DNA from: Deltaproteobacteria bacterium
GTDB taxonomy: Bacteria > Myxococcota_A > UBA9160 > UBA4427
Direction: 5' to 3'
Length of the DNA stretch: 57,900 nucleotides
NCBI GenBank assembly: GCA_029261855.1
Contig: JAJDAN010000091.1
Location: 1 to 57,900, forward strand
Under the pieces are notes generated by a model that was not told the origin of the DNA, ran no database searches, and saw only the letters and a program-made list of their open reading frames with translations. Positions 1-57,900 of the stretch are shown here, piece after piece. A program made the position numbers and the translations under genes. Positions within the stretch are counted from its first letter, which is position 1. Every line of letters begins with the position of its first letter.

Positions 1-141
1 AATGACAGTGACGGAAGTTCTCCGAGCCCTGCCGAAGGGGCAGATATCGAAGTGATCGCAGAAGCGCTCGGTACAGGCCCACTTCCCGGTCTGGGAGTTC
101 GGGTCGATCGGGTAGAAGAGGCCCGTCTCGAAGATCCCCGA
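1..141. repeat. Direct terminal repeat, left copy
   Basis: Bases 1-141 are identical to bases 57760-57900. A gene runs open across the join without a frame break, so the two ends belong together. An exact 141-base overlap is what a de Bruijn assembler leaves on a circular contig. The biological molecule is therefore circular or terminally redundant, about 57,759 bp. The repeat need not be a physical phage terminus. Confidence 0.95.
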
Positions 142-846
142 GGCGACCCGGATCCGTTCGAGGAGGGGCCGGTGGTCGGTCGGAGCTGGGGCGAAAAGGG
201 AGTGAGTCTTCGGCCGGACGAGCTTCTGGATTACGTCGAGGCCGATCTCCTTCACGGGCTCGCCGTAGCGCTCCAGGGCCAGCGAGTAGAAGGAGAGCTG
301 GATCGAGCCCTCTAGCTCGTTCTCCTTCGGCTTCCCCTTCCTCGTCTTCGTATCGCGGACGCGCTTCCCTCGCTCGACGACGTCGATAACGCCCGAGAGG
401 TCGAAGGGTGCGCCAGCGACCCGGAGGTCGATCCGCCGTTCGAGGTCGGAGACGGAGCGGACTCCGGTAATCGTCGGCGCTAGCGTCCGGTGCGCGGTCT
501 CGGCGTAGAGGATCGTCGCATCCTTCGCCCTCCCCTTCGTCCGCAGTAGACCGGCCTCGCGCTCCTCGGGGAGGTAGAGGTCGACCCCGTCCTTCCCGTT
601 CCATTCGTGCTCGAAGTCGTCGGCCGCCTGGTCTCGGATCTCGGAGACCGCGAGCCTCTCCTTCGTGCCGACCGTGTAGGCGAGGTCGGTCCGATAGGTC
701 TTGTGCGCGGCCCGGCCGATCGTCTGGTCGACCGAGCTAGGGCGTCGAACCTTCCGGACGTACCGAAACTCGACCGCCTTCCAGCATAGGGAAGTGAGAA
801 TCGAGGGGTGGATCCGAAGTCTCTTCGGGGGTGGGGCGGTAGTCAT
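1..846 (-). CDS. RecB/Cas4-like PD-(D/E)XK nuclease with Fe-S cysteines (cut by window edge)
   Basis: The gene starts at ATG 844-846, runs off base 1, and ends at TAG 57748-57750 across the circle (285 aa). Visible nuclease motifs are His48 in a GRAAH context, Asp155 in SGVIDVVE, Asp165-Thr-Lys167, and Gln183/Tyr187 in QLSFYS. Cys21 with Cys258, Cys263 and Cys269 matches the one-plus-three cysteine layout of Cas4 and AddB [4Fe-4S] nucleases. The protein probably resects DNA ends to make single strands for the RecT-like protein encoded 11 bases after its stop. A promoter element lies about 25 bases upstream of the start. Nuclease class is confident; exonuclease direction cannot be read. Confidence 0.88.
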   Translation of the reverse strand, partial: MTTAPPPKRLRIHPSILTSLCWKAVEFRYVRKVRRPSSVDQTIGRAAHKTYRTDLAYTVGTKERLAVSEIRDQAADDFEHEWNGKDGVDLYLPEEREAGLLRTKGRAKDATILYAETAHRTLAPTITGVRSVSDLERRIDLRVAGAPFDLSGVIDVVERGKRVRDTKTRKGKPKENELEGSIQLSFYSLALERYGEPVKEIGLDVIQKLVRPKTHSLFAPAPTDHRPLLERIRVASGIFETGLFYPIDPNSQTGKWACTERFCDHFDICPFGRARRTSVTVI

Positions 847-871
847 ATCTTGGGGCCTCGCTTGGTCGGAT

Positions 872-900
872 AGGGTATCCCTACAGGGAGCCCCGGTCTA
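872..900 (-). promoter_or_regulatory. Promoter/operator element P1 (recombination operon)
   Basis: On the minus strand, TAGACC (895-900), a 17-bp spacer and TACCCT (872-877) resemble -35 and -10 boxes. The first three bases of the -35 box are the TAG stop of the upstream gene. The palindrome TAGGG-TAT-CCCTA (871-883, plus-strand reading) covers the -10. The predicted start is about 20 bases before the nuclease ATG. This is one of eight or nine related elements in the genome. Confidence 0.6.
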
Positions 901-1449
901 GTCCTCTTTCGGGGGAAAGATCTCGTCTTCGAGTTCGCGGATTCGTTCGAGCTTCTTCCCAACAGACGCGAGCCGCTCTTCTATTTCGAGGCGGCCCTTC
1001 GTGTAGTTCGCCTTCGCTCTCGCAAGGGCCTCGGCCGGGGTCCGGCTAAGGAATCTTCGGTCCGATGGGGCCTCCTTGCGGATAACCCGCTTGTACCCGA
1101 AGGCGGGCAGGTCCCCGGATATATGGATCTGCTTCGGAGTCTCTCGAAGTATCACGGCCTCGCAGATCTCAAGCGGCTCTCCGTAGCCCGGCCTCGCGAA
1201 AATATAGAGAGACCCGACTCCGTTTTCGTCGGGATAGCAGCGCAGGCAGAACCCCAGGGCTCCTTTCGTTCCCTGATCGACCTCTTCCCCGTCCAGGAGC
1301 CAGCGCTTCGGCAGGTTCCCGCACTGGTGCGACCTCGCCCCTCGCCCGCGCTCCCAGATCTCCGCCCGGCATCGCTTCGGGACGACCGCGGGCGCGTAGC
1401 CGATGGTCCTATCCATGACCCGATAGACGGTCGGTAGCTTGGCGCTCAT
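898..1449 (-). CDS. Hypothetical protein with Cys-rich centre and C-terminal coiled coil
   Basis: This is a 183-aa protein of unknown function. I place the start at ATG 1449, which overlaps the TGA of the upstream gene (ATGA); the open frame further upstream is only the shadow of that gene. The middle carries a CxxC pair (CLRCYP) with earlier cysteines and a histidine, suggesting a zinc site. The last 40 residues are charged heptad-like helix (RLEIEERLASVGKKLERI). It is the last gene of the small-gene operon, and its stop codon lies inside promoter element P1. Confidence 0.75.
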   Translation of the reverse strand: MSAKLPTVYRVMDRTIGYAPAVVPKRCRAEIWERGRGARSHQCGNLPKRWLLDGEEVDQGTKGALGFCLRCYPDENGVGSLYIFARPGYGEPLEICEAVILRETPKQIHISGDLPAFGYKRVIRKEAPSDRRFLSRTPAEALARAKANYTKGRLEIEERLASVGKKLERIRELEDEIFPPKED

Positions 1450-1730
1450 GCCGGGACCTCTTGCTTCCAAGGCTGGAGGGTCCACTTCGACGACGGGCCT
1501 CTCCAGGCCGTTACGTCCGCGTGCATGGCATCGCCCGGGATCTCCGTAACGTGGACGGCCCTCCAGGACGACTTCGGGATTCGATCCTTCTTCGCGTGGG
1601 CCTCGACGTTCGCGAGGGCCTGCTCGACTGTGCGGCCCGGCGAGTAGATGCCCCCGGCGGACGTCGCGATCCAAGCCCGGTACTTCGGGTCCAGGACTTC
1701 GGGGGTGCAGCTGCATTCTCGGAAGTTCAT
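1446..1730 (-). CDS. Hypothetical protein, 94 aa
   Basis: Unrecognised 94-aa protein. It has a good ribosome site (AAGGAG about 9 bases before ATG 1730) and ATGA overlaps with both neighbours, so it belongs to a translationally coupled string. The segment YSPGRTVEQALANVEAHAKK reads like a short strand plus helix of the HicB-like antitoxin type. Without the rest of that domain I do not assign it. Confidence 0.7.
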   Translation of the reverse strand: MNFRECSCTPEVLDPKYRAWIATSAGGIYSPGRTVEQALANVEAHAKKDRIPKSSWRAVHVTEIPGDAMHADVTAWRGPSSKWTLQPWKQEVPA

Positions 1731-1996
1731 TTTTCGTTCTCCTTGCGGGTTTCATTGCAGGCCCGGCAGAAGTGGCCGGGCGGGTTCGTCTTGAAGACGG
1801 TTACTTGAGAGGGGCAGGCTCCGCAGTCCTCGCAGGTCGGGATCTCCCGGACCTGGAGCGGCTCGAAGTCCGGGCTCGGGGGCGGTTCGAGTTCGAGGAA
1901 GCCAGAGCCTCCGCAGACTCCGCAGGGCTCGTCGAGTTCGACCTCGCGGTCGAGCGAGTAGACGGAGCCCTGCCCGCCGCATGCTTCGCACCTCAT
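1727..1996 (-). CDS. DnaJ-type zinc-finger protein
   Basis: An 89-aa protein with two CxxCxGxG-type motifs (CEACGGQG near residue 3 and CGVCGGSG near residue 25), followed by CEDCGACP and CRAC near the C terminus. This is the cysteine-rich zinc domain seen in DnaJ/Hsp40, without a J domain. In phages such mini-proteins are common and their clients are unknown. It overlaps both neighbours by ATGA. Zinc binding is likely; a chaperone role is inference. Confidence 0.75.
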   Translation of the reverse strand: MRCEACGGQGSVYSLDREVELDEPCGVCGGSGFLELEPPPSPDFEPLQVREIPTCEDCGACPSQVTVFKTNPPGHFCRACNETRKENEK

Positions 1997-2232
1997 GGCG
2001 CGGAGTCCTTCGACTTGGGGAGCAGGAATTCGAGCGCGGCCCCGATACCGGCGACCGTCATACCGACGACGCCGATCGCGAAGGCCTTCGTCCAGAGGTC
2101 GTCGGTACCGGGTTCGTGCTCCGGGTAGAGGATGATCGAGAAGGTGAAAGCCGCGATCGCTACCGCCCCGCCCGCGAAGACCAGGATCGTTAGGAAGAGG
2201 ACGGGCGCGGACTGATTCCGGAAGAGACTCAT
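1993..2232 (-). CDS. Small two-helix membrane protein
   Basis: A 79-aa protein with two hydrophobic spans (about residues 10-35 and 48-70) separated by an acidic loop, and a short basic tail. The size and topology would suit a class II holin or a membrane-remodelling early protein. It sits among small early-type genes rather than beside the tail-end lysis-like cluster, so the role is open. The start at ATG 2232 overlaps the upstream TGA. Confidence 0.72.
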   Translation of the reverse strand: MSLFRNQSAPVLFLTILVFAGGAVAIAAFTFSIILYPEHEPGTDDLWTKAFAIGVVGMTVAGIGAALEFLLPKSKDSAP

Positions 2233-2681
2233 AGCGAGGACCTTTCGAGGCGAAGGAGGAACGGGAGCTGCCTTACCCGAAGGCGGCCGCCCTTGGCGGA
2301 GCCGAGCAGGACCGGGAGGTACCCATCGGCGTAGCGGACGAGAAGCTCGATATAGATCCGGACGAAGGCCGGGCCGTGTATTTCGTGGTAGCGGCCGACC
2401 TCCCCGAACGTGATCGCGTGGGCGTATTCGTGGAGCGCCGACTGGAGGTTCCTCGTCCAGGTGGGGAAGGAGACGGCGAACATGCTCCCATTGGCTCGTC
2501 GGCGACCCCGCCCGTCCTTCACCTCGGGGGCAGCGTGCGAGAACTTGTAGTCGCTCCAGATCCGGGAGCCGAGCTGCTCGATCTCGGCGAGGCTCATCGG
2601 CTCGCAGCGATACTCGTCGCGCTCGGCCGCTGCCTCTTCCCAGTCGTAGAGCTTCTTCCTCTGCTGGTCTCGTACTTTCAT
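2229..2681 (-). CDS. Zincin-like metalloprotease (HExxH)
   Basis: A 150-aa protein with a clear zinc-protease helix: His84-Glu85-x-x-His88 in ALHEYAHAIT, then His99 and His102 in YHEIHGPAF, the usual place for a third zinc ligand. SprT-like and related phage zincins have this arrangement. Its substrate is unknown; possible targets are a host protein or a phage precursor. It is first in its operon, behind promoter element P2 and a roughly 60-base leader with a G/C hairpin. Its stop overlaps the next start. Confidence 0.78.
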   Translation of the reverse strand: MKVRDQQRKKLYDWEEAAAERDEYRCEPMSLAEIEQLGSRIWSDYKFSHAAPEVKDGRGRRRANGSMFAVSFPTWTRNLQSALHEYAHAITFGEVGRYHEIHGPAFVRIYIELLVRYADGYLPVLLGSAKGGRLRVRQLPFLLRLERSSL

Positions 2682-2707
2682 TCGTTCCGGTCTCCTTGGT
2701 TCGAGCG

Positions 2708-2735
2708 GGGAGGGGAGGGCCTATTCCCTCCTCCC
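2708..2735 (-). other. G/C-rich hairpin in the leader of the zincin operon
   Basis: A purine block (GGAGGGGAGGG) faces its complement (CCCTCCTCCC) across a 6-base loop, between promoter element P2 and the ATG at 2681. It could pause transcription or protect the message 5' end. Pairing is imperfect outside the inner six base pairs. Confidence 0.35.
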
Positions 2736-2747
2736 TTCGTTGCCTAC

Positions 2748-2778
2748 TAAGGGTACCTTATCGGGTGCCCGCTGTCAA
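2748..2778 (-). promoter_or_regulatory. Promoter/operator element P2 (zincin operon)
   Basis: On the minus strand a perfect sigma70 -35 hexamer TTGACA (2773-2778) is followed, 17 bases on, by TACCCT (2750-2755). The palindrome TAAGG-GTA-CCTTA (2748-2760) spans the -10. It is the best match of the element family to a host housekeeping promoter. Confidence 0.65.
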
Positions 2779-2782
2779 GCCT

Positions 2783-3019
2783 TTAATTTAATTCGACCTC
2801 AGCCCCGAGAAGCTCCGCCTCCGCCTGCGCGTCGACGATATCGATCGAGAACGTCCATCCCAGCTCGCGACCCGCGTAGGTCCCGAAGGTGTCGCCCTCA
2901 ATTTCGAGGAGGTCCATCCCCGCGAGGAGGGCCTCTTCGTAGGGGAGCCAGATCTCGCCGACGTCCGGCGGGCTGATCTTCGCGAAGGCTCCGTTCTGGA
3001 TCTCTCCTAGCTGCGCCAT
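2783..3019 (-). CDS. Hypothetical acidic protein, 78 aa
   Basis: An acidic 78-aa protein with no recognised domain. The start is set by AAGGAGAC eight bases upstream of ATG 3019, directly after the TAG of the preceding gene. It closes the two-to-three-gene unit begun at promoter P3; promoter P2 starts five bases after its stop. Net negative charge and small size recall phage inhibitors of host enzymes, but that is a guess. Confidence 0.7.
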   Translation of the reverse strand: MAQLGEIQNGAFAKISPPDVGEIWLPYEEALLAGMDLLEIEGDTFGTYAGRELGWTFSIDIVDAQAEAELLGAEVELN

Positions 3020-3739
3020 CTAGTCTCCTTGGTCCGTTGGTTCAGGTGCGGGCGAAGCGTCGAGCTTACGGAAGAAGGCCTCGATTAGGTCGGTCGCGTC
3101 GAGAAGGAAGTAGCGGCGAGAGCCCTCGTCCCCGACGGAGAACTTCATCTTCGAGGACCCGACGCCCGCTCCGCAGGTGAGGTCGAAGGAGGTCCCGTCC
3201 TCCTTCCGCTTCCCCTCTACCCAGGCCTGCTGGAAGCCCGCCTCGATCGCCTTAGAAGCCGAGCGCTCCTCGATCGCCCCTTCGAGCCCACCGGTCCCGA
3301 TCGCGGCCGCGAGCGCACGTACGGCCTGCTCGTCGGGGAGCCGGAGCCGGACCTCCCAAGAGGAAGGCTTCCCGTAGATGGAGGTATTAGCGGGGAAGAT
3401 TTCCTCCTCGCGAATGATCTCCGCGGCCCGGACTGCCTCGCATCTCCTCTTCGTGTGCTCCCGCTCGCGGTCCCGGAACTTTATATGCTCATCCCAGAGG
3501 TAGTGCAGGTATCGGCCGGGGACCTCCTCCGTCTTCCCCGTGGGCTTTCCGGTCGACGGGTCGAGGTACTCGACCTGTATAAATCGGCAGTTCTTGGAGG
3601 GGTTGAACGAGTATCGCCCCTCGACCTTTCGGGTAACGATCTCGACGACCCGGGCCCTCTTTATCCAGGTCGCCTCGGCCCAGTACCGACTCTCCAGCAT
3701 CGCGTATTCCTTACCGACTTCGATCTCGTCTAAGCGCAT
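3020..3739 (-). CDS. Hypothetical protein, 239 aa
   Basis: No recognised family. The N-terminal 100 residues look beta-rich and basic (EVGKEYAMLESRYWAEATW) and the C-terminal part is mixed alpha/beta with an acidic tail. It is co-transcribed with the 78-aa gene that follows directly. A 112-bp gap with a UUCG-type hairpin separates it from the upstream 224-aa gene. Confidence 0.72.
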   Translation of the reverse strand: MRLDEIEVGKEYAMLESRYWAEATWIKRARVVEIVTRKVEGRYSFNPSKNCRFIQVEYLDPSTGKPTGKTEEVPGRYLHYLWDEHIKFRDREREHTKRRCEAVRAAEIIREEEIFPANTSIYGKPSSWEVRLRLPDEQAVRALAAAIGTGGLEGAIEERSASKAIEAGFQQAWVEGKRKEDGTSFDLTCGAGVGSSKMKFSVGDEGSRRYFLLDATDLIEAFFRKLDASPAPEPTDQGD

Positions 3740-3797
3740 AGCGTCCCTTTCGTGGGGTTGTGGCGGGCGGAGGAACGGCTCCCCCTCTACGCCCCGA

Positions 3798-3828
3798 GGG
3801 CGGCCCGAGCCGAAGCCCGGAGCCGCCC
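3798..3828 (-). other. Intergenic hairpin with UUCG-like loop
   Basis: GGGCGGC (3798-3804) pairs with GCCGCCC (3822-3828). Inside, further GC pairs close on a TTCG loop when read on the minus strand. No T-run follows, so it is a processing or pausing hairpin or a weak attenuator rather than a standard intrinsic terminator. Confidence 0.5.
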
Positions 3829-3851
3829 GTGCGCCTGGAGGATCTAGAGCC

Positions 3852-4526
3852 CTACCCCTTGCGCTCGACTCCGAGCTTTAGCGAGGCGAGTCCCGTTACC
3901 GTGTACTCGGTGACGCGCCAGCCGGGCCCCCCGTCCGTCTTCACGCGGTAGGCCCGGTGATCTCCCTCTTTCGCTTCGACCGGCTCGCTCGTCTGCCTAA
4001 TCTTGTGGCGGCCGCCGCACTCGGGGCAGGCCCTATCGCCCAAGACCTCGCCGTTCACTTCATCCGACCAGGGGCTAGCCCGCATAACGACCGGAGGATC
4101 GAACTTGACGGCCGGGCAGGACTTCGTAACCCACTCCTCCAGCTCCAGAAGCGCGTCCATTCGCGGCTCGAAGAGGCGGGACTTCGGAATCCAGCGCTCC
4201 CTCGGACTGCCGTCCTCGATCTTGTAGCGGATCAAGAACTTCGCCTTCCCCATGCGTCCGACGGCCTCGCCGAGAGCGACCTTTCCGCCCTGCTTCTGGA
4301 ATTCGACCTGGACTCCGGACTGGTCCTCGTCCTCGGGGAAACTGAATCCCGCGAGCCACTGGGGGCCGTGAGAGTTCCGGAGCGGATAAAGCTCCTCCAG
4401 CTCGCCTTGAGTGTTGCCGAGCATCCAAGCCCGGGAGAGCTTCGTCTTCCAGTCTTGGCCCTGGTGGCGGGCTGCGAATTCGCGGAGGGCGGAGAGTTGC
4501 TCGGGGGTAATGGCTTGGGCGTTCAT
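3852..4526 (-). CDS. Hypothetical protein with CxxC, 224 aa
   Basis: This 224-aa protein starts with a helical segment (ITPEQLSALREFAARHGQ-like) seen in many phage early proteins, followed by a beta-rich region and a CPECGGRH knuckle near residue 168. The function is unknown. It is the first gene after promoter P3 and lies immediately downstream of a strong terminator, so it begins a new unit. The AAAGG upstream of ATG 4526 supports the start. Confidence 0.74.
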   Translation of the reverse strand: MNAQAITPEQLSALREFAARHQGQDWKTKLSRAWMLGNTQGELEELYPLRNSHGPQWLAGFSFPEDEDQSGVQVEFQKQGGKVALGEAVGRMGKAKFLIRYKIEDGSPRERWIPKSRLFEPRMDALLELEEWVTKSCPAVKFDPPVVMRASPWSDEVNGEVLGDRACPECGGRHKIRQTSEPVEAKEGDHRAYRVKTDGGPGWRVTEYTVTGLASLKLGVERKG

Positions 4527-4562
4527 ATTGGGTCCTTTGGTTCGTTCCGTTGGGCGTTGGTC

Positions 4563-4592
4563 TAAGGGTACCTTATCGGGGCACCCCGTCTA
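4563..4592 (-). promoter_or_regulatory. Promoter/operator element P3
   Basis: Minus-strand TAGACG (4587-4592), a 16-bp spacer and TACCCT (4565-4570). The palindrome TAAGG-GTA-CCTTA (4563-4575) is identical to that of P2. It lies 50 bases beyond an intrinsic terminator and about 35 bases before ATG 4526. Confidence 0.62.
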
Positions 4593-4641
4593 GAACCTTT
4601 TAGGAATTCCTCAAACTCTCCCGCGGGACGCCCTGGGCACG

Positions 4642-4676
4642 AAAAAGCCCCGCCCGACCTTTCGATCGAGCGAGGC
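4642..4676 (-). terminator. Rho-independent terminator after the acidic protein gene
   Basis: On the minus strand an 11-bp stem (GCCTCGCTCGA with TCGGGCGGGGC, including two G-T pairs) closes an 8-base loop and is followed by TTTTT. It lies 24 bases after the end of the 217-aa gene and probably ends the late transcript. Confidence 0.85.
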
Positions 4677-4699
4677 TCCGGTGGATCGGACGACCCCTA

Positions 4700-5353
4700 C
4701 TAGGAGGCTTCCGCCTCCGTAGCTCCCTCATCCTTCGCGCCCGAGCCCTCGGTCTCTCCGGTCTCCCCGGCCTGCCCCATCGCGAGAGCCTGCCCGTCCG
4801 GGTCCGTCTGCGAGCCATCCTCTTCGCCGGTCGGGATGGGCTTCGACTCTTCGGGGTATTCGAGGCCCGTGTTATCGGAGTCCTCGGTACCGAGAGAGGC
4901 GTCCGGCTCGGCCTCGACCCTTTCGAGCGTCGACGGGATCGGCATCTCGGCACCCTCGCGGGTCGGCTCGAAGAAAGCCTGCATCGCGACGACCTCGTCG
5001 ACGGAGAGCTTGTCGGCCTCCTTCGTCAGCCGGAAGCCGTGAGCTTCGACGTACGAAACGATTTCTGCGGGGTCGGTCCCGACCGCGACCGCGCTACCTT
5101 CTGCCGAAGTGTCGAGCACCGGACGCCCGTCGTCGACCCCTTCCTCGCGGTCCCCCAGGATATCGGAAGCTGCCCGGTAGGCGTTTCGGGCGTCGGGCTC
5201 CTCCGGGAAGCGGGCCGCGAACTCGCAGACCTCCTTAAGTTCGTCGCTGCTGATCGTCCCGGCGGCCTCGGGATCTTCCCGGCAGGTCTCGACGTTGCGA
5301 CGTACGACGTCGGAGAGCTGGGCTAGTTTGGTCTCGTAAAGCGTCTCGTTCAT
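4700..5353 (-). CDS. Hypothetical acidic protein at the end of the late region
   Basis: A 217-aa protein. The first 120 residues are helical; the last 80 are a low-complexity acidic tail rich in Glu, Asp, Gly, Thr and Ser. A strong Shine-Dalgarno (GGAGGA) precedes ATG 5353. The gene sits between two terminator hairpins, so it is fed by read-through or by an unseen promoter, implying separately tuned expression. The function is unknown. Confidence 0.75.
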   Translation of the reverse strand: MNETLYETKLAQLSDVVRRNVETCREDPEAAGTISSDELKEVCEFAARFPEEPDARNAYRAASDILGDREEGVDDGRPVLDTSAEGSAVAVGTDPAEIVSYVEAHGFRLTKEADKLSVDEVVAMQAFFEPTREGAEMPIPSTLERVEAEPDASLGTEDSDNTGLEYPEESKPIPTGEEDGSQTDPDGQALAMGQAGETGETEGSGAKDEGATEAEAS

Positions 5354-5384
5354 TTCGGATTCCTCCGTGGTTTTAGAATTAGAA

Positions 5385-5414
5385 GAGCGGGGCTCCTTAT
5401 ACGGAACCCCGCTC
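5385..5414 (-). terminator. Terminator-like hairpin after the lipoprotein cluster
   Basis: GAGCGGGGCTCC (5385-5396) pairs with GGAACCCCGCTC (5403-5414) with one mismatch and a 6-base loop. On the minus strand it is followed by TTCTAATTCT, a moderately T-rich tail. It is likely a partial terminator that limits expression of the next gene. Confidence 0.7.
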
Positions 5415-5439
5415 CAGAATGAAAGCGAGAAGGCCCGGT

Positions 5440-6123
5440 CTAGGCCGCGACCGGGATCTCGGTCAGAACCCCCCGGGCCGCGTCGAGCTTCGCGAGGTAG
5501 TCGGCCTTCTCCGCAGGAGTCATCAAGCCTTTCTTGGCGATCAGATCGGAGACGACCTCGACGAGTTGGCCTGGGTCGTTCGAGGTGTGCCCGAATCCGT
5601 AGGCCTTGACGAGCGAGGTAATCGCGCCCGAGACGTCCATCTTCCCGTCCGCGGGGACGATCGACTTTATCGCGTTGCCCGCATGCTCTCGCCAGCGAGG
5701 AGAGAAGAGACCGGCGGCCGCGCCGACCCCGGCCGCGGCGACCGGTGCGATCGCTGCCAGCTGGGGCCAGAAGGCCGTCGCGAAGCCGAGAAAGCCCATC
5801 CCGTTGGCCTCCCGTAGTTCGCGCTCCTTCTCGGCCAGCGAAGCCTCCGCGACCTTACGGGCCTCGACAGCCTGCGCGAGGATCGCGTTCGCCGCCTGTA
5901 GCCGGTTCTTCGCGTTCTCCAGCTCCTCGGGCGTCTGAGCGGCGAGGAGATCCTGGAGGGCCTCCTGGGCAGCGGCTCCGGCGTCCTGCTCGGCTTCGAC
6001 GGCCGGGGCGAGTTCGACCTTCGCCTGGTTTTGGAGGGTGGCCTCGTCCGTTGGACCGAGGCAGCCGAGGACGGGGGCTACGGCGATAAAGATGCAGAAG
6101 AGGTAGGCGATCAGTAGCTTCAT
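5440..6123 (-). CDS. Lipoprotein with coiled coil and internal membrane span (lysis-like cluster)
   Basis: A 227-aa protein. The first 21 residues form a signal peptide ending in a lipobox (APVLGC, modified Cys near residue 21). A long Ala/Glu-rich coiled coil follows (about residues 25-105), then a hydrophobic Ala/Gly-rich span (about 110-140) and a helical C terminus. Lipoproteins just after the tail fibres often act in lysis as outer-membrane spanins, but the second hydrophobic span is atypical. It overlaps the upstream lipoprotein gene by ATGA. Export is confident; a spanin role is a guess. Confidence 0.72.
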   Translation of the reverse strand: MKLLIAYLFCIFIAVAPVLGCLGPTDEATLQNQAKVELAPAVEAEQDAGAAAQEALQDLLAAQTPEELENAKNRLQAANAILAQAVEARKVAEASLAEKERELREANGMGFLGFATAFWPQLAAIAPVAAAGVGAAAGLFSPRWREHAGNAIKSIVPADGKMDVSGAITSLVKAYGFGHTSNDPGQLVEVVSDLIAKKGLMTPAEKADYLAKLDAARGVLTEIPVAA

Positions 6124-6806
6124 TTTGGTTCCTTGGGTGTGGTCGATTCGTCCGACTTCCCCCAGCCGAACCTCTTCCGGATTGCCGGGCCGAGCCCTAG
6201 GAGCAAAGCCGCGAGGACGAGCAGGGAGAAGGCGAAGGCGTACGTCTGGATCCCAGACAGGATCCGCGTAAACATACCGACCGAGTCGGTTCCCCCGTTA
6301 GCGTTTATCTCGGCCTGCGCCCGGGCCGCTGCCAGGTCCCGCTCTCGCCCCTGGGATTCAAGTAGGGCCGCCTGCGCCCTCGCGGAGTCCGCTCTCGCGG
6401 CCCGCAGCTCTTCGAGGACCAGAGCGAGGACCTCGTTCCGACGTTTCGATCCAGCCTCGGGGCGCTCCAGGAAGCCGAGATCCCAGAACAGGTGGAAGGC
6501 GTAGGTCTCCGCGTCCTCGTTCAGGAGTAGCGGGGAGCCGCCGCCGGAGACGTCGGTCGCCGCGTTGCCCCGCCCGTAGGAGAAGCCCGCGTAGTCGGGG
6601 ACTACGTCCGGGCGTTCGTAAGGGCTCGCGCAGGAGGCGACCGCGAGCAGAAGGACCGCGAGGGTCTTAGTCGATCTTCGGGTACTTCTTCTGCCGCCTT
6701 GCGACCGTCGCGTCGAAGCGGTCCTCGCAGGCTGCCTCGGTCTCCCGGGGGTGCTCCGAGTCGCCGCAGAAGATGTTAATCGTCTCGGTTCCTCGGGCGC
6801 TCTCAT
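6120..6806 (-). CDS. Lipoprotein-like membrane protein with an unusually upstream start
   Basis: The frame encodes a lipoprotein signal (KTLAVLLLAVASC), a coiled coil (about residues 115-170) and a C-terminal membrane span with a basic tail. No ATG, GTG or TTG lies just before the signal. The nearest in-frame start is ATG 6806 (GGAG eight bases upstream), inside the preceding gene in another frame. That gives a 48-residue Arg-rich n-region, as in Rz1-type nested genes or long Tat leaders (TRRSTK). A rare start codon near 6670 is the alternative. The protein is real, but its start is uncertain. Confidence 0.62.
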   Translation of the reverse strand: MRAPEEPRRLTSSAATRSTPGRPRQPARTASTRRSQGGRRSTRRSTKTLAVLLLAVASCASPYERPDVVPDYAGFSYGRGNAATDVSGGGSPLLLNEDAETYAFHLFWDLGFLERPEAGSKRRNEVLALVLEELRAARADSARAQAALLESQGRERDLAAARAQAEINANGGTDSVGMFTRILSGIQTYAFAFSLLVLAALLLGLGPAIRKRFGWGKSDESTTPKEPK

Positions 6807-6957
6807 AGCTAAGGCTCCAGTCGGGCATCGTCTTAACCGATCCTTGAATGGCTACGGGCCTCTTACGTTCGAGGCCCTCGACTCGGTAGGCGGTAAAGAG
6901 AACCGCCACCAGGACTACCAGGACGGCTCCGAACATTGCGTGTTGGAGCCGTCTCAC
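6667..6957 (-). CDS. Small single-span membrane protein
   Basis: A 96-aa protein with a GTG start at 6957 (or ATG 6936). Residues 8-25 form a membrane span (FGAVLVVLVAVLFTAY), followed by a periplasmic-type domain with two cysteines and a basic C terminus. With the overlapping lipoprotein-like gene it forms an i-spanin/o-spanin-like pair by layout (inner-membrane anchor plus lipoprotein, overlapping frames). The periplasmic part is not clearly coiled coil, so this is only a hypothesis. Confidence 0.65.
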   Translation of the reverse strand: MRRLQHAMFGAVLVVLVAVLFTAYRVEGLERKRPVAIQGSVKTMPDWSLSYESARGTETINIFCGDSEHPRETEAACEDRFDATVARRQKKYPKID

Positions 6958-6983
6958 GCTCTAGGTTTATCTCCCTAACCCCC

Positions 6984-7340
6984 TCAGTTGCCAGCGGATT
7001 CCATGAGGAGATCTCGGATATGGGAAAGCTCTTCGCGCAGAGCGTCCCGGTCTTTTTCCAGGTGATCGACCCGCGCCTGGAGCGCTGGATAGGAAGCGAG
7101 GGGAGCCATAAGGCCCTCGATCCGGTCCATTCGACCGATTACCGAGTCCATCTTCGCCTCGACGACTTCCCCCTGGAGCCGCATCTGCTCTTTCGTGGGG
7201 AGGTTCGAGTTTATGTATCCGAGCCCCGCCATCAGGATCGTAAACATTACCCCATAGATCCCGAGCGCGAGCCCGACCGTCATAGACGAGCTTTTCGCGA
7301 AGGGGACCGCGGGGGCGGTCGCAGGAGGAGCCGAACTCAT
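6984..7340 (-). CDS. Holin-like/anchored coiled-coil membrane protein
   Basis: A 118-aa protein starting at ATG 7340, which overlaps the upstream TGA. After a Pro/Ala-rich lead, residues 20-45 form one membrane span. The remainder is a heptad-rich helix (about 55-112, VDHLEKDRDALREELSHI). One span plus a coiled coil is the layout of phage holin-accessory proteins (XhlA-like) and inner-membrane spanins. Its place right after the fibre genes supports a lysis role. Confidence 0.7.
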   Translation of the reverse strand: MSSAPPATAPAVPFAKSSSMTVGLALGIYGVMFTILMAGLGYINSNLPTKEQMRLQGEVVEAKMDSVIGRMDRIEGLMAPLASYPALQARVDHLEKDRDALREELSHIRDLLMESAGN

Positions 7341-7849
7341 CCGAAGGCCAGCCATTCGACGGTACTCGGGGAGAGGATCGACTGGTCGAACTGCGCGGAG
7401 AGGACGACCGTACTCGCCGTCTCGATGGTCTCGGACCCGTCCGGCGTGATCGTGATCGTATTCGCCGAGGAGTTCGTCTTCTTGATCCAGACCTCCCAGC
7501 CCGCCGCGCTCGCGATCGGTGGGAGGGTTACGATTACGCTACCTGCCGCGTCGGAGACGAAGTAGACCCCGCTCCGGTCTACTGTGAAGTCCGCGGTCTT
7601 CTGGGTTCGGGCCTTCCCGACTCCGCCGGAGAGGCTCCACATTACGATCCAGTCCCCGTCGGCCGCGTCCCGCATCTTCATAAGGCCCGCGGCCGTATCG
7701 GCCCAAAGCATGTACGGGACGGTAGCCGTCGGTTCGGTCGCGCCCGAATGCGCCGACCTGATCGCGCCGATCGCATCGGAGAGCGCGAAGAAGGACCTCG
7801 TCCCGTTCGAGCCGGGAGGGACTACCGGGTCTCCTGTGTCTTGGCTCAT
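7337..7849 (-). CDS. Tail fibre / receptor-binding-type protein
   Basis: A 170-aa protein of beta-rich composition. The segment PYMLWADTAAGLMKMRD and the C-terminal pattern VTLPPIASAAGWEVWIKK followed by NTITITPDGSETI are typical of the trimeric beta-prism ends of phage tail fibres. It follows a chaperone-like gene and precedes the membrane cluster, so it is the last virion-fibre gene. Its small size suggests it sits on a longer fibre encoded upstream. Confidence 0.72.
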   Translation of the reverse strand: MSQDTGDPVVPPGSNGTRSFFALSDAIGAIRSAHSGATEPTATVPYMLWADTAAGLMKMRDAADGDWIVMWSLSGGVGKARTQKTADFTVDRSGVYFVSDAAGSVIVTLPPIASAAGWEVWIKKTNSSANTITITPDGSETIETASTVVLSAQFDQSILSPSTVEWLAFG

Positions 7850-8262
7850 CGGGGTTTAATCTGAATCGTGGCGGGGTTCGGAGGACCAGATCCACCGGGC
7901 GGGCCGCCCGGCTTCTTCGGCTTCTTCGACTTCTCGTTCTGGGCCTTCTGGTCGAGCGTATCCTTCTCGGTCGTGAAGCCCAAGGTAATAGCCTGGAGCG
8001 CGTCGAAGTCGGCGGCCGCGTCGATCAGGTCGTCGATATCCTGAGCGATATCGCGTAGGGCCGAACGGGCCGCCTTTACGTCGGCGGGGACCTGTTTCGA
8101 CGGCTGCTCGGCCTCTCGGATAACGTACCAGTCGGTCCGCGAGAGGGCATCCCCGATCGTTTCCTTCAGCTCCTCGCGGACCCGCTCCTTCTCGGTGTCG
8201 AGGTCGGGTTCGTGCTGCTCGACCGAGACAAGTCCGGCCGGTCCGTAGTTTTCGTTTCTCAT
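7846..8262 (-). CDS. Putative tail-fibre assembly chaperone
   Basis: A 138-aa protein. The core LSRTDWYVIREAE...VPADV...R..LRDI (about residues 40-72) matches the short helical domain shared by tail fibre assembly proteins of the XkdW/DUF4376 kind. The C terminus is a Lys/Pro/Gly-rich tail. It lies between two fibre-type genes with ATGA overlaps, the usual place for a fibre chaperone. It could also be a structural adaptor. Confidence 0.65.
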   Translation of the reverse strand: MRNENYGPAGLVSVEQHEPDLDTEKERVREELKETIGDALSRTDWYVIREAEQPSKQVPADVKAARSALRDIAQDIDDLIDAAADFDALQAITLGFTTEKDTLDQKAQNEKSKKPKKPGGPPGGSGPPNPATIQIKPR

Positions 8263-8945
8263 ACCTTTAGGAAGATGATCGGGGAGACGAGCGTTACCTC
8301 GGAGATCCCTACGTTAGCGACCGCTGGGAACGCCCCGAAGACATGGAACTCGTAGTACCCGAGGATCTTATTCGACGGTCCAGTAATCCCGTCCCATCCG
8401 AGCATCGCGACGACCGCGAGGTCCGACATAGCCTTATAGATCGGGAGGGAGGAGTCGACCTGGATCGCGGTCCAGTACCAGGCGGGAGGAAGGTCTAGAG
8501 GTGCTCCCGGGGTGTACGTCTTAAGGCCCGTGGTCGCCGTGCTGATTACGCCCGACTCGACGAGGAGATCCTTCGGCTCGCCCTCGTCGTTCGAGTAGAG
8601 CGCGATCCGGCAATTCGTACCGGCCGACGCGGTATTAATGTAGGTCGCGATCGAGAGGAGGGAGATCCGGTGCGGGACGCAGACCGGGTAGTAGAGCGCG
8701 AGCCCCGCGGAGACCGTCGAGGTCGTCCCGAGGATCATATTATTCGGATAGTAGTAACGCCCGGGAGAGAGCCCGGGGCTTCCGCCCGATCCGGGGCCAA
8801 TGTATTTCCCGTGAGGGGTACTACCGTCTCCGAGCCAGAGCGTATCGGTATCGGTGTCGTGAGCTAGCTCGCTGGCCTCCGGCGTGAAGGCGTCGAGCTT
8901 CGCGGTAGTTCCACGTAGAACCCTGATCTCGTCTCGTCTGGGCAT
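8259..8945 (-). CDS. Tail fibre with Mtd-like N-terminal domain
   Basis: A 228-aa protein. Residues 5-48 (IRVLRGTTAKLDAF...LAHDTDTDTLWLGDGST) are the small beta domain found at the N termini of many phage fibres and hyaluronate-lyase-like proteins. The rest is beta-rich and Gly/Ser/Thr-rich without obvious enzymatic motifs. Its start overlaps the stop of the giant tail-tip gene (TAATG). It probably attaches to the tail-tip protein and contacts the host. Confidence 0.75.
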   Translation of the reverse strand: MPRRDEIRVLRGTTAKLDAFTPEASELAHDTDTDTLWLGDGSTPHGKYIGPGSGGSPGLSPGRYYYPNNMILGTTSTVSAGLALYYPVCVPHRISLLSIATYINTASAGTNCRIALYSNDEGEPKDLLVESGVISTATTGLKTYTPGAPLDLPPAWYWTAIQVDSSLPIYKAMSDLAVVAMLGWDGITGPSNKILGYYEFHVFGAFPAVANVGISEVTLVSPIIFLKV

Positions 8946-11900
8946 TAGAGGGTCCCCCCGTCGAGGCCTCGCGGAGAGAGTTCGACCATGCGAACTCCGC
9001 CGCGGAAGATCTCGCAGTCCCAGTCGTTCGACGGCCTCTCGATATGGTAGCGGAACTTGAACGTCTTTCCGTAGTACCGTCCGTTCCGGAACCGCTGATA
9101 GGAGCCAGATCCGCCTCCGTCTCCATCATCGTAGAGGAGTCTCGGGGAAACCTTGACTTCCCCGAAGTCTGGATCGTTCGGGTCCGTCGGTCCTTCGACG
9201 GTCCAGGACGCGAAGGCCGGATCGTCGACCGCGAGGTCGAACTCGTCGACCGTCCTCGGGTGGACCTGGATCCCCTCAAGGCTGAACGAGATATGAACCT
9301 CCCGGGCCCTATCGAGCGTGATCGAGGAGTGATCGTAGAAGCACGTATCCTGGAGGGTCCCGGAGAAGTGAACCGACTCCGGCTGGAAGTCCGTCGCCGC
9401 CCGGACAAGGCATCGCGTTAGGACCGGAGTCGTCTCGCTTGGCTCATACTTCGCTGCCCATCCGACGTCCTCGGTCGAGTAGGTCTTTAGCTGCTCGCCC
9501 TCGGTAGCGATATTCGGATCGAGCCGGACCGCGAGAGCCTCTCCCTTTACGCCGTTCGGTAGGACGATCCGAAGGAAGAGCTTCGGAGCAGAGAGCGCCC
9601 GCGAACTAGCTACGAGCTGCGAGAAGTCGAGGGTCGGGCCCCAGGCCGACTGGAAAGCCGGAACGAGAAAAACGTCCTCGCCGACGAAGATCCCGCCCCG
9701 TCGAAGCTCGACGAACGTATTCTTCTTCCAGGCGTCGTCGACCTCCCAGAGGTAAGTAACGCGATCGCCCGCTCGCCCCAGGGTTAGCGAGGTCGGAGCA
9801 GCCGGAACCGGATAGGCGACCCGTCCGGTAAAGTCCAGCCGACGGCAGACTTTCAAGGCCCGCCGAGCGCCGTTCCTAGCGACGTCCTGGATAATTACGC
9901 AGTAGTTCCCGCCCCGGTGGAAGAAGGCGTCCGGGATTCGGAAACGACTGCCGACCCCGTCGACTCGGCCGACCATCTCCCGCTCCTTCGAGTCGCAGTC
10001 TTCGATCCAGATATTCGTATGGGAGATCAGCCGGGAGGTAAGCGGGTCGGGCCTCCAGGAGACGAAGAGCCGCTTCCGAAGCCCCCCGTCGTCCGGGTCC
10101 CGGCTGGCCTCTTCTAGGATCCTCGCAGAGAGCGGCAGGTTCGGCAGGCGACCCGGACCAGGCGAGACTCCGCCGGGAGGCCCGACCGAGGAGGCCTGGA
10201 TTACGTCGATCGTATTCGGGTCCGGGTAGTCGGTATCGTCGTAGGTTACGGCCGTTACTTTGTTCTTGAAGAACTGACCGGGCGCGACCGACATAACCTG
10301 GAAGAGCGCCTTCGAGAGAGCCGACTCCCCGAGGACCCAGGGGGAGCCCTGGAGAGGGACGAACCCGAGAAGGGTTTCGAGGCGGAGGTAGGTCCCCGAG
10401 GGCAGCGTAACGTCGACCGAAGGCGCGTATCCGGAGTCGACGGTAACGATCGCGATCGCGTCCGAGTCGTCGTCGCGAACCGCGACCGAGTAGGTCTTGC
10501 CGGGCTCGATCGTTACCGGGACGTCTATACGGATCGTCTGAGCGCGAGCCCAGCCCCCGAGGATCGTATCGGTCCCGTCCTGGAGGATCGCCCCGAAGAC
10601 CTTGATCGTCTGCGCGGCATAGGGGGCGGTCGCGGCCGTGAAGATCCGAACCTCTCGATCGACGCCGACCGCGGAGAGCGGGGTCGGCAGGCCGATCTCG
10701 ACGAAGTACCATCCCGCGGGCGTCGGGATATCGAGGGTCGTACCGTCAGTGACGGACGTAAGGATCGAGGGATCCGTCGAGGAGTTGAAGACCGGGACGC
10801 CCGCCGTCCAGTCGAAGTCGGCTCGGTAGGCGGTCGCGGCCTTCTCCTTGATCTCCAGTGCGAAGTCGTGCCCGGTCCCCTCAGCGATCCAGATCCCGAA
10901 GGCCTGGGTCTGACCCTCAGCTCCCCAGTTTAGGCAGTCGATAAAGTAGGTCCCGGAGCCGACCGCCGCGACCTTCGAGGAGAGGAGGTAGACCGTCCCG
11001 TCTCCGAAGGGAGGCGGATCTACCGTCGCCGCTGCCGGGTCCGCCCTCGGCCCTACGGTCCAGGTCGTGTAGTCCTCGGGGTCTTGCCCCTCGATAAGGA
11101 TTGCATTCTCGGGAGGGGAGTCCGTTTCGCACCGGCCGCCGTAGCGGTTCCACGGCACCGGGAAGGCGAGCGCGAAGACGTTCCCGGGCATCAGGAAGAA
11201 GGAGTCGATCGCCCCCTCGAAGTCGACGAAGAGCTTGTCGCCCTGGTTGAAGTTCACCAGGAGATCCAGCTCTACCCGCGCCTGCGCGGCCGAGGTGACT
11301 CCCCGCATATCGAAGGTCCGCAGCTTCCGGACCGCCGTCGAGCTGGAGTTCCCGCCCCCTTTCAGGGAGGAGTGAGACCGCGGGATCGAGTTCCGTTCGA
11401 AGTCGAGGTCCTCGTCGTTGATCTCTGCGATCGCGATCGAGAAGGACTCGCCCAGTCGGGAGGCGGAGATCCGGAAGGTGCTTAGAGCAATGTTCGACGG
11501 ACCGAAGACCGCGACCGGCTGCCGGACGTCCTCGATCTTGAGAGAGAGCACGTTACCGATCCGGCCTGGAGAGGTGCGGCCGACCGCGGTAATCGTATTG
11601 ACGGCATCCCAGAAGGAGAGGCCGCGGTCCGCGAAGGTGATATTCGACGCGATCCGGGGGCGCAGGCCTTCGAGGTTCGCCGCCGCCGCGTCGACGTCGG
11701 GATTCGTAGAAGGGACGCCAGTCCCGATCGGCCAGTCGAGCCAGAGTTCGTACTCGGTAGCCGTGACCGTGACGATCGCGCCGATCGTGAAGTCGCCCGT
11801 CGGATACTCTGAGTCCGCGACAGCCGTAACCCGGACGGCCTTCCCGATAACGTAATGGGTCGGCCTCGGCTTCGGGAATCGGAGCTTGTAGACGGCCCCC

Positions 11901-14320
11901 GAGAAGCCAGCCTCCGAGGCCGAGTAAGCGACCTGGGAGGCGACGAGGCGCGTCTTCTGATCCCAGACCGGGGTATCGGTCCAGGTCGCGTGCGCGAGGA
12001 TGGAGGGCCAGTCGAAGTCGCGGAAGCCGACGGCCTGCCCGCCCCCGTACTTCTTGTCGAGCGCGAGTCCGGCGAACTGCCAAGCGGGCGCGACCGAGAA
12101 CCCGGGTACGAAGGTCGGCTTCTCTTCGTCGACCCCGTCCCAGATAGGTAGATCGCTCCGCCCCTTGAGCAGGAAGGTTACGTCCGGGCGCGAGGAGTTT
12201 AGCTGGTCGGTCGCCCGAATCTCCACGTAGGCGAGCGCCCAGCCGGTGTAGGAGACGCCCTTCTCGACGATCCCGATAACGTGGTCGAACTCGGTATCGT
12301 CTCGGGTGCCGAGGGCCGAAGAGACCTTCGTAACCCTCTGGACCTCGATCCGGAGGCGGATCTTTCGCGTCGGTACCGTGAACGGTTCGAGGGTCGCGCC
12401 GAGGACGACCGCCGGGGCGTAGCCGTCGGGCTTTAGCTCGATCCCTGCGGAGGACCCGACGTAGAACGGGATATAGTTGTGGAAGGACGCGGGGAAGATC
12501 GTGGCGACGTTGCAATGGGAGCCGAAGACGAGATCGGGCTCGTCGACCGGTCCCTCGACGAACTGCCCGCCGTTGTAGAGTCCCAGGATCTCCGAGTCGT
12601 CGAGAGCACGCCGGTAGAGCCGGACGTCGTCGATCGTCAAGTCCCCGAAGTTCTTATCGAGGTCGAAGGTGCCCTCGAAGCCGCTTACCGTGCGCCAGAA
12701 AGCGAAGGACGAGGAGGTCGGGACGGTCGGCTGGGGAGAGCCTAGAGGGTTGAACGTATCCTTAAGCTGCCCGTCTACGAAGAGGCTTAGGATCCCGAGC
12801 CCCGGCGAGAAGCCGTCTTTCGACCAGGTCACGCTAACCGAATGGAATTGCCCGTCCGCGACGTTCGTTCCATCGTTCAGAGTCGCGGGAGCCCCTCCGC
12901 TTCCGAATTGGAGCCGCGTAGTCGCCGTGGACCCGAAGCCCGGGAAGTCGATTACCCAGCCCTTCATCACGGTAATTGCCCCCGCGTCGGCCCCGGTCGT
13001 ATCGGCGTAGCAGAAGAGGGGGTTCGTATCGTGGGAGACGTCGATCCGGAAGATCGCGTGAAACGTGAAGGACTCGAAGATCGTCCCGGGGACGAAGTCG
13101 ACGTCGAGCGGGAGCTGCTGGCGGCCGTACTCCGCGGTACTGCTCCCGAACTTGACCGCGTTGGAGACGACCGGGGCTACGAAGAGGTCCGGGTCGATGA
13201 TCGGGAACTCTAGATGCTTCGTGAAGGCGTTCGTCTGGGCCGCCGTGATCGAGAGCGTCGTCCCCGTTCCGTTCGGATCGGTCGTCCAGTCGACCTCGAT
13301 ATAGCTCCCGACCGGGGATCCGAGGCTATCCAGCTCGATATATCGAACCTGGACGTCGACCGTCCGCGAGAGGACGGAGCCGCCCGAGGTAGTGTAGAGC
13401 CCGTTCGGGAAGCGTACTCCGAGGCGAACCTTCTCGAACTTCGCGCCCTGGGGGAAGTCGAAGACGGCCGCTAGCGAGTAGTCCGTAACGATCGGGTCCG
13501 GCGAGCTTACGAGCGTGTTCGAGAACGGCAGGCCGACGAAGTAGAAGGTCTCGACCTCATCGAAGCCCGGGCCGATCGACTGCCCCTTCGTCCCCATCCG
13601 GAGGTGAACCGTAACGTCCGAGAAGTTGCGGGCGTCGTTCCCGTTGATCTTCATCCCCGCCGGGAGCGTGTCTCCGGTGAGGCCGTCGACCTCCGCCGTA
13701 TAGCCCCCGATCTCGAAGAGCGGACCAGCCCCGAGGAGGACGATCAGCTTTAGGAAGGACTCGGGAGGGTTGCCGTCGACGATCTTTACCGTCTCCGAGA
13801 TTACGAGCCCGCCGAAGCGGAGCGGGCCTCCGTAGTGGAGCGGTACCGGCAGTCCCGCCGCGTTGTAGTTCGTCCGGATCCCGGCGAACCCGTAGACCGA
13901 GGTCGAGTTATTCGGGTCGCGCTCGTCGTTTCCGCTCGGCGCGAGGATCTTCCCGATCAGGTAGCCGATACCGGCATTGATCGCGATCGTAAGGATCAGG
14001 TCGACGACGACGTAGCCGGTAATCGTGTACGCGGGGACGTTGATTACGACGATCGAGTCGCCGGGTTCGAGCAGTCGCTCGGGGTCGACCCGGCCCTTCT
14101 CGGGCTGGTGGTTCACTATGACCGTAACCCGCTCGGGGTCGGTCCCTCGGGGGAGGATATCGAAGACCCGGAGATCGTCTCGGTAGTCGGTAAGGACCGC
14201 CGCGTCGTGCTCCATCGGCGACCAGAACTTCGGGAAGTAGAGCATAGAGACGGGGAGCGCCTGCCCCCCGGTCTCGCCCAGGTCCCGAGCGCGATCGAGC
14301 GTAAGTCCGAGGTCCTTCAT
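8945..14320 (-). CDS. Tail-tip host-specificity protein (gpJ/GTA gp15-like) with LamG-type domain
   Basis: A 1791-aa protein, the largest here. The start is ATG 14320, which overlaps the peptidase stop by ATGA; the open frame above it is shadow. The N-terminal 100 residues give a small beta domain, then a hydrophobic segment (about 115-140, VVVDLILTIAINAGIGYLIG) and a gpJ-like pattern (LPVPLHYGGPLRFGG). A concanavalin/LamG-like jellyroll lies about residues 390-590. Fibronectin-like modules follow toward the C terminus. Order after Dit-like, gpL-like and gpK-like genes matches lambda M-L-K-J and GTA gp12-gp15. It forms the central tip fibre that contacts the receptor. Confidence 0.88.
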   Translation of the reverse strand: MKDLGLTLDRARDLGETGGQALPVSMLYFPKFWSPMEHDAAVLTDYRDDLRVFDILPRGTDPERVTVIVNHQPEKGRVDPERLLEPGDSIVVINVPAYTITGYVVVDLILTIAINAGIGYLIGKILAPSGNDERDPNNSTSVYGFAGIRTNYNAAGLPVPLHYGGPLRFGGLVISETVKIVDGNPPESFLKLIVLLGAGPLFEIGGYTAEVDGLTGDTLPAGMKINGNDARNFSDVTVHLRMGTKGQSIGPGFDEVETFYFVGLPFSNTLVSSPDPIVTDYSLAAVFDFPQGAKFEKVRLGVRFPNGLYTTSGGSVLSRTVDVQVRYIELDSLGSPVGSYIEVDWTTDPNGTGTTLSITAAQTNAFTKHLEFPIIDPDLFVAPVVSNAVKFGSSTAEYGRQQLPLDVDFVPGTIFESFTFHAIFRIDVSHDTNPLFCYADTTGADAGAITVMKGWVIDFPGFGSTATTRLQFGSGGAPATLNDGTNVADGQFHSVSVTWSKDGFSPGLGILSLFVDGQLKDTFNPLGSPQPTVPTSSSFAFWRTVSGFEGTFDLDKNFGDLTIDDVRLYRRALDDSEILGLYNGGQFVEGPVDEPDLVFGSHCNVATIFPASFHNYIPFYVGSSAGIELKPDGYAPAVVLGATLEPFTVPTRKIRLRIEVQRVTKVSSALGTRDDTEFDHVIGIVEKGVSYTGWALAYVEIRATDQLNSSRPDVTFLLKGRSDLPIWDGVDEEKPTFVPGFSVAPAWQFAGLALDKKYGGGQAVGFRDFDWPSILAHATWTDTPVWDQKTRLVASQVAYSASEAGFSGAVYKLRFPKPRPTHYVIGKAVRVTAVADSEYPTGDFTIGAIVTVTATEYELWLDWPIGTGVPSTNPDVDAAAANLEGLRPRIASNITFADRGLSFWDAVNTITAVGRTSPGRIGNVLSLKIEDVRQPVAVFGPSNIALSTFRISASRLGESFSIAIAEINDEDLDFERNSIPRSHSSLKGGGNSSSTAVRKLRTFDMRGVTSAAQARVELDLLVNFNQGDKLFVDFEGAIDSFFLMPGNVFALAFPVPWNRYGGRCETDSPPENAILIEGQDPEDYTTWTVGPRADPAAATVDPPPFGDGTVYLLSSKVAAVGSGTYFIDCLNWGAEGQTQAFGIWIAEGTGHDFALEIKEKAATAYRADFDWTAGVPVFNSSTDPSILTSVTDGTTLDIPTPAGWYFVEIGLPTPLSAVGVDREVRIFTAATAPYAAQTIKVFGAILQDGTDTILGGWARAQTIRIDVPVTIEPGKTYSVAVRDDDSDAIAIVTVDSGYAPSVDVTLPSGTYLRLETLLGFVPLQGSPWVLGESALSKALFQVMSVAPGQFFKNKVTAVTYDDTDYPDPNTIDVIQASSVGPPGGVSPGPGRLPNLPLSARILEEASRDPDDGGLRKRLFVSWRPDPLTSRLISHTNIWIEDCDSKEREMVGRVDGVGSRFRIPDAFFHRGGNYCVIIQDVARNGARRALKVCRRLDFTGRVAYPVPAAPTSLTLGRAGDRVTYLWEVDDAWKKNTFVELRRGGIFVGEDVFLVPAFQSAWGPTLDFSQLVASSRALSAPKLFLRIVLPNGVKGEALAVRLDPNIATEGEQLKTYSTEDVGWAAKYEPSETTPVLTRCLVRAATDFQPESVHFSGTLQDTCFYDHSSITLDRAREVHISFSLEGIQVHPRTVDEFDLAVDDPAFASWTVEGPTDPNDPDFGEVKVSPRLLYDDGDGGGSGSYQRFRNGRYYGKTFKFRYHIERPSNDWDCEIFRGGVRMVELSPRGLDGGTL

Positions 14321-14808
14321 CGTCGAAACCGTAGCACGGAGCGAACGTCCCGAAAGAGACCGACGCGCAAAACCTGGACGCCCCGCGTCCCTCTGGAGAT
14401 CGTCGCCGCCATCGGGGTAACCCCCTCGATTACAACGGTCGAGAGGTGCGGGCCGTCGGTTACGACGATATCGCCCAGCTTGGTAGCGAGCTTCGGATCG
14501 GTACCGAGGTCCTCCCAGAGCGTCGAAGCGTCCCGTAGGTAGGCCTCCCACTCGGCTATCCGGACCTCTGGCGAGTCGGCGTAGCAGGACTGGAAGGTGA
14601 TCGCGTGAGCGGGGACCGGTATACCGGCCCTCCGGAGGACTACGAACGCGAGCGCCTTACAGTCGAGACCCTCTTCGAGCGTGTGCCCGTTCTCCTTCCA
14701 GAGGATCCCCTCGCCCTCGGGCCCCTGCATCAGGTCCGTAAAGTAGACCTCACCGGGCCGAATCAAGTTCGGAGCGATAAGCTCGGGGGCGAAGGGGTCG
14801 GGGCTCAT
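14317..14808 (-). CDS. NlpC/P60-type tail-tip peptidase (gpK/GTA gp14-like)
   Basis: A 163-aa protein. The catalytic Cys50 lies in EEGLDCKALAFVVL and the likely His121 in TDGPHLSTVV, with the spacing of NlpC/P60 cysteine peptidases. The canonical Ser after Cys is replaced by Lys. In lambda and GTAs the equivalent gene follows the gpL-like protein and acts on peptidoglycan during tail assembly or DNA entry. It is the only peptidoglycan-hydrolase-type domain I recognise in the genome. Confidence 0.82.
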   Translation of the reverse strand: MSPDPFAPELIAPNLIRPGEVYFTDLMQGPEGEGILWKENGHTLEEGLDCKALAFVVLRRAGIPVPAHAITFQSCYADSPEVRIAEWEAYLRDASTLWEDLGTDPKLATKLGDIVVTDGPHLSTVVIEGVTPMAATISRGTRGVQVLRVGLFRDVRSVLRFRR

Positions 14809-15509
14809 CCAACGGTAATGGGGCCGATAGGAAGGGCGAAGGCCCCTCCGAAGTTCCTCGGGTGAATAACGGGCAGACCGACGGAGGCCTCCTCGTCCCC
14901 TCGAAGCTCGCAGGCCTCGAAGGTTAGATCGCAGTCCCCGAGCGTAGCATTACCGGGATCCCCTACGAACCCGCAGTCGTCGTCCCTGTAGTTGTGCCCG
15001 CAAGTCCGCAGGACGAGGCGCTGGGGGACGTCGAAGTTCATAAAGTCGAACGAAGAGAGATTGAAGGTCGCCGTCTCGTAGTCCGCGGAGGAGTCGACGA
15101 CGGTCGCTCGGACCGTGTACTTCGCCGAAGGGTTATCGAGGAATGCCAGGTGGACGAGATGCAGGTAGACGACCGCGTCCCGGAGGAAGTTGTTATCCCG
15201 TAGGAGTCTCATCGTCACCCCGAGCACGTTCGTAACCTCGACCGGGATCGAGTTCACGTTCCCTTCCGCGTCCTGGAGGATCTCCCCGAAGCGGATCTTC
15301 CAAGGGCTCCAGGCGTGCGCGATTCCCGTATTCGGGTCGACGCCGAAGACGATAGGCTCCTCGTTCGGCGTGATCCGGAGGATCGTATCCGAACCGTCCG
15401 GCGCGACGAGCGGGGTATCGTCCGGGCCCCTGATCTCGACAAGCCAGAGGAACGGCTCCGGGTGGAGTAGGAGGTTCTTCTTCGCTAGGAACTCGGGGGG
15501 GATATTCAA
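14805..15509 (-). CDS. Tail-tip hub protein with Cys cluster (gpL/DUF2163-like)
   Basis: A 234-aa protein. The C-terminal region holds Cys170, Cys179, Cys193 and Cys200 and a later NFGGAFALP motif, the pattern of lambda gpL, which carries a [4Fe-4S] cluster. The N-terminal 160 residues are the beta-rich hub domain. It starts at TTG 15509, overlapping the upstream TGA (TTGA). It links the distal tail ring to the central fibre. Confidence 0.82.
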   Translation of the reverse strand: MNIPPEFLAKKNLLLHPEPFLWLVEIRGPDDTPLVAPDGSDTILRITPNEEPIVFGVDPNTGIAHAWSPWKIRFGEILQDAEGNVNSIPVEVTNVLGVTMRLLRDNNFLRDAVVYLHLVHLAFLDNPSAKYTVRATVVDSSADYETATFNLSSFDFMNFDVPQRLVLRTCGHNYRDDDCGFVGDPGNATLGDCDLTFEACELRGDEEASVGLPVIHPRNFGGAFALPIGPITVG

Positions 15510-18382
15510 GACTGGACCTTCTCTTCGAGCGCAAAGGCGTAAACCCGGCCTTGATTCGACCAGCCGACGCGGAGGCGATTCTCCATAAAATGGAAGACTC
15601 CGGGGATCTCCGCAGGCAGGAAAGCGGAGGGGTCGAAGTCGAAGGGGATTACCGTCCCGTCGTGGGAGTCGAAGAAGGCGATCAGGTCGATTACCTCGGC
15701 GCTTGTCGCCCCGACGAGCCTCGCCTCGAAGTAGCGGCGAGCGAAGGTCCCGACGAGCATACGGACTCCCGTACCGGCGTAGAACGTGGTATCGGTCCTC
15801 GGGTGGTTCCTTCGCCGCTCAAGCCCCCAGCCGGGAATCAGGACCGATTCCAGGGACCCGGACTTCCCCTCGTCCTCCGCCGGGATCGTGTAGCTCGCGA
15901 AGGTCGCCGGATCAGGAGCGGTAAGGGAAGGGTCCTCGATAACGAAGTCGTCGATCTCGACGGCTGTAGGCCCGACCGAGATAACCTCGAAGCCGACCGC
16001 TCCTCCGCCTACGAGCTTCGCCGTCCCGGGAAGGGTCCCGCCCTTGTCCCGGATATCGCCGTTCAGATCGATTAGGACGTTCGGAGAGACGACCTCCCAG
16101 GTTACCTGGACCCCGTCGATCTCCGCGTGGAGCGTCGGGTCCGCGAAGACTCCGAGGCCGCTCTGGGAGGCCTCCAGATCGACTTTGACGAAGGCGGTAG
16201 TCGAGATAGCTATCGAGCCCGAGACGAGGTTCTGCCTCGCGATAACCTCCCTCGTCGACGTCGTAGTCGAAGTGAGCCCGACCCGGACCAGCTGGATAAA
16301 GGCCGGGCTTCCCGCCGCGACGTCCAGGGCGTAGCCGAAGTAGACGCCGATCGCGTTCGAGTAGGCCCCGCGGACGATTACTCGGCCCCTGGAAAGAGGC
16401 CCCTTTAGCTCGAACTTGCAGGAGACCCGCTGGTCCGCAGAGGTGAGAAAGCTCGGCCTATGGTGGATCGCGAGCGACTTCGAGGACGGGATGGAGGTCG
16501 GCAGGCCGTCGGCCGCTTCGGTCGCGCCGTTCGCCATTTCCAGCGTAGCCGAGGCGAGTCCCAGGATCGGAGCGGAAACAAGGGGAGCCCCGCTCCAGGT
16601 GTCCATCGGCCAGAGGGCATCGAGGGAGACGTCGGCGTCCGCTACGAGCTGGGCGACCGGATCGGTCTCCTCGAAGTAGGTCGCCATTAGCTTATCGACG
16701 CCCTCGATCTGAACCTCTACCGAGTGAGCAACCGCGAAGAAGTCGATCGTCCCCTGGAGCGCACGGTCCGCCGCGGGGCCGGTCTTGTCCTTACGCTCCC
16801 CGAGGATCGTCGAGAAGGTCGGCGGGAGAGTCGGCCGAACGGTCGACGCTACGGCGATCTCGTCGATCAAGAGCGCCTGCCCGAAGCGACCGATATAGCA
16901 CCGGAGACGGCCGTCTCCCGTCGAGGGGTCCGTATTGGCCCGATAGGTTACGCAGTACGCCCAGGCTTCCCCCTGGTACTTGTTCTCGACGACGAACGGG
17001 TCCGAGTTGTAGACGGTCGCGGCCGTGCCGTTCCCGAGGGTTATCTCGAACTTGGCGGCCCCGAGGCCTCCGATATCCGGGGAGGTTACGAGCCCGAAGG
17101 CGAAGCCGTTCTCGGCGGTCGTGTCGTAGTGGTCGACGAGCCCGTTCCCGTCCCGGTTCGCGTCGAGGACGGCCCAGAGGACGAACGTCCAGGCGGCCGC
17201 GGTCGCTACAGGAGGATTCGGATAGATAGCCTGCGGGAGGTTCAAGAGCAGCCGAGGCGCGTTCGGAGAGCCGACGCCGGAGAGCGTAGCCGCGGCCCCC
17301 ATATCCTCCGTCTCCGCCATCTTGACGAAGTCGAACCCCGTGCTCTGGAGCTGGTTTACCTGCTCGATCCCGAATTGATCGTTCGAGAATTCGCACTGTA
17401 GGGAGCGGCCCGCTACCCCGTGGACGTCCGCCGGAAGGACGAGCGAGGAGTTCGCCGAGCTTCGGAGGAAGTCGTCGAACCAGAGGATCGTCGGGGTGCC
17501 GTCCGGATCATCCTCGACGATAAAGTTCGAGGCGAGGGTTACCGTCGCGGTCCCGTCGCCCTCGACCCTCTCGCGGTCCAGCATGAACCCGCAGCGACCG
17601 GCCCCCAGGATCGCCGACGGGCTGGAGTCTGAACCAGTGAGAACGATTACGTCCAGGGGTGGCGGCCCGTTCATAGGGGGCCGCTTCAATATCGCGATCT
17701 GAAACTTCCTACGGCTTTCGACGTAGGTCGGGCCTTGCCCAAATTGCCCCCCGAACTTCGGGGCCGCTACGACGGCGCTCTGCCCCGGAGGTGGCTCCAA
17801 GCCCGAGACGGTAAGATCGAAGTCGACGGCCGCGCCGTTCGTTACGAGCTTTAGCTCCATATCGAAGTCGGTATAAAAGGCCTCGTCCTGCGGCGTGAAC
17901 GGCTCCGATTGTACGAGGACCGAGCCGACCCCGGAGAGGTAGCGAGAGAGCTTGAAGCGAACAGTACCGTCCCCTTGCCGCTCGACAGTGGCGACGTAGG
18001 CGTCGACGTCGACGAACCGAACGTCGGAGGTCCCGTCGTCCGTCAGCGTCCCGCCCTGGATCCGCCCGAGCAGTCCGAGTAGCGGCCGCATATGGGCTTC
18101 GTCCTTGAGCCCCGTTCCAAGGGCGAGAGCTTTTCTGGCCGTAATCCGGAGCCGTACGTCCTCGGCGGTCTTGTCCCGGTGCATTACAGCCGCGGCCGAG
18201 ACGAAGTCCCCGGCGACATTGCTCCCGCGCATGGCCGCGAGACCGGGCCCGTACCCCCCGTGGATATTGCCCGGCTTGAAGCTGGAGTTCGTCGTCTGGA
18301 GCTGCGCCCCGATGTAGAGCGCGTAGTTCGTGCCGTACGCCGGGGTCCCCCCGAAGTCGATCGTCTTCTCCCAGACGCCCAC
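15506..18382 (-). CDS. Giant distal tail protein with lectin-like domains (DUF2460/gpM-like C terminus)
   Basis: A 958-aa protein, far longer than the roughly 110-220 aa of gpM or DUF2460 proteins. The C-terminal 160 residues (FARRYFEARLVGATSAEV, then FFDSHDGTVIPFDFDPS) fit the distal-tail family and the gene order. Ahead of them are at least two jellyroll-like regions (about 390-570 and 640-800) with the WTFVLWAVLD and FELKGPL patterns of concanavalin-like folds. I infer a tail ring carrying glycan-binding modules. GTG start at 18382, two bases after the tape measure stop. Confidence 0.75.
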   Translation of the reverse strand: MGVWEKTIDFGGTPAYGTNYALYIGAQLQTTNSSFKPGNIHGGYGPGLAAMRGSNVAGDFVSAAAVMHRDKTAEDVRLRITARKALALGTGLKDEAHMRPLLGLLGRIQGGTLTDDGTSDVRFVDVDAYVATVERQGDGTVRFKLSRYLSGVGSVLVQSEPFTPQDEAFYTDFDMELKLVTNGAAVDFDLTVSGLEPPPGQSAVVAAPKFGGQFGQGPTYVESRRKFQIAILKRPPMNGPPPLDVIVLTGSDSSPSAILGAGRCGFMLDRERVEGDGTATVTLASNFIVEDDPDGTPTILWFDDFLRSSANSSLVLPADVHGVAGRSLQCEFSNDQFGIEQVNQLQSTGFDFVKMAETEDMGAAATLSGVGSPNAPRLLLNLPQAIYPNPPVATAAAWTFVLWAVLDANRDGNGLVDHYDTTAENGFAFGLVTSPDIGGLGAAKFEITLGNGTAATVYNSDPFVVENKYQGEAWAYCVTYRANTDPSTGDGRLRCYIGRFGQALLIDEIAVASTVRPTLPPTFSTILGERKDKTGPAADRALQGTIDFFAVAHSVEVQIEGVDKLMATYFEETDPVAQLVADADVSLDALWPMDTWSGAPLVSAPILGLASATLEMANGATEAADGLPTSIPSSKSLAIHHRPSFLTSADQRVSCKFELKGPLSRGRVIVRGAYSNAIGVYFGYALDVAAGSPAFIQLVRVGLTSTTTSTREVIARQNLVSGSIAISTTAFVKVDLEASQSGLGVFADPTLHAEIDGVQVTWEVVSPNVLIDLNGDIRDKGGTLPGTAKLVGGGAVGFEVISVGPTAVEIDDFVIEDPSLTAPDPATFASYTIPAEDEGKSGSLESVLIPGWGLERRRNHPRTDTTFYAGTGVRMLVGTFARRYFEARLVGATSAEVIDLIAFFDSHDGTVIPFDFDPSAFLPAEIPGVFHFMENRLRVGWSNQGRVYAFALEEKVQS

Positions 18383-18384
18383 GA

Positions 18385-21195
18385 CTAGCTCCGCTTACCG
18401 GCGATCCGGCGGACCGCCTGCTGGAATCCGCGCTGGTAGAGAAGCCCGCGCTCGACCCCCTTAATAATGACCGGCATCGCCTTCGCGATCTGGCGCTCGA
18501 AGTCCCGGTCCGAGTTGTTCCCGCCGCCGTTGACGTTGATCGTAATTCCTCCGCCGCCTCCGCCTCCGCCCTCTCCGCCCATCAGCTTTACCGGAACGTG
18601 GCGATTATCGGGCATCGGGATAACGGCCTCGGTATTCCGGCCCTCCCCGATCATCGCTAGCTGTGGCTGCGAGGCGATCCCGCCGCCCGCGTAGCCGGGG
18701 AAGTTCAGCCCGCCGGAGATTACCCCGCCGTTCGCGTAGAGAGAGAGCCCGCCGGGGAAGACCCCGCCCTTCGCTGCCGGGAAGATCGACGGGAAGGCCT
18801 GCTTTAGGCCCGCCATGATCGAGGCCTGTACGATCATCGAGGCGATATCGACGACGACGTTCTTCGCGAAGTCGCCGAAGGCCTCGGAGGCTCCAGCGCT
18901 GCCGGAGATAACGGATTTCAGAGCGCCCCCGAGCTGCGATTCGATGATCGATCCAGCCGAGACCGCGGCCTCCTGGAACTTCGTCTTCTCCTTCGAGGCC
19001 TCGGCCGTAGCCGTGCGCTCCTCGCGGATCCGCTCGATCAGGGCCCCGAGCTTCTGGGTCTGGTCGTCGGTAAGGCGGCCGTCCTCGCGCAGGAGTTCGA
19101 GGCGCTCTCGCTCCTTCTCCGCCCAGGAATCGATCTCGACCTTCTGCTCCTCGAACGTCTTCACGACCTCGGCCATTAAGGCCTTCTGCTCGACTGCGAA
19201 GTTCTTCGCTTTGTCGATCGCGGCCTTAAGAGGGTCGTCGCTCGGGCTCGTACCCGTTACCGGATTCTTGGGAGCGCTCGCAGGCGGAAGGGCCTCTCCG
19301 CCGCTCCCAGTGGGCCCAGGGCTGCCGCCGTTCATCGAGGCGATAAGACCTGCCATCTCCTCTTTCGCGGCCCGTAGACGCTCCGTGGCCTCGGGAGAGA
19401 TCGATCCCGAGCGGCCCGCTAGCGCGTTGATCTTCTCCGTAACCTCCGATAGCGGGGCGGGGAGCTTCGACATATCGCGCCCGAGGGCCGTCATTTCGGC
19501 CCGGAACATCGCGATATTTAGATTCATCTGGCGGGTGATAGTGTCCGCCGCGTTCTCGTCCGTCGCGAATAGCTCCGCGTCGGTCACGGTCCGGGCACCC
19601 TGACTCATAAAGGCTCCGCGCTGCCGGAGCGCTGCCTGCTCCTTCGCGATCAGCCCTTCGAGTTCGACGATCCTCGCGGCCGCGTCCTCGTTCGTCTTGC
19701 CGAAGAAGCCGGGGATCTCTGCGAGCGCGGAGCGGAAGGCCGTCGGGATCAGGATTACGGCATCGAGAAGGATCTCGGCCTGGTTCCGCACCTCCTCGAC
19801 GAAGATCCCCATAGAGGCTGCGATCAGGTTAAAGGCTCCGTCGATCAGCTTCGAGACGCCCTCGACGCCCCCGGCCTCCTCGATAAATTCCTTCATCGCT
19901 TTTACGAGTCCGATAAATCCCTCGGTAAGGACCTTCACGACCCCGCGGAGCGCGGCCGCGACGACCCGAGCTTCTTCCAGGACGACCTCCAGGCCGCCGA
20001 CTCGGTCGATCGCCTCGTTCAGGGTCTCGATAATGGCCTGCCCCGCGCCCTCGACGAACTCGATCCGGATCGCGTTCCAGGCTGCGGCGACCCGGAAGGC
20101 CGGGTCCGCCATCTGCTTATCGAAGGCCTTGCCGGTCGCCCCGGTTCGATCCTCCATCGCTCGCAAGATCTCGTTAAAGCCTTCGGCCTTCTCGCCGGTA
20201 AGGTTCAGGATCGCACTAGCGCCCTCGACCCTGCCGAGGAACTCGACGAGCCCGTCCTCGTTTCCCTTGAAGGCCCGGCGCAGGTCCGCGAGCACGGGGA
20301 CCAGGCCCTCCGCCTTGATCGTGGCGAGGGAGAAGCTCGTCCCGAATTCCTTCGAGAAGAGAGCGTTAATCTCCTTCGACGATTTCAGGAGCGAGACGAT
20401 CGCGGCCCGGACCTGGGTAACAGCCTCGGCGGTCGGCGTACCGCTCTTCGTGATCGCGGCAACCGAAGCCAGAAGCTCGTCGAACTCTACCCCGAGCTGC
20501 GCGGCGAAGGGCGTTACCTGGGAGAGGCTCCCCCCAAGCTCCGGGATCGTCGTAATGCCCTTCCGAACCGCCGTAAAGAGCGTGTCGGAGAAGTCCGCCG
20601 CATCGCTTACGTCCGCGTTGTAGGCGTTCAGGGAGGAGGACAGCAACCGGACCGAGTCGTCGACTTCCGCGATACCGGCCGTCGCGAGACGGTTCGCATC
20701 GTTGAGGAGAATCAGTGCATCCCGGGCGTTTCCGGATCCAGCGGAGATCGCCTGGTACAGTCCGGCTGCTAATTTCGTTTCGTTGCCGCCCTGGGCCTGG
20801 GCTAGCTTCACGACCTCGCCGCGGAGGGTCTTGATCTGCCCGACCGATAGCTCGACGATCGTCGAGACCTCGGACATAGCCCCCGAGAACTCCGAGGCCT
20901 CCTTCGTGATATTGATCGCGAAGGCCAGCGACCCGAAGACCGCGATCAGTGGGAGTAGGGCGCTCGAAAGCGTCGACTTGATCGCCCGGCCCGCGGCCTT
21001 CGCGGCGACCAGGATCGAGGCGAAGGCCTTCTTCCCGAGGAGTCCGATCCGCCTAAGTAGATTCCCGGTCTCGCGGAAGGCCTTCGAGGCCAGCTTGGCC
21101 GCCTTCACGCCGACCGGGCCGATCGCCTTAATGATCCGGAGCGCTTCGTCCTTAGCGCGTAGAACGAGCGTGTACTCTTCGGTGACGTTCGCCAT
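18385..21195 (-). CDS. Tail tape measure protein (TP901 type)
   Basis: A 936-aa protein. Residues about 100-290 match the conserved tape-measure core (EFSGAMSEVSTIVELS, LAAGLYQAISAG, GVEFDELLASVAAITKSG). A hydrophobic segment lies near residue 85, the middle is helical, and the C terminus is Gly-rich (YANGGVISGG, GEGRNTEAVIPMP). At about 1.5 angstrom per residue this implies a tail of roughly 140 nm. It directly follows the frameshifted chaperone pair. The start has no clear Shine-Dalgarno, so translation may couple to the frameshift product's stop six bases upstream. Confidence 0.93.
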   Translation of the reverse strand: MANVTEEYTLVLRAKDEALRIIKAIGPVGVKAAKLASKAFRETGNLLRRIGLLGKKAFASILVAAKAAGRAIKSTLSSALLPLIAVFGSLAFAINITKEASEFSGAMSEVSTIVELSVGQIKTLRGEVVKLAQAQGGNETKLAAGLYQAISAGSGNARDALILLNDANRLATAGIAEVDDSVRLLSSSLNAYNADVSDAADFSDTLFTAVRKGITTIPELGGSLSQVTPFAAQLGVEFDELLASVAAITKSGTPTAEAVTQVRAAIVSLLKSSKEINALFSKEFGTSFSLATIKAEGLVPVLADLRRAFKGNEDGLVEFLGRVEGASAILNLTGEKAEGFNEILRAMEDRTGATGKAFDKQMADPAFRVAAAWNAIRIEFVEGAGQAIIETLNEAIDRVGGLEVVLEEARVVAAALRGVVKVLTEGFIGLVKAMKEFIEEAGGVEGVSKLIDGAFNLIAASMGIFVEEVRNQAEILLDAVILIPTAFRSALAEIPGFFGKTNEDAAARIVELEGLIAKEQAALRQRGAFMSQGARTVTDAELFATDENAADTITRQMNLNIAMFRAEMTALGRDMSKLPAPLSEVTEKINALAGRSGSISPEATERLRAAKEEMAGLIASMNGGSPGPTGSGGEALPPASAPKNPVTGTSPSDDPLKAAIDKAKNFAVEQKALMAEVVKTFEEQKVEIDSWAEKERERLELLREDGRLTDDQTQKLGALIERIREERTATAEASKEKTKFQEAAVSAGSIIESQLGGALKSVISGSAGASEAFGDFAKNVVVDIASMIVQASIMAGLKQAFPSIFPAAKGGVFPGGLSLYANGGVISGGLNFPGYAGGGIASQPQLAMIGEGRNTEAVIPMPDNRHVPVKLMGGEGGGGGGGGITINVNGGGNNSDRDFERQIAKAMPVIIKGVERGLLYQRGFQQAVRRIAGKRS

Positions 21196-21198
21196 ATT

Positions 21199-21636
21199 TT
21201 AGAGGCCCATCCCGGGAGGAATCCCCGAGGGCGATCCTAATGGACCCGAGGCCTCGCGCTCAAGCCTTGAGCACTCCGCATCGGCGAGACGCCGGGCTTT
21301 ATCCCACCAGGCCGACTGCATAGCGGCCCCCCCCTCGGTCGGGAAGAGGTTCCGAACTTTGTAGTCGAGATAGGCTTCGAGGAAGTCCGTCGGCCAGCCG
21401 TTACCCGCTACGGAGGAGGGGCACCGCTTGAAGTAGCGGAGCCCGTCGTCCTCGCAGACCGTACAGGAAGCTTGGTTCCCGCCGCCTCCACAAGCCGGGC
21501 ACCGCGCTTTCCAGATCGGTCTCTCGGCTTCCTTGTCGCACCCCCAGAGTTCCCGCTGGTCTAGGCACTCTGTTCGACAGAGACCGCACTGGGGGAGGAG
21601 GGTGTCGTCGAAGACGAGGTGGATTGCGGCGAGGAC
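21199..21636 (-). CDS. Tail chaperone T extension, made by -1 frameshift (GT fusion)
   Basis: This frame is open from TGA 21649 region to TAA 21199-21201 and has no start codon near its beginning. It encodes 145 aa, starting VLAAIHLVFDDTLLPQCGLC, with a strikingly Cys-rich centre (CRTEC, CPACGGGG, CTVC) and a helical C terminus. Position between tail chaperone and tape measure is exactly that of lambda T. Entering from the upstream frame by a -1 shift at GAA-AAG (21636-21641) gives a 291-aa GT fusion. Composition and location support real coding; shift efficiency is unknown. Confidence 0.82.
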   Translation of the reverse strand, partial: VLAAIHLVFDDTLLPQCGLCRTECLDQRELWGCDKEAERPIWKARCPACGGGGNQASCTVCEDDGLRYFKRCPSSVAGNGWPTDFLEAYLDYKVRNLFPTEGGAAMQSAWWDKARRLADAECSRLEREASGPLGSPSGIPPGMGL

Positions 21637-22073
21637 TTTTCCGCGTCGTCAATAGTCAGCGTCGAGAGATCAGCGACACGGGCCGAAATGTTCGAGAAGA
21701 CGTCGTCCGGAATCGTGTCCAGGAAGGCGTCCGTCGGTACCTGCTCGTCGGCGGGGATATGGCCGTTCGAGTCGGCCTCGGCTTCCCAGCCGGGGAAGTT
21801 CTCGACCCCGATAAGTCCGTACTTCACGTTCCAGTAACGGACCGATCCGGTCCTGGTCTCGATGATCGTCCGCTCCTCTTCCGCACCCTCCGTGCGAACG
21901 TAGGCCGCGATATCCTGGGTAAAGGCGCGGGTTCGCTTGCCGAGCCCTCGGAGCTTGAAGGTCGAGTGATCTTCCTTCGGCTTCTTGCCCTTCGTGTCGT
22001 CGGTCGAGTCGATCAGCTCCATTTCGGAGGGGTCGATAAAGAGGTCGATTCGCTTCCGGTCAATCGGTTTCAT
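21561..22073 (-). CDS. Tail assembly chaperone (gpG-like)
   Basis: A 170-aa protein between tail tube and tape measure. It is acidic and helical, beginning MKPIDRKRIDLFIDPSE with a low-complexity Ser/Thr/Pro tail after residue 146. That tail begins just after the slippery site, so the functional part is residues 1-146, shared with the GT fusion. Such pairs coat the tape measure during tail assembly and are not in the virion. It is the first gene after promoter P4. Confidence 0.82.
   Translation of the reverse strand: MKPIDRKRIDLFIDPSEMELIDSTDDTKGKKPKEDHSTFKLRGLGKRTRAFTQDIAAYVRTEGAEEERTIIETRTGSVRYWNVKYGLIGVENFPGWEAEADSNGHIPADEQVPTDAFLDTIPDDVFSNISARVADLSTLTIDDAEKSSPQSTSSSTTPSSPSAVSVEQSA
21636..21642 (-). 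promoter_or_regulatory. Putative -1 frameshift slippery site
   Basis: Minus-strand G-GAA-AAG: zero-frame codons GAA and AAG can re-pair as GGA and AAA after a one-base backward slip. AAG to AAA is the favourable step, as in the lambda GGGAAAG site. A second candidate lies about 50 bases downstream at the run of Cs (TCC-CCC-A, near 21590). Confidence 0.6.
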
Positions 22074-22117
22074 TCGGTCTTGGGGTAGGGAGCTGGGGTG
22101 CCCGGCTCGACCTGGGG

Positions 22118-22146
22118 AGGCTACCTATCAGGTGCCCGCATAGCAA
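22118..22146 (-). promoter_or_regulatory. Promoter/operator element P4 (tail operon)
   Basis: Minus-strand TTGCTA (22141-22146), a 17-bp spacer and TAGCCT (22118-22123). The spacer resembles those of P2 and P3 (GCGGGCACC.GATA.GG), although the palindrome is weak. The -35 directly abuts the preceding terminator stem. It would drive the chaperone, tape measure and tail-tip genes. Confidence 0.55.
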
Positions 22147-22187
22147 GAAGCCGGGCGGCCCCTCTTTCGAGAGAGCCGCCCGGCTTC
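22147..22187 (-). terminator. Strong hairpin terminator after the tail tube gene
   Basis: A perfect 13-bp stem (GAAGCCGGGCGGC with GCCGCCCGGCTTC) closes a 15-base loop that can itself pair partly (CTCT/AGAG). Only TTCTTGCT follows on the minus strand, so termination may need Rho or a pause. It separates the tube gene from the tail operon. Confidence 0.8.
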
Positions 22188-22216
22188 GAGTTGCGTCCAC
22201 GTAAGGAGCTGGAAGT

Positions 22217-23671
22217 CTACCAGACGAAGATAAAGAGTTCGTCGTCTCCTTTGCCTCGGCACTGAAAAGGGATCGTATTCCGGACGAGCCCGGCGTCCGC
22301 GTCCTTCGACGGGGACTGGAAGAGGACCGAGGGAGCGAGGTACTCGATCGTGTTCCCGTCGCCCAGGGAGGAGCCGACGCGGCCGGAGAACCGGCAGGCG
22401 TTCTTATTCCAGGCGTTCCCCATGATCGGGAAGACCGCCTCTTTCACCGCCCGAGGATCGAGGGTGCCGGAGACGTTCCGCTTTACGATCTTCGTCGACT
22501 TGAAGCCAGCGGTCGACGAGTCGCCCGGGAAGTCGACCCGCGAGAGTTCGTTCTCGATCGAGAAGGAAGCCTCCTTGAAGAGCGGGAGCCAGGTGTTCTG
22601 GACCGTGGCCCCGTCGTAGTAGAGAAGCTCCAGGCGCGATCCTACGACCGTCGGGGGCTTCGCGTCCGGGTCGCCGGGCCAAGCGGGGGCCGCGGCATCG
22701 ACCGGAAGGATCCCGATACCGTCGAAGGCGAAGGTCCAGAGACCGCGGTCGCCGTTCGCGAGACGGAGGCTCGGGCTACAGCGGGCACCCTTTAGGCGCG
22801 TGTGCTGGGTGTCCCAGTGGCCGACGGTAAGGCTCGGGACGTCGAGCTGGGTCGGTACCGCGTCGGTCGTGCCGGTCGCGGAGCCGCCGACGACCGAGAT
22901 CGTCTCGCCCGAGGAGAAGTTCCCCGAGTCCTCGAAGAGTTCGTATTCGAGGAACTGCGCTCCAGTCCCGGAGGTCTCCTTCGTGCAGTAACCCCGCGCT
23001 CCGGAGGTACCGCCGAGGAGTTCGTCCCCGACCGAGATCGGACCCGAAGCTACCGCCGAGAGCGATACGTGGGAGACCTCGCAGCCGTAGGGGTGGTAAA
23101 TGTAGGCCTCGTCCGCCGCGTTGCCCGCCCCAGAGATCGGGATATCGATCCCGGTAGCCGTGAGCTGGATATCGCCGGAGACCGGCGTACCGGACAGAAG
23201 CTCGTAGAAGATCGCCGAATCGCCCTCGTAGTAGTCTCCGTAGACCCTCGCCGTAGCGCTCGAAGTCGCCCCGAAGGTGACGATCGTTCCGGAGAGGAGC
23301 TGCTTACCGGTCGCCCAGGTGGTCCCGATCTTGATCCGGCCGCACTGTGCGCCCAGAGTCGGTCGGACCTCCTTGAAGCCTCCTGCTCGGAGGAGGATCG
23401 ACCAGGGCGGAGGGGCGGGCCATGAGGCCCCCTTGACTCCCGCGAGTTCGACCTGCGGGCCGATCGTCCCTGCCTTCGTCCCGGCGATATCGTCGGGCAT
23501 CGTGAGCGTGCCGCGGAGTAGGTCTCGCGAGTTCGAGTCCTGCTCCAGCGTCGGGAAGAGGGTAGCGACGACTGGGAGCAGATCGGCCGCGACCAGCGTC
23601 TCGCCCGTACCCTCGTCGTCCTCGATCTTCGCCGCGAAGAGTGCCTTTTGACTAAGGGTGCCTGCGCCCAT
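22217..23671 (-). CDS. Major tail tube protein
   Basis: A 484-aa, beta-rich, Gly/Thr/Ser-rich protein located just before the tail chaperone pair, the standard tail-tube position. The terminal parts (LSQKALFAAKIEDDEGTGE at the start, FKEASFSIENELSRVDFPG near residue 375) match tube-protein strands. The length is about twice a minimal tube protein; an inserted region about residues 180-290 (GDELLGGTSGARGY and repeats of that type) is probably a surface-exposed domain. AGGAGATT precedes ATG 23671. A terminator follows, fitting high separate expression. Confidence 0.78.
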   Translation of the reverse strand: MGAGTLSQKALFAAKIEDDEGTGETLVAADLLPVVATLFPTLEQDSNSRDLLRGTLTMPDDIAGTKAGTIGPQVELAGVKGASWPAPPPWSILLRAGGFKEVRPTLGAQCGRIKIGTTWATGKQLLSGTIVTFGATSSATARVYGDYYEGDSAIFYELLSGTPVSGDIQLTATGIDIPISGAGNAADEAYIYHPYGCEVSHVSLSAVASGPISVGDELLGGTSGARGYCTKETSGTGAQFLEYELFEDSGNFSSGETISVVGGSATGTTDAVPTQLDVPSLTVGHWDTQHTRLKGARCSPSLRLANGDRGLWTFAFDGIGILPVDAAAPAWPGDPDAKPPTVVGSRLELLYYDGATVQNTWLPLFKEASFSIENELSRVDFPGDSSTAGFKSTKIVKRNVSGTLDPRAVKEAVFPIMGNAWNKNACRFSGRVGSSLGDGNTIEYLAPSVLFQSPSKDADAGLVRNTIPFQCRGKGDDELFIFVW

Positions 23672-23701
23672 ATCTGAATCTCCTGATCGTTATTCCGGTT
23701 T

Positions 23702-25075
23702 CTAGCACGGGGCGAGTTCGTAGGGGTTCTCGACCTGCTCAAGGTATCCGATTCTGAGGCCCAGTGCAGCCCCACTGTGATCCCCCGTCTCGTCCCGGTC
23801 AAGGTAGCGAACGGAGTCGACGACTTGAACCTTATCGACGTTTCCGTCGAGCTGGATGTTCGTCGAGATCAACTTCCGGACGTCCGCGATAAAGGTCGAG
23901 GTCCGCCTTTCGTGACCGGCCCAGCCCTCCTGGGTCAAGTTTACGCCTACCTCGAAGGAGTTCGTCGAGCGAGTAGCGTTCTCGGCGTCGTCGTACTTTG
24001 CCCGCAGGGAAGTAACCATAATCGCGGGGTAGACCCCGTGCGATCCGTCCGGATCCCCGAAGCGGTAGACGCGCTTTACGTCCGTGAGATAGCCATTATC
24101 GAACGTAATCGTCCGCAGCTTGGCCTCCAGGAGGCGGATTACCTTCTCCTCCGCCGAGACCATTCCGGCCGCCCCGAGGAGCCAGTCGAGCGTATCGTCG
24201 ACGATCTCCCCGATGCTTACGGAGTCCTCGGAGGAATGGTCGAGGATCTTCGAGTTCGCGGCCGCGAAGGTCGCGGAGCCTTCGATTAAGAGCTGATTGA
24301 TCGCCCCGGCGTTCCAGAAGGAGCCGAGGTCCTCCTGGTTAATGGGGTATCCGGGGCCGATATAGTCCGTAGAGGTGCCCGCGACGTCGGAGAGGACGTA
24401 GACCGGGAGGGCCGCGTTATCCGGCGTATTCACGTACGAGACGACCGAGGCCGCGATCAGGTCCGCGAGCAGGATACTTAGGATCGTCGTCGCCGGGTTC
24501 GTCGAGAAGTGAGTCGCGAGGGTCGTATTCTTTATCGACACGTAGGAGGCGACCGGGTTCCGCAGGACCCCGCCCTGGTATCGAGAACTCTCGCGCTCCG
24601 CGGCGAGCCCGGATCCGGGATTCGCTGTATCCGGACCGAGCAGGGAGAAGGCGAGGGCCGTAGCTCCAGACCCGATCCCGTAGCAGAACATCCGAAGCGG
24701 GTCGACCGCGAGGCTCGAAGCGGCGAACCGGAGGAACTGAACGGCCCGCGCCGAGTCCTTCTCCGCATGCTCGGCCGCCCCGAAGAGCCCGTCCCCGACT
24801 AGGGAGTCGTCGGTAACCGTGTAGGAGCACCAGGCGACATTAAAGCCCGCCTCGTAGGCGAGATAGGGCAGACCGTCGGAGGGGCGCAGGATCCCGCCCT
24901 CTGCCCGCGGAGGAGCCGATCCGAAGTTCGAGTCGTCGGTATCGGGGAAGTAGACGAAGGTCGGATAGGTGATCCCGTCGGCGCTTCCGCGCTTCCAGAA
25001 GTCGAGGACCTGGTAGGCGTTTCCGCCCGCGGGGTTGTAGTCAGCACCTAGGAAGAATGCGGGAATCTCGGCCAT
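23702..25075 (-). CDS. Fusion of an alpha/beta-hydrolase-like domain with a tail terminator protein
   Basis: A 457-aa protein of two parts. Residues 30-300 look like a carboxylesterase-type alpha/beta hydrolase: GLPYLAYEAGFNVAWCSY, then DSARAVQFLRFAA, the elbow YGIGSGATAL (132-141), a possible acid near 230 and His280 in ILDHSS. By alignment of G-x-S-x-G the nucleophile position is Gly135, so the enzyme may be inactive or use Ser136. Residues 306-455 (KVIRLLEAKLRTI...YPAIMV) fit a tail terminator, as does the position just before the tube gene. It would ring the tail's upper end. Confidence 0.7.
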   Translation of the reverse strand: MAEIPAFFLGADYNPAGGNAYQVLDFWKRGSADGITYPTFVYFPDTDDSNFGSAPPRAEGGILRPSDGLPYLAYEAGFNVAWCSYTVTDDSLVGDGLFGAAEHAEKDSARAVQFLRFAASSLAVDPLRMFCYGIGSGATALAFSLLGPDTANPGSGLAAERESSRYQGGVLRNPVASYVSIKNTTLATHFSTNPATTILSILLADLIAASVVSYVNTPDNAALPVYVLSDVAGTSTDYIGPGYPINQEDLGSFWNAGAINQLLIEGSATFAAANSKILDHSSEDSVSIGEIVDDTLDWLLGAAGMVSAEEKVIRLLEAKLRTITFDNGYLTDVKRVYRFGDPDGSHGVYPAIMVTSLRAKYDDAENATRSTNSFEVGVNLTQEGWAGHERRTSTFIADVRKLISTNIQLDGNVDKVQVVDSVRYLDRDETGDHSGAALGLRIGYLEQVENPYELAPC

Positions 25076-25440
25076 TATCGATAGCCCCCCTTCCAGAGGC
25101 GAAGCGTAATCGTAGTTTGAGCTTGCCGGGAGGAGAGGAAGACCTCGACCTCCTCGGGATCGTCGAAGACGACGAGAACGGTCCCGGCCTCGTCGTGGAC
25201 GTAGGTCATAGGGAGAGTTCCGAAGATCGTCCGGTTCAAGAGGTCGCGGAGTCGTCGCACCTTCGCCGGATTACCGACCAGGATCGGGACCTCGAAGATA
25301 TCGATCGGCCGCTCGTCCAGCTGGCGCGAGAAGGAGGGCCCCTCGTCTCCGCGGGATTGGACGTCCAGACGCTCTCGGGTACGACTCCAGGGCTCCTCGC
25401 CCTGGATATCGAAGACCTCGGCAGGCGTGATCGCGGGCAT
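25075..25440 (-). CDS. Hypothetical virion-assembly protein, 121 aa
   Basis: A 121-aa protein between the gpG-like connector and the tail terminator fusion, joined to both by one-base TAATG overlaps. A helical stretch (KVRRLRDLLNRTI) is followed by beta strands (MTYVHDEAGTVLVVFDD). The position suggests a head-tail joining or tail completion component. I do not recognise the family. Confidence 0.7.
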   Translation of the reverse strand: MPAITPAEVFDIQGEEPWSRTRERLDVQSRGDEGPSFSRQLDERPIDIFEVPILVGNPAKVRRLRDLLNRTIFGTLPMTYVHDEAGTVLVVFDDPEEVEVFLSSRQAQTTITLRLWKGGYR

Positions 25441-26132
25441 TACGGCTTCCTCCGTGTCGACTTCATCCGGCTACGGATCGCTTCCGCTACGAGCTGGACC
25501 CGCTTCTTACTGCCTGCATTGTGGGTATCGCGCATGCCGAGCCTCGCCGGGATCTTCGGTTCCCCGTCGAAGAGGAGGTAGAGGAAGAGTAGCTCCCCAG
25601 CCTGCGCGGGGTCTTCCTTCACGATAAAGCCTAGCACGCTGCCGGTATGCTCCGGAGTCGAGAAGACGAAGGTATCGTCCCACTCCCTAGCGGACGCTTC
25701 CCTCGGGACCCCGCTAGGAGTCATCGCGTCTTCTAGCGGGATCGTGAGCGCCCGGGCCGCCTTCGGCCGCAGAGAGATCTCCCCGCCTGCGGACTTGGTC
25801 CCTAGTTCGTGCGTGATCGCGTAGGGGCTGGTCGTAAACTTCCGGCTCTCGATCGACCCGAGGCTGCCGTTATGCGTCACGCGAGCGTCGAAACTTCCCT
25901 TTAGACCAGCCTCCCCGGACCGGGTCGCCAGCGAAGCCGACGGGGACTTCGGTCCGGATAGCGAGAGCGGCCCGCTGATCGACTTCTTCATTTTCCCAGA
26001 CCAGGAGATACCGTCCTTCCGGAAGGCCTGGAGGACGCTCTCGAACATGACCTCGCCCCCGATCTGGTTTAGGCGGAGGCCGATCTCCTCGAACACTTCA
26101 TCGAAGTTAGTGAAGAGGAAGTCATTAGCCAC
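25440..26132 (-). CDS. Head-tail joining / virion morphogenesis protein (Mu gpG-like)
   Basis: A 230-aa protein. The pattern SPYAITHELGTKSAGG, followed later by IPARLGMRDTHNAGSKK and a final basic helix, is characteristic of the phage virion morphogenesis (Mu gpG) and HK97-gp10-like families (YA.IHE.G then P.R). It lies between the head-tail connector and tail terminator genes. It overlaps the upstream gene by eight bases. Confidence 0.75.
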   Translation of the reverse strand: MANDFLFTNFDEVFEEIGLRLNQIGGEVMFESVLQAFRKDGISWSGKMKKSISGPLSLSGPKSPSASLATRSGEAGLKGSFDARVTHNGSLGSIESRKFTTSPYAITHELGTKSAGGEISLRPKAARALTIPLEDAMTPSGVPREASAREWDDTFVFSTPEHTGSVLGFIVKEDPAQAGELLFLYLLFDGEPKIPARLGMRDTHNAGSKKRVQLVAEAIRSRMKSTRRKP

Positions 26133-26817
26133 GGATCGACCTTCGTACGAACGGTTCGAGCATGGTTAGAGCGATCTTCGGGAGCGCCAGCTCGCCGACG
26201 TACTCCGTCGTCCCCGTTCTATCCCGGGTGCTAGATCGGCCCAGGTTCCGCCTACGCTTGAACGTCTCCCCGAGGATGATCGTCGCGGCATGCGAGATCG
26301 ATTCCGCGACCCCGCGGAGGGCGTTCGCCGGAGCCCCAGCGGCCGACGAGGCGACCAGGTAGTCGAGGTCCGCGGCATCGCCGGTAACCCACTGGAACTT
26401 ATCCGCGATCCCCCCGGTAGCTGTTATCCGGACCTGCCCGGGCTTCGTGAAGCGGAGCGGAGTATCGAGTTCGACGAACCCGCCGTCGGCGGAGAGGTGG
26501 TAGTTCTCGCGCTCGATGAGCGTCGGGCTCGTAGCGAAGTCCCGGTCCTCCGCGGTCTCGACCTTAAAGGTCGCGTCGTCCACGACGTTGTTAAACGGGA
26601 GGTAAAGGTACCTCGTAAACCCTTTCCGGTTCGGTCTGGGGTAGACGAGCCGCCCGACGACCCGGTCGATCTTATTGTGGAGCCGGGCTTCGAGTAGCTC
26701 GGTCAAGACCGGGAGGAGACGGTCGATCGTTTCGTCCGGCGAGTCTCCCTTCCCGGTCTCTCCCAACCAGTCCTTGACCCTCTGCCGGGTCGTAACCTCA
26801 AAAGTGGGGACGACCAC
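26125..26817 (-). CDS. Head-tail connector protein (gp6-like)
   Basis: A 230-aa protein whose N terminus (TTRQRVKDWLGETG, then ETIDRLLPVLTELLEARLHN) is the helical opening of the HK97 gp6/DnaT-like connector family. It is followed by a beta-rich insertion (LYLPFNNVVDDATFKVE) and C-terminal helices. Gene order after capsid and before the gpG-like protein fits. It would form the ring beneath the portal. Confidence 0.75.
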   Translation of the reverse strand: MVVPTFEVTTRQRVKDWLGETGKGDSPDETIDRLLPVLTELLEARLHNKIDRVVGRLVYPRPNRKGFTRYLYLPFNNVVDDATFKVETAEDRDFATSPTLIERENYHLSADGGFVELDTPLRFTKPGQVRITATGGIADKFQWVTGDAADLDYLVASSAAGAPANALRGVAESISHAATIILGETFKRRRNLGRSSTRDRTGTTEYVGELALPKIALTMLEPFVRRSIRG

Positions 26818-26823
26818 GGCGGC

Positions 26824-27729
26824 CTATTCCTCGACCGGGGTCGAGATTTCCTCAGTGGGGATAAGGTCCCTCGCGTCTTCGAGAGCTTCGTCGAGACCGG
26901 AGAAGTCGTCCACGGCCGGGACCTCCAGGTCTCCGGGGGCCGCGTCGATCGCTGCCGGAGCGGGCGACGTACGAACCTCAGCGGAGGCGGAGTCTCGCGC
27001 TCTGCGGAGGTCCGTCCGGGCAGCGTGCGCGATCGAGGTATCGATCCCCTGGTAGTCGAGAGCGCCGAAGACTCGGGCTCCGAGGCGGGAAGCGACAGGA
27101 GTCGCGGATTCCGACTGGCGCTCGGGCTCGGCGACCCAGAGCTTATGGCGCTGGTCGAACCTCTGGGCTCCGGTAAAGCCAGCCTCTCGGAGGATCGAAA
27201 GGGTCTCCTCGGTCGGATCGGTAAGCGGGTCGTCTTCGAGTACGAGGTCGCCGGGGTTCGCCCGGGCCTCGAACGGAGGCCACGGCCAAGAGAGGACCCG
27301 GCCGGGCTTGACCTCTAGACGGGCTACGCCGTCCTTGTTCTTCGGTCCATTGCGGACGACGCCCTGCCGGTCGCCCGTTGTGTCCTCTCGCGCTTTGGAG
27401 CCGACGGCCTTACCGGACTTTCCGGCAATCTTCTCGCAGGCATCACGGACGCCCTGGAGCTTCCCGAGGATCATCTCGGCGCGGGATCCCCCGATCCCGG
27501 GGTACGCGCAGAGCTTCCCGACCGCGTCGTCGCCAGTCGCGTAGTCCGCGAGGGCTCCGAGCGTCTCGATCGCGGGTAGCTTGCTTTCCTCCGGAGGAGC
27601 CGCGAGAGCCAGCGCAACCGGTGCAGCTAGCGAGAGGCGTCCAATCGGGAAGCCCTTCCAGCGGTCGGCCTTCTTGAGGGGCGACTTCGCGCTGCCCTTC
27701 GTTCCGGTCTTCTTCTTCGTTTGAGCCAT
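26824..27729 (-). CDS. Hypothetical head-region protein with HhH-like segment
   Basis: A 301-aa protein: a Lys-rich N terminus, an Ala-rich helix, then LCAYPGIGGSRAEMILGKL (about residues 75-93), which resembles a helix-hairpin-helix DNA- or protein-binding motif. The C-terminal 100 residues are acidic. It is first after promoter P9 and follows the capsid block. It might be a minor head protein touching DNA; the function is unknown. Confidence 0.68.
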   Translation of the reverse strand: MAQTKKKTGTKGSAKSPLKKADRWKGFPIGRLSLAAPVALALAAPPEESKLPAIETLGALADYATGDDAVGKLCAYPGIGGSRAEMILGKLQGVRDACEKIAGKSGKAVGSKAREDTTGDRQGVVRNGPKNKDGVARLEVKPGRVLSWPWPPFEARANPGDLVLEDDPLTDPTEETLSILREAGFTGAQRFDQRHKLWVAEPERQSESATPVASRLGARVFGALDYQGIDTSIAHAARTDLRRARDSASAEVRTSPAPAAIDAAPGDLEVPAVDDFSGLDEALEDARDLIPTEEISTPVEE

Positions 27730-27778
27730 AGAGCTATCTTCTCCGATTCTAGGAAGGAGGCCTCGCCTCCGTGGGGTT

Positions 27779-27821
27779 TAGGGTTCCCCTAGAAGGTATC
27801 GAGGGGAGCCGGTCGAGTCAT
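27779..27821 (-). promoter_or_regulatory. Promoter/operator element P9 (connector and tail-tube operon)
   Basis: Minus-strand ATGACT (27816-27821), a 17-bp spacer and TACCTT (27793-27798) follow the terminator hairpin. The palindrome TAGGG-TTC-CCCTA (27779-27791) begins one base past the -10. A small GGAGGC/GCCTCC hairpin lies in the leader before ATG 27729. The -35 is the weakest of the family. Confidence 0.5.
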
Positions 27822-27846
27822 CAGTCTTAAGGGATTGAACGAAGAC

Positions 27847-27883
27847 GGCCCGGTAGGTACCCCCGGAAGGGACCTACCGGGCC
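27847..27883 (-). terminator. Hairpin terminator after the capsid block
   Basis: A perfect 12-bp stem (GGCCCGGTAGGT with ACCTACCGGGCC) with an inner CCC/GGG closing on GGAA-like bases. On the minus strand it is followed by GTCTTCGTT, moderately T-rich. It ends the terminase-capsid transcript 22 bases after the putative decoration gene. Confidence 0.82.
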
Positions 27884-27904
27884 GCTGTAGTTCTGGCCTT
27901 CGAC

Positions 27905-28438
27905 TTACGCGGGTACGTGGACGAAGTATCCGCCGTTCAGGTTCGTAGCGAGGTTCGCCCGGTTTTGCGTTCCAGCCACTCCCGGCAGGTTCTTGTCGGA
28001 GACTTCCGAGTGCTTGACGTAGGTAATCTCCGCGAGGACGGCTGCGAGGAACGTCTGCGCGGCGACAGCCTGGACGAGGCGGAAGCGGACCCACGGCTTT
28101 AGCCGGTTCCCCGCTACCTCCATCAGGTAGACCTTCGAGTCCGAGGCGATCGGGATCGCGACCGGGAACGTAATCACGTTCCCTTCATCGTCGAGCGCGT
28201 CGACGAAGTCTCCGGCTTCCGGAGGGTCGTTACTCGCGTCCCAGTCCGCATGCTGGACTACCAGGTTAACCGCGGCCGTCGCCGAGAGGACGCCGAGCAT
28301 AAGGCTGATTTTCAGCCAGGCCCCAGCGTCCATCCGGAATCCGGTCGCGGGAAGAGCCAGATCGACGACCCCGCGGCTTTGCGGCTCATGGGTCATAATC
28401 GTCTGCATCAAGGTCGAAGGGGTGTAAGCGCCCTGCAT
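27905..28438 (-). CDS. Putative capsid decoration/stabilisation protein
   Basis: A 177-aa protein directly downstream of the major capsid gene and ahead of a terminator, the usual place of a head-decoration protein. The sequence is beta-rich with Ala-rich hydrophobic stretches (WLKISLMLGVLSATAAVNL) and no transmembrane character overall. ACGGAGAA precedes ATG 28438. The role comes from position only. Confidence 0.62.
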   Translation of the reverse strand: MQGAYTPSTLMQTIMTHEPQSRGVVDLALPATGFRMDAGAWLKISLMLGVLSATAAVNLVVQHADWDASNDPPEAGDFVDALDDEGNVITFPVAIPIASDSKVYLMEVAGNRLKPWVRFRLVQAVAAQTFLAAVLAEITYVKHSEVSDKNLPGVAGTQNRANLATNLNGGYFVHVPA

Positions 28439-28495
28439 AGTATTTCTCCGTAGGTTCTGGTCGTTGGTTGGTTGGGATTCGCGGGAGGTTAAGCC

Positions 28496-30064
28496 TTAGT
28501 TGGCCCAGCCGTTAGCGACCTGGAAGGACTCGCCGTGGCGAAGACCGACGTCGACTTTCGCCGACATACGGATCCAGACTTGGCGCTGGAGGAAGGCGTT
28601 AGAAGCGCCATCCGTAGCTCCAGAGTCCGAAGCGTGGATCGAGGGGACGATCTTGGTCGCACCCCAACGTCCGAGGAGCAGGTCGGCCCAGTTACCGAAG
28701 AGCATATCGGTAACGGCTCCGTAGGCGAGCTGGGTCGTGTGCCCGAAGTTGTGCCCCCAGAGCTGGGAGTTACCCAGGCCTGCCGAACCGTTAGCGTTCG
28801 GGCTGGAGTCCATCGGGTTAAAGAGGAGGGGTCGCCCGGAGTGATCCTTGACCTTTCGGAGGATCTGGAGGGCGAGCGGGTTCAGCGCGAAGCCGAGGGA
28901 GCCTTTGTAGGCGTTCCGGCTGGCGAGCTGGAAGATCATGTCGTCCATCAGATCGGTAACGATCTGGAGGGTATTGGACGCCGAGTAGTCGGTCGCGGTC
29001 GGGACTGCGAAGCCGGAGAAGTCGGTTACGCCGATGCCCGGAGCGTTCACGATACCGAGGGGGGAGCCTTCTCCGCCTCCGCCGATCATCACTCCGCGAT
29101 CGATAGCCTCGGCGGTAGCCAGGGCCATATCTTCCTCGACGATTCCGGAGGCGTTAGGAGCGGACTCCATCAGGTCTTCGGAGATCGGAACCACGGTCAC
29201 CAGGGGCCGCGGAGTGAGGTTCAGCATCCCCATAGACGCTTGGCTCTTCGTCGCCTTCTTGCCCTCGGCTACCCAGTAGGCGGTCGCGCCCCCGGAGAGC
29301 TTCGCGAACTGGACCGGGCCGCCGGTCAGGTTCGGAAGGGTACGCATGCCGAGCTGTAGGGCCACGGTATGCGGACGGAGCAGCTCGATTACGTCCGACA
29401 TCCAGGTCGGAGCGATCAGGAAGCCGCCGGTCGAAGAGACGCCCGCGTTCATCGTCTTTTGACGGTAGTCCGCGACCATCTCCTTCTCGGGGAAGGCTTT
29501 ATCCCAGCCCTCCCAGTGGTTCAAGTAGCCTTGAACGGCACGGGTAAGGGAGAACTTCTTGTCGGGGTCGTCGCCGTTCGCGTCCCGGGTCCCGTCGTAG
29601 CCGCCGAGGCCGACGCGAGCCGTACGCTGCTGCGAAAGAAGATTGATCTCCCGCTGCTGCTGCTCCATAAGGCCGACGATTTTCGCCATGTTCCCGGACC
29701 TGTCCTCGTCCGAGAGGACGATTCCGGCCGAGCGGAGAAGCTCGGAGGTCCGGTTATCGTCCTCCGAGGTGCGCTCCTCTTCCTCGCCCTCGCCGGTTCC
29801 GCGGCTTTCGAGCTTCGCGAGACGCGGGAGGACCTTCTCCTCGATCAGGTGGAAGAGGTCGTTCGCGTTCTTCTTCGCGCCTTCGATTCGGGTGTCCGTA
29901 TCGCGCTCGATACGGAACTCCTCGTCGTCCTCGGTGTCGAGGTTGCCTGCGGCTCGCTCCTGATCCTCGAATTCCTTCGTGATCTGGTCGATCTGCTTCT
30001 TGAGGCGCTTCGCCTCGGAAAGGGACTTGATCTTCTGGGTACGCTTCTTCGTCTTGACAGTCAT
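28496..30064 (-). CDS. Major capsid protein (HK97 fold) with N-terminal scaffold domain
   Basis: A 522-aa protein. Residues 1-145 are a charged coiled coil (delta/scaffolding domain) probably removed by the protease upstream. The HK97-fold body follows, with GGFLIAPTWMSDVIELLRP, FAKLSGGATAYWVAEGKK, RPLVTVVPISEDLMES and a late LFGNWADLLLGRWG strand (about residue 455). The last motif recurs in a Tat-signal protein at 45.8 kb. No Shine-Dalgarno is evident before ATG 30064, which is odd for so abundant a protein. Confidence 0.93.
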   Translation of the reverse strand: MTVKTKKRTQKIKSLSEAKRLKKQIDQITKEFEDQERAAGNLDTEDDEEFRIERDTDTRIEGAKKNANDLFHLIEEKVLPRLAKLESRGTGEGEEEERTSEDDNRTSELLRSAGIVLSDEDRSGNMAKIVGLMEQQQREINLLSQQRTARVGLGGYDGTRDANGDDPDKKFSLTRAVQGYLNHWEGWDKAFPEKEMVADYRQKTMNAGVSSTGGFLIAPTWMSDVIELLRPHTVALQLGMRTLPNLTGGPVQFAKLSGGATAYWVAEGKKATKSQASMGMLNLTPRPLVTVVPISEDLMESAPNASGIVEEDMALATAEAIDRGVMIGGGGEGSPLGIVNAPGIGVTDFSGFAVPTATDYSASNTLQIVTDLMDDMIFQLASRNAYKGSLGFALNPLALQILRKVKDHSGRPLLFNPMDSSPNANGSAGLGNSQLWGHNFGHTTQLAYGAVTDMLFGNWADLLLGRWGATKIVPSIHASDSGATDGASNAFLQRQVWIRMSAKVDVGLRHGESFQVANGWAN

Positions 30065-30107
30065 CGGTCTGGGTATCTGCTGGGAGGTAAGTCGGTCGGG
30101 TTTCGAT

Positions 30108-31703
30108 CTAGCCCTCGGAGAGGCGGGAAGTCGGGGTCCGGTCGCCCAATTCGGCTTCCAGCACCAGACCTAGATCGGTTTCGCTTTCTTCCCCGGCAGA
30201 GGCCCTCGTTCGACCGCCTTCGCTGCGATCTCCGGGGCCACCGGAAGTGTCTTCTTCTAGCGTGGATCGTTGCCCCGAGGTAACTACGGACTCAGCGAGG
30301 AGGGCGATAGACCGGGCAACGGCAGCTAGACCTCCCTGATCCTGTGGCGCTCCGGAACCGAAGTCAACCCCCTTATCCGCGGCGATAGGGATACCGTCCA
30401 GGACGTCTTCGATACCGGCGAGGATCTCCGTCGCTCGGGAGATCGTCTCGAACGCCATCGAGAACTGGCTCCGGATCGTCTCGGAGATCGCCATAGAGGG
30501 TGCCGATAGCTCCCCTTCGGGCTCGGTATCGAGAGTCCGGGACTCCTGGAGAGCCTCGATCGCAGCGATCGCCCGGGACTGGACAGAGCCGTCCCCGTCC
30601 TCAATATCGAGGAGGTTGTAGATCTCGTCGAGATCGTCGTTCGGCTCTTCCGAATCGGCCGAGCGCTCCTCGACGTCCTCGTCGTCCTCCAAGTCCCGCT
30701 CGATCTCGAAGTCGAGAGAGTCCTCGCCCTCTTCGATATGCGCGAAGTCGATCCCTCGAAGCTCCCCGACCATATCGAAGAAGCCGTTTACCTTCGAGGC
30801 GAGGCGGTCGGCCTCGTCCTCCGGGCCCAGGGAGCACTCCCGAACGAAGTCGAGGCGCAGGGATTCGGGCATGCGGCCCTCTTCGACGGCCCGCTTTAGG
30901 GTTTCGTCGACGGCCCGCTCGGTCGAGACGAAGACGTACTTCTGCCCCTCCTGGAGGAGCGCGAGCTGGTTCGCGGGCGTCTGGGCCTGCGAGAGTTCGG
31001 TCTGGTCGGAGGTCATAAAGACGACCCCGTAGCGCGGGAGCCCGAGCTTCTGGCGGACCTTCTCGTCGTCCGGTCGCCAGATCTTGACCCCGACGAACCC
31101 GACGGAGACGGCCTTGCAGACGCCCGCGTCGAGCAGGATTACGGCCGGGACCGAGAAAGGGATCCGGTCGTCCGGAATGTAGCGGACCGTCTCGATCGTC
31201 GCCCAGAGGCGGCCGAGCGCGGTATCGATCCGTCGCTGGCGCGGGTCCGAGACCTGCCCGATCGCAGGGCTACTGGACATATGCGACCAGAGGAAAGCCC
31301 CGCCGCTCGCGAGGTGGACGTCCGTACGGAAGCCCTCTCCGGTCGCGTCCGAGTCCTCGGGCCCCTTGGTCTCGCGGGTCATTACGAGATCTCCCAGGCG
31401 GTCGACGACCTGAACCGTCGCCGCGTAGTCGCGGAAGATCGGAACCCCGTCTTCGAGGGCCGCGAGTAGCTCGCCCTTCCCCTCTTCCTTCTTGGGCTTC
31501 TTCCCGGCCTTGGCGGCCTTCGCGTCCTTCGACGAAGCCGGGAAGACGCAGGTAGGAGAGATCGCGTTCGCGGTCGTCCGCATCGTGTAGCGGAGGTCCT
31601 GCTTCATTGCGACGACGTCCTTCGGATCGAATCCCTTTAGGTCCTCGATCGTCGCGGTACCGTTCCCGAGGCGGACCCCGAGGTCCTTTAGCGTGAGAGT
31701 CAT
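30108..31703 (-). CDS. Prohead protease with C-terminal scaffold-like extension
   Basis: A 531-aa protein. Residues 90-210 show the HK97/S78 prohead protease pattern: VVDRLGDLVM, then FLWSH with His141, and KAVSVGF with Ser200, the catalytic pair. After residue 330 comes a long acidic, helical extension, typical of protease-scaffold fusions in which the tail is self-cleaved. It lies between portal and capsid genes. The first 80 residues, with a Lys-rich stretch, are also extra. Confidence 0.83.
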   Translation of the reverse strand: MTLTLKDLGVRLGNGTATIEDLKGFDPKDVVAMKQDLRYTMRTTANAISPTCVFPASSKDAKAAKAGKKPKKEEGKGELLAALEDGVPIFRDYAATVQVVDRLGDLVMTRETKGPEDSDATGEGFRTDVHLASGGAFLWSHMSSSPAIGQVSDPRQRRIDTALGRLWATIETVRYIPDDRIPFSVPAVILLDAGVCKAVSVGFVGVKIWRPDDEKVRQKLGLPRYGVVFMTSDQTELSQAQTPANQLALLQEGQKYVFVSTERAVDETLKRAVEEGRMPESLRLDFVRECSLGPEDEADRLASKVNGFFDMVGELRGIDFAHIEEGEDSLDFEIERDLEDDEDVEERSADSEEPNDDLDEIYNLLDIEDGDGSVQSRAIAAIEALQESRTLDTEPEGELSAPSMAISETIRSQFSMAFETISRATEILAGIEDVLDGIPIAADKGVDFGSGAPQDQGGLAAVARSIALLAESVVTSGQRSTLEEDTSGGPGDRSEGGRTRASAGEESETDLGLVLEAELGDRTPTSRLSEG

Positions 31704-31707
31704 AGTT

Positions 31708-34569
31708 CTAATCTTCCTCGTCGATTCGGCCGCGCAGGCCGCACTCGCAGTTAATGATCTCCTCAGCCGGTGCGCCCGACTGGAGGGGGTGGGTAAGTCC
31801 GTTCGAGAAGACCTCGCCCGGTACTCGGCGCTCGCCCTCCTGGGCGAAGTGAGAAGCGCGAACAGTGCCCGAAGGCTCGACCCCGCGGCCGGAAGTCAGC
31901 CACTCGGCGTCGATGATATCCCCGAGCGCGAAGGCCCTTACGAGGGAGTCGAAGCGAGCGGAGGAGACGGAGCCGCCTACCTCGGTCCGGGCAATCGTTA
32001 GCGCCCGCGCTGAATGAGAATTGAAGGCCCTCGTCGTCGTCGCCTTTAGATCCTTGAGGCTGGCCTTTACGCGGGCCTGGAGGGTGCCGACGTCTGCCGG
32101 TCCTGCCGCGAGAGTCTTTAGGAGGTCCGACCGGAGGCGCTTCGCGACGACGCTCGTCGTCCCCTCGGCTACCTGGATCGCCCGAGTAGCGGCCTTCTGT
32201 AGGATCGCAGGGTCGGCGACATTCAGTACCGAGACCCCGAGTTCCTTCGCGATATCCTTCGCGGCCGTACCCCAGACGTCGACGAGGATCGGCTCGATCT
32301 TGGCCGATAGGGCCTCGGCCCATTTCGCATCCTGGACGACGAGAAGCTCCTCGATCGCGTCCGCCGTAAGGTCGCCCTTCGCGAAGAGCGAGACGTCCCG
32401 CAGGCGGTCGAAGGAGACCGACTCTAGCCGCTTGTGCCGGTCGATCCATCGCAGCGTAGAGGGTGCCCACGGGACCGGAATATTCCGGATCGTATTCCCG
32501 AGGCAGTCCTTCACGGGGCGGAGGAGCCGGTGCGGGCAGACCTTTTGGATCCGGGCCTCCTCGATCGAGTCTTCCCGTACGGCCTTGTAGAGGGTTTCCA
32601 GCTCGGCCGCCGAGACGTTCGGCATAGGGTCCGAGTAGACCTTTCCGAAGCTATCGTCTCCGTCGAGCAGGCGTCCGCGGAGATCCGCAGATCCGATCGC
32701 GGAGCCGAGCGCAGAGCGCGGAACGATCCCGTCCGCGGCGAAGACTTCGAGCGCCCGCAGCTGGGCGGAACGCATCTCGAAGAAGATCCGCTTTACGGCC
32801 CGGTCCATCTTGGCGCGGGAGGCCTTGCCGATCCCCTGGAGCCTGCGCCAGTAGGCGAGGTTCGAGGTGCGGGTCTCCAGGTCGAGGACGCGGACGACGG
32901 GCGTCGGGACTTCCTTCTTCGGAGGTGCCTTCTTCGGGGGGACCGGAGGCTTTTTCTTGCCCTTCGGCTTCGTCTCCTCCTCCTCGATCTCCTCCTCTTC
33001 TTCGACCTCTTCGTCCTCCTCTTCCTCTTCCTCCTTCGGCTCCGGCTTCGGAGGCGGGAGAAGGACGATCTTCGGCAGGTTGATTATCCCCGCCATAGCG
33101 AGAACGGCCGCGGGGTCTTCGACTCCTGCCGCCTGTAGCTCCTTGATCGCGAGGCCGACCTCCTTCGCTGCCATCGCCTGCCCGCGGATAGCCGCGGCTC
33201 GAAGCGGGATTACGCCCTGGGGAACGAACCCGAGATCCCCGCCGTCGATCGGCTTTTCGAGACGGATCCCTACGGAGGAGAGCGCTTCGTTCAGAGGGAC
33301 GCCCGCCCGCTGGAGGATCGAGAGCGACTTCGCCATTCCTTCGAGGTCGCCGACTGCTCGTTCGAGGTCTTCGAGGTTCGAGCGGCAGCGGATCCCCTGC
33401 CATTCCGGCCGACGGAGGCGAGGGAAGAAGGAGGAGTTAAGCTTCGAGTCCGCGAGCCGGAAGTGGGGACCGACGCGCAGGAAGAGGTAGGCGCGGAAGC
33501 GGCCCGTAAAGGTCGCGAAGTTCTCGACGTCTGCGCCGAGTAGGCCGGGCGACGTCTGGAAGACCGCCGAGATATCGCCCTTATTCGCCTCTAGGAGCAT
33601 CGAGTATTGCATATCCCGGGGCGTCGAACGGCCCGAGGTGTACTTAGCATCGCCTTCTAGGAGGCGCGTGTTCCCCGCCGAGTCCGGGCTATTCCAGTGC
33701 TCGTCGAGTTCGGCCTCGTAGCGATCGCGCTCCCCGTCGGAGAGGAACCCGCCGACGACGACGATCCCGCCCGGGTCTCCGATGTTGCGGAGGAGGATGT
33801 TCTGGTACCGCCGGGCGAGGTGGTTCTGGCTGATCGGACCGTAAGCGGCCGCGAGTCGGCCCAGGCCTCGACCTGGGCGGTCGTTATCCGGTCGCTCGAT
33901 AAACTGGACCGTAGAAGCGATCGGCCAGATCATCCGACCTTCGGGCGTCGGGACCTCCCAGGCGTGGATCTCGTTCCCGCGTCCGCGTGTGATCGGCCGG
34001 ACCAGGTCGCCGCGCACCGGCCAGATCTCGTCGGGGAGATCCATAAAGCCGTGGGGGATATCGTCCGGGATCGAGAAGGTCGGCTCTCCGTTCGGGCCTC
34101 GCAGGAACCAGAAGGACTCGCCGGTAAGCGAGAGGTTCTGCGCGTCCGAGAGGTTCAGGAGGCCGGGATCCATTACCGGATTAACCCTCTCGAAGAGCGC
34201 CCTTACCGGGTGGCCCTCGGGTAGCTCCTGCGCTCGCGGATCGTCCGGGTCGCGGTCGTAGAACTTCCGGCGGATACCCGAGGCGACGATCGAGAGCAGG
34301 TCGACGCAAGAGAAGACCCAGGGCTCCTGCTTGAACGGCTGCCGGACCTCTTCGGACTCCGAGGCCGCGCCTAGGTGCATGCCCCCGCCATCCCCGCCGA
34401 AGTCCATCCAGGAATTGCCGATCTGTTTCTTAAACATCGCCCCCATAGCCCCGGGGAGGCGTGCGAGGACCTGGGTCGGCCTCGGAGACCGCGTAGCGTC
34501 TAGGGCCGCTTGCGGTACTTTAGAAGGCCCGGCGGCCGTGAGGGTCGATCCTCCGCGGTTCTCTTCCAT
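31708..34569 (-). CDS. Natural fusion: portal protein + Mu gpF-like head morphogenesis domain
   Basis: A 953-aa protein. Residues about 45-490 are an HK97-type portal (QEPWVFSCVDLLSIVASGI, DIPHGFMDLPDE, SMLLEANKGDISAVFQTSP). Residues 500-563 are a Glu-rich then Lys/Pro-rich linker. The C-terminal 400 residues are a MuF/SPP1 gp7-like domain with ALTIARTEVGGSVSS (about 861), FSNGLTHPLQSGAP and the final INCECGL. MuF usually is a separate gene. Fusion fixes 12 MuF copies per portal. GCGAGG precedes ATG 34569. Confidence 0.9.
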   Translation of the reverse strand: MEENRGGSTLTAAGPSKVPQAALDATRSPRPTQVLARLPGAMGAMFKKQIGNSWMDFGGDGGGMHLGAASESEEVRQPFKQEPWVFSCVDLLSIVASGIRRKFYDRDPDDPRAQELPEGHPVRALFERVNPVMDPGLLNLSDAQNLSLTGESFWFLRGPNGEPTFSIPDDIPHGFMDLPDEIWPVRGDLVRPITRGRGNEIHAWEVPTPEGRMIWPIASTVQFIERPDNDRPGRGLGRLAAAYGPISQNHLARRYQNILLRNIGDPGGIVVVGGFLSDGERDRYEAELDEHWNSPDSAGNTRLLEGDAKYTSGRSTPRDMQYSMLLEANKGDISAVFQTSPGLLGADVENFATFTGRFRAYLFLRVGPHFRLADSKLNSSFFPRLRRPEWQGIRCRSNLEDLERAVGDLEGMAKSLSILQRAGVPLNEALSSVGIRLEKPIDGGDLGFVPQGVIPLRAAAIRGQAMAAKEVGLAIKELQAAGVEDPAAVLAMAGIINLPKIVLLPPPKPEPKEEEEEEDEEVEEEEEIEEEETKPKGKKKPPVPPKKAPPKKEVPTPVVRVLDLETRTSNLAYWRRLQGIGKASRAKMDRAVKRIFFEMRSAQLRALEVFAADGIVPRSALGSAIGSADLRGRLLDGDDSFGKVYSDPMPNVSAAELETLYKAVREDSIEEARIQKVCPHRLLRPVKDCLGNTIRNIPVPWAPSTLRWIDRHKRLESVSFDRLRDVSLFAKGDLTADAIEELLVVQDAKWAEALSAKIEPILVDVWGTAAKDIAKELGVSVLNVADPAILQKAATRAIQVAEGTTSVVAKRLRSDLLKTLAAGPADVGTLQARVKASLKDLKATTTRAFNSHSARALTIARTEVGGSVSSARFDSLVRAFALGDIIDAEWLTSGRGVEPSGTVRASHFAQEGERRVPGEVFSNGLTHPLQSGAPAEEIINCECGLRGRIDEED

Positions 34570-34583
34570 CTTCGATTCCTCGC

Positions 34584-36194
34584 CTAGCTTCTTCGGATTC
34601 TACGAGCCTTTGGGGCCCGCCCTTTCTCGGAGAGGACCCTAAAGCGCACCTTAGCAGGGTTCGTACGTGAAAGGGAACAGAGCAGAGCGTCCGAGTAGTC
34701 GGGGCTCCGGCCGACCCTCGATTTATAGGCGTCCTTCGATTCGACGATCATCGCGTCCTTACCGTCGAACCTGCGCTCGATCGCCGTTAGATCCGCCCAG
34801 ATAGGCGAGTAGCGGGCGTCCTTCGGAACCGAGAGGAAGCCCTCCTGGAAGCATCGAAGCGCGAGCCAGTGTAGCTCCTGCCGACGGGTCCGAAGCGGGG
34901 GCGAGTGACCGAGGATATCGCGCCAGTCCTCCTCGGGACCGGCTCCGAAGTTGACCGCGTCGACGCAGAAGGAGTACTCCCACAAGCGGTCGTAGACGCC
35001 CCAGCCCATGCCCGTTACGTCTACGTGGACGTTCCGAGCGGGGACGTCCCAGCCCTTCGCGACCTTCCGGATAATGCGGGCGGAGCGCATGAGGTCGCCG
35101 CCGCTCATCCCGGGCGACCAGGCGTGGACCGAAGCGACCCGCCCGTCGACGGTAAGGACCGCTACGCACTTGTCCCCGGTCCGCCCGATATCTACGCCCA
35201 TATGCCGTCCGCCGAACTTCGGGACGATATCCGCGGCGATCTCTAGGAGAGTCATCGGGAAGAGCGCCTTATCCGACGACGTCGGGTGGAGCCCGAGTAC
35301 GCGGCTCATATAGTGCGGGTTCTTCTCCGGGTCCGGCCCGCAGGTCCGGCGCATATGATCGATCCAGTCGCGATCGACGATCTCCCTCGGGGCGTCGAAA
35401 GCCGAGATCCGCAACGTCTCCCAGGGCCAGTCGTCGAGGTCGGTCCCCATCGGGGGGTGAAAGGCCTCGTAGTGCCGTCCGCTTAGAGAGAGCGGGTTCC
35501 CCGAGAGGGCCATCTTAGAGCCAGGGTTCGTCATAAGCCCATCGAGCGCGAGGAAGAGTTCGTCCGGTACGCCCGAGGCCTCGTCGACGAGGACGAAGAC
35601 CGGGGCCTCCGCGTCCCCCTCCCGGTTCTTGGCCCACCATTCGATAAACTCCGCGTCTAGCTCGAAGCCGTCCTCTCCCGCGGCGAGGACGTCTGCCCCT
35701 ACGGCGGCCTTCGCGTGGAAGCCCGCGATCGATTCCGGCTTCCGCGTCGAGATCCCGAGGCCGTACCATTTCGCGCCTAGTTCGAGTTCGGTCTGGAGGG
35801 GGTTTCCCGGTAGCGGGATCCTGCTCTCCGCGTGCGCGAGGCGGATCTCTCTCCAGAGCTGGGAGCGGACTTGCGTCCAGGTCGTCGCCGTCGTGAGGAC
35901 GATCGAGTTCTCCCAGCAATTTAGGAAGTAGTGGAAGAGACCCGCGAAGTTGTAGGTCTTCCCGATCCCGGTCGCCGAGGCTATCGCCGTGTACTGGTGG
36001 TCGGAGATCAGCGTATTCATTTCGCGCTGTTTCTCCCACGGGATCCGCCCCAGAACGTCTCGGATAAAGGCGTTCGGGCGTCCCTGGTACTCCGTGAAGG
36101 GGCGGGGTTTAGCCTCCTTCGACCCGGATAGGCGTCGGCGCGTCTGCCTGAACAAGCGCAGCGTCGATCCCGTCGAGTAGCCGGTCTCTAGCAT
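34584..36194 (-). CDS. terL: Terminase large subunit
   Basis: A 536-aa packaging motor. The Walker A is SATGIGKT (73-80) and the Walker B FVLVDEAS with Asp204-Glu205. The RNase H-like nuclease has Asp335 (MGVDIGRTGDK), Asp392 (VHVDVTG) and Asp499/Asp502 (SPDYSDALL). The proposed start at ATG 36194 overlaps terS by 86 bases; a later start is possible because the first 35 residues are not conserved-looking. It drives DNA into the prohead through the portal encoded next. Confidence 0.95.
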   Translation of the reverse strand: MLETGYSTGSTLRLFRQTRRRLSGSKEAKPRPFTEYQGRPNAFIRDVLGRIPWEKQREMNTLISDHQYTAIASATGIGKTYNFAGLFHYFLNCWENSIVLTTATTWTQVRSQLWREIRLAHAESRIPLPGNPLQTELELGAKWYGLGISTRKPESIAGFHAKAAVGADVLAAGEDGFELDAEFIEWWAKNREGDAEAPVFVLVDEASGVPDELFLALDGLMTNPGSKMALSGNPLSLSGRHYEAFHPPMGTDLDDWPWETLRISAFDAPREIVDRDWIDHMRRTCGPDPEKNPHYMSRVLGLHPTSSDKALFPMTLLEIAADIVPKFGGRHMGVDIGRTGDKCVAVLTVDGRVASVHAWSPGMSGGDLMRSARIIRKVAKGWDVPARNVHVDVTGMGWGVYDRLWEYSFCVDAVNFGAGPEEDWRDILGHSPPLRTRRQELHWLALRCFQEGFLSVPKDARYSPIWADLTAIERRFDGKDAMIVESKDAYKSRVGRSPDYSDALLCSLSRTNPAKVRFRVLSEKGRAPKARRIRRS

Positions 36195-36921
36195 CCTGGG
36201 GGGCCTCTCTGATAATTGTCGAGGTGACGACCGCGATAAAGGCTGCGAACTGCCTCTCGGTAATCACGCGCTCCTCTCCGGTCCTCGTCCTCCGTTCGTT
36301 GTGCGCGACCGTCGCCCGCTTCTGGGAAAGGTTCGCGGCTTCCTTCATTGCTCGACCGATCTCGTAGCCGGTGCGAAGGAGGTTCCCGAGCTTGCGGAAC
36401 TCGTCGGCGAAGGCCTCGTCGTTCCCCTTCTTCGCGGCCTTGCTCGCGGCGATCCATATCCGGTAGGCGTCGACGCGGAAGTTCGGGGTATCCGCGAACT
36501 TTACACCCTGCTCCAGGACGATTTCGGCGAGGGTGCCGAGGAGCGCGATATCGGGCTTCGTGTCGAGGAGGGTATCGGTCGACCGAAGCTCCTCGAAGCG
36601 GCTCGCGAGCCCGTGGAGCTTCGTCGAGTAGAGCCCGTGGATTATCGGACGGCCGCTCCCTAGCGCCCCGCCGTGGTTCCGGCAAGTCTGCCCGTTGCCC
36701 GTCTTAGTCGGCGCGGCCCCGCATCGCTTACCGCCGGAGTTCCGCTTCTTCCGGCAGCACTGGAGGCGGCCGTACCAGGGCAGGCCGTCCTCGGGAAGCC
36801 ATTCTTCTTGGGGGCGGTTCTCTAGCTTGCCGCCGACGTAGACGAGTTCGACCTTCCCCTTCGGGATGGCGTCTTTCGGTCCCTTGATCTGGACGGCTTT
36901 CGGCTTTTTCTTGGCGGGCAT
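36109..36921 (-). CDS. terS: Terminase small subunit
   Basis: A 270-aa protein immediately before terL. The N-terminal third contains CCRKKRNSGGKRCG, then GNGQTCRNHGGALGSGRP and HGLYST, the Cys/His pattern common in small terminases of this type. Helices follow, with a basic segment for DNA binding. It recognises the packaging site and hands the DNA to TerL. It is first in the head operon, 14 bases after promoter element P5. Confidence 0.85.
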   Translation of the reverse strand: MPAKKKPKAVQIKGPKDAIPKGKVELVYVGGKLENRPQEEWLPEDGLPWYGRLQCCRKKRNSGGKRCGAAPTKTGNGQTCRNHGGALGSGRPIIHGLYSTKLHGLASRFEELRSTDTLLDTKPDIALLGTLAEIVLEQGVKFADTPNFRVDAYRIWIAASKAAKKGNDEAFADEFRKLGNLLRTGYEIGRAMKEAANLSQKRATVAHNERRTRTGEERVITERQFAAFIAVVTSTIIREAPQDARDRLLDGIDAALVQADAPTPIRVEGG

Positions 36922-36934
36922 AAGGGGCCCTCAG

Positions 36935-36962
36935 TAGGCACCCCCAGACGGCCGCGGGTCAA
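36935..36962 (-). promoter_or_regulatory. Promoter-like element P5 (head operon)
   Basis: Minus-strand TTGACC (36957-36962), a 16-bp spacer and TGCCTA (36935-36940) lie between the MmcB-like gene and terS. The palindrome is degenerate. The leader would be very short, near the TerS ribosome site (GAGGG). Confidence 0.45.
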
Positions 36963-36964
36963 GG

Positions 36965-37801
36965 CTATTCAGTCTTCGGAGGGTCGAGCCGGTTCGCAAG
37001 TTCGCGCAGCTCGGACGCGAGCCTCTCGCCCTTGTCGGCGATTACCGCCGGGGCGACTTGCCGGTCGAGCCAGGCCTTGATCTCCTCCGGATCATTCCGC
37101 CAGCCCCGAGCGCCGTCGGTGCGCTTCATCGCGTTCTGAATGGCCGTAAAGACGTTCTCCCATCGGTTCATCCACTCCCGGACGGTCTTCTTCCTCACGC
37201 CCCGGTCCTCCTTGTCGACGCCGAACTTCGTACGGGGTTGGAAGTTGTAGCGGTCGTAGAGCTTCTTCTGTATCCCGCGCAGCTCTTCGAGGGAGATCGG
37301 TCGGCCGCGGAGGGTTGCGTACTCGGACTCGATTCTCTCGCGCTCGTAGATCTGCTCCTGCCTCAGTCTCTCCGAGCGCTTGACCATCTGCCGGAGCAGG
37401 GCTTCGGAGGGCTTTCGGTCTCGGAAGTAGCGAGCGATTCGGACCTTACGAAGGCCTTTCCCGTAGGGCTCGAAGAGGCCGATCCCTTCGGGAAGCTCGG
37501 CAGGGTCGACGACCCCTTTAACGGCCGCGATCCAGAACTCGCTCGACGCATTCTCGAAGACCTCCCTCTTCTCGGGAGCCTCCAGCTCGGCGAGCCAGTC
37601 GGAGCGGGCGACCTTGACCTCGACGGAGACGGTCCGGAAACCCGAGGAATTCCAGAGCCCGAGAGCTACGAAGTCGATCCTCCGCTCGGTCCGCCGGGTC
37701 TTCCCGTGCCCGAGGAGCTGGAGTTCCGTGTAGGTAGCCCACTCGCCGCGGTCGGTCGGGTACTTGACGCGGAGCCGCTGGATCAGGTCCTCGGCGTTCA
37801 A
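36965..37801 (-). CDS. MmcB-like PD-(D/E)XK-fold protein
   Basis: A 278-aa protein. Residues 25-110 fit the MmcB/VRR-type nuclease fold: Glu26, Asp43 in ERRIDFVALGLW, Glu61-Val-Lys63 in VSVEVKVARSDWLAELEAPEKRE, and later PEGIGLF. In bacteria MmcB is linked to DNA damage repair. The C-terminal half is helical and charged, perhaps DNA-binding. TTG start 37801 overlaps the upstream TGA. It is the last gene before the head operon, so it may act in DNA processing before packaging. Confidence 0.75.
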   Translation of the reverse strand: MNAEDLIQRLRVKYPTDRGEWATYTELQLLGHGKTRRTERRIDFVALGLWNSSGFRTVSVEVKVARSDWLAELEAPEKREVFENASSEFWIAAVKGVVDPAELPEGIGLFEPYGKGLRKVRIARYFRDRKPSEALLRQMVKRSERLRQEQIYERERIESEYATLRGRPISLEELRGIQKKLYDRYNFQPRTKFGVDKEDRGVRKKTVREWMNRWENVFTAIQNAMKRTDGARGWRNDPEEIKAWLDRQVAPAVIADKGERLASELRELANRLDPPKTE

Positions 37802-38139
37802 GTGAGCTTGCCGCGCAGACGCTCGGCCCTCTTTCTGATCTCACGGGCGAGGCTCTTCGACTTTAGAAGGGCCTCTATTAGGCGGAGCGTCTCGGAGCGC
37901 TCGCGATCGGTCAGAGGCTCGGCTTCTCGCTGTTCCTCGGTCTTCGGCCCTCCGATCGTTCCTCCGTTCGCGACGATCAGATCGAGGACCGCCTGGACGA
38001 GGGCTCGGCCCTGCTGCTCGGTTCCGCGGCCGACGGCCTCGTAAATTCGGTTGTACGGGTTGCGGTGCTCCTCGGCCTCGTTCTTGAGGTCCCATAGGGC
38101 GCGGGTGATTTCGTCGATCCAGGGTTGTCCTTGACTCAT
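37798..38139 (-). CDS. Hypothetical helical protein, 113 aa
   Basis: An all-helical charged protein (SETLRLIEALLKSKSLAREI and flanks) without a recognised domain. The start at ATG 38139 overlaps the preceding TGA (ATGA), replacing a longer open frame that is shadow of the upstream gene. It is coupled on both sides. Confidence 0.7.
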   Translation of the reverse strand: MSQGQPWIDEITRALWDLKNEAEEHRNPYNRIYEAVGRGTEQQGRALVQAVLDLIVANGGTIGGPKTEEQREAEPLTDRERSETLRLIEALLKSKSLAREIRKRAERLRGKLT

Positions 38140-38327
38140 TTCGGGCAGACGCCGTCCTTCCGGCAGGGTTCTTGGGGGTAGCGGTAGAGACCGCAGCGTG
38201 GGCACTTCTTCTGGCGGAGCCCGGCCTTCTGCTGGACCTTCGCCCAGGCGTGCCACTGGAGGTAGCCCTCCGGCGGCAGGGTTCCGCGCTCGTAATCGGG
38301 GATCGTGAGGATATGGAGGCGGCTCAC
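38136..38327 (-). CDS. Small zinc-knuckle protein, 63 aa
   Basis: I choose GTG 38327, which overlaps the upstream TGA (GTGA), over an upstream ATG that would overlap 60 bases. The C terminus has KKCPRCGLYRYP and a further Cys pair (PCRKDGVCPK), a four-cysteine zinc site. The role is unknown; it is one of a run of small zinc proteins here. Confidence 0.68.
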   Translation of the reverse strand: MSRLHILTIPDYERGTLPPEGYLQWHAWAKVQQKAGLRQKKCPRCGLYRYPQEPCRKDGVCPK

Positions 38328-38566
38328 TTCGCGAGCCTCGCTAGGTCGGAGTGATTGCTCCAGCCAACATGCCCGCAGCTGCATCGATACTCGCGGGAGG
38401 TCGTCGTCGACCTGATCCCGAGAGCGGTATAGCGCTTCGGCCGGTAGGACCTGGACCGCCCCGTAAGCTCGACCTTGCTATGCCAGGTCCGAACGAGGCT
38501 CGATCGGCAATGGTGGCACCGGAAGGAGATCGGGGAGCCTGGGCCGCTAGACCGGCTCACTTTCAC
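38324..38566 (-). CDS. Ogr/Delta-like zinc-binding protein, 80 aa
   Basis: The start is GTG 38566, in a GTGA overlap. RCHHCRSSLVRTW followed 35 residues later by YRCSCGHVGW recalls the two-knuckle layout of Ogr/Delta late-transcription activators of P2-like phages, but the second pair is CxC, not CxxC. If functional, it could activate late genes, and the head operon starts 1.4 kb downstream. Treat the activator role as a hypothesis. Confidence 0.66.
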   Translation of the reverse strand: MKVSRSSGPGSPISFRCHHCRSSLVRTWHSKVELTGRSRSYRPKRYTALGIRSTTTSREYRCSCGHVGWSNHSDLARLAK

Positions 38567-38913
38567 CCTATCGGAATCAGGTCGAGCACGCGCTCGTACT
38601 TGCGCTCGGTCGAGTGCCCGTCCCACTTCTTCGGCGGCAGATCCCGGCGGAGGTGGTCGAAGAGCTGGAGGTCCGAGTCGTGAAGGTGCCAAGTCGCTTG
38701 GCCGGTGGGCAGCTCTACGAATACGAGCCATCTCCAGTCGTCTTCCCAGTCCAGGTCCTCCTCGGGGTGGCGCTGGAGCTGGCTCGGGTAGAGCGAGGAG
38801 ATCAGCGCGACGAGCTTATTCCGCTCGGCGTATGCGGCATTCTTCGACGTAGCCTGGACCGCGATCTCGCGCTCCAGCTCCCGTCGGGACTTCATCCATT
38901 TAGGCAGGCTCAT
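38563..38913 (-). CDS. Conserved phage protein with WDGH motif, 116 aa
   Basis: The pattern VELPTGQATWHLHDSD, then FDHL and KKWDGHSTERKYERV, is familiar from many unrelated phages and prophages, where it has no known function. The N terminus is a charged helix. ATGA and GTGA overlaps join it to both neighbours. Confidence 0.75.
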   Translation of the reverse strand: MSLPKWMKSRRELEREIAVQATSKNAAYAERNKLVALISSLYPSQLQRHPEEDLDWEDDWRWLVFVELPTGQATWHLHDSDLQLFDHLRRDLPPKKWDGHSTERKYERVLDLIPIG

Positions 38914-39281
38914 TCGTGGAACTCCTTGGGTATCAGCTTCTCTTCTTCGATCTCCAGACGATTCAGTAGCGCGAGCTTGGCCGTTACCTCGTCGAGGCCG
39001 CAGGTGCAGTCCTTCCCGAGGAGGTCGCCGTTCGCGCCGAACTCCATCGCCTCGCAGTCGCGGGCGTGCTCGGAGTTGTTCGAGAGGTCCTTCGCGGCCT
39101 GCGCGAGATCCGCGAATGCGCGGTACCGCCGGAGGGCCGCGTCGAGTCGGACCTGCCAGAACTCCCCATTCGCGCCGATCTCTTCGACGTAGAACTCGAA
39201 GGCTCGGTCGACCGGTGCGAGACGGACGTCGAGGAGCGAGTAGACGGGGGACTCGCCCTCGCAGATCTTGTCGCCCCTCAC
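38910..39281 (-). CDS. Hypothetical protein with CTCGLDE motif, 123 aa
   Basis: GTG start at 39281 in a GTGA overlap. The helical sequence contains EHARDCEAMEFG and KDCTCGLDEVTAKLALL. The CxC-G-L-D-E ending with three cysteines is shared by small phage proteins of unknown role and may bind a metal. Confidence 0.7.
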   Translation of the reverse strand: MRGDKICEGESPVYSLLDVRLAPVDRAFEFYVEEIGANGEFWQVRLDAALRRYRAFADLAQAAKDLSNNSEHARDCEAMEFGANGDLLGKDCTCGLDEVTAKLALLNRLEIEEEKLIPKEFHE

Positions 39282-40045
39282 GCTCGCGCCCCGGCTCCAG
39301 CGGAATGCGAATCGAGGTAGCAGTCGATAACGAACCGCTCGATCCTCTCCGAATCGGGGAGGCCCAGGGCAGAGGTGCGCTTTAGCTCGACGAGACGAGC
39401 TTCGAGCCCGGCCGCCTCCTCCAGGACTTCCTCCTTCGTCGCCCCGCCAGTTCGGACGCTAATAATGCGCGACCGCTCGGGCTCCGGCATCGGCAGGGTG
39501 AGAGAGCCCGTCTCCGCTAGCTCGATCCCCTGGTAGCCCAGCCGCAGAAGGTGTCCCGCGTACTTCGTATCGAAGCCGTACTTCGCTACGAGTTCGGGCC
39601 GGTTCGGCATCATCCTTTTGCGCGTGAGGCGGTCCCTCTGCTGCCTCATATAGCCCAGGTACGGGCCGAATAGGTTGGTCCCGATAAAGGCGTCCCGCAT
39701 CTCTCGAAGCGCCGATCCGCGCTCGTCGCAGATCAGGACGGCGCTCTCTGGAAGGAAGAGAAGCGTAAGGATCGTCGGGTTCCCAGAGATCGCGAGGCGA
39801 GCCCATTTCGCGAGGCTGTAGATCGTCAAGTCCAGATCTCCAGGTCCCGACCTCACCCCCTCCGGCTTAGTTCGGTGGGTCCATTGCTCGAACCCTCGCC
39901 GTAGGCCGAAGAAGTGGTCGAAGGGCTCGACGCATATCCCCATCTCGTCGCGGTCCTGCTCTTCGCCGACGGATAGGCCGTAAAGCGTCGAGCCTACAAC
40001 TCCACGAAAGATCGTGTTCGGCTCGGCGAGTTCCCGAGCCGTCAT
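39278..40045 (-). CDS. RlaP-type nucleotidyltransferase (pol beta superfamily)
   Basis: A 255-aa protein. Gly18-Ser19 followed by YGL and Asp31-Arg-Asp33 (GSTLYGLSVGEEQDRDEMG) is the nucleotidyltransferase metal-binding core of the RlaP/PF10127 family, linked to RNA repair. The rest fits that family (LTIYSLAKWARLAISGNPT, TLLFLPES, KYAGHLLRLGYQG). The substrate is unknown; it could modify or repair tRNA cut by host defences. It sits among ASCH and DUF1643 genes. Confidence 0.82.
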   Translation of the reverse strand: MTARELAEPNTIFRGVVGSTLYGLSVGEEQDRDEMGICVEPFDHFFGLRRGFEQWTHRTKPEGVRSGPGDLDLTIYSLAKWARLAISGNPTILTLLFLPESAVLICDERGSALREMRDAFIGTNLFGPYLGYMRQQRDRLTRKRMMPNRPELVAKYGFDTKYAGHLLRLGYQGIELAETGSLTLPMPEPERSRIISVRTGGATKEEVLEEAAGLEARLVELKRTSALGLPDSERIERFVIDCYLDSHSAGAGARA

Positions 40046-40362
40046 AGGGACGCCTTCCTATTTCGGTCTTCAATGAGCACTTGGATAAGGGCCGCCCCAT
40101 CGCCGAGGCCCGCGATCCGCATATGGTCGAGCTTGTCTTCCGCCAGTGGGCGGAGCCGGACGATCTCCTCGTTCAGAGCGTCGCGAGCCTCAATCAGTCC
40201 AGGCAAACAAAAGAGCGCCCCCTCCATCCCCTCGACGCGCTCTAGAAGCTGGCCCTCCAGCTCGCAGGCTTTCCGGTCCTCAGCCTCGTTCGGCTTCTTC
40301 GCGTCCTCGCCGTCGGCGATCGCATGGAACCGCTCCTCTAGCTCCTTCTGGGTAAAGCTCAT
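40042..40362 (-). CDS. Hypothetical helical protein, 106 aa
   Basis: Start at ATG 40362, in an ATGA overlap with the lipoprotein gene. The sequence is charged, helical, with two cysteines and EARDALNEEIVRLRPLAEDK. It couples to the nucleotidyltransferase start at 40045 and may be its partner, but that rests on layout only. Confidence 0.7.
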   Translation of the reverse strand: MSFTQKELEERFHAIADGEDAKKPNEAEDRKACELEGQLLERVEGMEGALFCLPGLIEARDALNEEIVRLRPLAEDKLDHMRIAGLGDGAALIQVLIEDRNRKASL

Positions 40363-40739
40363 CGCTCCCCCCGGTAGACGGAGCCCATAAGCATTACCTT
40401 GAATTCGTACCGGTGCCCGTTCCAGAAGTGGGCCTCCGAGATCGACTCGAAGACCAGGAGATCCCAGTCGAGCCCGTAGTCTTCGTGAGCGCCCTTCCGG
40501 AGCGACCAGGCTCCGAGCCCGTCCCCGAAGACGTTCGGCCGCGAGAGGTCCGGCGGGACCCACGTAAAGACCTTCCCGAGTTCCTCGTAGCCGGTCGGAT
40601 CGAAGACGGATTCGTGCCCGTAGGGCTGGTAGATCGCCTCCTTCTCCCCGAGAGGCCCGCGGAGTTCAGAGGGGACGCCCGCGGAGTAGGCCGCGCAGCT
40701 GGAGAGCAGGAGGAGAGCGAGGGCGATAAGTTGCTTCAT
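40359..40739 (-). CDS. Small lipoprotein, 126 aa
   Basis: The signal peptide MKQLIALALLLLSSC ends in a lipobox with the lipidated Cys at residue 15. The remainder is a soluble aromatic-rich domain. A lipoprotein in an early-type block could act in superinfection exclusion, a known role of small phage lipoproteins such as T5 Llp. That role is inference. Confidence 0.75.
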   Translation of the reverse strand: MKQLIALALLLLSSCAAYSAGVPSELRGPLGEKEAIYQPYGHESVFDPTGYEELGKVFTWVPPDLSRPNVFGDGLGAWSLRKGAHEDYGLDWDLLVFESISEAHFWNGHRYEFKVMLMGSVYRGER

Positions 40740-41299
40740 GCTTTGCTTCTAAGTTCGTTTATCACGACGGACTGTAGGACCACGACCTCGACGGCCGGGG
40801 GCAGGTTCCAGAGGCGCTGTAGGCCCTTGCAGGGGACCGTCTCGGCGAGGATATCCCCCCCCGAGAACATCCAGGCGAAGCGGCCCGGGGAGAGGTCTCC
40901 GAAGGCCCGGTCGCGTCGGTCGGCTGCCGGGTTGTTCCAGGCGAGGATCCCGCGAGTCTTGCCCGAGGGCTCCCGCCTGGAGACCCCGCAGCCCGTCTTG
41001 AATCTAGGTACCGCGAGAAGGCCTCGGGCGTCGAGACCCTCCCCGGTGGGCACTGTGCGGACCAGTCCGAGGAGCGCGATAACCCCTCCGGTCTGGATGT
41101 TCTGGGGCGTTATCGGATCGTCTCGATCGAGCAGGACGTCGCGGAACTCCGGGAGCTTCCAGACCGAGCGGTCGATCTTCTTACCCGCGTGGATCGCGAC
41201 TAGGCCTCGGTGCTTCGTATCCCAGGACCGGGTCTCGATCGTCTTCTCGCCGAGCGCGAGCAGGGTCGCCCAGGGCTGGTGCATCGTTAGAGCTTTCAT
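40736..41299 (-). CDS. ASCH-domain protein
   Basis: A 187-aa protein. The opening ALTMHQPWATLLALGEKTIE, then RSWDTKHRGLVAIHAGK, and the late FGDLSPGRFAWMF and VPCKGLQRLWNLPP are the hallmark of phage ASCH (PUA-like) proteins. The fold binds RNA or modified nucleotides, and some members hydrolyse N4-acetylcytidine. Lys19, Glu22 and Arg24 lie in the conserved pocket. It is coupled to DUF1643 and the lipoprotein. Confidence 0.85.
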   Translation of the reverse strand: MKALTMHQPWATLLALGEKTIETRSWDTKHRGLVAIHAGKKIDRSVWKLPEFRDVLLDRDDPITPQNIQTGGVIALLGLVRTVPTGEGLDARGLLAVPRFKTGCGVSRREPSGKTRGILAWNNPAADRRDRAFGDLSPGRFAWMFSGGDILAETVPCKGLQRLWNLPPAVEVVVLQSVVINELRSKA

Positions 41300-41790
41300 C
41301 GGATCTCGAAGGGTTCGAGTTTTGTGTCCGCTCGCAGATAGAGGGGGTGCCGGGGGTAGCCGCTCTTGGTTTTGCCGAGGCAGTAAAGCGGGCGGTCGAG
41401 CTGGTGGGCCGTGCCCGCGAACCTCCCGGCCCGGTCGTCGATCATCCTCACGACCGAGCGAATCCCTCCCCCTACACCCCAGGCGACGACCGTCCTAGCG
41501 TTCGGTATGGAGAGCGCTCGGAGCCATGAGCGACGAAGGCCTTTCGGGTCGTCCGCGTCGACGAGCGCTCGAAGTAGGCCCGCTGGCTTCGTCGCCCTCC
41601 AAGCGAAAAGGTTCGCGACGACCAGGCGACGAGCGCTCTCGCGCTTCGCGAACCCTATACAGCGCCGAATCGTCGGGTCGTCCTCGGTCTCGTCCGCCGT
41701 CGACGGGTTGAGCATTACGAAGGCGAGCGTCCCGCTCCCTTCGCCGAGGTCGCGTTCGAGCCAGTAGCGGTAGGCCTTCCGGTCTCCCAT
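41296..41790 (-). CDS. DUF1643 protein
   Basis: A 164-aa protein starting at ATG 41790 with GGAG nine bases upstream. FVMLNPSTADETEDDPTIRR, then CIGFAKR and VVANLFAWRAT, is the signature of DUF1643, a family often seen in phages and next to nucleic-acid modification genes; its activity is unestablished. It overlaps the ASCH gene by ATGA. Confidence 0.85.
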   Translation of the reverse strand: MGDRKAYRYWLERDLGEGSGTLAFVMLNPSTADETEDDPTIRRCIGFAKRESARRLVVANLFAWRATKPAGLLRALVDADDPKGLRRSWLRALSIPNARTVVAWGVGGGIRSVVRMIDDRAGRFAGTAHQLDRPLYCLGKTKSGYPRHPLYLRADTKLEPFEIR

Positions 41791-41795
41791 CGCTG

Positions 41796-42041
41796 CTACT
41801 CCGCGCCTTGCGGGGGGAATCCGACGGTAAGCCGAGAGAGGGGCCACCATTCAGAGACGGCCCGGCCCTGGGCGTTCTTGTAGTGGAGGAGGGCCGACGG
41901 GGCGCTATCCCCGTAGACCGCGAGGCCGACGATATCCCCGGTCTCGCCGGAGATCGATACGTGGGCCTTGCCGCCGAGAGGGAACTCCTCCCCGTCGGCG
42001 CGTGTGAGGGTCTGGAGGGCGGTCAGTTCGGAGGCTTCCAT
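41796..42041 (-). CDS. Hypothetical protein, 81 aa
   Basis: A small beta-rich protein (GGKAHVSISGETGDIVGLAV, LLHYKNAQGRAVSEWWP), the first gene behind promoter P6. AAGAAGGACC upstream of ATG 42041 is a fair ribosome site. The YK.A.GRA...WW pattern occurs in short phage proteins of unknown function. Confidence 0.7.
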   Translation of the reverse strand: MEASELTALQTLTRADGEEFPLGGKAHVSISGETGDIVGLAVYGDSAPSALLHYKNAQGRAVSEWWPLSRLTVGFPPQGAE

Positions 42042-42066
42042 TCGAGGTCCTTCTTCGGTAGGTAGT

Positions 42067-42100
42067 GGCGGACTCCCCGCTTCTGATAGGGGAGCCCGCC
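42067..42100 (-). other. Leader hairpin between P6 and its first gene
   Basis: GGCGGACTCCCC (42067-42078) pairs with GGGGAGCCCGCC (42089-42100) with one mismatch and a 10-base loop. It lies downstream of P6 in the transcript and has no T-run, so it could attenuate or stabilise the message. If P6 is not active it could instead terminate transcription from the beta-helix gene. Confidence 0.55.
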
Positions 42101-42135
42101 GGGCTGCTGTTTCGCGGCGAACCGCATCTACCTAG

Positions 42136-42165
42136 AAGGTACCCCTACAAGGGCCCCGCAGTCTA
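42136..42165 (-). promoter_or_regulatory. Promoter/operator element P6
   Basis: Minus-strand TAGACT (42160-42165), an 18-bp spacer and TACCTT (42136-42141). The spacer's GGGG.CCC..GTAGGGG resembles P7. The palindrome is imperfect (AAGG-TAC-CCCT). It would drive the DUF1643-ASCH-nucleotidyltransferase block. Confidence 0.52.
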
Positions 42166-42168
42166 GAC

Positions 42169-44052
42169 CTATTCGACTAAAAAGGTCGCGAGCTTCGCGT
42201 CCGAGACCGGCTTCGAGTTCTTGGGGTTCGCCGGGTCGTAGGTCTTGACCCGTAGAGCCTGGAGCCCTGCGAGCGTGTCGGCCCCGTGGATAAAGATCTG
42301 GCCGTTATCGATATCTTCGATTCCGGGAAGAGGGGCCGGGTTCATTACCCAGGGATTCCCCAGGGTGAGGTCCCCAGAGGGCGCTCCCTGGATTACGTTG
42401 TCGGCGAAGAAGTGGACCTCCTCGACGCTCGTAATCGAGACGCATCCTCGGTTCCCGTTCCGGTTCTCGAAGACGTTGTCCGCGAGGTAGACCGACCGAA
42501 TCGGGTAGCCGTTCGCGTTCAGGTAGTTTCGATTCGCCTTCTGAGCCGAGAGGACGAGGCAGCCGTAGCGGGCGTCCGTGATCCGGTTCCCGAAGACGTA
42601 GGTATGGTCGAAGGGGTTCGTCCAGACCGTGAGGGCCGAGCCTCCGTCCGCGGTCGAGCCGGTATTCCCGTGCGTAAAGCCGTACCCGTCCGAGTAGTTG
42701 TAAGCGACCACTACCGGGCCTTGGGGCCATGCGTTACCGACCCCTCCGCTATCTTTCAGCCGCTCGGGCCGGATCTGGAAGCCCGTTCGGTTGCCCCCCT
42801 TGAGGTTGTTCCCGACGATCCAGGTCCCCGCCTCGGGGCCCTTACCGACGCAGGATTTCAGATAGACCGAGTGCTCGCGGACCTTTATCCCGGGATCGGT
42901 CGGGAGCACCCCTCGCCACTGGTGATTCCTCCAGATAAAGGTCTCCCAGTTGTCTACGTGCAGCCCGCTTGAGTGATTCGCGACGACCCAATGGGAGAAG
43001 ATCTTCGCCCCGCTGGCGTCTCGAAGAGGGACCCCTTCGTCGTCGACCTTGTAGACCGCCTTCTTCCCAGGTAGCCAGTAGGCACCATCGAGGACGAGCT
43101 TCCCGATACCATCGTTTGCCCGGATTACGAAGGAGTCGGTCCCGCCCCGTAGCCCGAGGTTGAAGACGCCGATATAGGCGGCCCGCCCCCAGCGCGTCGA
43201 CCAGCCGAGCGAGATCTCGCAGGAGTCGTCGAGCCCGAGGAACTCGATCGAGATATCGCGGTAGCCTCCGCCTCCATCGGGGACGACGAGCGAGTAGCTA
43301 TTGCTCTGCGAGTACTCCCCGCCGGGCCAGATCCGGCCGCCGTTGTCGCGGACGCCGAAGGTAATCGGTAGCTCCTGCCCCGCGGATAGGCTCGCTTTGT
43401 AGGCGGCCGCGATCGTGTCCTTCCCGGTGATCGCGGAGAGCCCGCGGGTCGAGGTCGCTCTCCCGTTCGCGACGATCCAGTCGCAGTCGTCGACCGTCGG
43501 GTACCGATAGGCCGGGATCGGAGGGACGTCGAAGGGCAGGCCCTCGAACGCGAAGCCCGGCGGGGTCGCTGGCGGGTCGAGCGGCGGGTCTGGATCAGGG
43601 TCGACCGGGGGATCCGCTGGCGGGTCTGGATCTACCGGATCGTGCGGGTCGCTCGGGTGGTGCGGATCGTGCGGAGGACGGACGCCGGGGTCGTGCGGAG
43701 GCGCTCGGCCCTGGAGTTCCTCGATCATCGCGAGGGCCTTCTCCAGCTCGACCTCGGCCTCCTGTAGGACCTGGAGGCATTCGGTCGCGAAGGTCGTATT
43801 CGCCTCCCCCTGGAGCTTGTAGCCCGCGAGGATATCGGCCTTAGACCAGCGCTCGCGGGTCCGCGTAATATTCTTGAGCTGGCGCGTTACGTCCTGGAGG
43901 TCGGCGTAGGCCTCGAAGAGCCGCTCCATCCGAGCCCAGGTCGGCGTCGGCTCTCCCGTAGCGGGGTCGGCAATCTGGGCCGAGGCTGGAGGGGCGCAGA
44001 AGAGTAGCGCGAAGATCAGCGCCCCGAAGAGCGCGAAGAGTTTCCGTTTCAT
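42169..44052 (-). CDS. Secreted beta-helix protein with Asp/Pro/His-rich linker
   Basis: A 627-aa protein. Residues 1-25 are a Sec signal peptide (MKRKLFALFGALIFALLF, then PASA). Residues 26-115 form a helical coiled coil, 116-160 a low-complexity linker of DP, HDP and PPVDP units, and 200-600 a right-handed beta-helix-like domain (HWVVANHSSGLHVDNWE, VYLADNVFENRNG) as in pectate-lyase folds. A signal peptide means export by the infected cell, unlike a virion tailspike. It may depolymerise or bind surface glycans. It ends its operon. Confidence 0.78.
   Translation of the reverse strand: MKRKLFALFGALIFALLFCAPPASAQIADPATGEPTPTWARMERLFEAYADLQDVTRQLKNITRTRERWSKADILAGYKLQGEANTTFATECLQVLQEAEVELEKALAMIEELQGRAPPHDPGVRPPHDPHHPSDPHDPVDPDPPADPPVDPDPDPPLDPPATPPGFAFEGLPFDVPPIPAYRYPTVDDCDWIVANGRATSTRGLSAITGKDTIAAAYKASLSAGQELPITFGVRDNGGRIWPGGEYSQSNSYSLVVPDGGGGYRDISIEFLGLDDSCEISLGWSTRWGRAAYIGVFNLGLRGGTDSFVIRANDGIGKLVLDGAYWLPGKKAVYKVDDEGVPLRDASGAKIFSHWVVANHSSGLHVDNWETFIWRNHQWRGVLPTDPGIKVREHSVYLKSCVGKGPEAGTWIVGNNLKGGNRTGFQIRPERLKDSGGVGNAWPQGPVVVAYNYSDGYGFTHGNTGSTADGGSALTVWTNPFDHTYVFGNRITDARYGCLVLSAQKANRNYLNANGYPIRSVYLADNVFENRNGNRGCVSITSVEEVHFFADNVIQGAPSGDLTLGNPWVMNPAPLPGIEDIDNGQIFIHGADTLAGLQALRVKTYDPANPKNSKPVSDAKLATFLVE
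43572..43704 (-). repeat. Low-complexity Asp/Pro/His codon repeats
   Basis: Within the beta-helix gene the linker is encoded by short near-repeats of GAYCC and CAYGAYCC units (for example GGGTCGTGCGG and GGATCGTGCGG on the plus strand). Such tracts expand and contract easily. Confidence 0.7.
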
Positions 44053-44348
44053 AGCTGGGTACCTATTCCGGTTGTGGGGAAGTCGTCCGTCCTGATTCGG
44101 AAGATCGCCTTCCCGAGGTAGATCTCGGGGTCGTGAAGGGTCGCCTCGATGGCGGCCTCGTCGTCCCGATGGCTGAACAGGATCTTATCGCGCTGGGTCT
44201 CGGAGTCGAGCCAGCGGGCGGCCTCCTCTGGAGAGTCGAAGAGCTTCACGGCCGGAGGGCGCTCGATATCCGTTATCGAACCCCAGACGATACGGACCGC
44301 GTCCTCCTTGGGCTCGATCTCCGTAACGGTCTCGATATAGAAGCTCAC
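44049..44348 (-). CDS. Hypothetical protein, 99 aa
   Basis: GTG start 44348 in a GTGA overlap. The composition is alpha/beta (VRIVWGSITDIERPPAVKLF, FDSPEEAARWLDSE). No family recognised. It precedes the secreted beta-helix gene with an ATGA overlap, so the two are co-translated. Confidence 0.7.
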   Translation of the reverse strand: MSFYIETVTEIEPKEDAVRIVWGSITDIERPPAVKLFDSPEEAARWLDSETQRDKILFSHRDDEAAIEATLHDPEIYLGKAIFRIRTDDFPTTGIGTQL

Positions 44349-45418
44349 GATCCGCCCTCGACCGCGTCGTAGTCCCCGACGGCTTCCTCCAGCTCTTCTC
44401 GGACGGCCTTCTGGTTCGCCTCGCATTCCGTCTGGGTCGAGTGCGGGCAGTCCCCGGAGAAGCAACCGTCGTAGACCCGGCTCTGGGCGGCATCGACGAC
44501 CCGCTTCGTCGCCCGTTCGAGCTTGCTCGGGTCCGTGTCGTAGACCGCGAAGAGGCCGTCTCGGTATCGAAGCGCCCGGTCGTAGGTGCGGTCCTCGCTG
44601 GGGTCTACCTTGTCGAGGATCTCGGCGAAGACCCCCACGATCGGCGAAGCGTGTTCGAGGCGGGCTTCGAGGCCCGTTACCTTCTCGGCGAGCCCCTCGC
44701 GCTCCTTACGCTCGGCGTCCAGCTGCTCGCCGAGTTCCTTCGCCTTCGCCCTCGCCTCGGCCTCCTTGTTCGGGTCGGACTTGTTGAACCAGTCCGCGGT
44801 CTTCTTTAGGAGCCGGGCGTTCAGGACCTTTTCCCCGAAGGCGTGGACCCGCTTCTCGATCGGCTCCTCTCCGGGCTCGCAGGTGTTCGTAAGCTCGGTG
44901 AACATCTTCGCGAGCTTCGAGGCGAAGGCGTACCGCTTCTGTAGGCTCGCGTAACCGGAGGCGAGGGCGTCGATCCTCTCCTGGAAAGAGGCCTCGATCG
45001 ATCCTTCGGGGTACTCCTCGATCTTCTCGGCTGCTACGCGCATAGGGTAGGACGATCTCTTCTGCCTGCTCGGGACTGGCTGCCCAGCGATCCGGGCTAG
45101 CTCGATCGCCGCGCCCTCCTCGTCGACGAGATAGTCCTTAACCCTCTCTCGAAGCTCATCGAGACCGGTTAGACGACGGCGCAGCGTCGAAGCCTTCTCG
45201 ATCGCCTGCTGGATCTCCTCGGGCTCGGAGCCGGTTCGGTTCGATTCGTCGCCGTCGAGGACTTGCTCGACGAGGATCATCCTCTTCGCCCAAGCGAGAG
45301 CACTTCCCCCGGCCCCCTCGTCGTACTCCCGGACCGCCCGGTGGTTCGGCTGGCCCTCTCGGAGCTTATCGACGACCTCTTTTAGGCTCATCTCTCGCTG
45401 CGCTTGTCCTTCGCTCAT
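44345..45418 (-). CDS. Hypothetical coiled-coil protein, 357 aa
   Basis: Start at ATG 45418 with AGGAGAAG upstream and an ATGA overlap. Almost entirely helical, with a strong coiled coil about residues 225-280 (KELGEQLDAERKEREGLAEK) and a C-terminal Cys group (DGCFSGDCPHSTQTEC). It might be a structural or DNA-associated scaffold; the function is unknown. Confidence 0.72.
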   Translation of the reverse strand: MSEGQAQREMSLKEVVDKLREGQPNHRAVREYDEGAGGSALAWAKRMILVEQVLDGDESNRTGSEPEEIQQAIEKASTLRRRLTGLDELRERVKDYLVDEEGAAIELARIAGQPVPSRQKRSSYPMRVAAEKIEEYPEGSIEASFQERIDALASGYASLQKRYAFASKLAKMFTELTNTCEPGEEPIEKRVHAFGEKVLNARLLKKTADWFNKSDPNKEAEARAKAKELGEQLDAERKEREGLAEKVTGLEARLEHASPIVGVFAEILDKVDPSEDRTYDRALRYRDGLFAVYDTDPSKLERATKRVVDAAQSRVYDGCFSGDCPHSTQTECEANQKAVREELEEAVGDYDAVEGGS

Positions 45419-45756
45419 TCCGGCTTCTCCTGGGTCTTGGGGTGGGGCCTCGGTGTCTTCCACCTTCCGCGAAGGTGGGGGTCTCGGGTCTCCTCGGGGC
45501 GGTCGGCCTGGTGCCATTTCCCGAGGACGTATCGCTCGTAGGTCTCGTCGCATCGGTGCGGCCGGACCTGCTGGAACTTCTCCAGGGACCGAACGGCCTC
45601 CTCGATTCGCCCGGCGTGCTCGTCCAGTGCGAGCCCGTGTCTATGGAGGGAGTCCTCGATCGAGGCCGCGGCTCGACGCATATCCTCCGCGGCCGAGGAG
45701 ATCGTCGAGGCGGCCCGCTGGACGTCCTCGGAGCCGACCAGGTAGACGGACTCCAC
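45415..45756 (-). CDS. Hypothetical helical protein, 113 aa
   Basis: GTG 45756 shares its first G with the preceding TAG stop, so initiation is coupled. The N-terminal 60 residues form amphipathic helices (STISSAAEDMRRAAASIEDS) like small coiled-coil or methyl-accepting-type helices, followed by a Pro/Arg-rich tail. No family recognised. Confidence 0.65.
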   Translation of the reverse strand: MESVYLVGSEDVQRAASTISSAAEDMRRAAASIEDSLHRHGLALDEHAGRIEEAVRSLEKFQQVRPHRCDETYERYVLGKWHQADRPEETRDPHLRGRWKTPRPHPKTQEKPE

Positions 45757-46286
45757 TACGAGCCGCTCCCGACGTCGAGAGGGCCCCAGCATCCGAGGAG
45801 CGTATCGGCCCAGTTGCCGAAGAGGACCGGCTCCTCTTCTAGCTTCTTGAGGAAGACGAACCGCTTCACGCGACGAGCCCAGTCGATCCCGCCTACCAGG
45901 CCGTCGTCCGTCGTAAACGAGACGGACTCCCTCGGGGGCTCCCACTCGACGAGGATCGGTCGGATCGAGGACGGGACGAACTCGACGTCGAATGGAGTCG
46001 GTAGTTCGACCGTCGGCGGACCGTCGGCTCCGTAGAGCATCCCAAAGCTGCGATTCTCGTTCCGCAGGACTTCGAGAGCTTCGTCGTCAAGGGGCTTTGA
46101 GGAGACGAGGACGCAGGGGTTATGCCAGGAATCGTAGGCCCGGTCCGCCTCCTCCCCGACCAGGTCGCAAAGTTTCCAGCCCTCGGGGACCTCGAACTCC
46201 GCGGCCTTCTTCGGGCGCGGGTACGCGAGCGCAGCGAGGCTGGGGACAATGGCCGCTAGGCCCTTGAGTATCGTTCTACGGTTCAT
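45756..46286 (-). CDS. Tat-signal protein with a capsid-like motif
   Basis: A 176-aa protein starting at ATG 46286 (ATGA). The N terminus MNRRTILKGLAAIVPSLAAL is a classic twin-arginine signal (RR-x-x-L-K then a mild hydrophobic core), implying folded export. The mature part is beta-rich with two cysteines. Near the C terminus it has LFGNWADTLLGCWG, matching 12 of 14 residues of the phage's own capsid strand LFGNWADLLLGRWG. The function is unknown; a Tat substrate in a phage is unusual. Confidence 0.72.
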   Translation of the reverse strand: MNRRTILKGLAAIVPSLAALAYPRPKKAAEFEVPEGWKLCDLVGEEADRAYDSWHNPCVLVSSKPLDDEALEVLRNENRSFGMLYGADGPPTVELPTPFDVEFVPSSIRPILVEWEPPRESVSFTTDDGLVGGIDWARRVKRFVFLKKLEEEPVLFGNWADTLLGCWGPLDVGSGS

Positions 46287-46516
46287 TTCGGATTCCTCTT
46301 CGCCTTGGCGAGCCTCTTCGGATCGGACCAGCCCTCGCGGCCCTTGACTATCGACGTACCGCAGCGCCAGCAATCGGAGACGACCGGCGTCCGCTCCCCT
46401 CTCCAGCACTCCTTCGAGTAAAGCTTGGGGTGCATCCAGGACGGGCTATGCCGTCCGCAACATCCACAAAGGAGGACCTTTTCGACCCAGTACAGGAACG
46501 CGAGGAGGTAGTTCAT
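46283..46516 (-). CDS. Small membrane-anchored zinc-knuckle protein, 77 aa
   Basis: ATG 46516 overlaps the preceding TGA. A hydrophobic start (NYLLAFLYWVEKVLLCGCCG) is followed by His/Cys residues and DCWRCGTS, then a basic tail. It could bind zinc at the membrane face. The function is unknown. Confidence 0.68.
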   Translation of the reverse strand: MNYLLAFLYWVEKVLLCGCCGRHSPSWMHPKLYSKECWRGERTPVVSDCWRCGTSIVKGREGWSDPKRLAKAKRNPK

Positions 46517-46629
46517 AGGGAGCCGAACCAGACGATAAAGCGGCAGACGTAATGGAAGACGATAACGACGATCAGGGAGCAGCCGCAGCACGCGAAGGCC
46601 CGGGTATAGAGCCAGTCTAGGGCCTTCAC
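46513..46629 (-). CDS. Mini membrane protein, 38 aa
   Basis: A GTG start at 46629 forms a GTGA overlap with the stop of the 43-aa gene, and its own TGA overlaps the next ATG. The sequence has a single membrane span (SLIVVIVFHYVCRFIVWF) preceded by CCGC. The double coupling argues that it is a real gene despite its size. Confidence 0.6.
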   Translation of the reverse strand: MKALDWLYTRAFACCGCSLIVVIVFHYVCRFIVWFGSL

Positions 46630-46757
46630 TCGGAAAGCTCCTTGACGGACCCTTCGCCCTTGCAGAAGCCGCAGGTCTCGCGATCGAACCAGCCGGGCGG
46701 GGGCTCGATAAAGCCCTCCCCCCGGCACTTAGGACACTGTACGAGGCGGAAGTTCAC
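46626..46757 (-). CDS. DnaJ-type mini zinc protein, 43 aa
   Basis: GTG 46757 overlaps the upstream TGA. The 43 residues carry CPKCRGEG (8-15) and CGFCKGEG (29-36), a complete CxxCxGxG pair forming one zinc module. It parallels the 89-aa zinc protein at 1.7-2.0 kb. Confidence 0.68.
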   Translation of the reverse strand: MNFRLVQCPKCRGEGFIEPPPGWFDRETCGFCKGEGSVKELSE

Positions 46758-46954
46758 GACGAGCCGCCGCTCCGTTCGCGCAGGACTGGCTCTTCGGAGA
46801 CGCGCAGGACCGAGTCCGGCTCGTAGTCCGGGTCGACGGGGTCGGAGGCGTTCTCCTCGTCGATCATCTTCCGCCAGATAACGATCGCTCGCCCGAAGGT
46901 CGGAGCCTCGACGTAGACGCTCTCCCCCTCGTCCTCGACTAGGTAGAGGCTCAT
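46754..46954 (-). CDS. Hypothetical acidic protein, 66 aa
   Basis: ATG 46954, ATGA overlap. A beta-alpha start (SLYLVEDEGESVYVEAPTFG, AIVIWRKMIDE) is followed by an acidic disordered tail. The pattern resembles short phage proteins of about 60 residues with unknown role. Confidence 0.68.
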   Translation of the reverse strand: MSLYLVEDEGESVYVEAPTFGRAIVIWRKMIDEENASDPVDPDYEPDSVLRVSEEPVLRERSGGSS

Positions 46955-48012
46955 AGCGTCCGCCCCGCGCAGGCCCATTGGTGCTTCTGGTAGAAGTCCT
47001 CGGAGCCGATAAGGAGCGCCCCGCACTTCGGGCAGTAGAGCTTGACCTGGGGCCGTAAGGCGGTCGCCGGGCCTCTTAGGAGCGAGATATCTACCTCCGT
47101 AATCGTCTGCGAGTCGCCGCGGAGGTCCCGGAATTCCCCTTGGAGCTTGTCCTGCCGACGCTTCACGGTCGAGAGCCAGCCCGTGACCGTATCGAGACGG
47201 TTCGAGAGGGCCTCGATCTTCTCCGCTAGGCCCTTGTCGCGCTTCCGGCTTCCCAGTAAGCGCCCGATGATCGTCTCCGCCTCGGCCTCGGTCGGGATCC
47301 TCGGGAGGCCGAGGTTATCGACGATATGGACGTTCACGACCGGAGGCTTCTCTGGGTCCCGGGTTACGTCCCGGTCCTTCTCCCCCTCCATATCGCCCCG
47401 AGCCGCGCAGTCCTCCTCCGTGGGGCCGCCCTGGTCCGAGAGGTTATCGGCGGGTGGCCCGACTGCCTCGACGAACGGCGAGCAGGTGGAAACGTGCCGG
47501 ACGTACTCGTCCCTGCTGCCCTTAATAGACACTCCGCATAGACCGCAGAGCCCATTGAAAAGGCCGCGATAGACCTCCTCTTCTTCGAGTCCCTTGCAGT
47601 CCGGAGGCTCCTCATAGCCGCAGGGGCGATCCTTGTACTCGTACGGGTTCTCGGGGATCGGTATCCGCCCCTCGTCCGGCCGGTGCGAGAAGAGAAGAGG
47701 GCCGCTCCCTTTTACGATCCCGCCCTTCGCGAACTTCCCGTCCGCGAGGACCTTCTCGATAAACTCGAAGACGACCTTCTTCGCGACCTGCTTCGCGACC
47801 GCCCGAATAAGGTCGTCTTGAAGCTTCGGGAGTTCGATCCGAACCCGATCGGCGATCAGGCGCTTCTCTCGCTCGATCCAGGCGGCCTTCTCCGGGGAGC
47901 CCCCGTCGGACTGTAGCCAGGGATCGGAGAGCCGATCCTCGACGAGGCGGGAGAACCTTTTGAGGTTCTGCATAGCCGTATCGAGTTCGGCTTCCATCGG
48001 GTCGATGCTCAT
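46951..48012 (-). CDS. Hypothetical protein with two zinc-finger regions, 353 aa
   Basis: ATG 48012, ATGA overlap. An N-terminal helical domain (about 1-105) is followed by GLCGLCGVSIKG with HVSTC (a CCHC finger, about 155-182), a helical section about 255-310, and a terminal YCPKCGALL with HQWAC (CCHC). Two classical-looking fingers in one phage protein suggest nucleic-acid or protein binding. The family is unknown. Confidence 0.72.
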   Translation of the reverse strand: MSIDPMEAELDTAMQNLKRFSRLVEDRLSDPWLQSDGGSPEKAAWIEREKRLIADRVRIELPKLQDDLIRAVAKQVAKKVVFEFIEKVLADGKFAKGGIVKGSGPLLFSHRPDEGRIPIPENPYEYKDRPCGYEEPPDCKGLEEEEVYRGLFNGLCGLCGVSIKGSRDEYVRHVSTCSPFVEAVGPPADNLSDQGGPTEEDCAARGDMEGEKDRDVTRDPEKPPVVNVHIVDNLGLPRIPTEAEAETIIGRLLGSRKRDKGLAEKIEALSNRLDTVTGWLSTVKRRQDKLQGEFRDLRGDSQTITEVDISLLRGPATALRPQVKLYCPKCGALLIGSEDFYQKHQWACAGRTL

Positions 48013-48275
48013 GCCGCACCCCCGTAGAGGTTCAGGTTCCGAATAGAGCCGTCGGCCATGCGGACGCGAGCGTTCCCGTCCGGGACTCGCCCGCACCCAG
48101 AGATCCGAACCCCCGAGAAGGAAGACTCCTCGACGGCCCGGACCTTCTCCAGGAGGAGGGTAAGGCTCCGGATATCCTTCGGGCTAAGAGAGATCTCAAC
48201 CGGGCAGGATTCCAGGGGAAAGCGTGATTCCATATCCGCGGCGAGCGCGGAGAGGTGTTCTAGTTCGGTGCTCAT
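48009..48275 (-). CDS. Hypothetical protein, 88 aa
   Basis: Helical N terminus (LEHLSALAADMESRF), then beta strands, with two cysteines. It lies seven bases after the coiled-coil gene and overlaps the next gene by ATGA. No family recognised. Confidence 0.68.
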   Translation of the reverse strand: MSTELEHLSALAADMESRFPLESCPVEISLSPKDIRSLTLLLEKVRAVEESSFSGVRISGCGRVPDGNARVRMADGSIRNLNLYGGAA

Positions 48276-48282
48276 TGTGGGA

Positions 48283-48975
48283 CTAGCCCTTCGATACGAC
48301 GGTTTCTTCGGATTCGATACGGCAGCCCGGGACCTCGATCCCGGACTGGAGTGCTTGCTTGATCTGGACCTGGTCGGGGACGAGGTAGGCCCTCGGGATT
48401 AGGGAGCCGTCGAAGATTACGAGCTTCGGGACCTTGCGCGTCGAGACGCTCTTCGCCTTGGGAGGAGCTGCCGACTTGGGAGCGACCAGATCGACGCGGG
48501 GAGCAGGGGCCGGAGCGGGAGCCGAATCCTCGAAGAGGTCGGCGATCTCGGCCTCCTCGGTTGCCCGTGCGTCGGCTTCGCGCTGGAGTTCAGCCTCTCG
48601 GGCTCTGCGCTCGCGCTCCGCCTTCTCTGCCTTCTCGCGCTCTACGCGCTGGTACCGAAGGACCTCGCGACCGAGACGATCCCCGGCTTCCTTGAGGAGC
48701 TGGGCGACCTCCTTCGAGGCAGCGTCGACGGCTCGACCGAGTTCGAGGATCGGGGCCTTGACCTCGGTCCTCTGCTTCTCCAGCTCTCGGCCGAGCTTGC
48801 GAATATCTCCGCAGACCTGGTCCGCGTATGCGAAGCCGACGCGGTCCTCGATCCTCTTGATTTCGCTAGCCTTCTGGGAGAGCGCGGAGACTTGCTCGAC
48901 GACCTCGGGGGAGACGGCAACTACGGGGAGCGAGAGCGGGCTCTCGACGATTACGGCATTCTTGGGGGGCTTCAT
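48283..48975 (-). CDS. DUF1351-like coiled-coil protein, 230 aa
   Basis: Residues 30-140 are a long charged coiled coil (EVKAPILELGRAVDAASKEV, then VEREKAEKAERERRAREAEL) typical of the DUF1351-type proteins that accompany phage recombination genes. An Ala/Pro linker follows, then a small alpha/beta domain (KLVIFDGSLIPRAYLVPDQ). It is first after promoter P8, with GAGGAAA before ATG 48975. It may organise single-stranded DNA, by analogy only. Confidence 0.72.
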   Translation of the reverse strand: MKPPKNAVIVESPLSLPVVAVSPEVVEQVSALSQKASEIKRIEDRVGFAYADQVCGDIRKLGRELEKQRTEVKAPILELGRAVDAASKEVAQLLKEAGDRLGREVLRYQRVEREKAEKAERERRAREAELQREADARATEEAEIADLFEDSAPAPAPAPRVDLVAPKSAAPPKAKSVSTRKVPKLVIFDGSLIPRAYLVPDQVQIKQALQSGIEVPGCRIESEETVVSKG

Positions 48976-48993
48976 GGGGTTTCCTCTATCCTT

Positions 48994-49035
48994 TAGGGTT
49001 CCCCCAAGCTACCCCCCTCTCCTACCGGGAGTCAA
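48994..49035 (-). promoter_or_regulatory. Promoter/operator element P8
   Basis: Minus-strand TTGACT (49030-49035), an 18-bp spacer and TAGCTT (49006-49011), with TAGGG-TTC-CCCCA (48994-49006, one mismatch from palindromic) at the -10 and start site. The -35 begins right after the TAG stop of the 68-aa gene. A related half-palindrome (TAGGTTTCCCCCA) stands at 49259-49271 before the next gene upstream. Confidence 0.52.
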
Positions 49036-49242
49036 CTACCCTTCGGGATCCCTTATAGATTCTTCGCTCTCGAAGAGTTGGCCGAGGTCGCGGTTCCGGG
49101 CTCCGCCCCTCTGCTCTCCGGTGGACGATTCGGACCTCTCGGCGCTCGGGCGTAAGGATCGATCCTCGTAGCCTCGACGCTCTCGACTGTTCCGCTCTTG
49201 CTCCCGCTGCTTCGCCGCTTCTCGTTCTCGTTCTTGTCCCAT
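49036..49242 (-). CDS. Small Arg/Glu-rich protein, 68 aa
   Basis: A perfect AAGGAGGT lies four bases before ATG 49242, the best ribosome site in the genome, so the gene is real. The protein is highly charged and probably disordered (QEREREAAKQREQERN). The 98-bp gap before it contains a TAGG...CCCCCA operator-like sequence. Strong translation plus an operator suggests an abundant early regulator, unproven. Confidence 0.7.
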   Translation of the reverse strand: MGQEREREAAKQREQERNSRERRGYEDRSLRPSAERSESSTGEQRGGARNRDLGQLFESEESIRDPEG

Positions 49243-49340
49243 CGGGACCTCCTTGGGTTAGGTTTCCCCCAGCCTACAGAGAGGCGCGGAACCTGGAGAG
49301 GATCTTCGTCGCGAACGATCCGGCGGAAGCCCTGGAGAGC

Positions 49341-50051
49341 CTAGGAGGCTGGAGAGCCGGTCGTGGCAGCGAGCAGGAGCCCGACGATATCGGAGAGCAG
49401 AACGTGGCCCTCGTCCTTCGCGTCCTCGTAGTTCTGGCGGAACTCCTCGTAAACGTGAGCCTCGACGAGCCCGGCGTACTCTCCGAACTGGAACCGGACC
49501 GGATCGTTCCCTCCGCCCTCGCTCCCTCCATCGGGGGTCGTGGGGTCGCTAGCTCCTCCGTCCTCATCGTCCGCCCTCAGCGCTTCGAGAGCGGAAGGGG
49601 AGAATCCGAGAGCCGTCAAGTCGCCGCCAGCCTCCGCGATCTTGGCGACGTTGACCTTTAGATTCTCGTTCCAGGTCGCGTGCTTCGAGGTCTGATTATC
49701 GGCGATCGCGTACCCCAACCGGCGAGCCCCTTCGAGGTCTGAAACGACGGCCCACATTTTCGACCAGCCGAGACCCTGGGCCGCGAGGACGTTCCCGTGC
49801 CCGGCGATAAGCTCCAGCCTCCCATCGAGGACGATCGGCTTCTGCTGGCCGTACTCAGCGAGCGAAGCGGCGATCGCCTCGACGCTCTCCGGCCCGTGGT
49901 CCTGGACGTTCTCGGGGTCGGGGTGGAGCTTGCCGATCGAGATAAGCTTCTGGTTCGGAACCTTGCTCGGCTCTCCGGGCCCGAGCTTCGGAGCTGCCTT
50001 GCCTTTGGCCTTGGCCTTCGTGGCCTTCTTCTTCGACTTCTTCTTCGCCAT
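49341..50051 (-). CDS. ParB/Srx-like nuclease-domain protein
   Basis: A 236-aa protein. After a Lys/Ala-rich tail comes the ParB N-terminal fold (KLHPDPENVQDHG, ESVEAIAASLAEYGQQKPIV, LIAGHGNVLAAQGLGW, GYAIADNQTS), about residues 38-130. In phages these domains usually precede DNA methyltransferases, but none follows here. The C terminus is acidic and helical. It may bind or nick DNA near the putative origin. Confidence 0.8.
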   Translation of the reverse strand: MAKKKSKKKATKAKAKGKAAPKLGPGEPSKVPNQKLISIGKLHPDPENVQDHGPESVEAIAASLAEYGQQKPIVLDGRLELIAGHGNVLAAQGLGWSKMWAVVSDLEGARRLGYAIADNQTSKHATWNENLKVNVAKIAEAGGDLTALGFSPSALEALRADDEDGGASDPTTPDGGSEGGGNDPVRFQFGEYAGLVEAHVYEEFRQNYEDAKDEGHVLLSDIVGLLLAATTGSPAS

Positions 50052-50070
50052 AGCGGGACCTCGTTCGGTT

Positions 50071-50259
50071 CTAGATGGTGCGCGTCTTGGCGCGGGACTT
50101 CCGGACTCTGATATCGGCCTTCCGCTTGGTCTGATTCCGTCGACGGTAGAGCGCGACGTCCTCGGCCTTCCAAGCTCGGCAGGAGACGCACCGGCAGCCT
50201 CGACGGTAGGCGTAGCCCGCGCCGTGGAGAAGCTGGGAGAGCGGCTTCCGAAGTGTCAC
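50071..50259 (-). CDS. Small basic GCRC-motif protein, 62 aa
   Basis: GTG 50259 overlaps the upstream TGA (GTGA). The pattern HGAGYAYRRGCRCVSCRAW, followed by a very basic tail, is a small Cys-rich domain common in actinophage and other phage proteins. It is probably nucleic-acid binding. Confidence 0.72.
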   Translation of the reverse strand: MTLRKPLSQLLHGAGYAYRRGCRCVSCRAWKAEDVALYRRRNQTKRKADIRVRKSRAKTRTI

Positions 50260-50480
50260 CGGGCGGCCTTCGCCGTGAGGCCTTCGGACTTCGGGTAGGG
50301 CTGCGGAACGTGGCAGGCGCAGCGGCAGGGGCTCCGGTTTCCAGAGAGCATCGAGCACTCGTCGCTCCGGCACCCCGCGGCCGTGCAGGCGCAGGTAGTC
50401 GTCTTCCCATCCTGGGCTCCTCCGATCCTCTGGACCTCGGTCCAATGGTGCAGGACGTTCCGCCTCTTGGATTGACTCAT
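50256..50480 (-). CDS. Cys-rich small protein, 74 aa
   Basis: Nine cysteines in 74 residues (CACTAAGC, DECSML, PCRCACH) suggest one or two metal sites. ATG 50480 directly abuts the first two overlapping CTACCCTAC iterons, so a protein bound there would block its translation start region or transcription. The function is unknown. Confidence 0.65.
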   Translation of the reverse strand: MSQSKRRNVLHHWTEVQRIGGAQDGKTTTCACTAAGCRSDECSMLSGNRSPCRCACHVPQPYPKSEGLTAKAAR

Positions 50481-50725
50481 CTACCCTACCCTACGGCCAA
50501 GACAGCTGGGGACAAGGGGCTACCCTACGGGCTTCCTCGATCGAGCGGATCTGCCCTACCGGCAGGAGTACTCGCGCTCCGCTCTACCCTACCGCCTCCG
50601 AGCCCGGTGCAGTTCAGGGACCATTCGAGCAGACCAGGACGGATACAGGGCGCTCTAGAGGGGGCGACCCTCGTCCCAGGGCCCTTAGAGGTCGGTGCAG
50701 TTCTTGAGGCCTGGAGCTACCCTAC
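50481..50725 (+). repeat. CTACCCTAC iterons
   Basis: Direct 9-bp repeats on the plus strand at 50481, 50486 (overlapping), 50520, 50551 (one mismatch, CTGCCCTAC), 50584 and 50717. Starts at 50486, 50520, 50551 and 50584 are 34, 31 and 33 bp apart, about three helical turns, placing copies on one face of the DNA. They contain the CCCTA half-site of the promoter palindromes. Confidence 0.82.
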
Positions 50726-51078
50726 CTCCAGAGTACTCTCGACGATCCGGCCCTAGCATACCGGAGCCCGAATAGCTGTTACCCCGTTGTGATCTCTTCG
50801 AGAGGTTCGAGGCGACAGCGGGGAGACAATCGATCGGAGGCGGAGCTTCCCCCGTGTGCCGTTTAAGCCCTCCGGGTGAACCCTCGGAGAGTGAAAGCCC
50901 TCCCCTCTGTTAATCTCCTTTCTTTCTTCTCTCTTCTTCATCCGGCTTTAGACGCATAAACCCTTACGGGATAGGGTCCGCGTGTCCTCGCTCGGAGATC
51001 GCTCGTACGGTACAGCGCACGGGCGTAGGCCAAGCGGTCGCCGGATTGTCCGACTTCTCCCCAGGGACCGTGCAGTTC
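50606..51078 (+). repeat. GGTGCAGTTC dispersed repeats
   Basis: GGTGCAGTTC occurs at 50606-50615 and 50694-50703, and GTGCAGTTC at 51070-51078. All share one orientation and lie within the non-coding region. A second short sequence, AGGGACC, accompanies two of them. They are likely binding sites for another factor. Confidence 0.65.
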
Positions 51079-51106
51079 TCCCCAGGTTGTCCCCAGGTTA
51101 TCCACA
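51055..51106 (+). promoter_or_regulatory. DnaA box array
   Basis: TTATCCACA at 51098-51106 is a perfect DnaA box. It ends three tandem 11-bp units (AGTTCTCCCCA 51074-51084, GGTTGTCCCCA 51085-51095, GGTTATCCACA 51096-51106). A further TTCTCCCCA stands at 51055-51063. The tandem array suggests binding of host DnaA or a phage protein at related sites. Confidence 0.75.
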
Positions 51107-51119
51107 ATTGGGGAAAAGC

Positions 51120-51518
51120 CTACAGGAGGTCGGAGAGGTCGTAGTCGAGGACCAGGCGATCGGAGCCGCCCTTGCCGAATCGATGGAGCGCGATCCGCTG
51201 GGGCGTTTGGAGCGCGTCCCGCGAGGGCCCCGAGAGCCCGTAAGCTCGACGGTCTGCGGGCCGAACCCCGAGCACGCGGAAGAACTTCCTCTCGGAGGGA
51301 GCGGAGTCGGAGGGGGCCGTCCAGACCTCGCCCTTCTGGACTAGGTCGCCGACATAGCGGCCGGAGTCGCCCAGCGCCCGTGCGATTCGCCCCTGGAGGG
51401 CTTCGATACTTCCGTACGCGGCTCCGCCCCAGCTACCAGACCGGGCGGCCCGGAAGTCCCTCCAGAGCTTCTCGAAGACGACGTCGTCGCCCATCTCGAT
51501 CCAGTTACGGCCCGTCAT
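51120..51518 (-). CDS. Hypothetical protein, 132 aa
   Basis: It ends at the edge of the putative origin. The N-terminal half is helical (VVFEKLWRDFRAARSG, GSIEALQGRIARALGDSG) and reads like a winged-helix DNA-binding domain (KFFRVLGVRPADRRAYGL). ATG 51518 lies inside the end of the preceding 54-aa gene. A role at the origin is plausible by position only. Confidence 0.7.
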   Translation of the reverse strand: MTGRNWIEMGDDVVFEKLWRDFRAARSGSWGGAAYGSIEALQGRIARALGDSGRYVGDLVQKGEVWTAPSDSAPSERKFFRVLGVRPADRRAYGLSGPSRDALQTPQRIALHRFGKGGSDRLVLDYDLSDLL

Positions 51519-51669
51519 TTCGACCCCTTAGCCCCTTGGTCGGGTACAGCTTTTGCGTAATTAGGAAGGCCAGTATCGCCTCGCCGATCCCTATAAACTT
51601 CGCGATCGCGAGCCAGCCGAATAGAACGCAGAGCCCGAAGCCCAGGTCGGACCAGTCTCGGCGGGTCAT
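51505..51669 (-). CDS. Small membrane protein, 54 aa
   Basis: ATG 51669 is in an ATGA overlap with a tiny upstream frame, and the stop TAA 51505-51507 lies 12-14 bases inside the next gene. The sequence has one or two hydrophobic stretches (LGFGLCVLFGWLAIAKFIGI, AILAFLI) and a basic tail. Composition and coupling support a real gene. Confidence 0.65.
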   Translation of the reverse strand: MTRRDWSDLGFGLCVLFGWLAIAKFIGIGEAILAFLITQKLYPTKGLRGRNDGP

Positions 51670-51710
51670 TGCGAGGCCTCGCTAGCTTGCTTTTCGTCGA
51701 TTTCGGGCAT
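51666..51710 (-). CDS. Possible 14-aa coupled mini-ORF
   Basis: MPEIDEKQASEASQ, ending in an ATGA overlap with the 54-aa membrane protein. It may simply be a translational relay. It is in frame with the 18-codon frame upstream, separated by one TAA. Confidence 0.3.
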   Translation of the reverse strand: MPEIDEKQASEASQ

Positions 51711-51719
51711 AGGACGGCT

Positions 51720-51776
51720 TTACGCTTGAGGGGTTTTCGGGGAATTCGTTTCAGGGAAAGCGGGCGTTTGTTTCAT
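51720..51776 (-). CDS. Possible 18-aa coupled mini-ORF
   Basis: MKQTPAFPETNSPKTPQA begins in an ATGA overlap with the winged-helix gene and ends at TAA 51720-51722. Stop read-through would join it to the 14-aa frame. Too short to judge by composition. Confidence 0.3.
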   Translation of the reverse strand: MKQTPAFPETNSPKTPQA

Positions 51777-52084
51777 CCGGCCAGCTCCTCGAACCCGACG
51801 ACGACCAGGGGGGCCTCGGGGGTCGCTTGGCTTACGAGCCCGCACTCGACCGCGAGGAGCCGCTGGATCGAATCGTGGACGGCCTTCTTCGATCGCTCGC
51901 GACCCAGCTCGAAGGCGAGGTCGTCGGAGAAGAGGGGCCGATTACCCGAGAGGACCTTACCGGTCTCGTCTGCGAGCAAAATCAGGGTGAAGTAGATCCC
52001 GCGGTCGTAGGGGCGCAGGCGTCGGAAGCGCGTCGAGGAGAGGAGCTTTTCGTGCCAGATCTTCTTCCAGGGCTTGCGCTTCAT
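51773..52084 (-). CDS. Winged-helix replisome-organiser-like protein, 103 aa
   Basis: The opening KPWKKIWHEKLLSSTRFRRL, then PYDRGIYFTLILLADETGKV and DLAFELGRE, matches the N-terminal DNA-binding domain of phage replisome organisers (a basic lead, RGIY helix and wing). There is no C-terminal helicase-loading part. It lies about 650 bases from the DnaA box, so it is the best candidate initiator. ATGA coupling to the 42-aa gene upstream. Confidence 0.72.
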   Translation of the reverse strand: MKRKPWKKIWHEKLLSSTRFRRLRPYDRGIYFTLILLADETGKVLSGNRPLFSDDLAFELGRERSKKAVHDSIQRLLAVECGLVSQATPEAPLVVVGFEELAG

Positions 52085-52209
52085 TGGAAGCCGCCCTGGA
52101 GATCGGGCCGCGGAGATTGACCCGAAGGATATGCTCCGCAGCCCGAAGGCCCAAGATAGGGGACCGGAAGGTCCGCCGGTAGTTCTACCAGAATAGGTCG
52201 GGCGCTCAA
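52081..52209 (-). CDS. Small Pro/Gly-rich protein, 42 aa, TTG start
   Basis: TTG 52207-52209 overlaps the upstream TGA (TTGA) and the stop overlaps ATG 52084 (ATGA), filling the gap exactly. The sequence PILVELPADLPVPYLG, with GPSGCGAYPSG, has normal composition for this genome. TTG in coupled junctions is used elsewhere here. The function is unknown. Confidence 0.5.
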   Translation of the reverse strand: MSARPILVELPADLPVPYLGPSGCGAYPSGQSPRPDLQGGFQ

Positions 52210-52799
52210 AGTTGGTACCCGATCAGACGCCGGAGGCGAGCTATCGGCATATTCACCCCGCCGCGCTTTGAGGGAGGCTTGGGGCCTTCGAGCCCGGCCG
52301 TCGGATAGTCGTAGGTGATCCGCGGGATATCGGCGCTCTCCTTCTCGATCTGCCAGTCCTCGCGGCCGTCCTGCGAGGCGTTCCAAGCCTCGATAAGCGC
52401 GACCCAGGTCGGACGACGGACGAGGCCGCGGTAGCGTCGGAGAGCCGCCCAGAGGAGGACCCGGAGGTTCGAGCTATCGGCCTCTTCGCCCTGCTCCAGA
52501 GCGGAGACCGCGACCGTACAAGCGGCGACGATCGGCGCGAGCAGAGCCGTATCGAGGGCGCTATCCGCCGACTTGTGCCGGAGAGCGAGACTACGCCGAG
52601 CGACCTTTAGCGGTTCGAGCAGGACGGGCAGGTACTCGGCCCCGTCGATCCCGGGAGTCTCGGGGCTTAGACGAGCCTCCAGGCCGAAGCCGACCGTCTC
52701 GCAGTCCCGGACCCCGAGGTTCACGGCCTCGACGATCAGGGGCTTTAGATTCCTCGGCGGCAGCTTCCCCCGGCGCTTCGACTTGGGCTTCTTGCTCAT
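52206..52799 (-). CDS. Hypothetical protein, 197 aa
   Basis: Basic N terminus (KKPKSKRRGKLPPRNLKPL) followed by Ala/Leu-rich helices (LAPIVAACTVAVSALEQGEE, LLWAALRRYRGL). It looks like a small helical bundle with a DNA-binding lead. No family recognised. It is located in the replication-like block. Confidence 0.7.
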   Translation of the reverse strand: MSKKPKSKRRGKLPPRNLKPLIVEAVNLGVRDCETVGFGLEARLSPETPGIDGAEYLPVLLEPLKVARRSLALRHKSADSALDTALLAPIVAACTVAVSALEQGEEADSSNLRVLLWAALRRYRGLVRRPTWVALIEAWNASQDGREDWQIEKESADIPRITYDYPTAGLEGPKPPSKRGGVNMPIARLRRLIGYQL

Positions 52800-53374
52800 G
52801 GCGTCTCGACCCAGGAGAGGGCGACCCCGTACTCGGGCGGAGTCTGATTCCCGACTCCTCCGATCCCCCAGGAGTTCGGCCGGATATGGAGCTTCACGAC
52901 GCGAGACTCGGCAAGCCAGTCCGCGTAGGGGAGCGCGTGGATCTCGGGGAAGAGGACGTTCGTCGTCGGGAAGGGCTTCGCCTTGTAGGTCGGCCAGCTT
53001 CCGTCGTTAAGCTTCTTCGGCACGGAGAGGACGAAGCACTCGTCGACCTCGCCAGCGTGGATCGAATAGTCGAGGGACCCGGAAGCCTCGATAAGGCTGC
53101 ATCGTTCGCGGATATATAGCGAATCGATCGAGTCCCGTTCGAGGTAGCAATAGGGGCAGGGGAGGCCCTCGATCCGGAGCGTAACGGAGGGGAATAGCCC
53201 GTGCTTCATACAGGCCGGGGACGGGTTGAGCGGCATCGGGAGACCGCCGGAACCGCCGCAGGATCGGCAGGCTCTCTCGGGGGTCTCTCCGTCGATCCCT
53301 CCCCCTGAGCATGCCGGGCAGGTGAGGCAGAGGAACCCCGGATCCGGGTAGACGATCGGAGTCGCCACGGTCAC
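52796..53374 (-). CDS. Zinc-finger protein with DnaJ-like modules, 192 aa
   Basis: GTG 53374 overlaps the upstream TGA (GTGA), preferred over an upstream ATG. The first 60 residues hold CLTCPACSGGG and CRSCGGSGG (CxxCxGxG pair), then CMKHG and PCPYCYLE. The rest is a beta-rich domain (DECFVLSVPKK, VVKLHIRPNSWGIGG). It is probably a zinc-stabilised adaptor; the function is unknown. Confidence 0.7.
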   Translation of the reverse strand: MTVATPIVYPDPGFLCLTCPACSGGGIDGETPERACRSCGGSGGLPMPLNPSPACMKHGLFPSVTLRIEGLPCPYCYLERDSIDSLYIRERCSLIEASGSLDYSIHAGEVDECFVLSVPKKLNDGSWPTYKAKPFPTTNVLFPEIHALPYADWLAESRVVKLHIRPNSWGIGGVGNQTPPEYGVALSWVETP

Positions 53375-53721
53375 GCTAGGCCCCAGACGATCGAGGCGCA
53401 CCGGGCCCCGTTGAACTTCCTCTTCTCTCCCGTGTTCCGGAGGACCTTCGCTACGACTAGCTCGTTCCGTCGAGTTCGGAGCCCCGAATGGCTCTGGGAG
53501 GTTCCGCGAGCCACGGCCATAAAGACCAGCTCCTTATCGCTCATCGTGCGGAACTCTCGGAAGAGCCCGAGGACCTCCTCCTGGGATTGTCTGATCTTCT
53601 TGCGGGTGATCGTCGCGGCCGCGGCCCGTGAGGTCTCGGGATCTCCGGAGCGGGTACGGACGATCGGAGAGGGCTCATCGTCGAAGAGAGTCGGCCCGGG
53701 CTGTTCCTTACGCAGGCCCAC
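53371..53721 (-). CDS. Helix-turn-helix protein (RTRRNEL type), 116 aa
   Basis: GTG start at 53721. The pattern RSGDPETSRAAA, QEEVLGLFREFRTMSDKELV, then QSHSGLRTRRNELVV is a winged-helix domain found in many phages just before replication or recombination genes. It is probably a DNA-binding regulator, and a candidate for the operator-binding protein. Confidence 0.75.
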   Translation of the reverse strand: MGLRKEQPGPTLFDDEPSPIVRTRSGDPETSRAAAATITRKKIRQSQEEVLGLFREFRTMSDKELVFMAVARGTSQSHSGLRTRRNELVVAKVLRNTGEKRKFNGARCASIVWGLA

Positions 53722-53723
53722 GG

Positions 53724-53909
53724 CTAAGACTCCTTCTTGCTCGGCTTGGCTCTCGTAACCTGCTGCGGGGACGTTACCGGGCGGTCCCAGTAGGCGGACT
53801 TGCAGGACGGGCAGCGTATCGGACGGTCCGGCTTCCTCGGGATCCAGCGGTGCTCGCAGCGGAGGCAGTTGTAGCCGGGTAGCTGGACGGTCGTTTGCTT
53901 CTTAGCCAT
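53724..53909 (-). CDS. Zinc-ribbon protein, 61 aa
   Basis: CLRCEHRWIPRK and then IRCPSCKSAYWDRP form a complete CxxC...CxxC ribbon (residues 15-43), with a basic lead and tail. Short zinc ribbons of this type are common in phages and archaea and are thought to bind nucleic acid. It is the first gene after promoter P7, 40 bases from it. Confidence 0.8.
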   Translation of the reverse strand: MAKKQTTVQLPGYNCLRCEHRWIPRKPDRPIRCPSCKSAYWDRPVTSPQQVTRAKPSKKES

Positions 53910-53950
53910 TAGGGGGTCTCGTTTCGTCTCGGTTCGGTGCGTTCGGTTTA

Positions 53951-53980
53951 TAGGGTACCCCTACGGGGAGCCCGTGTCTA
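53951..53980 (-). promoter_or_regulatory. Promoter/operator element P7 (replication-like block)
   Basis: Minus-strand TAGACA (53975-53980), a 17-bp spacer and TACCCT (53952-53957). The palindrome TAGGG-TAC-CCCTA (53951-53963) covers the -10. As in P1, the -35 begins with the TAG stop codon of the upstream gene. Confidence 0.65.
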
Positions 53981-54544
53981 CCTGTTTCGGTTCGCCGGAT
54001 CAAGCCTCCGGACGTAATCGGCTAGGCAGGCAGCGTCGGCGACCCCGTCCGTTATCGGGGTAGCGCCCCTCCAGGGGGCTAGATCGGGCAGATTAGGGAA
54101 TAGCCGGAGCGCAGTAGAGATCGAGGAGGCTTTCGTCCCGAGGCCCTTCCGCGTCTTCGGAGCGCCCAGATAGAGCGCCTGCCAGCTCGGGATCCCGATC
54201 CTCTCGACCTCCTTCCAGACGGAGAGGAAGGCGTCGAGCAGGCCGAGCCCGCGGCCTAGCGCGAAGTTCGACTTCGAGGTCGCGACGAGCTTCGTCCCCT
54301 CGGCACCCTTCGATCCGAATACAGCCATCGGGCCGACGTCTTCGACTCCGAACCTACATACGTTCATCGTCGCGCCTGGAACCGGGCAGTCGATAATCTC
54401 CGCGAGCCTCGGGATATCGTAATCCGAGCCCCCGGTTAGGAGCGGCATCCGGTAGGCAGCGAGCGCGACCCCCTCCGCGGAGAGAGCGACGATCCCGCCC
54501 TTCTTGCCGGGGTCGACCCCGACGTAGATCTTCTGGATCTTCAT
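53978..54544 (-). CDS. RuvC-like Holliday junction resolvase
   Basis: A 188-aa protein with the RNase H-fold acidic set: Asp11 (YVGVDPGKKGGIVAL), Glu68 (FGVEDVGP), Asp166 and Asp170 (ITDGVADAACLADYV). RuvC-like phage enzymes cut branched recombination or packaging intermediates. It closes the operon that begins with the nuclease and annealing protein, completing a recombination set. ATGA overlap at its start. Confidence 0.88.
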   Translation of the reverse strand: MKIQKIYVGVDPGKKGGIVALSAEGVALAAYRMPLLTGGSDYDIPRLAEIIDCPVPGATMNVCRFGVEDVGPMAVFGSKGAEGTKLVATSKSNFALGRGLGLLDAFLSVWKEVERIGIPSWQALYLGAPKTRKGLGTKASSISTALRLFPNLPDLAPWRGATPITDGVADAACLADYVRRLDPANRNR

Positions 54545-54933
54545 TTCCCGCCGAGCTTCTCGTCGTAGCGAGTGAGGGCGTCCGCCGTCTCGGCCCAGGC
54601 CTCGATCGCCCTCGCGGTCCAGAGCTTCGGATCGTCCGGCGGGCTCGGCAGGTCGCTATCCCCGCGGAGCGCGGAAACCTCCAGAAGCTCGGCGACGTTG
54701 TCCCGCAGCTCCGTAGCGGCCTGCGGGTCGAACTTGTCGAGCAGATCGAGGACTGCGCCCAGCTCGTCGGAGAGCGCCTTCGCCGCGGCGACCGTAGCCG
54801 AGAGGCAGGCGGAGGCGTTCCCGAGTTCGAGCTTGGCTCCCGAGATAGAATTCTCGGCAGCCCCGATCGATTGATCGAGGAGCCGCTTCCCCATCTTGGC
54901 GCGAGCCTTTAGGGCCGCGATATCGGCAGTCAA
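54541..54933 (-). CDS. Hypothetical helical protein, 130 aa
   Basis: TTG start at 54933 in a TTGA overlap. An Ala/Leu-rich helical protein (LSATVAAAKALSDELGAVLD, TELRDNVAELLEVS) without cysteine motifs. It lies between a conserved phage protein and the resolvase. No family recognised. Confidence 0.7.
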   Translation of the reverse strand: MTADIAALKARAKMGKRLLDQSIGAAENSISGAKLELGNASACLSATVAAAKALSDELGAVLDLLDKFDPQAATELRDNVAELLEVSALRGDSDLPSPPDDPKLWTARAIEAWAETADALTRYDEKLGGK

Positions 54934-55388
54934 GACGCACCCCCGAGGAGCCGGAGCGGCATCCTCCCGGAGGCGTAGGCCTCTTCGATCTGGGGGACCA
55001 TAAACTCGGCGACCGTCTTCCCGTCGGGGAGCATGATATGGGGCAGGAAGGCTTCGTCGAACGTCTCGGACTCGGAGGCGATCGCCTCGAACTTCGCCTT
55101 TATCTGGAGCAGTAGCGAGCGCCAGCGTCGGCGCTCCTCCTGCCGGATCGCTGGCTCGATCGCGGAGGCCTTCCGCCGGATCCCCGCGGGCGTAACGTGG
55201 AAGCTCTCCCGAGGCGGCAGGGTCACGCGGAAGCGGACCTGCCGGGACTGGAGCGTAAAGGCGACGACCGAGTCGGAACCGTCCCGACCGAAGAGGGTCT
55301 GCGAGGCTCCCTCCTTGTCCAGGACGCGCTCGATCTCGGCTTTCGTTCTCTCGACGGGGACGTCGGTCTTGGAAGCGTAGGGGCTCAA
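54930..55388 (-). CDS. Conserved phage protein of unknown function, 152 aa
   Basis: TTG start at 55388 in a TTGA overlap. The segments VPVERTKAEIERVLDKEGA, RQVRFRVTLPPRE, and EEAFLPHIMLPDGKTV-like with PQIEEAYASGRMPLRLL are shared by a widespread phage/prophage family found in recombination regions. The mechanism is not known. Confidence 0.78.
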   Translation of the reverse strand: MSPYASKTDVPVERTKAEIERVLDKEGASQTLFGRDGSDSVVAFTLQSRQVRFRVTLPPRESFHVTPAGIRRKASAIEPAIRQEERRRWRSLLLQIKAKFEAIASESETFDEAFLPHIMLPDGKTVAEFMVPQIEEAYASGRMPLRLLGGAS

Positions 55389-55672
55389 TTCTGGTTCCTC
55401 CGTAGCTGTTCGCCGATAAGGCGCTGGTCTGCGATTCTGACTCTTGCCCGTGCGTTCCGGAGATCGCGCTCGATCCTCGCCGCGTCCTTCCGGGCCGACG
55501 CTCGGATCCTGCGAAGGCAGGCGAGGCAGGTAACCCCCGAGAGGTCCGTATTCGTACTCCGGAGCCTTCCGGTAGGGACGAACCTACGACGGCACCAGGA
55601 GTAGGAGGCGAGGTCCTCCTTCCGGTGGCTCGCCCAGTGCTTCCAGGCGTGGACGACCTTCCCGAGCTTCAC
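55385..55672 (-). CDS. Small Cys/Arg-rich protein, 95 aa
   Basis: GTG 55672 overlaps the upstream TGA (GTGA). HAWKHWASHRKEDLASYSWC is followed by TCLACLRRI, giving one CxxC plus Cys/His residues, then a basic helical C terminus. It is probably a zinc- and nucleic-acid-binding protein; the family is not named. Confidence 0.66.
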   Translation of the reverse strand: MKLGKVVHAWKHWASHRKEDLASYSWCRRRFVPTGRLRSTNTDLSGVTCLACLRRIRASARKDAARIERDLRNARARVRIADQRLIGEQLRRNQN

Positions 55673-56019
55673 GACGAGGCCTCCCCGTCGACCCGCTTCG
55701 CGCTGTAGGTCGTGGTCTGCTCTCCGGAAACAGTAAAGACCGTCCGGTCTCCGTTGCGCTCGACCGCGATCTCCTGGGGCGAGCCCTGGGCGATCCCGTA
55801 GTCGAAGACGTTCGCGTCTTCTCGATCGGCGAACTCCTCGGCTACGCTCTGGAGCACGTTCTCTGGCATGCCGTCCGGCACGGCCCAGAAGTCGATCGGC
55901 TCCTCGCAGTCCGGGTCGTGACTGATCGCGTAAACCTTGAAGAGGACGCAACGGCAGACGCCCGCGTCCCGGCTGAATAGGAAATGCCCGCAGCGGTCGC
56001 ACCAGCTGGAGTCGCCCAT
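55669..56019 (-). CDS. Zinc-ribbon-start hypothetical protein, 116 aa
   Basis: WCDRCGHFLF and CRCVL give a zinc ribbon in the first 25 residues. The rest is alpha/beta (ENVLQSVAEEFADREDANVF) and ends in a small beta sheet. A one-base TAATG junction joins it to the upstream gene. The function is unknown. Confidence 0.7.
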   Translation of the reverse strand: MGDSSWCDRCGHFLFSRDAGVCRCVLFKVYAISHDPDCEEPIDFWAVPDGMPENVLQSVAEEFADREDANVFDYGIAQGSPQEIAVERNGDRTVFTVSGEQTTTYSAKRVDGEASS

Positions 56020-56264
56020 TAGAACCGCTCCTTCTGCGAGCAGTCCGCGAAGTGAGACCCGAGGAAGACCTGGTCGCCGAGCCTCGTAGAGAGGGCCTCG
56101 GACAGGATCGTCTCCTTTATCGTCCCGTCCTTCTTGCGGATCCAGACGAAGTAGACCGCGGCTCCGCAGCCCTTACAGTTCGCCTGGGAGTCGGCCGCGA
56201 GGTCGACGGGCCAGCCCCTACAAGCCGAGTTGTACTCGACCGGATTCTCTCTGGAGGACTTCAA
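56019..56264 (-). CDS. Small phage zinc protein (SHFADC type), 81 aa
   Basis: TTG start in a TTGA overlap. NCKGCGAAVYFVWIRKKDGT followed by GSHFADC is a familiar mini zinc fold (CxxC...H...C) found beside phage recombinases. It lies directly after the annealing protein gene and may assist it. Confidence 0.76.
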   Translation of the reverse strand: MKSSRENPVEYNSACRGWPVDLAADSQANCKGCGAAVYFVWIRKKDGTIKETILSEALSTRLGDQVFLGSHFADCSQKERF

Positions 56265-57736
56265 GACTTCACCTCCCGAGCTGCTTCGATCGTCGAGCGG
56301 AAGGTCCCGTCCGCGAAGGTCGTAAGGAGGATCCCGGCCTGGGTCTTCGTGAGCTTCCCGGAGAACTCCTCCGCGAAGAGGCCGACCGCGAGCAGGCGGA
56401 TATCGGCGGGGGAGAGGCTATGCGAGATCATCGCCTCTTTCATCTGCGCGAGCATCTCCGCGGGGATCGTCTCGGGCTCGGGCTCGACCGGCTCCGCGTC
56501 TACGACCTCGGGGGCCTTCGAGTCGAACGAGCCCTCGGCCTCGCGTCTCGAAGCCTCCGCCCCGACGCACTCTTCGTGCGCGATTCGGAGCTTCGTATTC
56601 CCGTCCCGGAAGTCTTGCTTCGGTCCGATCTCCTTACCGCAGATCTGGCACGGCCCCTTGACGGAGCGAGCCCTGCGGATCGGGTAGGAGGACCAGTCGA
56701 CGGTCTCTTTCGGCTTCGCGGGCTCGTCGCTCGGGAGCACCTCGCTCCCGTCCTTCGGGAACCAGTCCTCGCGCTCGGCGTCCCAGACGTAGGTCCGGCC
56801 GCTCGACGCCGGGGTCCACTCCTCGCCGTCCTTCGGGTCCTTCGGGGGGACGAGGCCGGTCCGCTTGTCCTCCTCGGCTTCCTCGTCCTGCCGGGCCTGC
56901 GATTCCTCGGGGACGTCGGTCGGCTCCAGGTCTTCCTCGCCGATCTCGGACTGGGTCTCCTTCGTCGCCATACCGACCGCATCCTGGGCGGCCGCCATCT
57001 CCTCGGCGGAGACGACCTCGGCCTCTCGGGGCTCGCTCGACCAGTCGGCCGAGTCGCCGGGCTCCATCGCAGGGACGCCCGCGTAGATGCCCGGGAGGAT
57101 GTTCCTTAGAGCGAAGTGCATCGCCTGGAAGCGGAGCTTCCTCCAGGGGTAGGTAAACCAGACCGACGACTTCCGATCGGAGTAGCCGGGCCAGAGCCGG
57201 GCGACCATCGCGTCGGCGACCGAGAATTCTCCGTGGACGACCCGGCCGCTCTTTAGCTCGACGCGGCAGACGGCCGTAAAACCCTCGGGGTACTGGTCCG
57301 TCGAGGTATAGCGGGGACGGCGATCCAGGCGCTCCCCGTTCTCGTCCTCGAACCACTCGTCGATCGAGAGGAAGTCGGGGTGCGCGAGCGCGTCCGCGAG
57401 CGGAGCGTCTCCGAAGATCGCGAGACCTCCCCCGTCCGTCCGGTACATGCTCTGTAGAGCGCGGACCGGATCGTAGCCGCGGGAGTGACCCGCCCAGACG
57501 ATTACCGCGATCGCCTCCGCGCTCTTGTGCTGGGGGAAGAGGTTCCCGCGATAGATCATCGTCGAGACCCTCCAGAGCTTGTCGAGGTCGAGGCCGAGCA
57601 TGCGGCCGGTCTCGGCGATCTCGACCTGGAGCCGGTTGTAGGGGATTACCTCCTTCTGCGGTTTCGTTTCGAGTTCCTCGGTACCGACCGGGGAGTCCGG
57701 TCCGGCGGGGTTCGTGTCCGTATTCTTGGGGTCCAT
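56261..57736 (-). CDS. RecT-like single-strand annealing protein with C-terminal zinc knuckle
   Basis: A 491-aa protein starting at ATG 57736 (AGGA eight bases upstream); the open frame beyond it belongs to the nuclease gene's antisense. The core, about residues 35-225, contains SAEAIAVIVWAGHSRGYDP, RTDGGGLAIFGDAPL and SVWFTYPWRKLRFQAMHFAL, fitting RecT-family annealases (W..YP..ML..A...). Residues 240-350 are an acidic linker. Cys363, Cys366, His387 and Cys390 form a zinc-like knuckle. With the nuclease 11 bases upstream it makes an Exo/Beta-type recombination pair. Confidence 0.82.
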   Translation of the reverse strand: MDPKNTDTNPAGPDSPVGTEELETKPQKEVIPYNRLQVEIAETGRMLGLDLDKLWRVSTMIYRGNLFPQHKSAEAIAVIVWAGHSRGYDPVRALQSMYRTDGGGLAIFGDAPLADALAHPDFLSIDEWFEDENGERLDRRPRYTSTDQYPEGFTAVCRVELKSGRVVHGEFSVADAMVARLWPGYSDRKSSVWFTYPWRKLRFQAMHFALRNILPGIYAGVPAMEPGDSADWSSEPREAEVVSAEEMAAAQDAVGMATKETQSEIGEEDLEPTDVPEESQARQDEEAEEDKRTGLVPPKDPKDGEEWTPASSGRTYVWDAEREDWFPKDGSEVLPSDEPAKPKETVDWSSYPIRRARSVKGPCQICGKEIGPKQDFRDGNTKLRIAHEECVGAEASRREAEGSFDSKAPEVVDAEPVEPEPETIPAEMLAQMKEAMISHSLSPADIRLLAVGLFAEEFSGKLTKTQAGILLTTFADGTFRSTIEAAREVKS

Positions 57737-57747
57737 TCTTGGGGGTC

Positions 57748-57900
57748 CTATTCGTGGTGAATGACAGTGACGGAAGTTCTCCGAGCCCTGCCGAAGGGGC
57801 AGATATCGAAGTGATCGCAGAAGCGCTCGGTACAGGCCCACTTCCCGGTCTGGGAGTTCGGGTCGATCGGGTAGAAGAGGCCCGTCTCGAAGATCCCCGA
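57748..57900 (-). CDS. C-terminal part of the RecB/Cas4-like nuclease (duplicate copy)
   Basis: This is the 3' end of the gene described at 1-846: bases 57760-57900 repeat 1-141, and 57748-57759 add the final three codons (His-His-Glu) and the TAG stop. It includes Cys258, Cys263 and Cys269 of the Fe-S site. It is not a second gene. Confidence 0.93.
   Translation of the reverse strand, partial: SGIFETGLFYPIDPNSQTGKWACTERFCDHFDICPFGRARRTSVTVIHHE
57760..57900. repeat. Direct terminal repeat, right copy
   Basis: Exact copy of 1-141; see the left copy. It should be trimmed once when the genome is circularised. Confidence 0.95.

Follow-up and report, generated by a model that had tools for sequence, protein, structure and literature searches.

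A putative pseudo-esterase domain fused to the tail terminator of a divergent phage

A single gene in the window (the whole stretch of 57,900 nucleotides that was analysed) joins two protein parts: a predicted alpha/beta-hydrolase of the BD-FAE esterase kind, with a glycine at the position of the catalytic serine, and a tail terminator of the Chi/Casjensviridae type. Our preferred reading, which we hold with somewhat more belief than doubt, is that the phage shows a catalytically dead esterase domain as a decoration of its neck, carried by the terminator hexamer and most likely used for binding. The coordinates of the features are collected in Table 1.

The window is one whole contig (C91) within a genome assembly of 6.96 Mb, and its two ends (positions 1–141 and 57760–57900) are identical, giving an exact overlap of 141 bases. 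Because of these identical ends, the contig most likely represents a complete, circularly closed phage genome (57,759 bp) that ended up in the bacterium's bin; an integrated prophage is the less likely reading. Such co-binning is no proof of the host. All recognisable phage genes of the window lie on the minus strand. The phage is very divergent, and IMG/VR scans with its capsid or terminase as the query returned no sister phages. Upstream of the terminase, an RlaP-type nucleotidyltransferase (PF10127, RNA repair; E 2e-26) is encoded at 39278–40045.

The structural genes follow the order portal, capsid, adaptor, a 230-aa gene, stopper candidate, fused gene, tube slot, and tape measure. The fused gene is thereby located between the head-tail joining genes and the tube and tape measure genes, with the tube slot assigned by position; the 230-aa gene was likewise given the HK97 gp10-like slot from its position only. 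Its reading frame is single and uninterrupted, and its start codon shares bases with the TAA that ends the upstream gene (TAATG). By codon position, the GC content of the ORF is close to the values for the genes of the capsid, tube slot, and tape measure, and for residues 1–305 it amounts to 0.61/0.50/0.83, resembling the neighbouring structural genes. Several other proteins of the phage have particularities of their own. The portal (953 aa, 31708–34569) is fused to a C-terminal head-morphogenesis domain (phrog_2662, phrog_2468), and a 958-aa protein without a match in Pfam, PHROGs, or NCBIfam lies between the tape measure and minor tail protein L (15506–18382). The central tail fibre J-like protein (1868 aa, 8945–14551) contains a Laminin_G_3/concanavalin-like domain at residues 493–655, and a 228-aa protein (8259–8945) starts with an Mtd_N domain (major tropism determinant N-terminus; E 4e-7), downstream of which several more proteins of 217–239 aa without matches are found.

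Table 1. Coordinates, in the window, of the fused gene, its domains and motifs, and its structural neighbours.
Feature	Position	Strand	Basis or remark
Fused putative pseudo-esterase/tail terminator	23702..25075	-	457 aa; ATG at 25075, stop at 23702
Predicted BD-FAE-like alpha/beta-hydrolase domain, residues 1-304 (homology from about residue 15 to 303)	24164..25075	-	homologues, HMM, AF2, fold match
YFPDTD, residues 42-47, site of the lost oxyanion motif	24935..24952	-	HGGG in homologues (alignments A1, A8, A9)
Degenerate nucleophile elbow YGIGSGA, residues 132-138	24662..24682	-	Gly135 at the Ser position
His280, possible remnant of the conserved HHPxHA His motif	24236..24238	-	alignment here uncertain
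Met305 (ATG), domain junction	24161..24163	-	sole start-type codon in residues 290-334
Chi/Casjensviridae-type tail terminator domain, residues 305-457 + stop	23702..24163	-	phrog_5078, HMM, alignment A4, Foldseek
Tape measure protein	18385..21195	-	phrog_23013 E 5e-57
484-aa protein, major tail (tube) protein slot	22217..23671	-	position only; weak phrog_358 match E 4e-4
Head-tail stopper candidate	25075..25440	-	PF05354 Phage_attach E 0.011, under its cut-off
Head-tail adaptor	26125..26817	-	phrog_442 E 1e-11
Major capsid protein (HK97 type)	28496..30064	-	PF05065 E 3.5e-34

The terminator half is the easier one to recognise. Among the PHROG families, residues 305–457 match phrog_5185, of unknown function, at E 7e-5 and phrog_5078, annotated as "tail terminator", at E 7e-4. 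An HMM built from nine Casjensviridae-type terminators, from which the phage protein was excluded and which finds the solved Chi terminator (8vhx_C) at E 6e-67, hits the fused ORF at E 1.8e-4 as the only significant ORF in the window. With phmmer, the Enc34 terminator was matched at E 2e-4 (in a set of seven proteins), and 8vhx_C was the sole, very weak match in the PDB (E 0.21). When an alignment-free, low-confidence model (pLDDT of about 35–56 in this part) was submitted to Foldseek, the cyanophage A-1(L) terminator came out best (E 5e-3), with lambda gpU, NF5 neck, T5 p142, and pyocin collar proteins near the top. The terminator domain proposed in the first-pass annotation is thus borne out by PHROG and HMM matches and by gene position, and the PHROG and HMM searches, which could have contradicted it, found no second terminator gene in the closed 57.8-kb phage contig. 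An ordinary Casjensviridae-type terminator, free-standing and adjacent to a tube-like protein, is encoded in a second genome from the same bacterial family (G012:C97:34774-35256).

The hydrolase half is more remote. Direct Pfam and NCBIfam scans found no hydrolase family in the ORF, and the Pfam model PF20434 has no match on the phage protein at E ≤ 1, whereas it does match the homologues of that protein: all six that were scanned are PF20434 BD-FAE esterases (E 1e-14 to 3e-22). By tblastn against the genomes of the phylum, E values down to 2.9e-6 were obtained within one genome, with the best matches on about residues 50–220, and the open frames behind these matches gave blastp E values down to about 2e-7 (small set). 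Judged from these sequence comparisons, the similarity exceeds chance: the best matches all cover one and the same region of the domain, and a single family accounts for them. A hydrolase HMM gave E 6e-13 for the ORF, a value that is partly circular as the profile was seeded by matches to the phage protein, and nothing significant for the other ORFs of the window; the Pfam membership of the homologues is independent of this. A scan of GTDB contigs brought in 24 homologues from Victivallales, Rhodopirellula, Hydrogenedentes, Verrucomicrobia, and Deltaproteobacteria, a few of which are the same loci. The relatives of the domain are accordingly BD-FAE-type (PF20434) esterases in Myxococcota-like and Planctomycetota/Verrucomicrobiota genomes, and tblastn against phages gave only one match at chance level (E 9).

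An AlphaFold2 prediction with an alignment of 23 GTDB homologues reached a pTM of 0.69, with a pLDDT that exceeded 80 for much of residues 61–170 and with strands and helices in hydrolase order. This last prediction covers residues 1–308 only (a joint MAFFT alignment with terminators mixed both domains), and as the alignment includes homologues of known fold, the fold is confirmed by it rather than discovered. In Foldseek and VIA-align 2, the top of the list consists entirely of alpha/beta-hydrolases (T. terrifontis Est2, E 9e-9), the best fold match being 6a6o (Z 18.8, rmsd 3.3 over 208 residues). Residues 206–290, the C-terminal half of the domain, are poorly modelled, with a block pLDDT of 35–64, and poorly aligned; the alignment-free model had a mean pLDDT of 36 for the hydrolase half. 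Taken from the models, residues 15–303 or so are predicted to be an alpha/beta-hydrolase of the esterase fold. The first-pass annotation had placed such a domain ahead of the terminator, and homologues, pTM, and Z scores all agree with it; structure prediction and fold search could have refuted the idea and returned this very fold.

The active site tells a different story from the fold. In an ungapped alignment of 62 residues to a cellular esterase (40% identity), Gly135 stands opposite the catalytic serine and Ser136 opposite the alanine of GxSAG. A serine faces Gly135 in every cellular homologue (23/23 in alignment A9 and 13/13 in alignment A1, two sets that overlap in a few loci), so the glycine that had been noticed at the nucleophile position holds up, and position 136, alanine in the homologues, is serine in the phage (A9). 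The GxSxG nucleophile motif is absent and GIGSG is found instead; the HGGG oxyanion-hole motif is absent as well, with YFPDTD in its place, which strengthens the earlier suggestion of a dead enzyme. The phage protein keeps D25, Y85, D107, R110, Q113, R116, G133, G137, D149, A151, S163, and R165, each of them invariant in the 23 homologues (A9). The AlphaFold2 model has a strand at 124–134, a turn at 135, and a helix at 136–146 that starts at Ser136, and it places residue 135 at the nucleophile position and Ser136 at +1. Because Gly135 is the elbow residue and Ser136 opens the next helix, a canonical serine esterase is excluded at the level of sequence. His280 lies opposite a conserved histidine in 23/23 homologues in A9, but not in A1, in a block with a pLDDT of about 54–64. 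At the level of sequence, the domain has lost its catalytic motif but kept the residues on which the fold depends.

How the two halves came together can be read, in part, from the junction. Met305 aligns beside the start methionine of free-standing terminators and is probably the ancestral start codon. Because it is also the sole start-type codon around the junction, the arrangement suggests a gene fusion that retained its old start codon. With no stop, a single coding bias, and this ancestral-start-like methionine, we are dealing with one fused gene rather than two. Both halves belong to known families, and none of the collections searched contained the two combined. An N-terminal domain was present in 0/80 viral relatives of the terminator in IMG/VR, which leave room for an extension of at most 60 residues from a start codon. 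Searches of phage records, IMG/VR, GTDB contigs, and 379 genomes of the phylum revealed no relative of the whole fusion (in the last set, only the hydrolase part had matches), and a literature search found no paper on an esterase-terminator combination. The fusion rests on a single genome, and the N-terminal domain could be a recent capture that is still decaying. Hydrolases in viral contigs (L134–L147) were considered as a source of the fusion and rejected: all keep GxSxG, and the search of their surroundings yielded no terminator.

Siphophage terminators are hexamers located between the tube and the head completion proteins. In the mechanism that we propose, a bacterial BD-FAE-type esterase would have been captured and fused to the N-terminus of the tail terminator, a ring that seals the tail tube and connects it with the neck. 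With six terminator copies in the ring, as in other siphophages, six pseudo-esterase domains would form a collar around the head-tail junction, presumably pointing outwards. These domains would most likely bind, without catalysis, a ligand on the host surface or in the environment, and shielding or bracing of the neck may be a secondary role. Acylated glycans, which esterases of the BD-FAE kind recognise, would be the obvious candidate. A more specific version, in which the six inactivated esterase domains on the ring recognise acylated host-surface glycans and so form a receptor-binding layer at the neck instead of the tail tip, is put forward only tentatively.

Four other explanations were weighed. 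The N-terminal domain may be a purely structural spacer or brace of the head-tail joint that has no ligand and whose stable fold was recruited as bulk, as with other collar proteins; we see this as a minor contender. A lost catalytic motif with retained core residues would fit it, as would the location at the neck; however, the 80 related terminators without the domain imply that necks of this kind need no bracing, and there is no specific point in favour of the idea. It is rather unlikely that the domain is removed or bypassed. In that case, the working terminator would begin at Met305 (after cleavage or through internal initiation), and the pseudo-esterase would act in the infected cell or be a decaying remnant. 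The position of Met305, exactly at the domain junction and aligned beside the start of free terminators, would suit such a bypass, as would a fusion that is not common to any relative. On the other hand, the stretch upstream of Met305, CTGGCTCCTCGGGGCGGCCGGA, is without a convincing ribosome-binding site, the coding bias of the domain equals that of its neighbours in strength, and the scaffold residues are intact.

An active hydrolase with an unusual nucleophile, for which Ser136 had been named earlier, seems improbable to us. Ser136 does adjoin the elbow, and His280 is perhaps kept in one alignment, but the model's elbow turn is residue 135 rather than 136, which opens the following helix, and the HGGG oxyanion motif is gone too. 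To our knowledge, no serine hydrolase of the alpha/beta-hydrolase fold uses a serine at +1. Least probable of all would be an assembly error by which an esterase gene of the host was joined to the terminator gene of a phage. The binning of the contig with a bacterial genome could hint at this, but the contig closes on itself over its exact 141-base overlap, the start of the ORF sits on the stop of a phage gene, codon bias is similar, and the degeneration falls precisely on the catalytic positions, unlike in cellular esterases.

Tail terminators are usually regarded as minimal, conserved assembly parts. Major tail proteins and Dit proteins serve as display platforms. A terminator that carries a whole pseudo-enzyme would mean that the neck ring can serve as such a platform as well, and that dead enzymes are recruitable as structural or binding modules of phages. 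If the glycan-recognising collar proves true, captured esterases can become ligand-binding collars, and this raises the question of whether the phage neck binds what the ancestral esterase cut.

Compared with known systems, the C-terminal part is the most familiar. Residues 305–457 align over their full length with the Chi terminator (PDB 8vhx chain C) and those of Casjensviridae (Enc34 type, phrog_5078), at 17–29% identity across alignment A4, and these terminators occupy the same slot, directly before the tube protein. They are, however, free-standing proteins of about 160–180 aa, whereas the phage protein has its N-terminal domain. That domain shares with the BD-FAE esterases (PF20434) the fold, the DxxRAxQFxR helix, the G-x-x-x-G frame of the elbow, and the RES(S/T)R motif, but it has glycine for the catalytic serine, has lost HGGG, and does not have HHPxHA intact. 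Moreover, BD-FAE esterases are bacterial cellular proteins, whereas the fusion is a structural protein of a phage. Thermogutta terrifontis esterase 2 (5ao9/7bfn) and a Caldicellulosiruptor acetyl esterase (6a6o) are among the closest solved folds (Z 17.3–18.8 over 205–218 residues); both are active serine esterases, with 16–18% identity to the phage domain.

For the function, the neck passage structure of the lactococcal phages 936 and TP901-1 comes to mind, a collar with carbohydrate-binding modules, one of which resembles the CBM of carbohydrate esterases (PMC6669499). In TP901-1, the neck passage protein is non-essential and infection proceeds without it (PMC6669499). It is a separate protein, built from a BppU-like ring domain and fibres, with neither a terminator fusion nor a pseudo-enzyme fold, and it provides a functional precedent for the binding collar proposed here.
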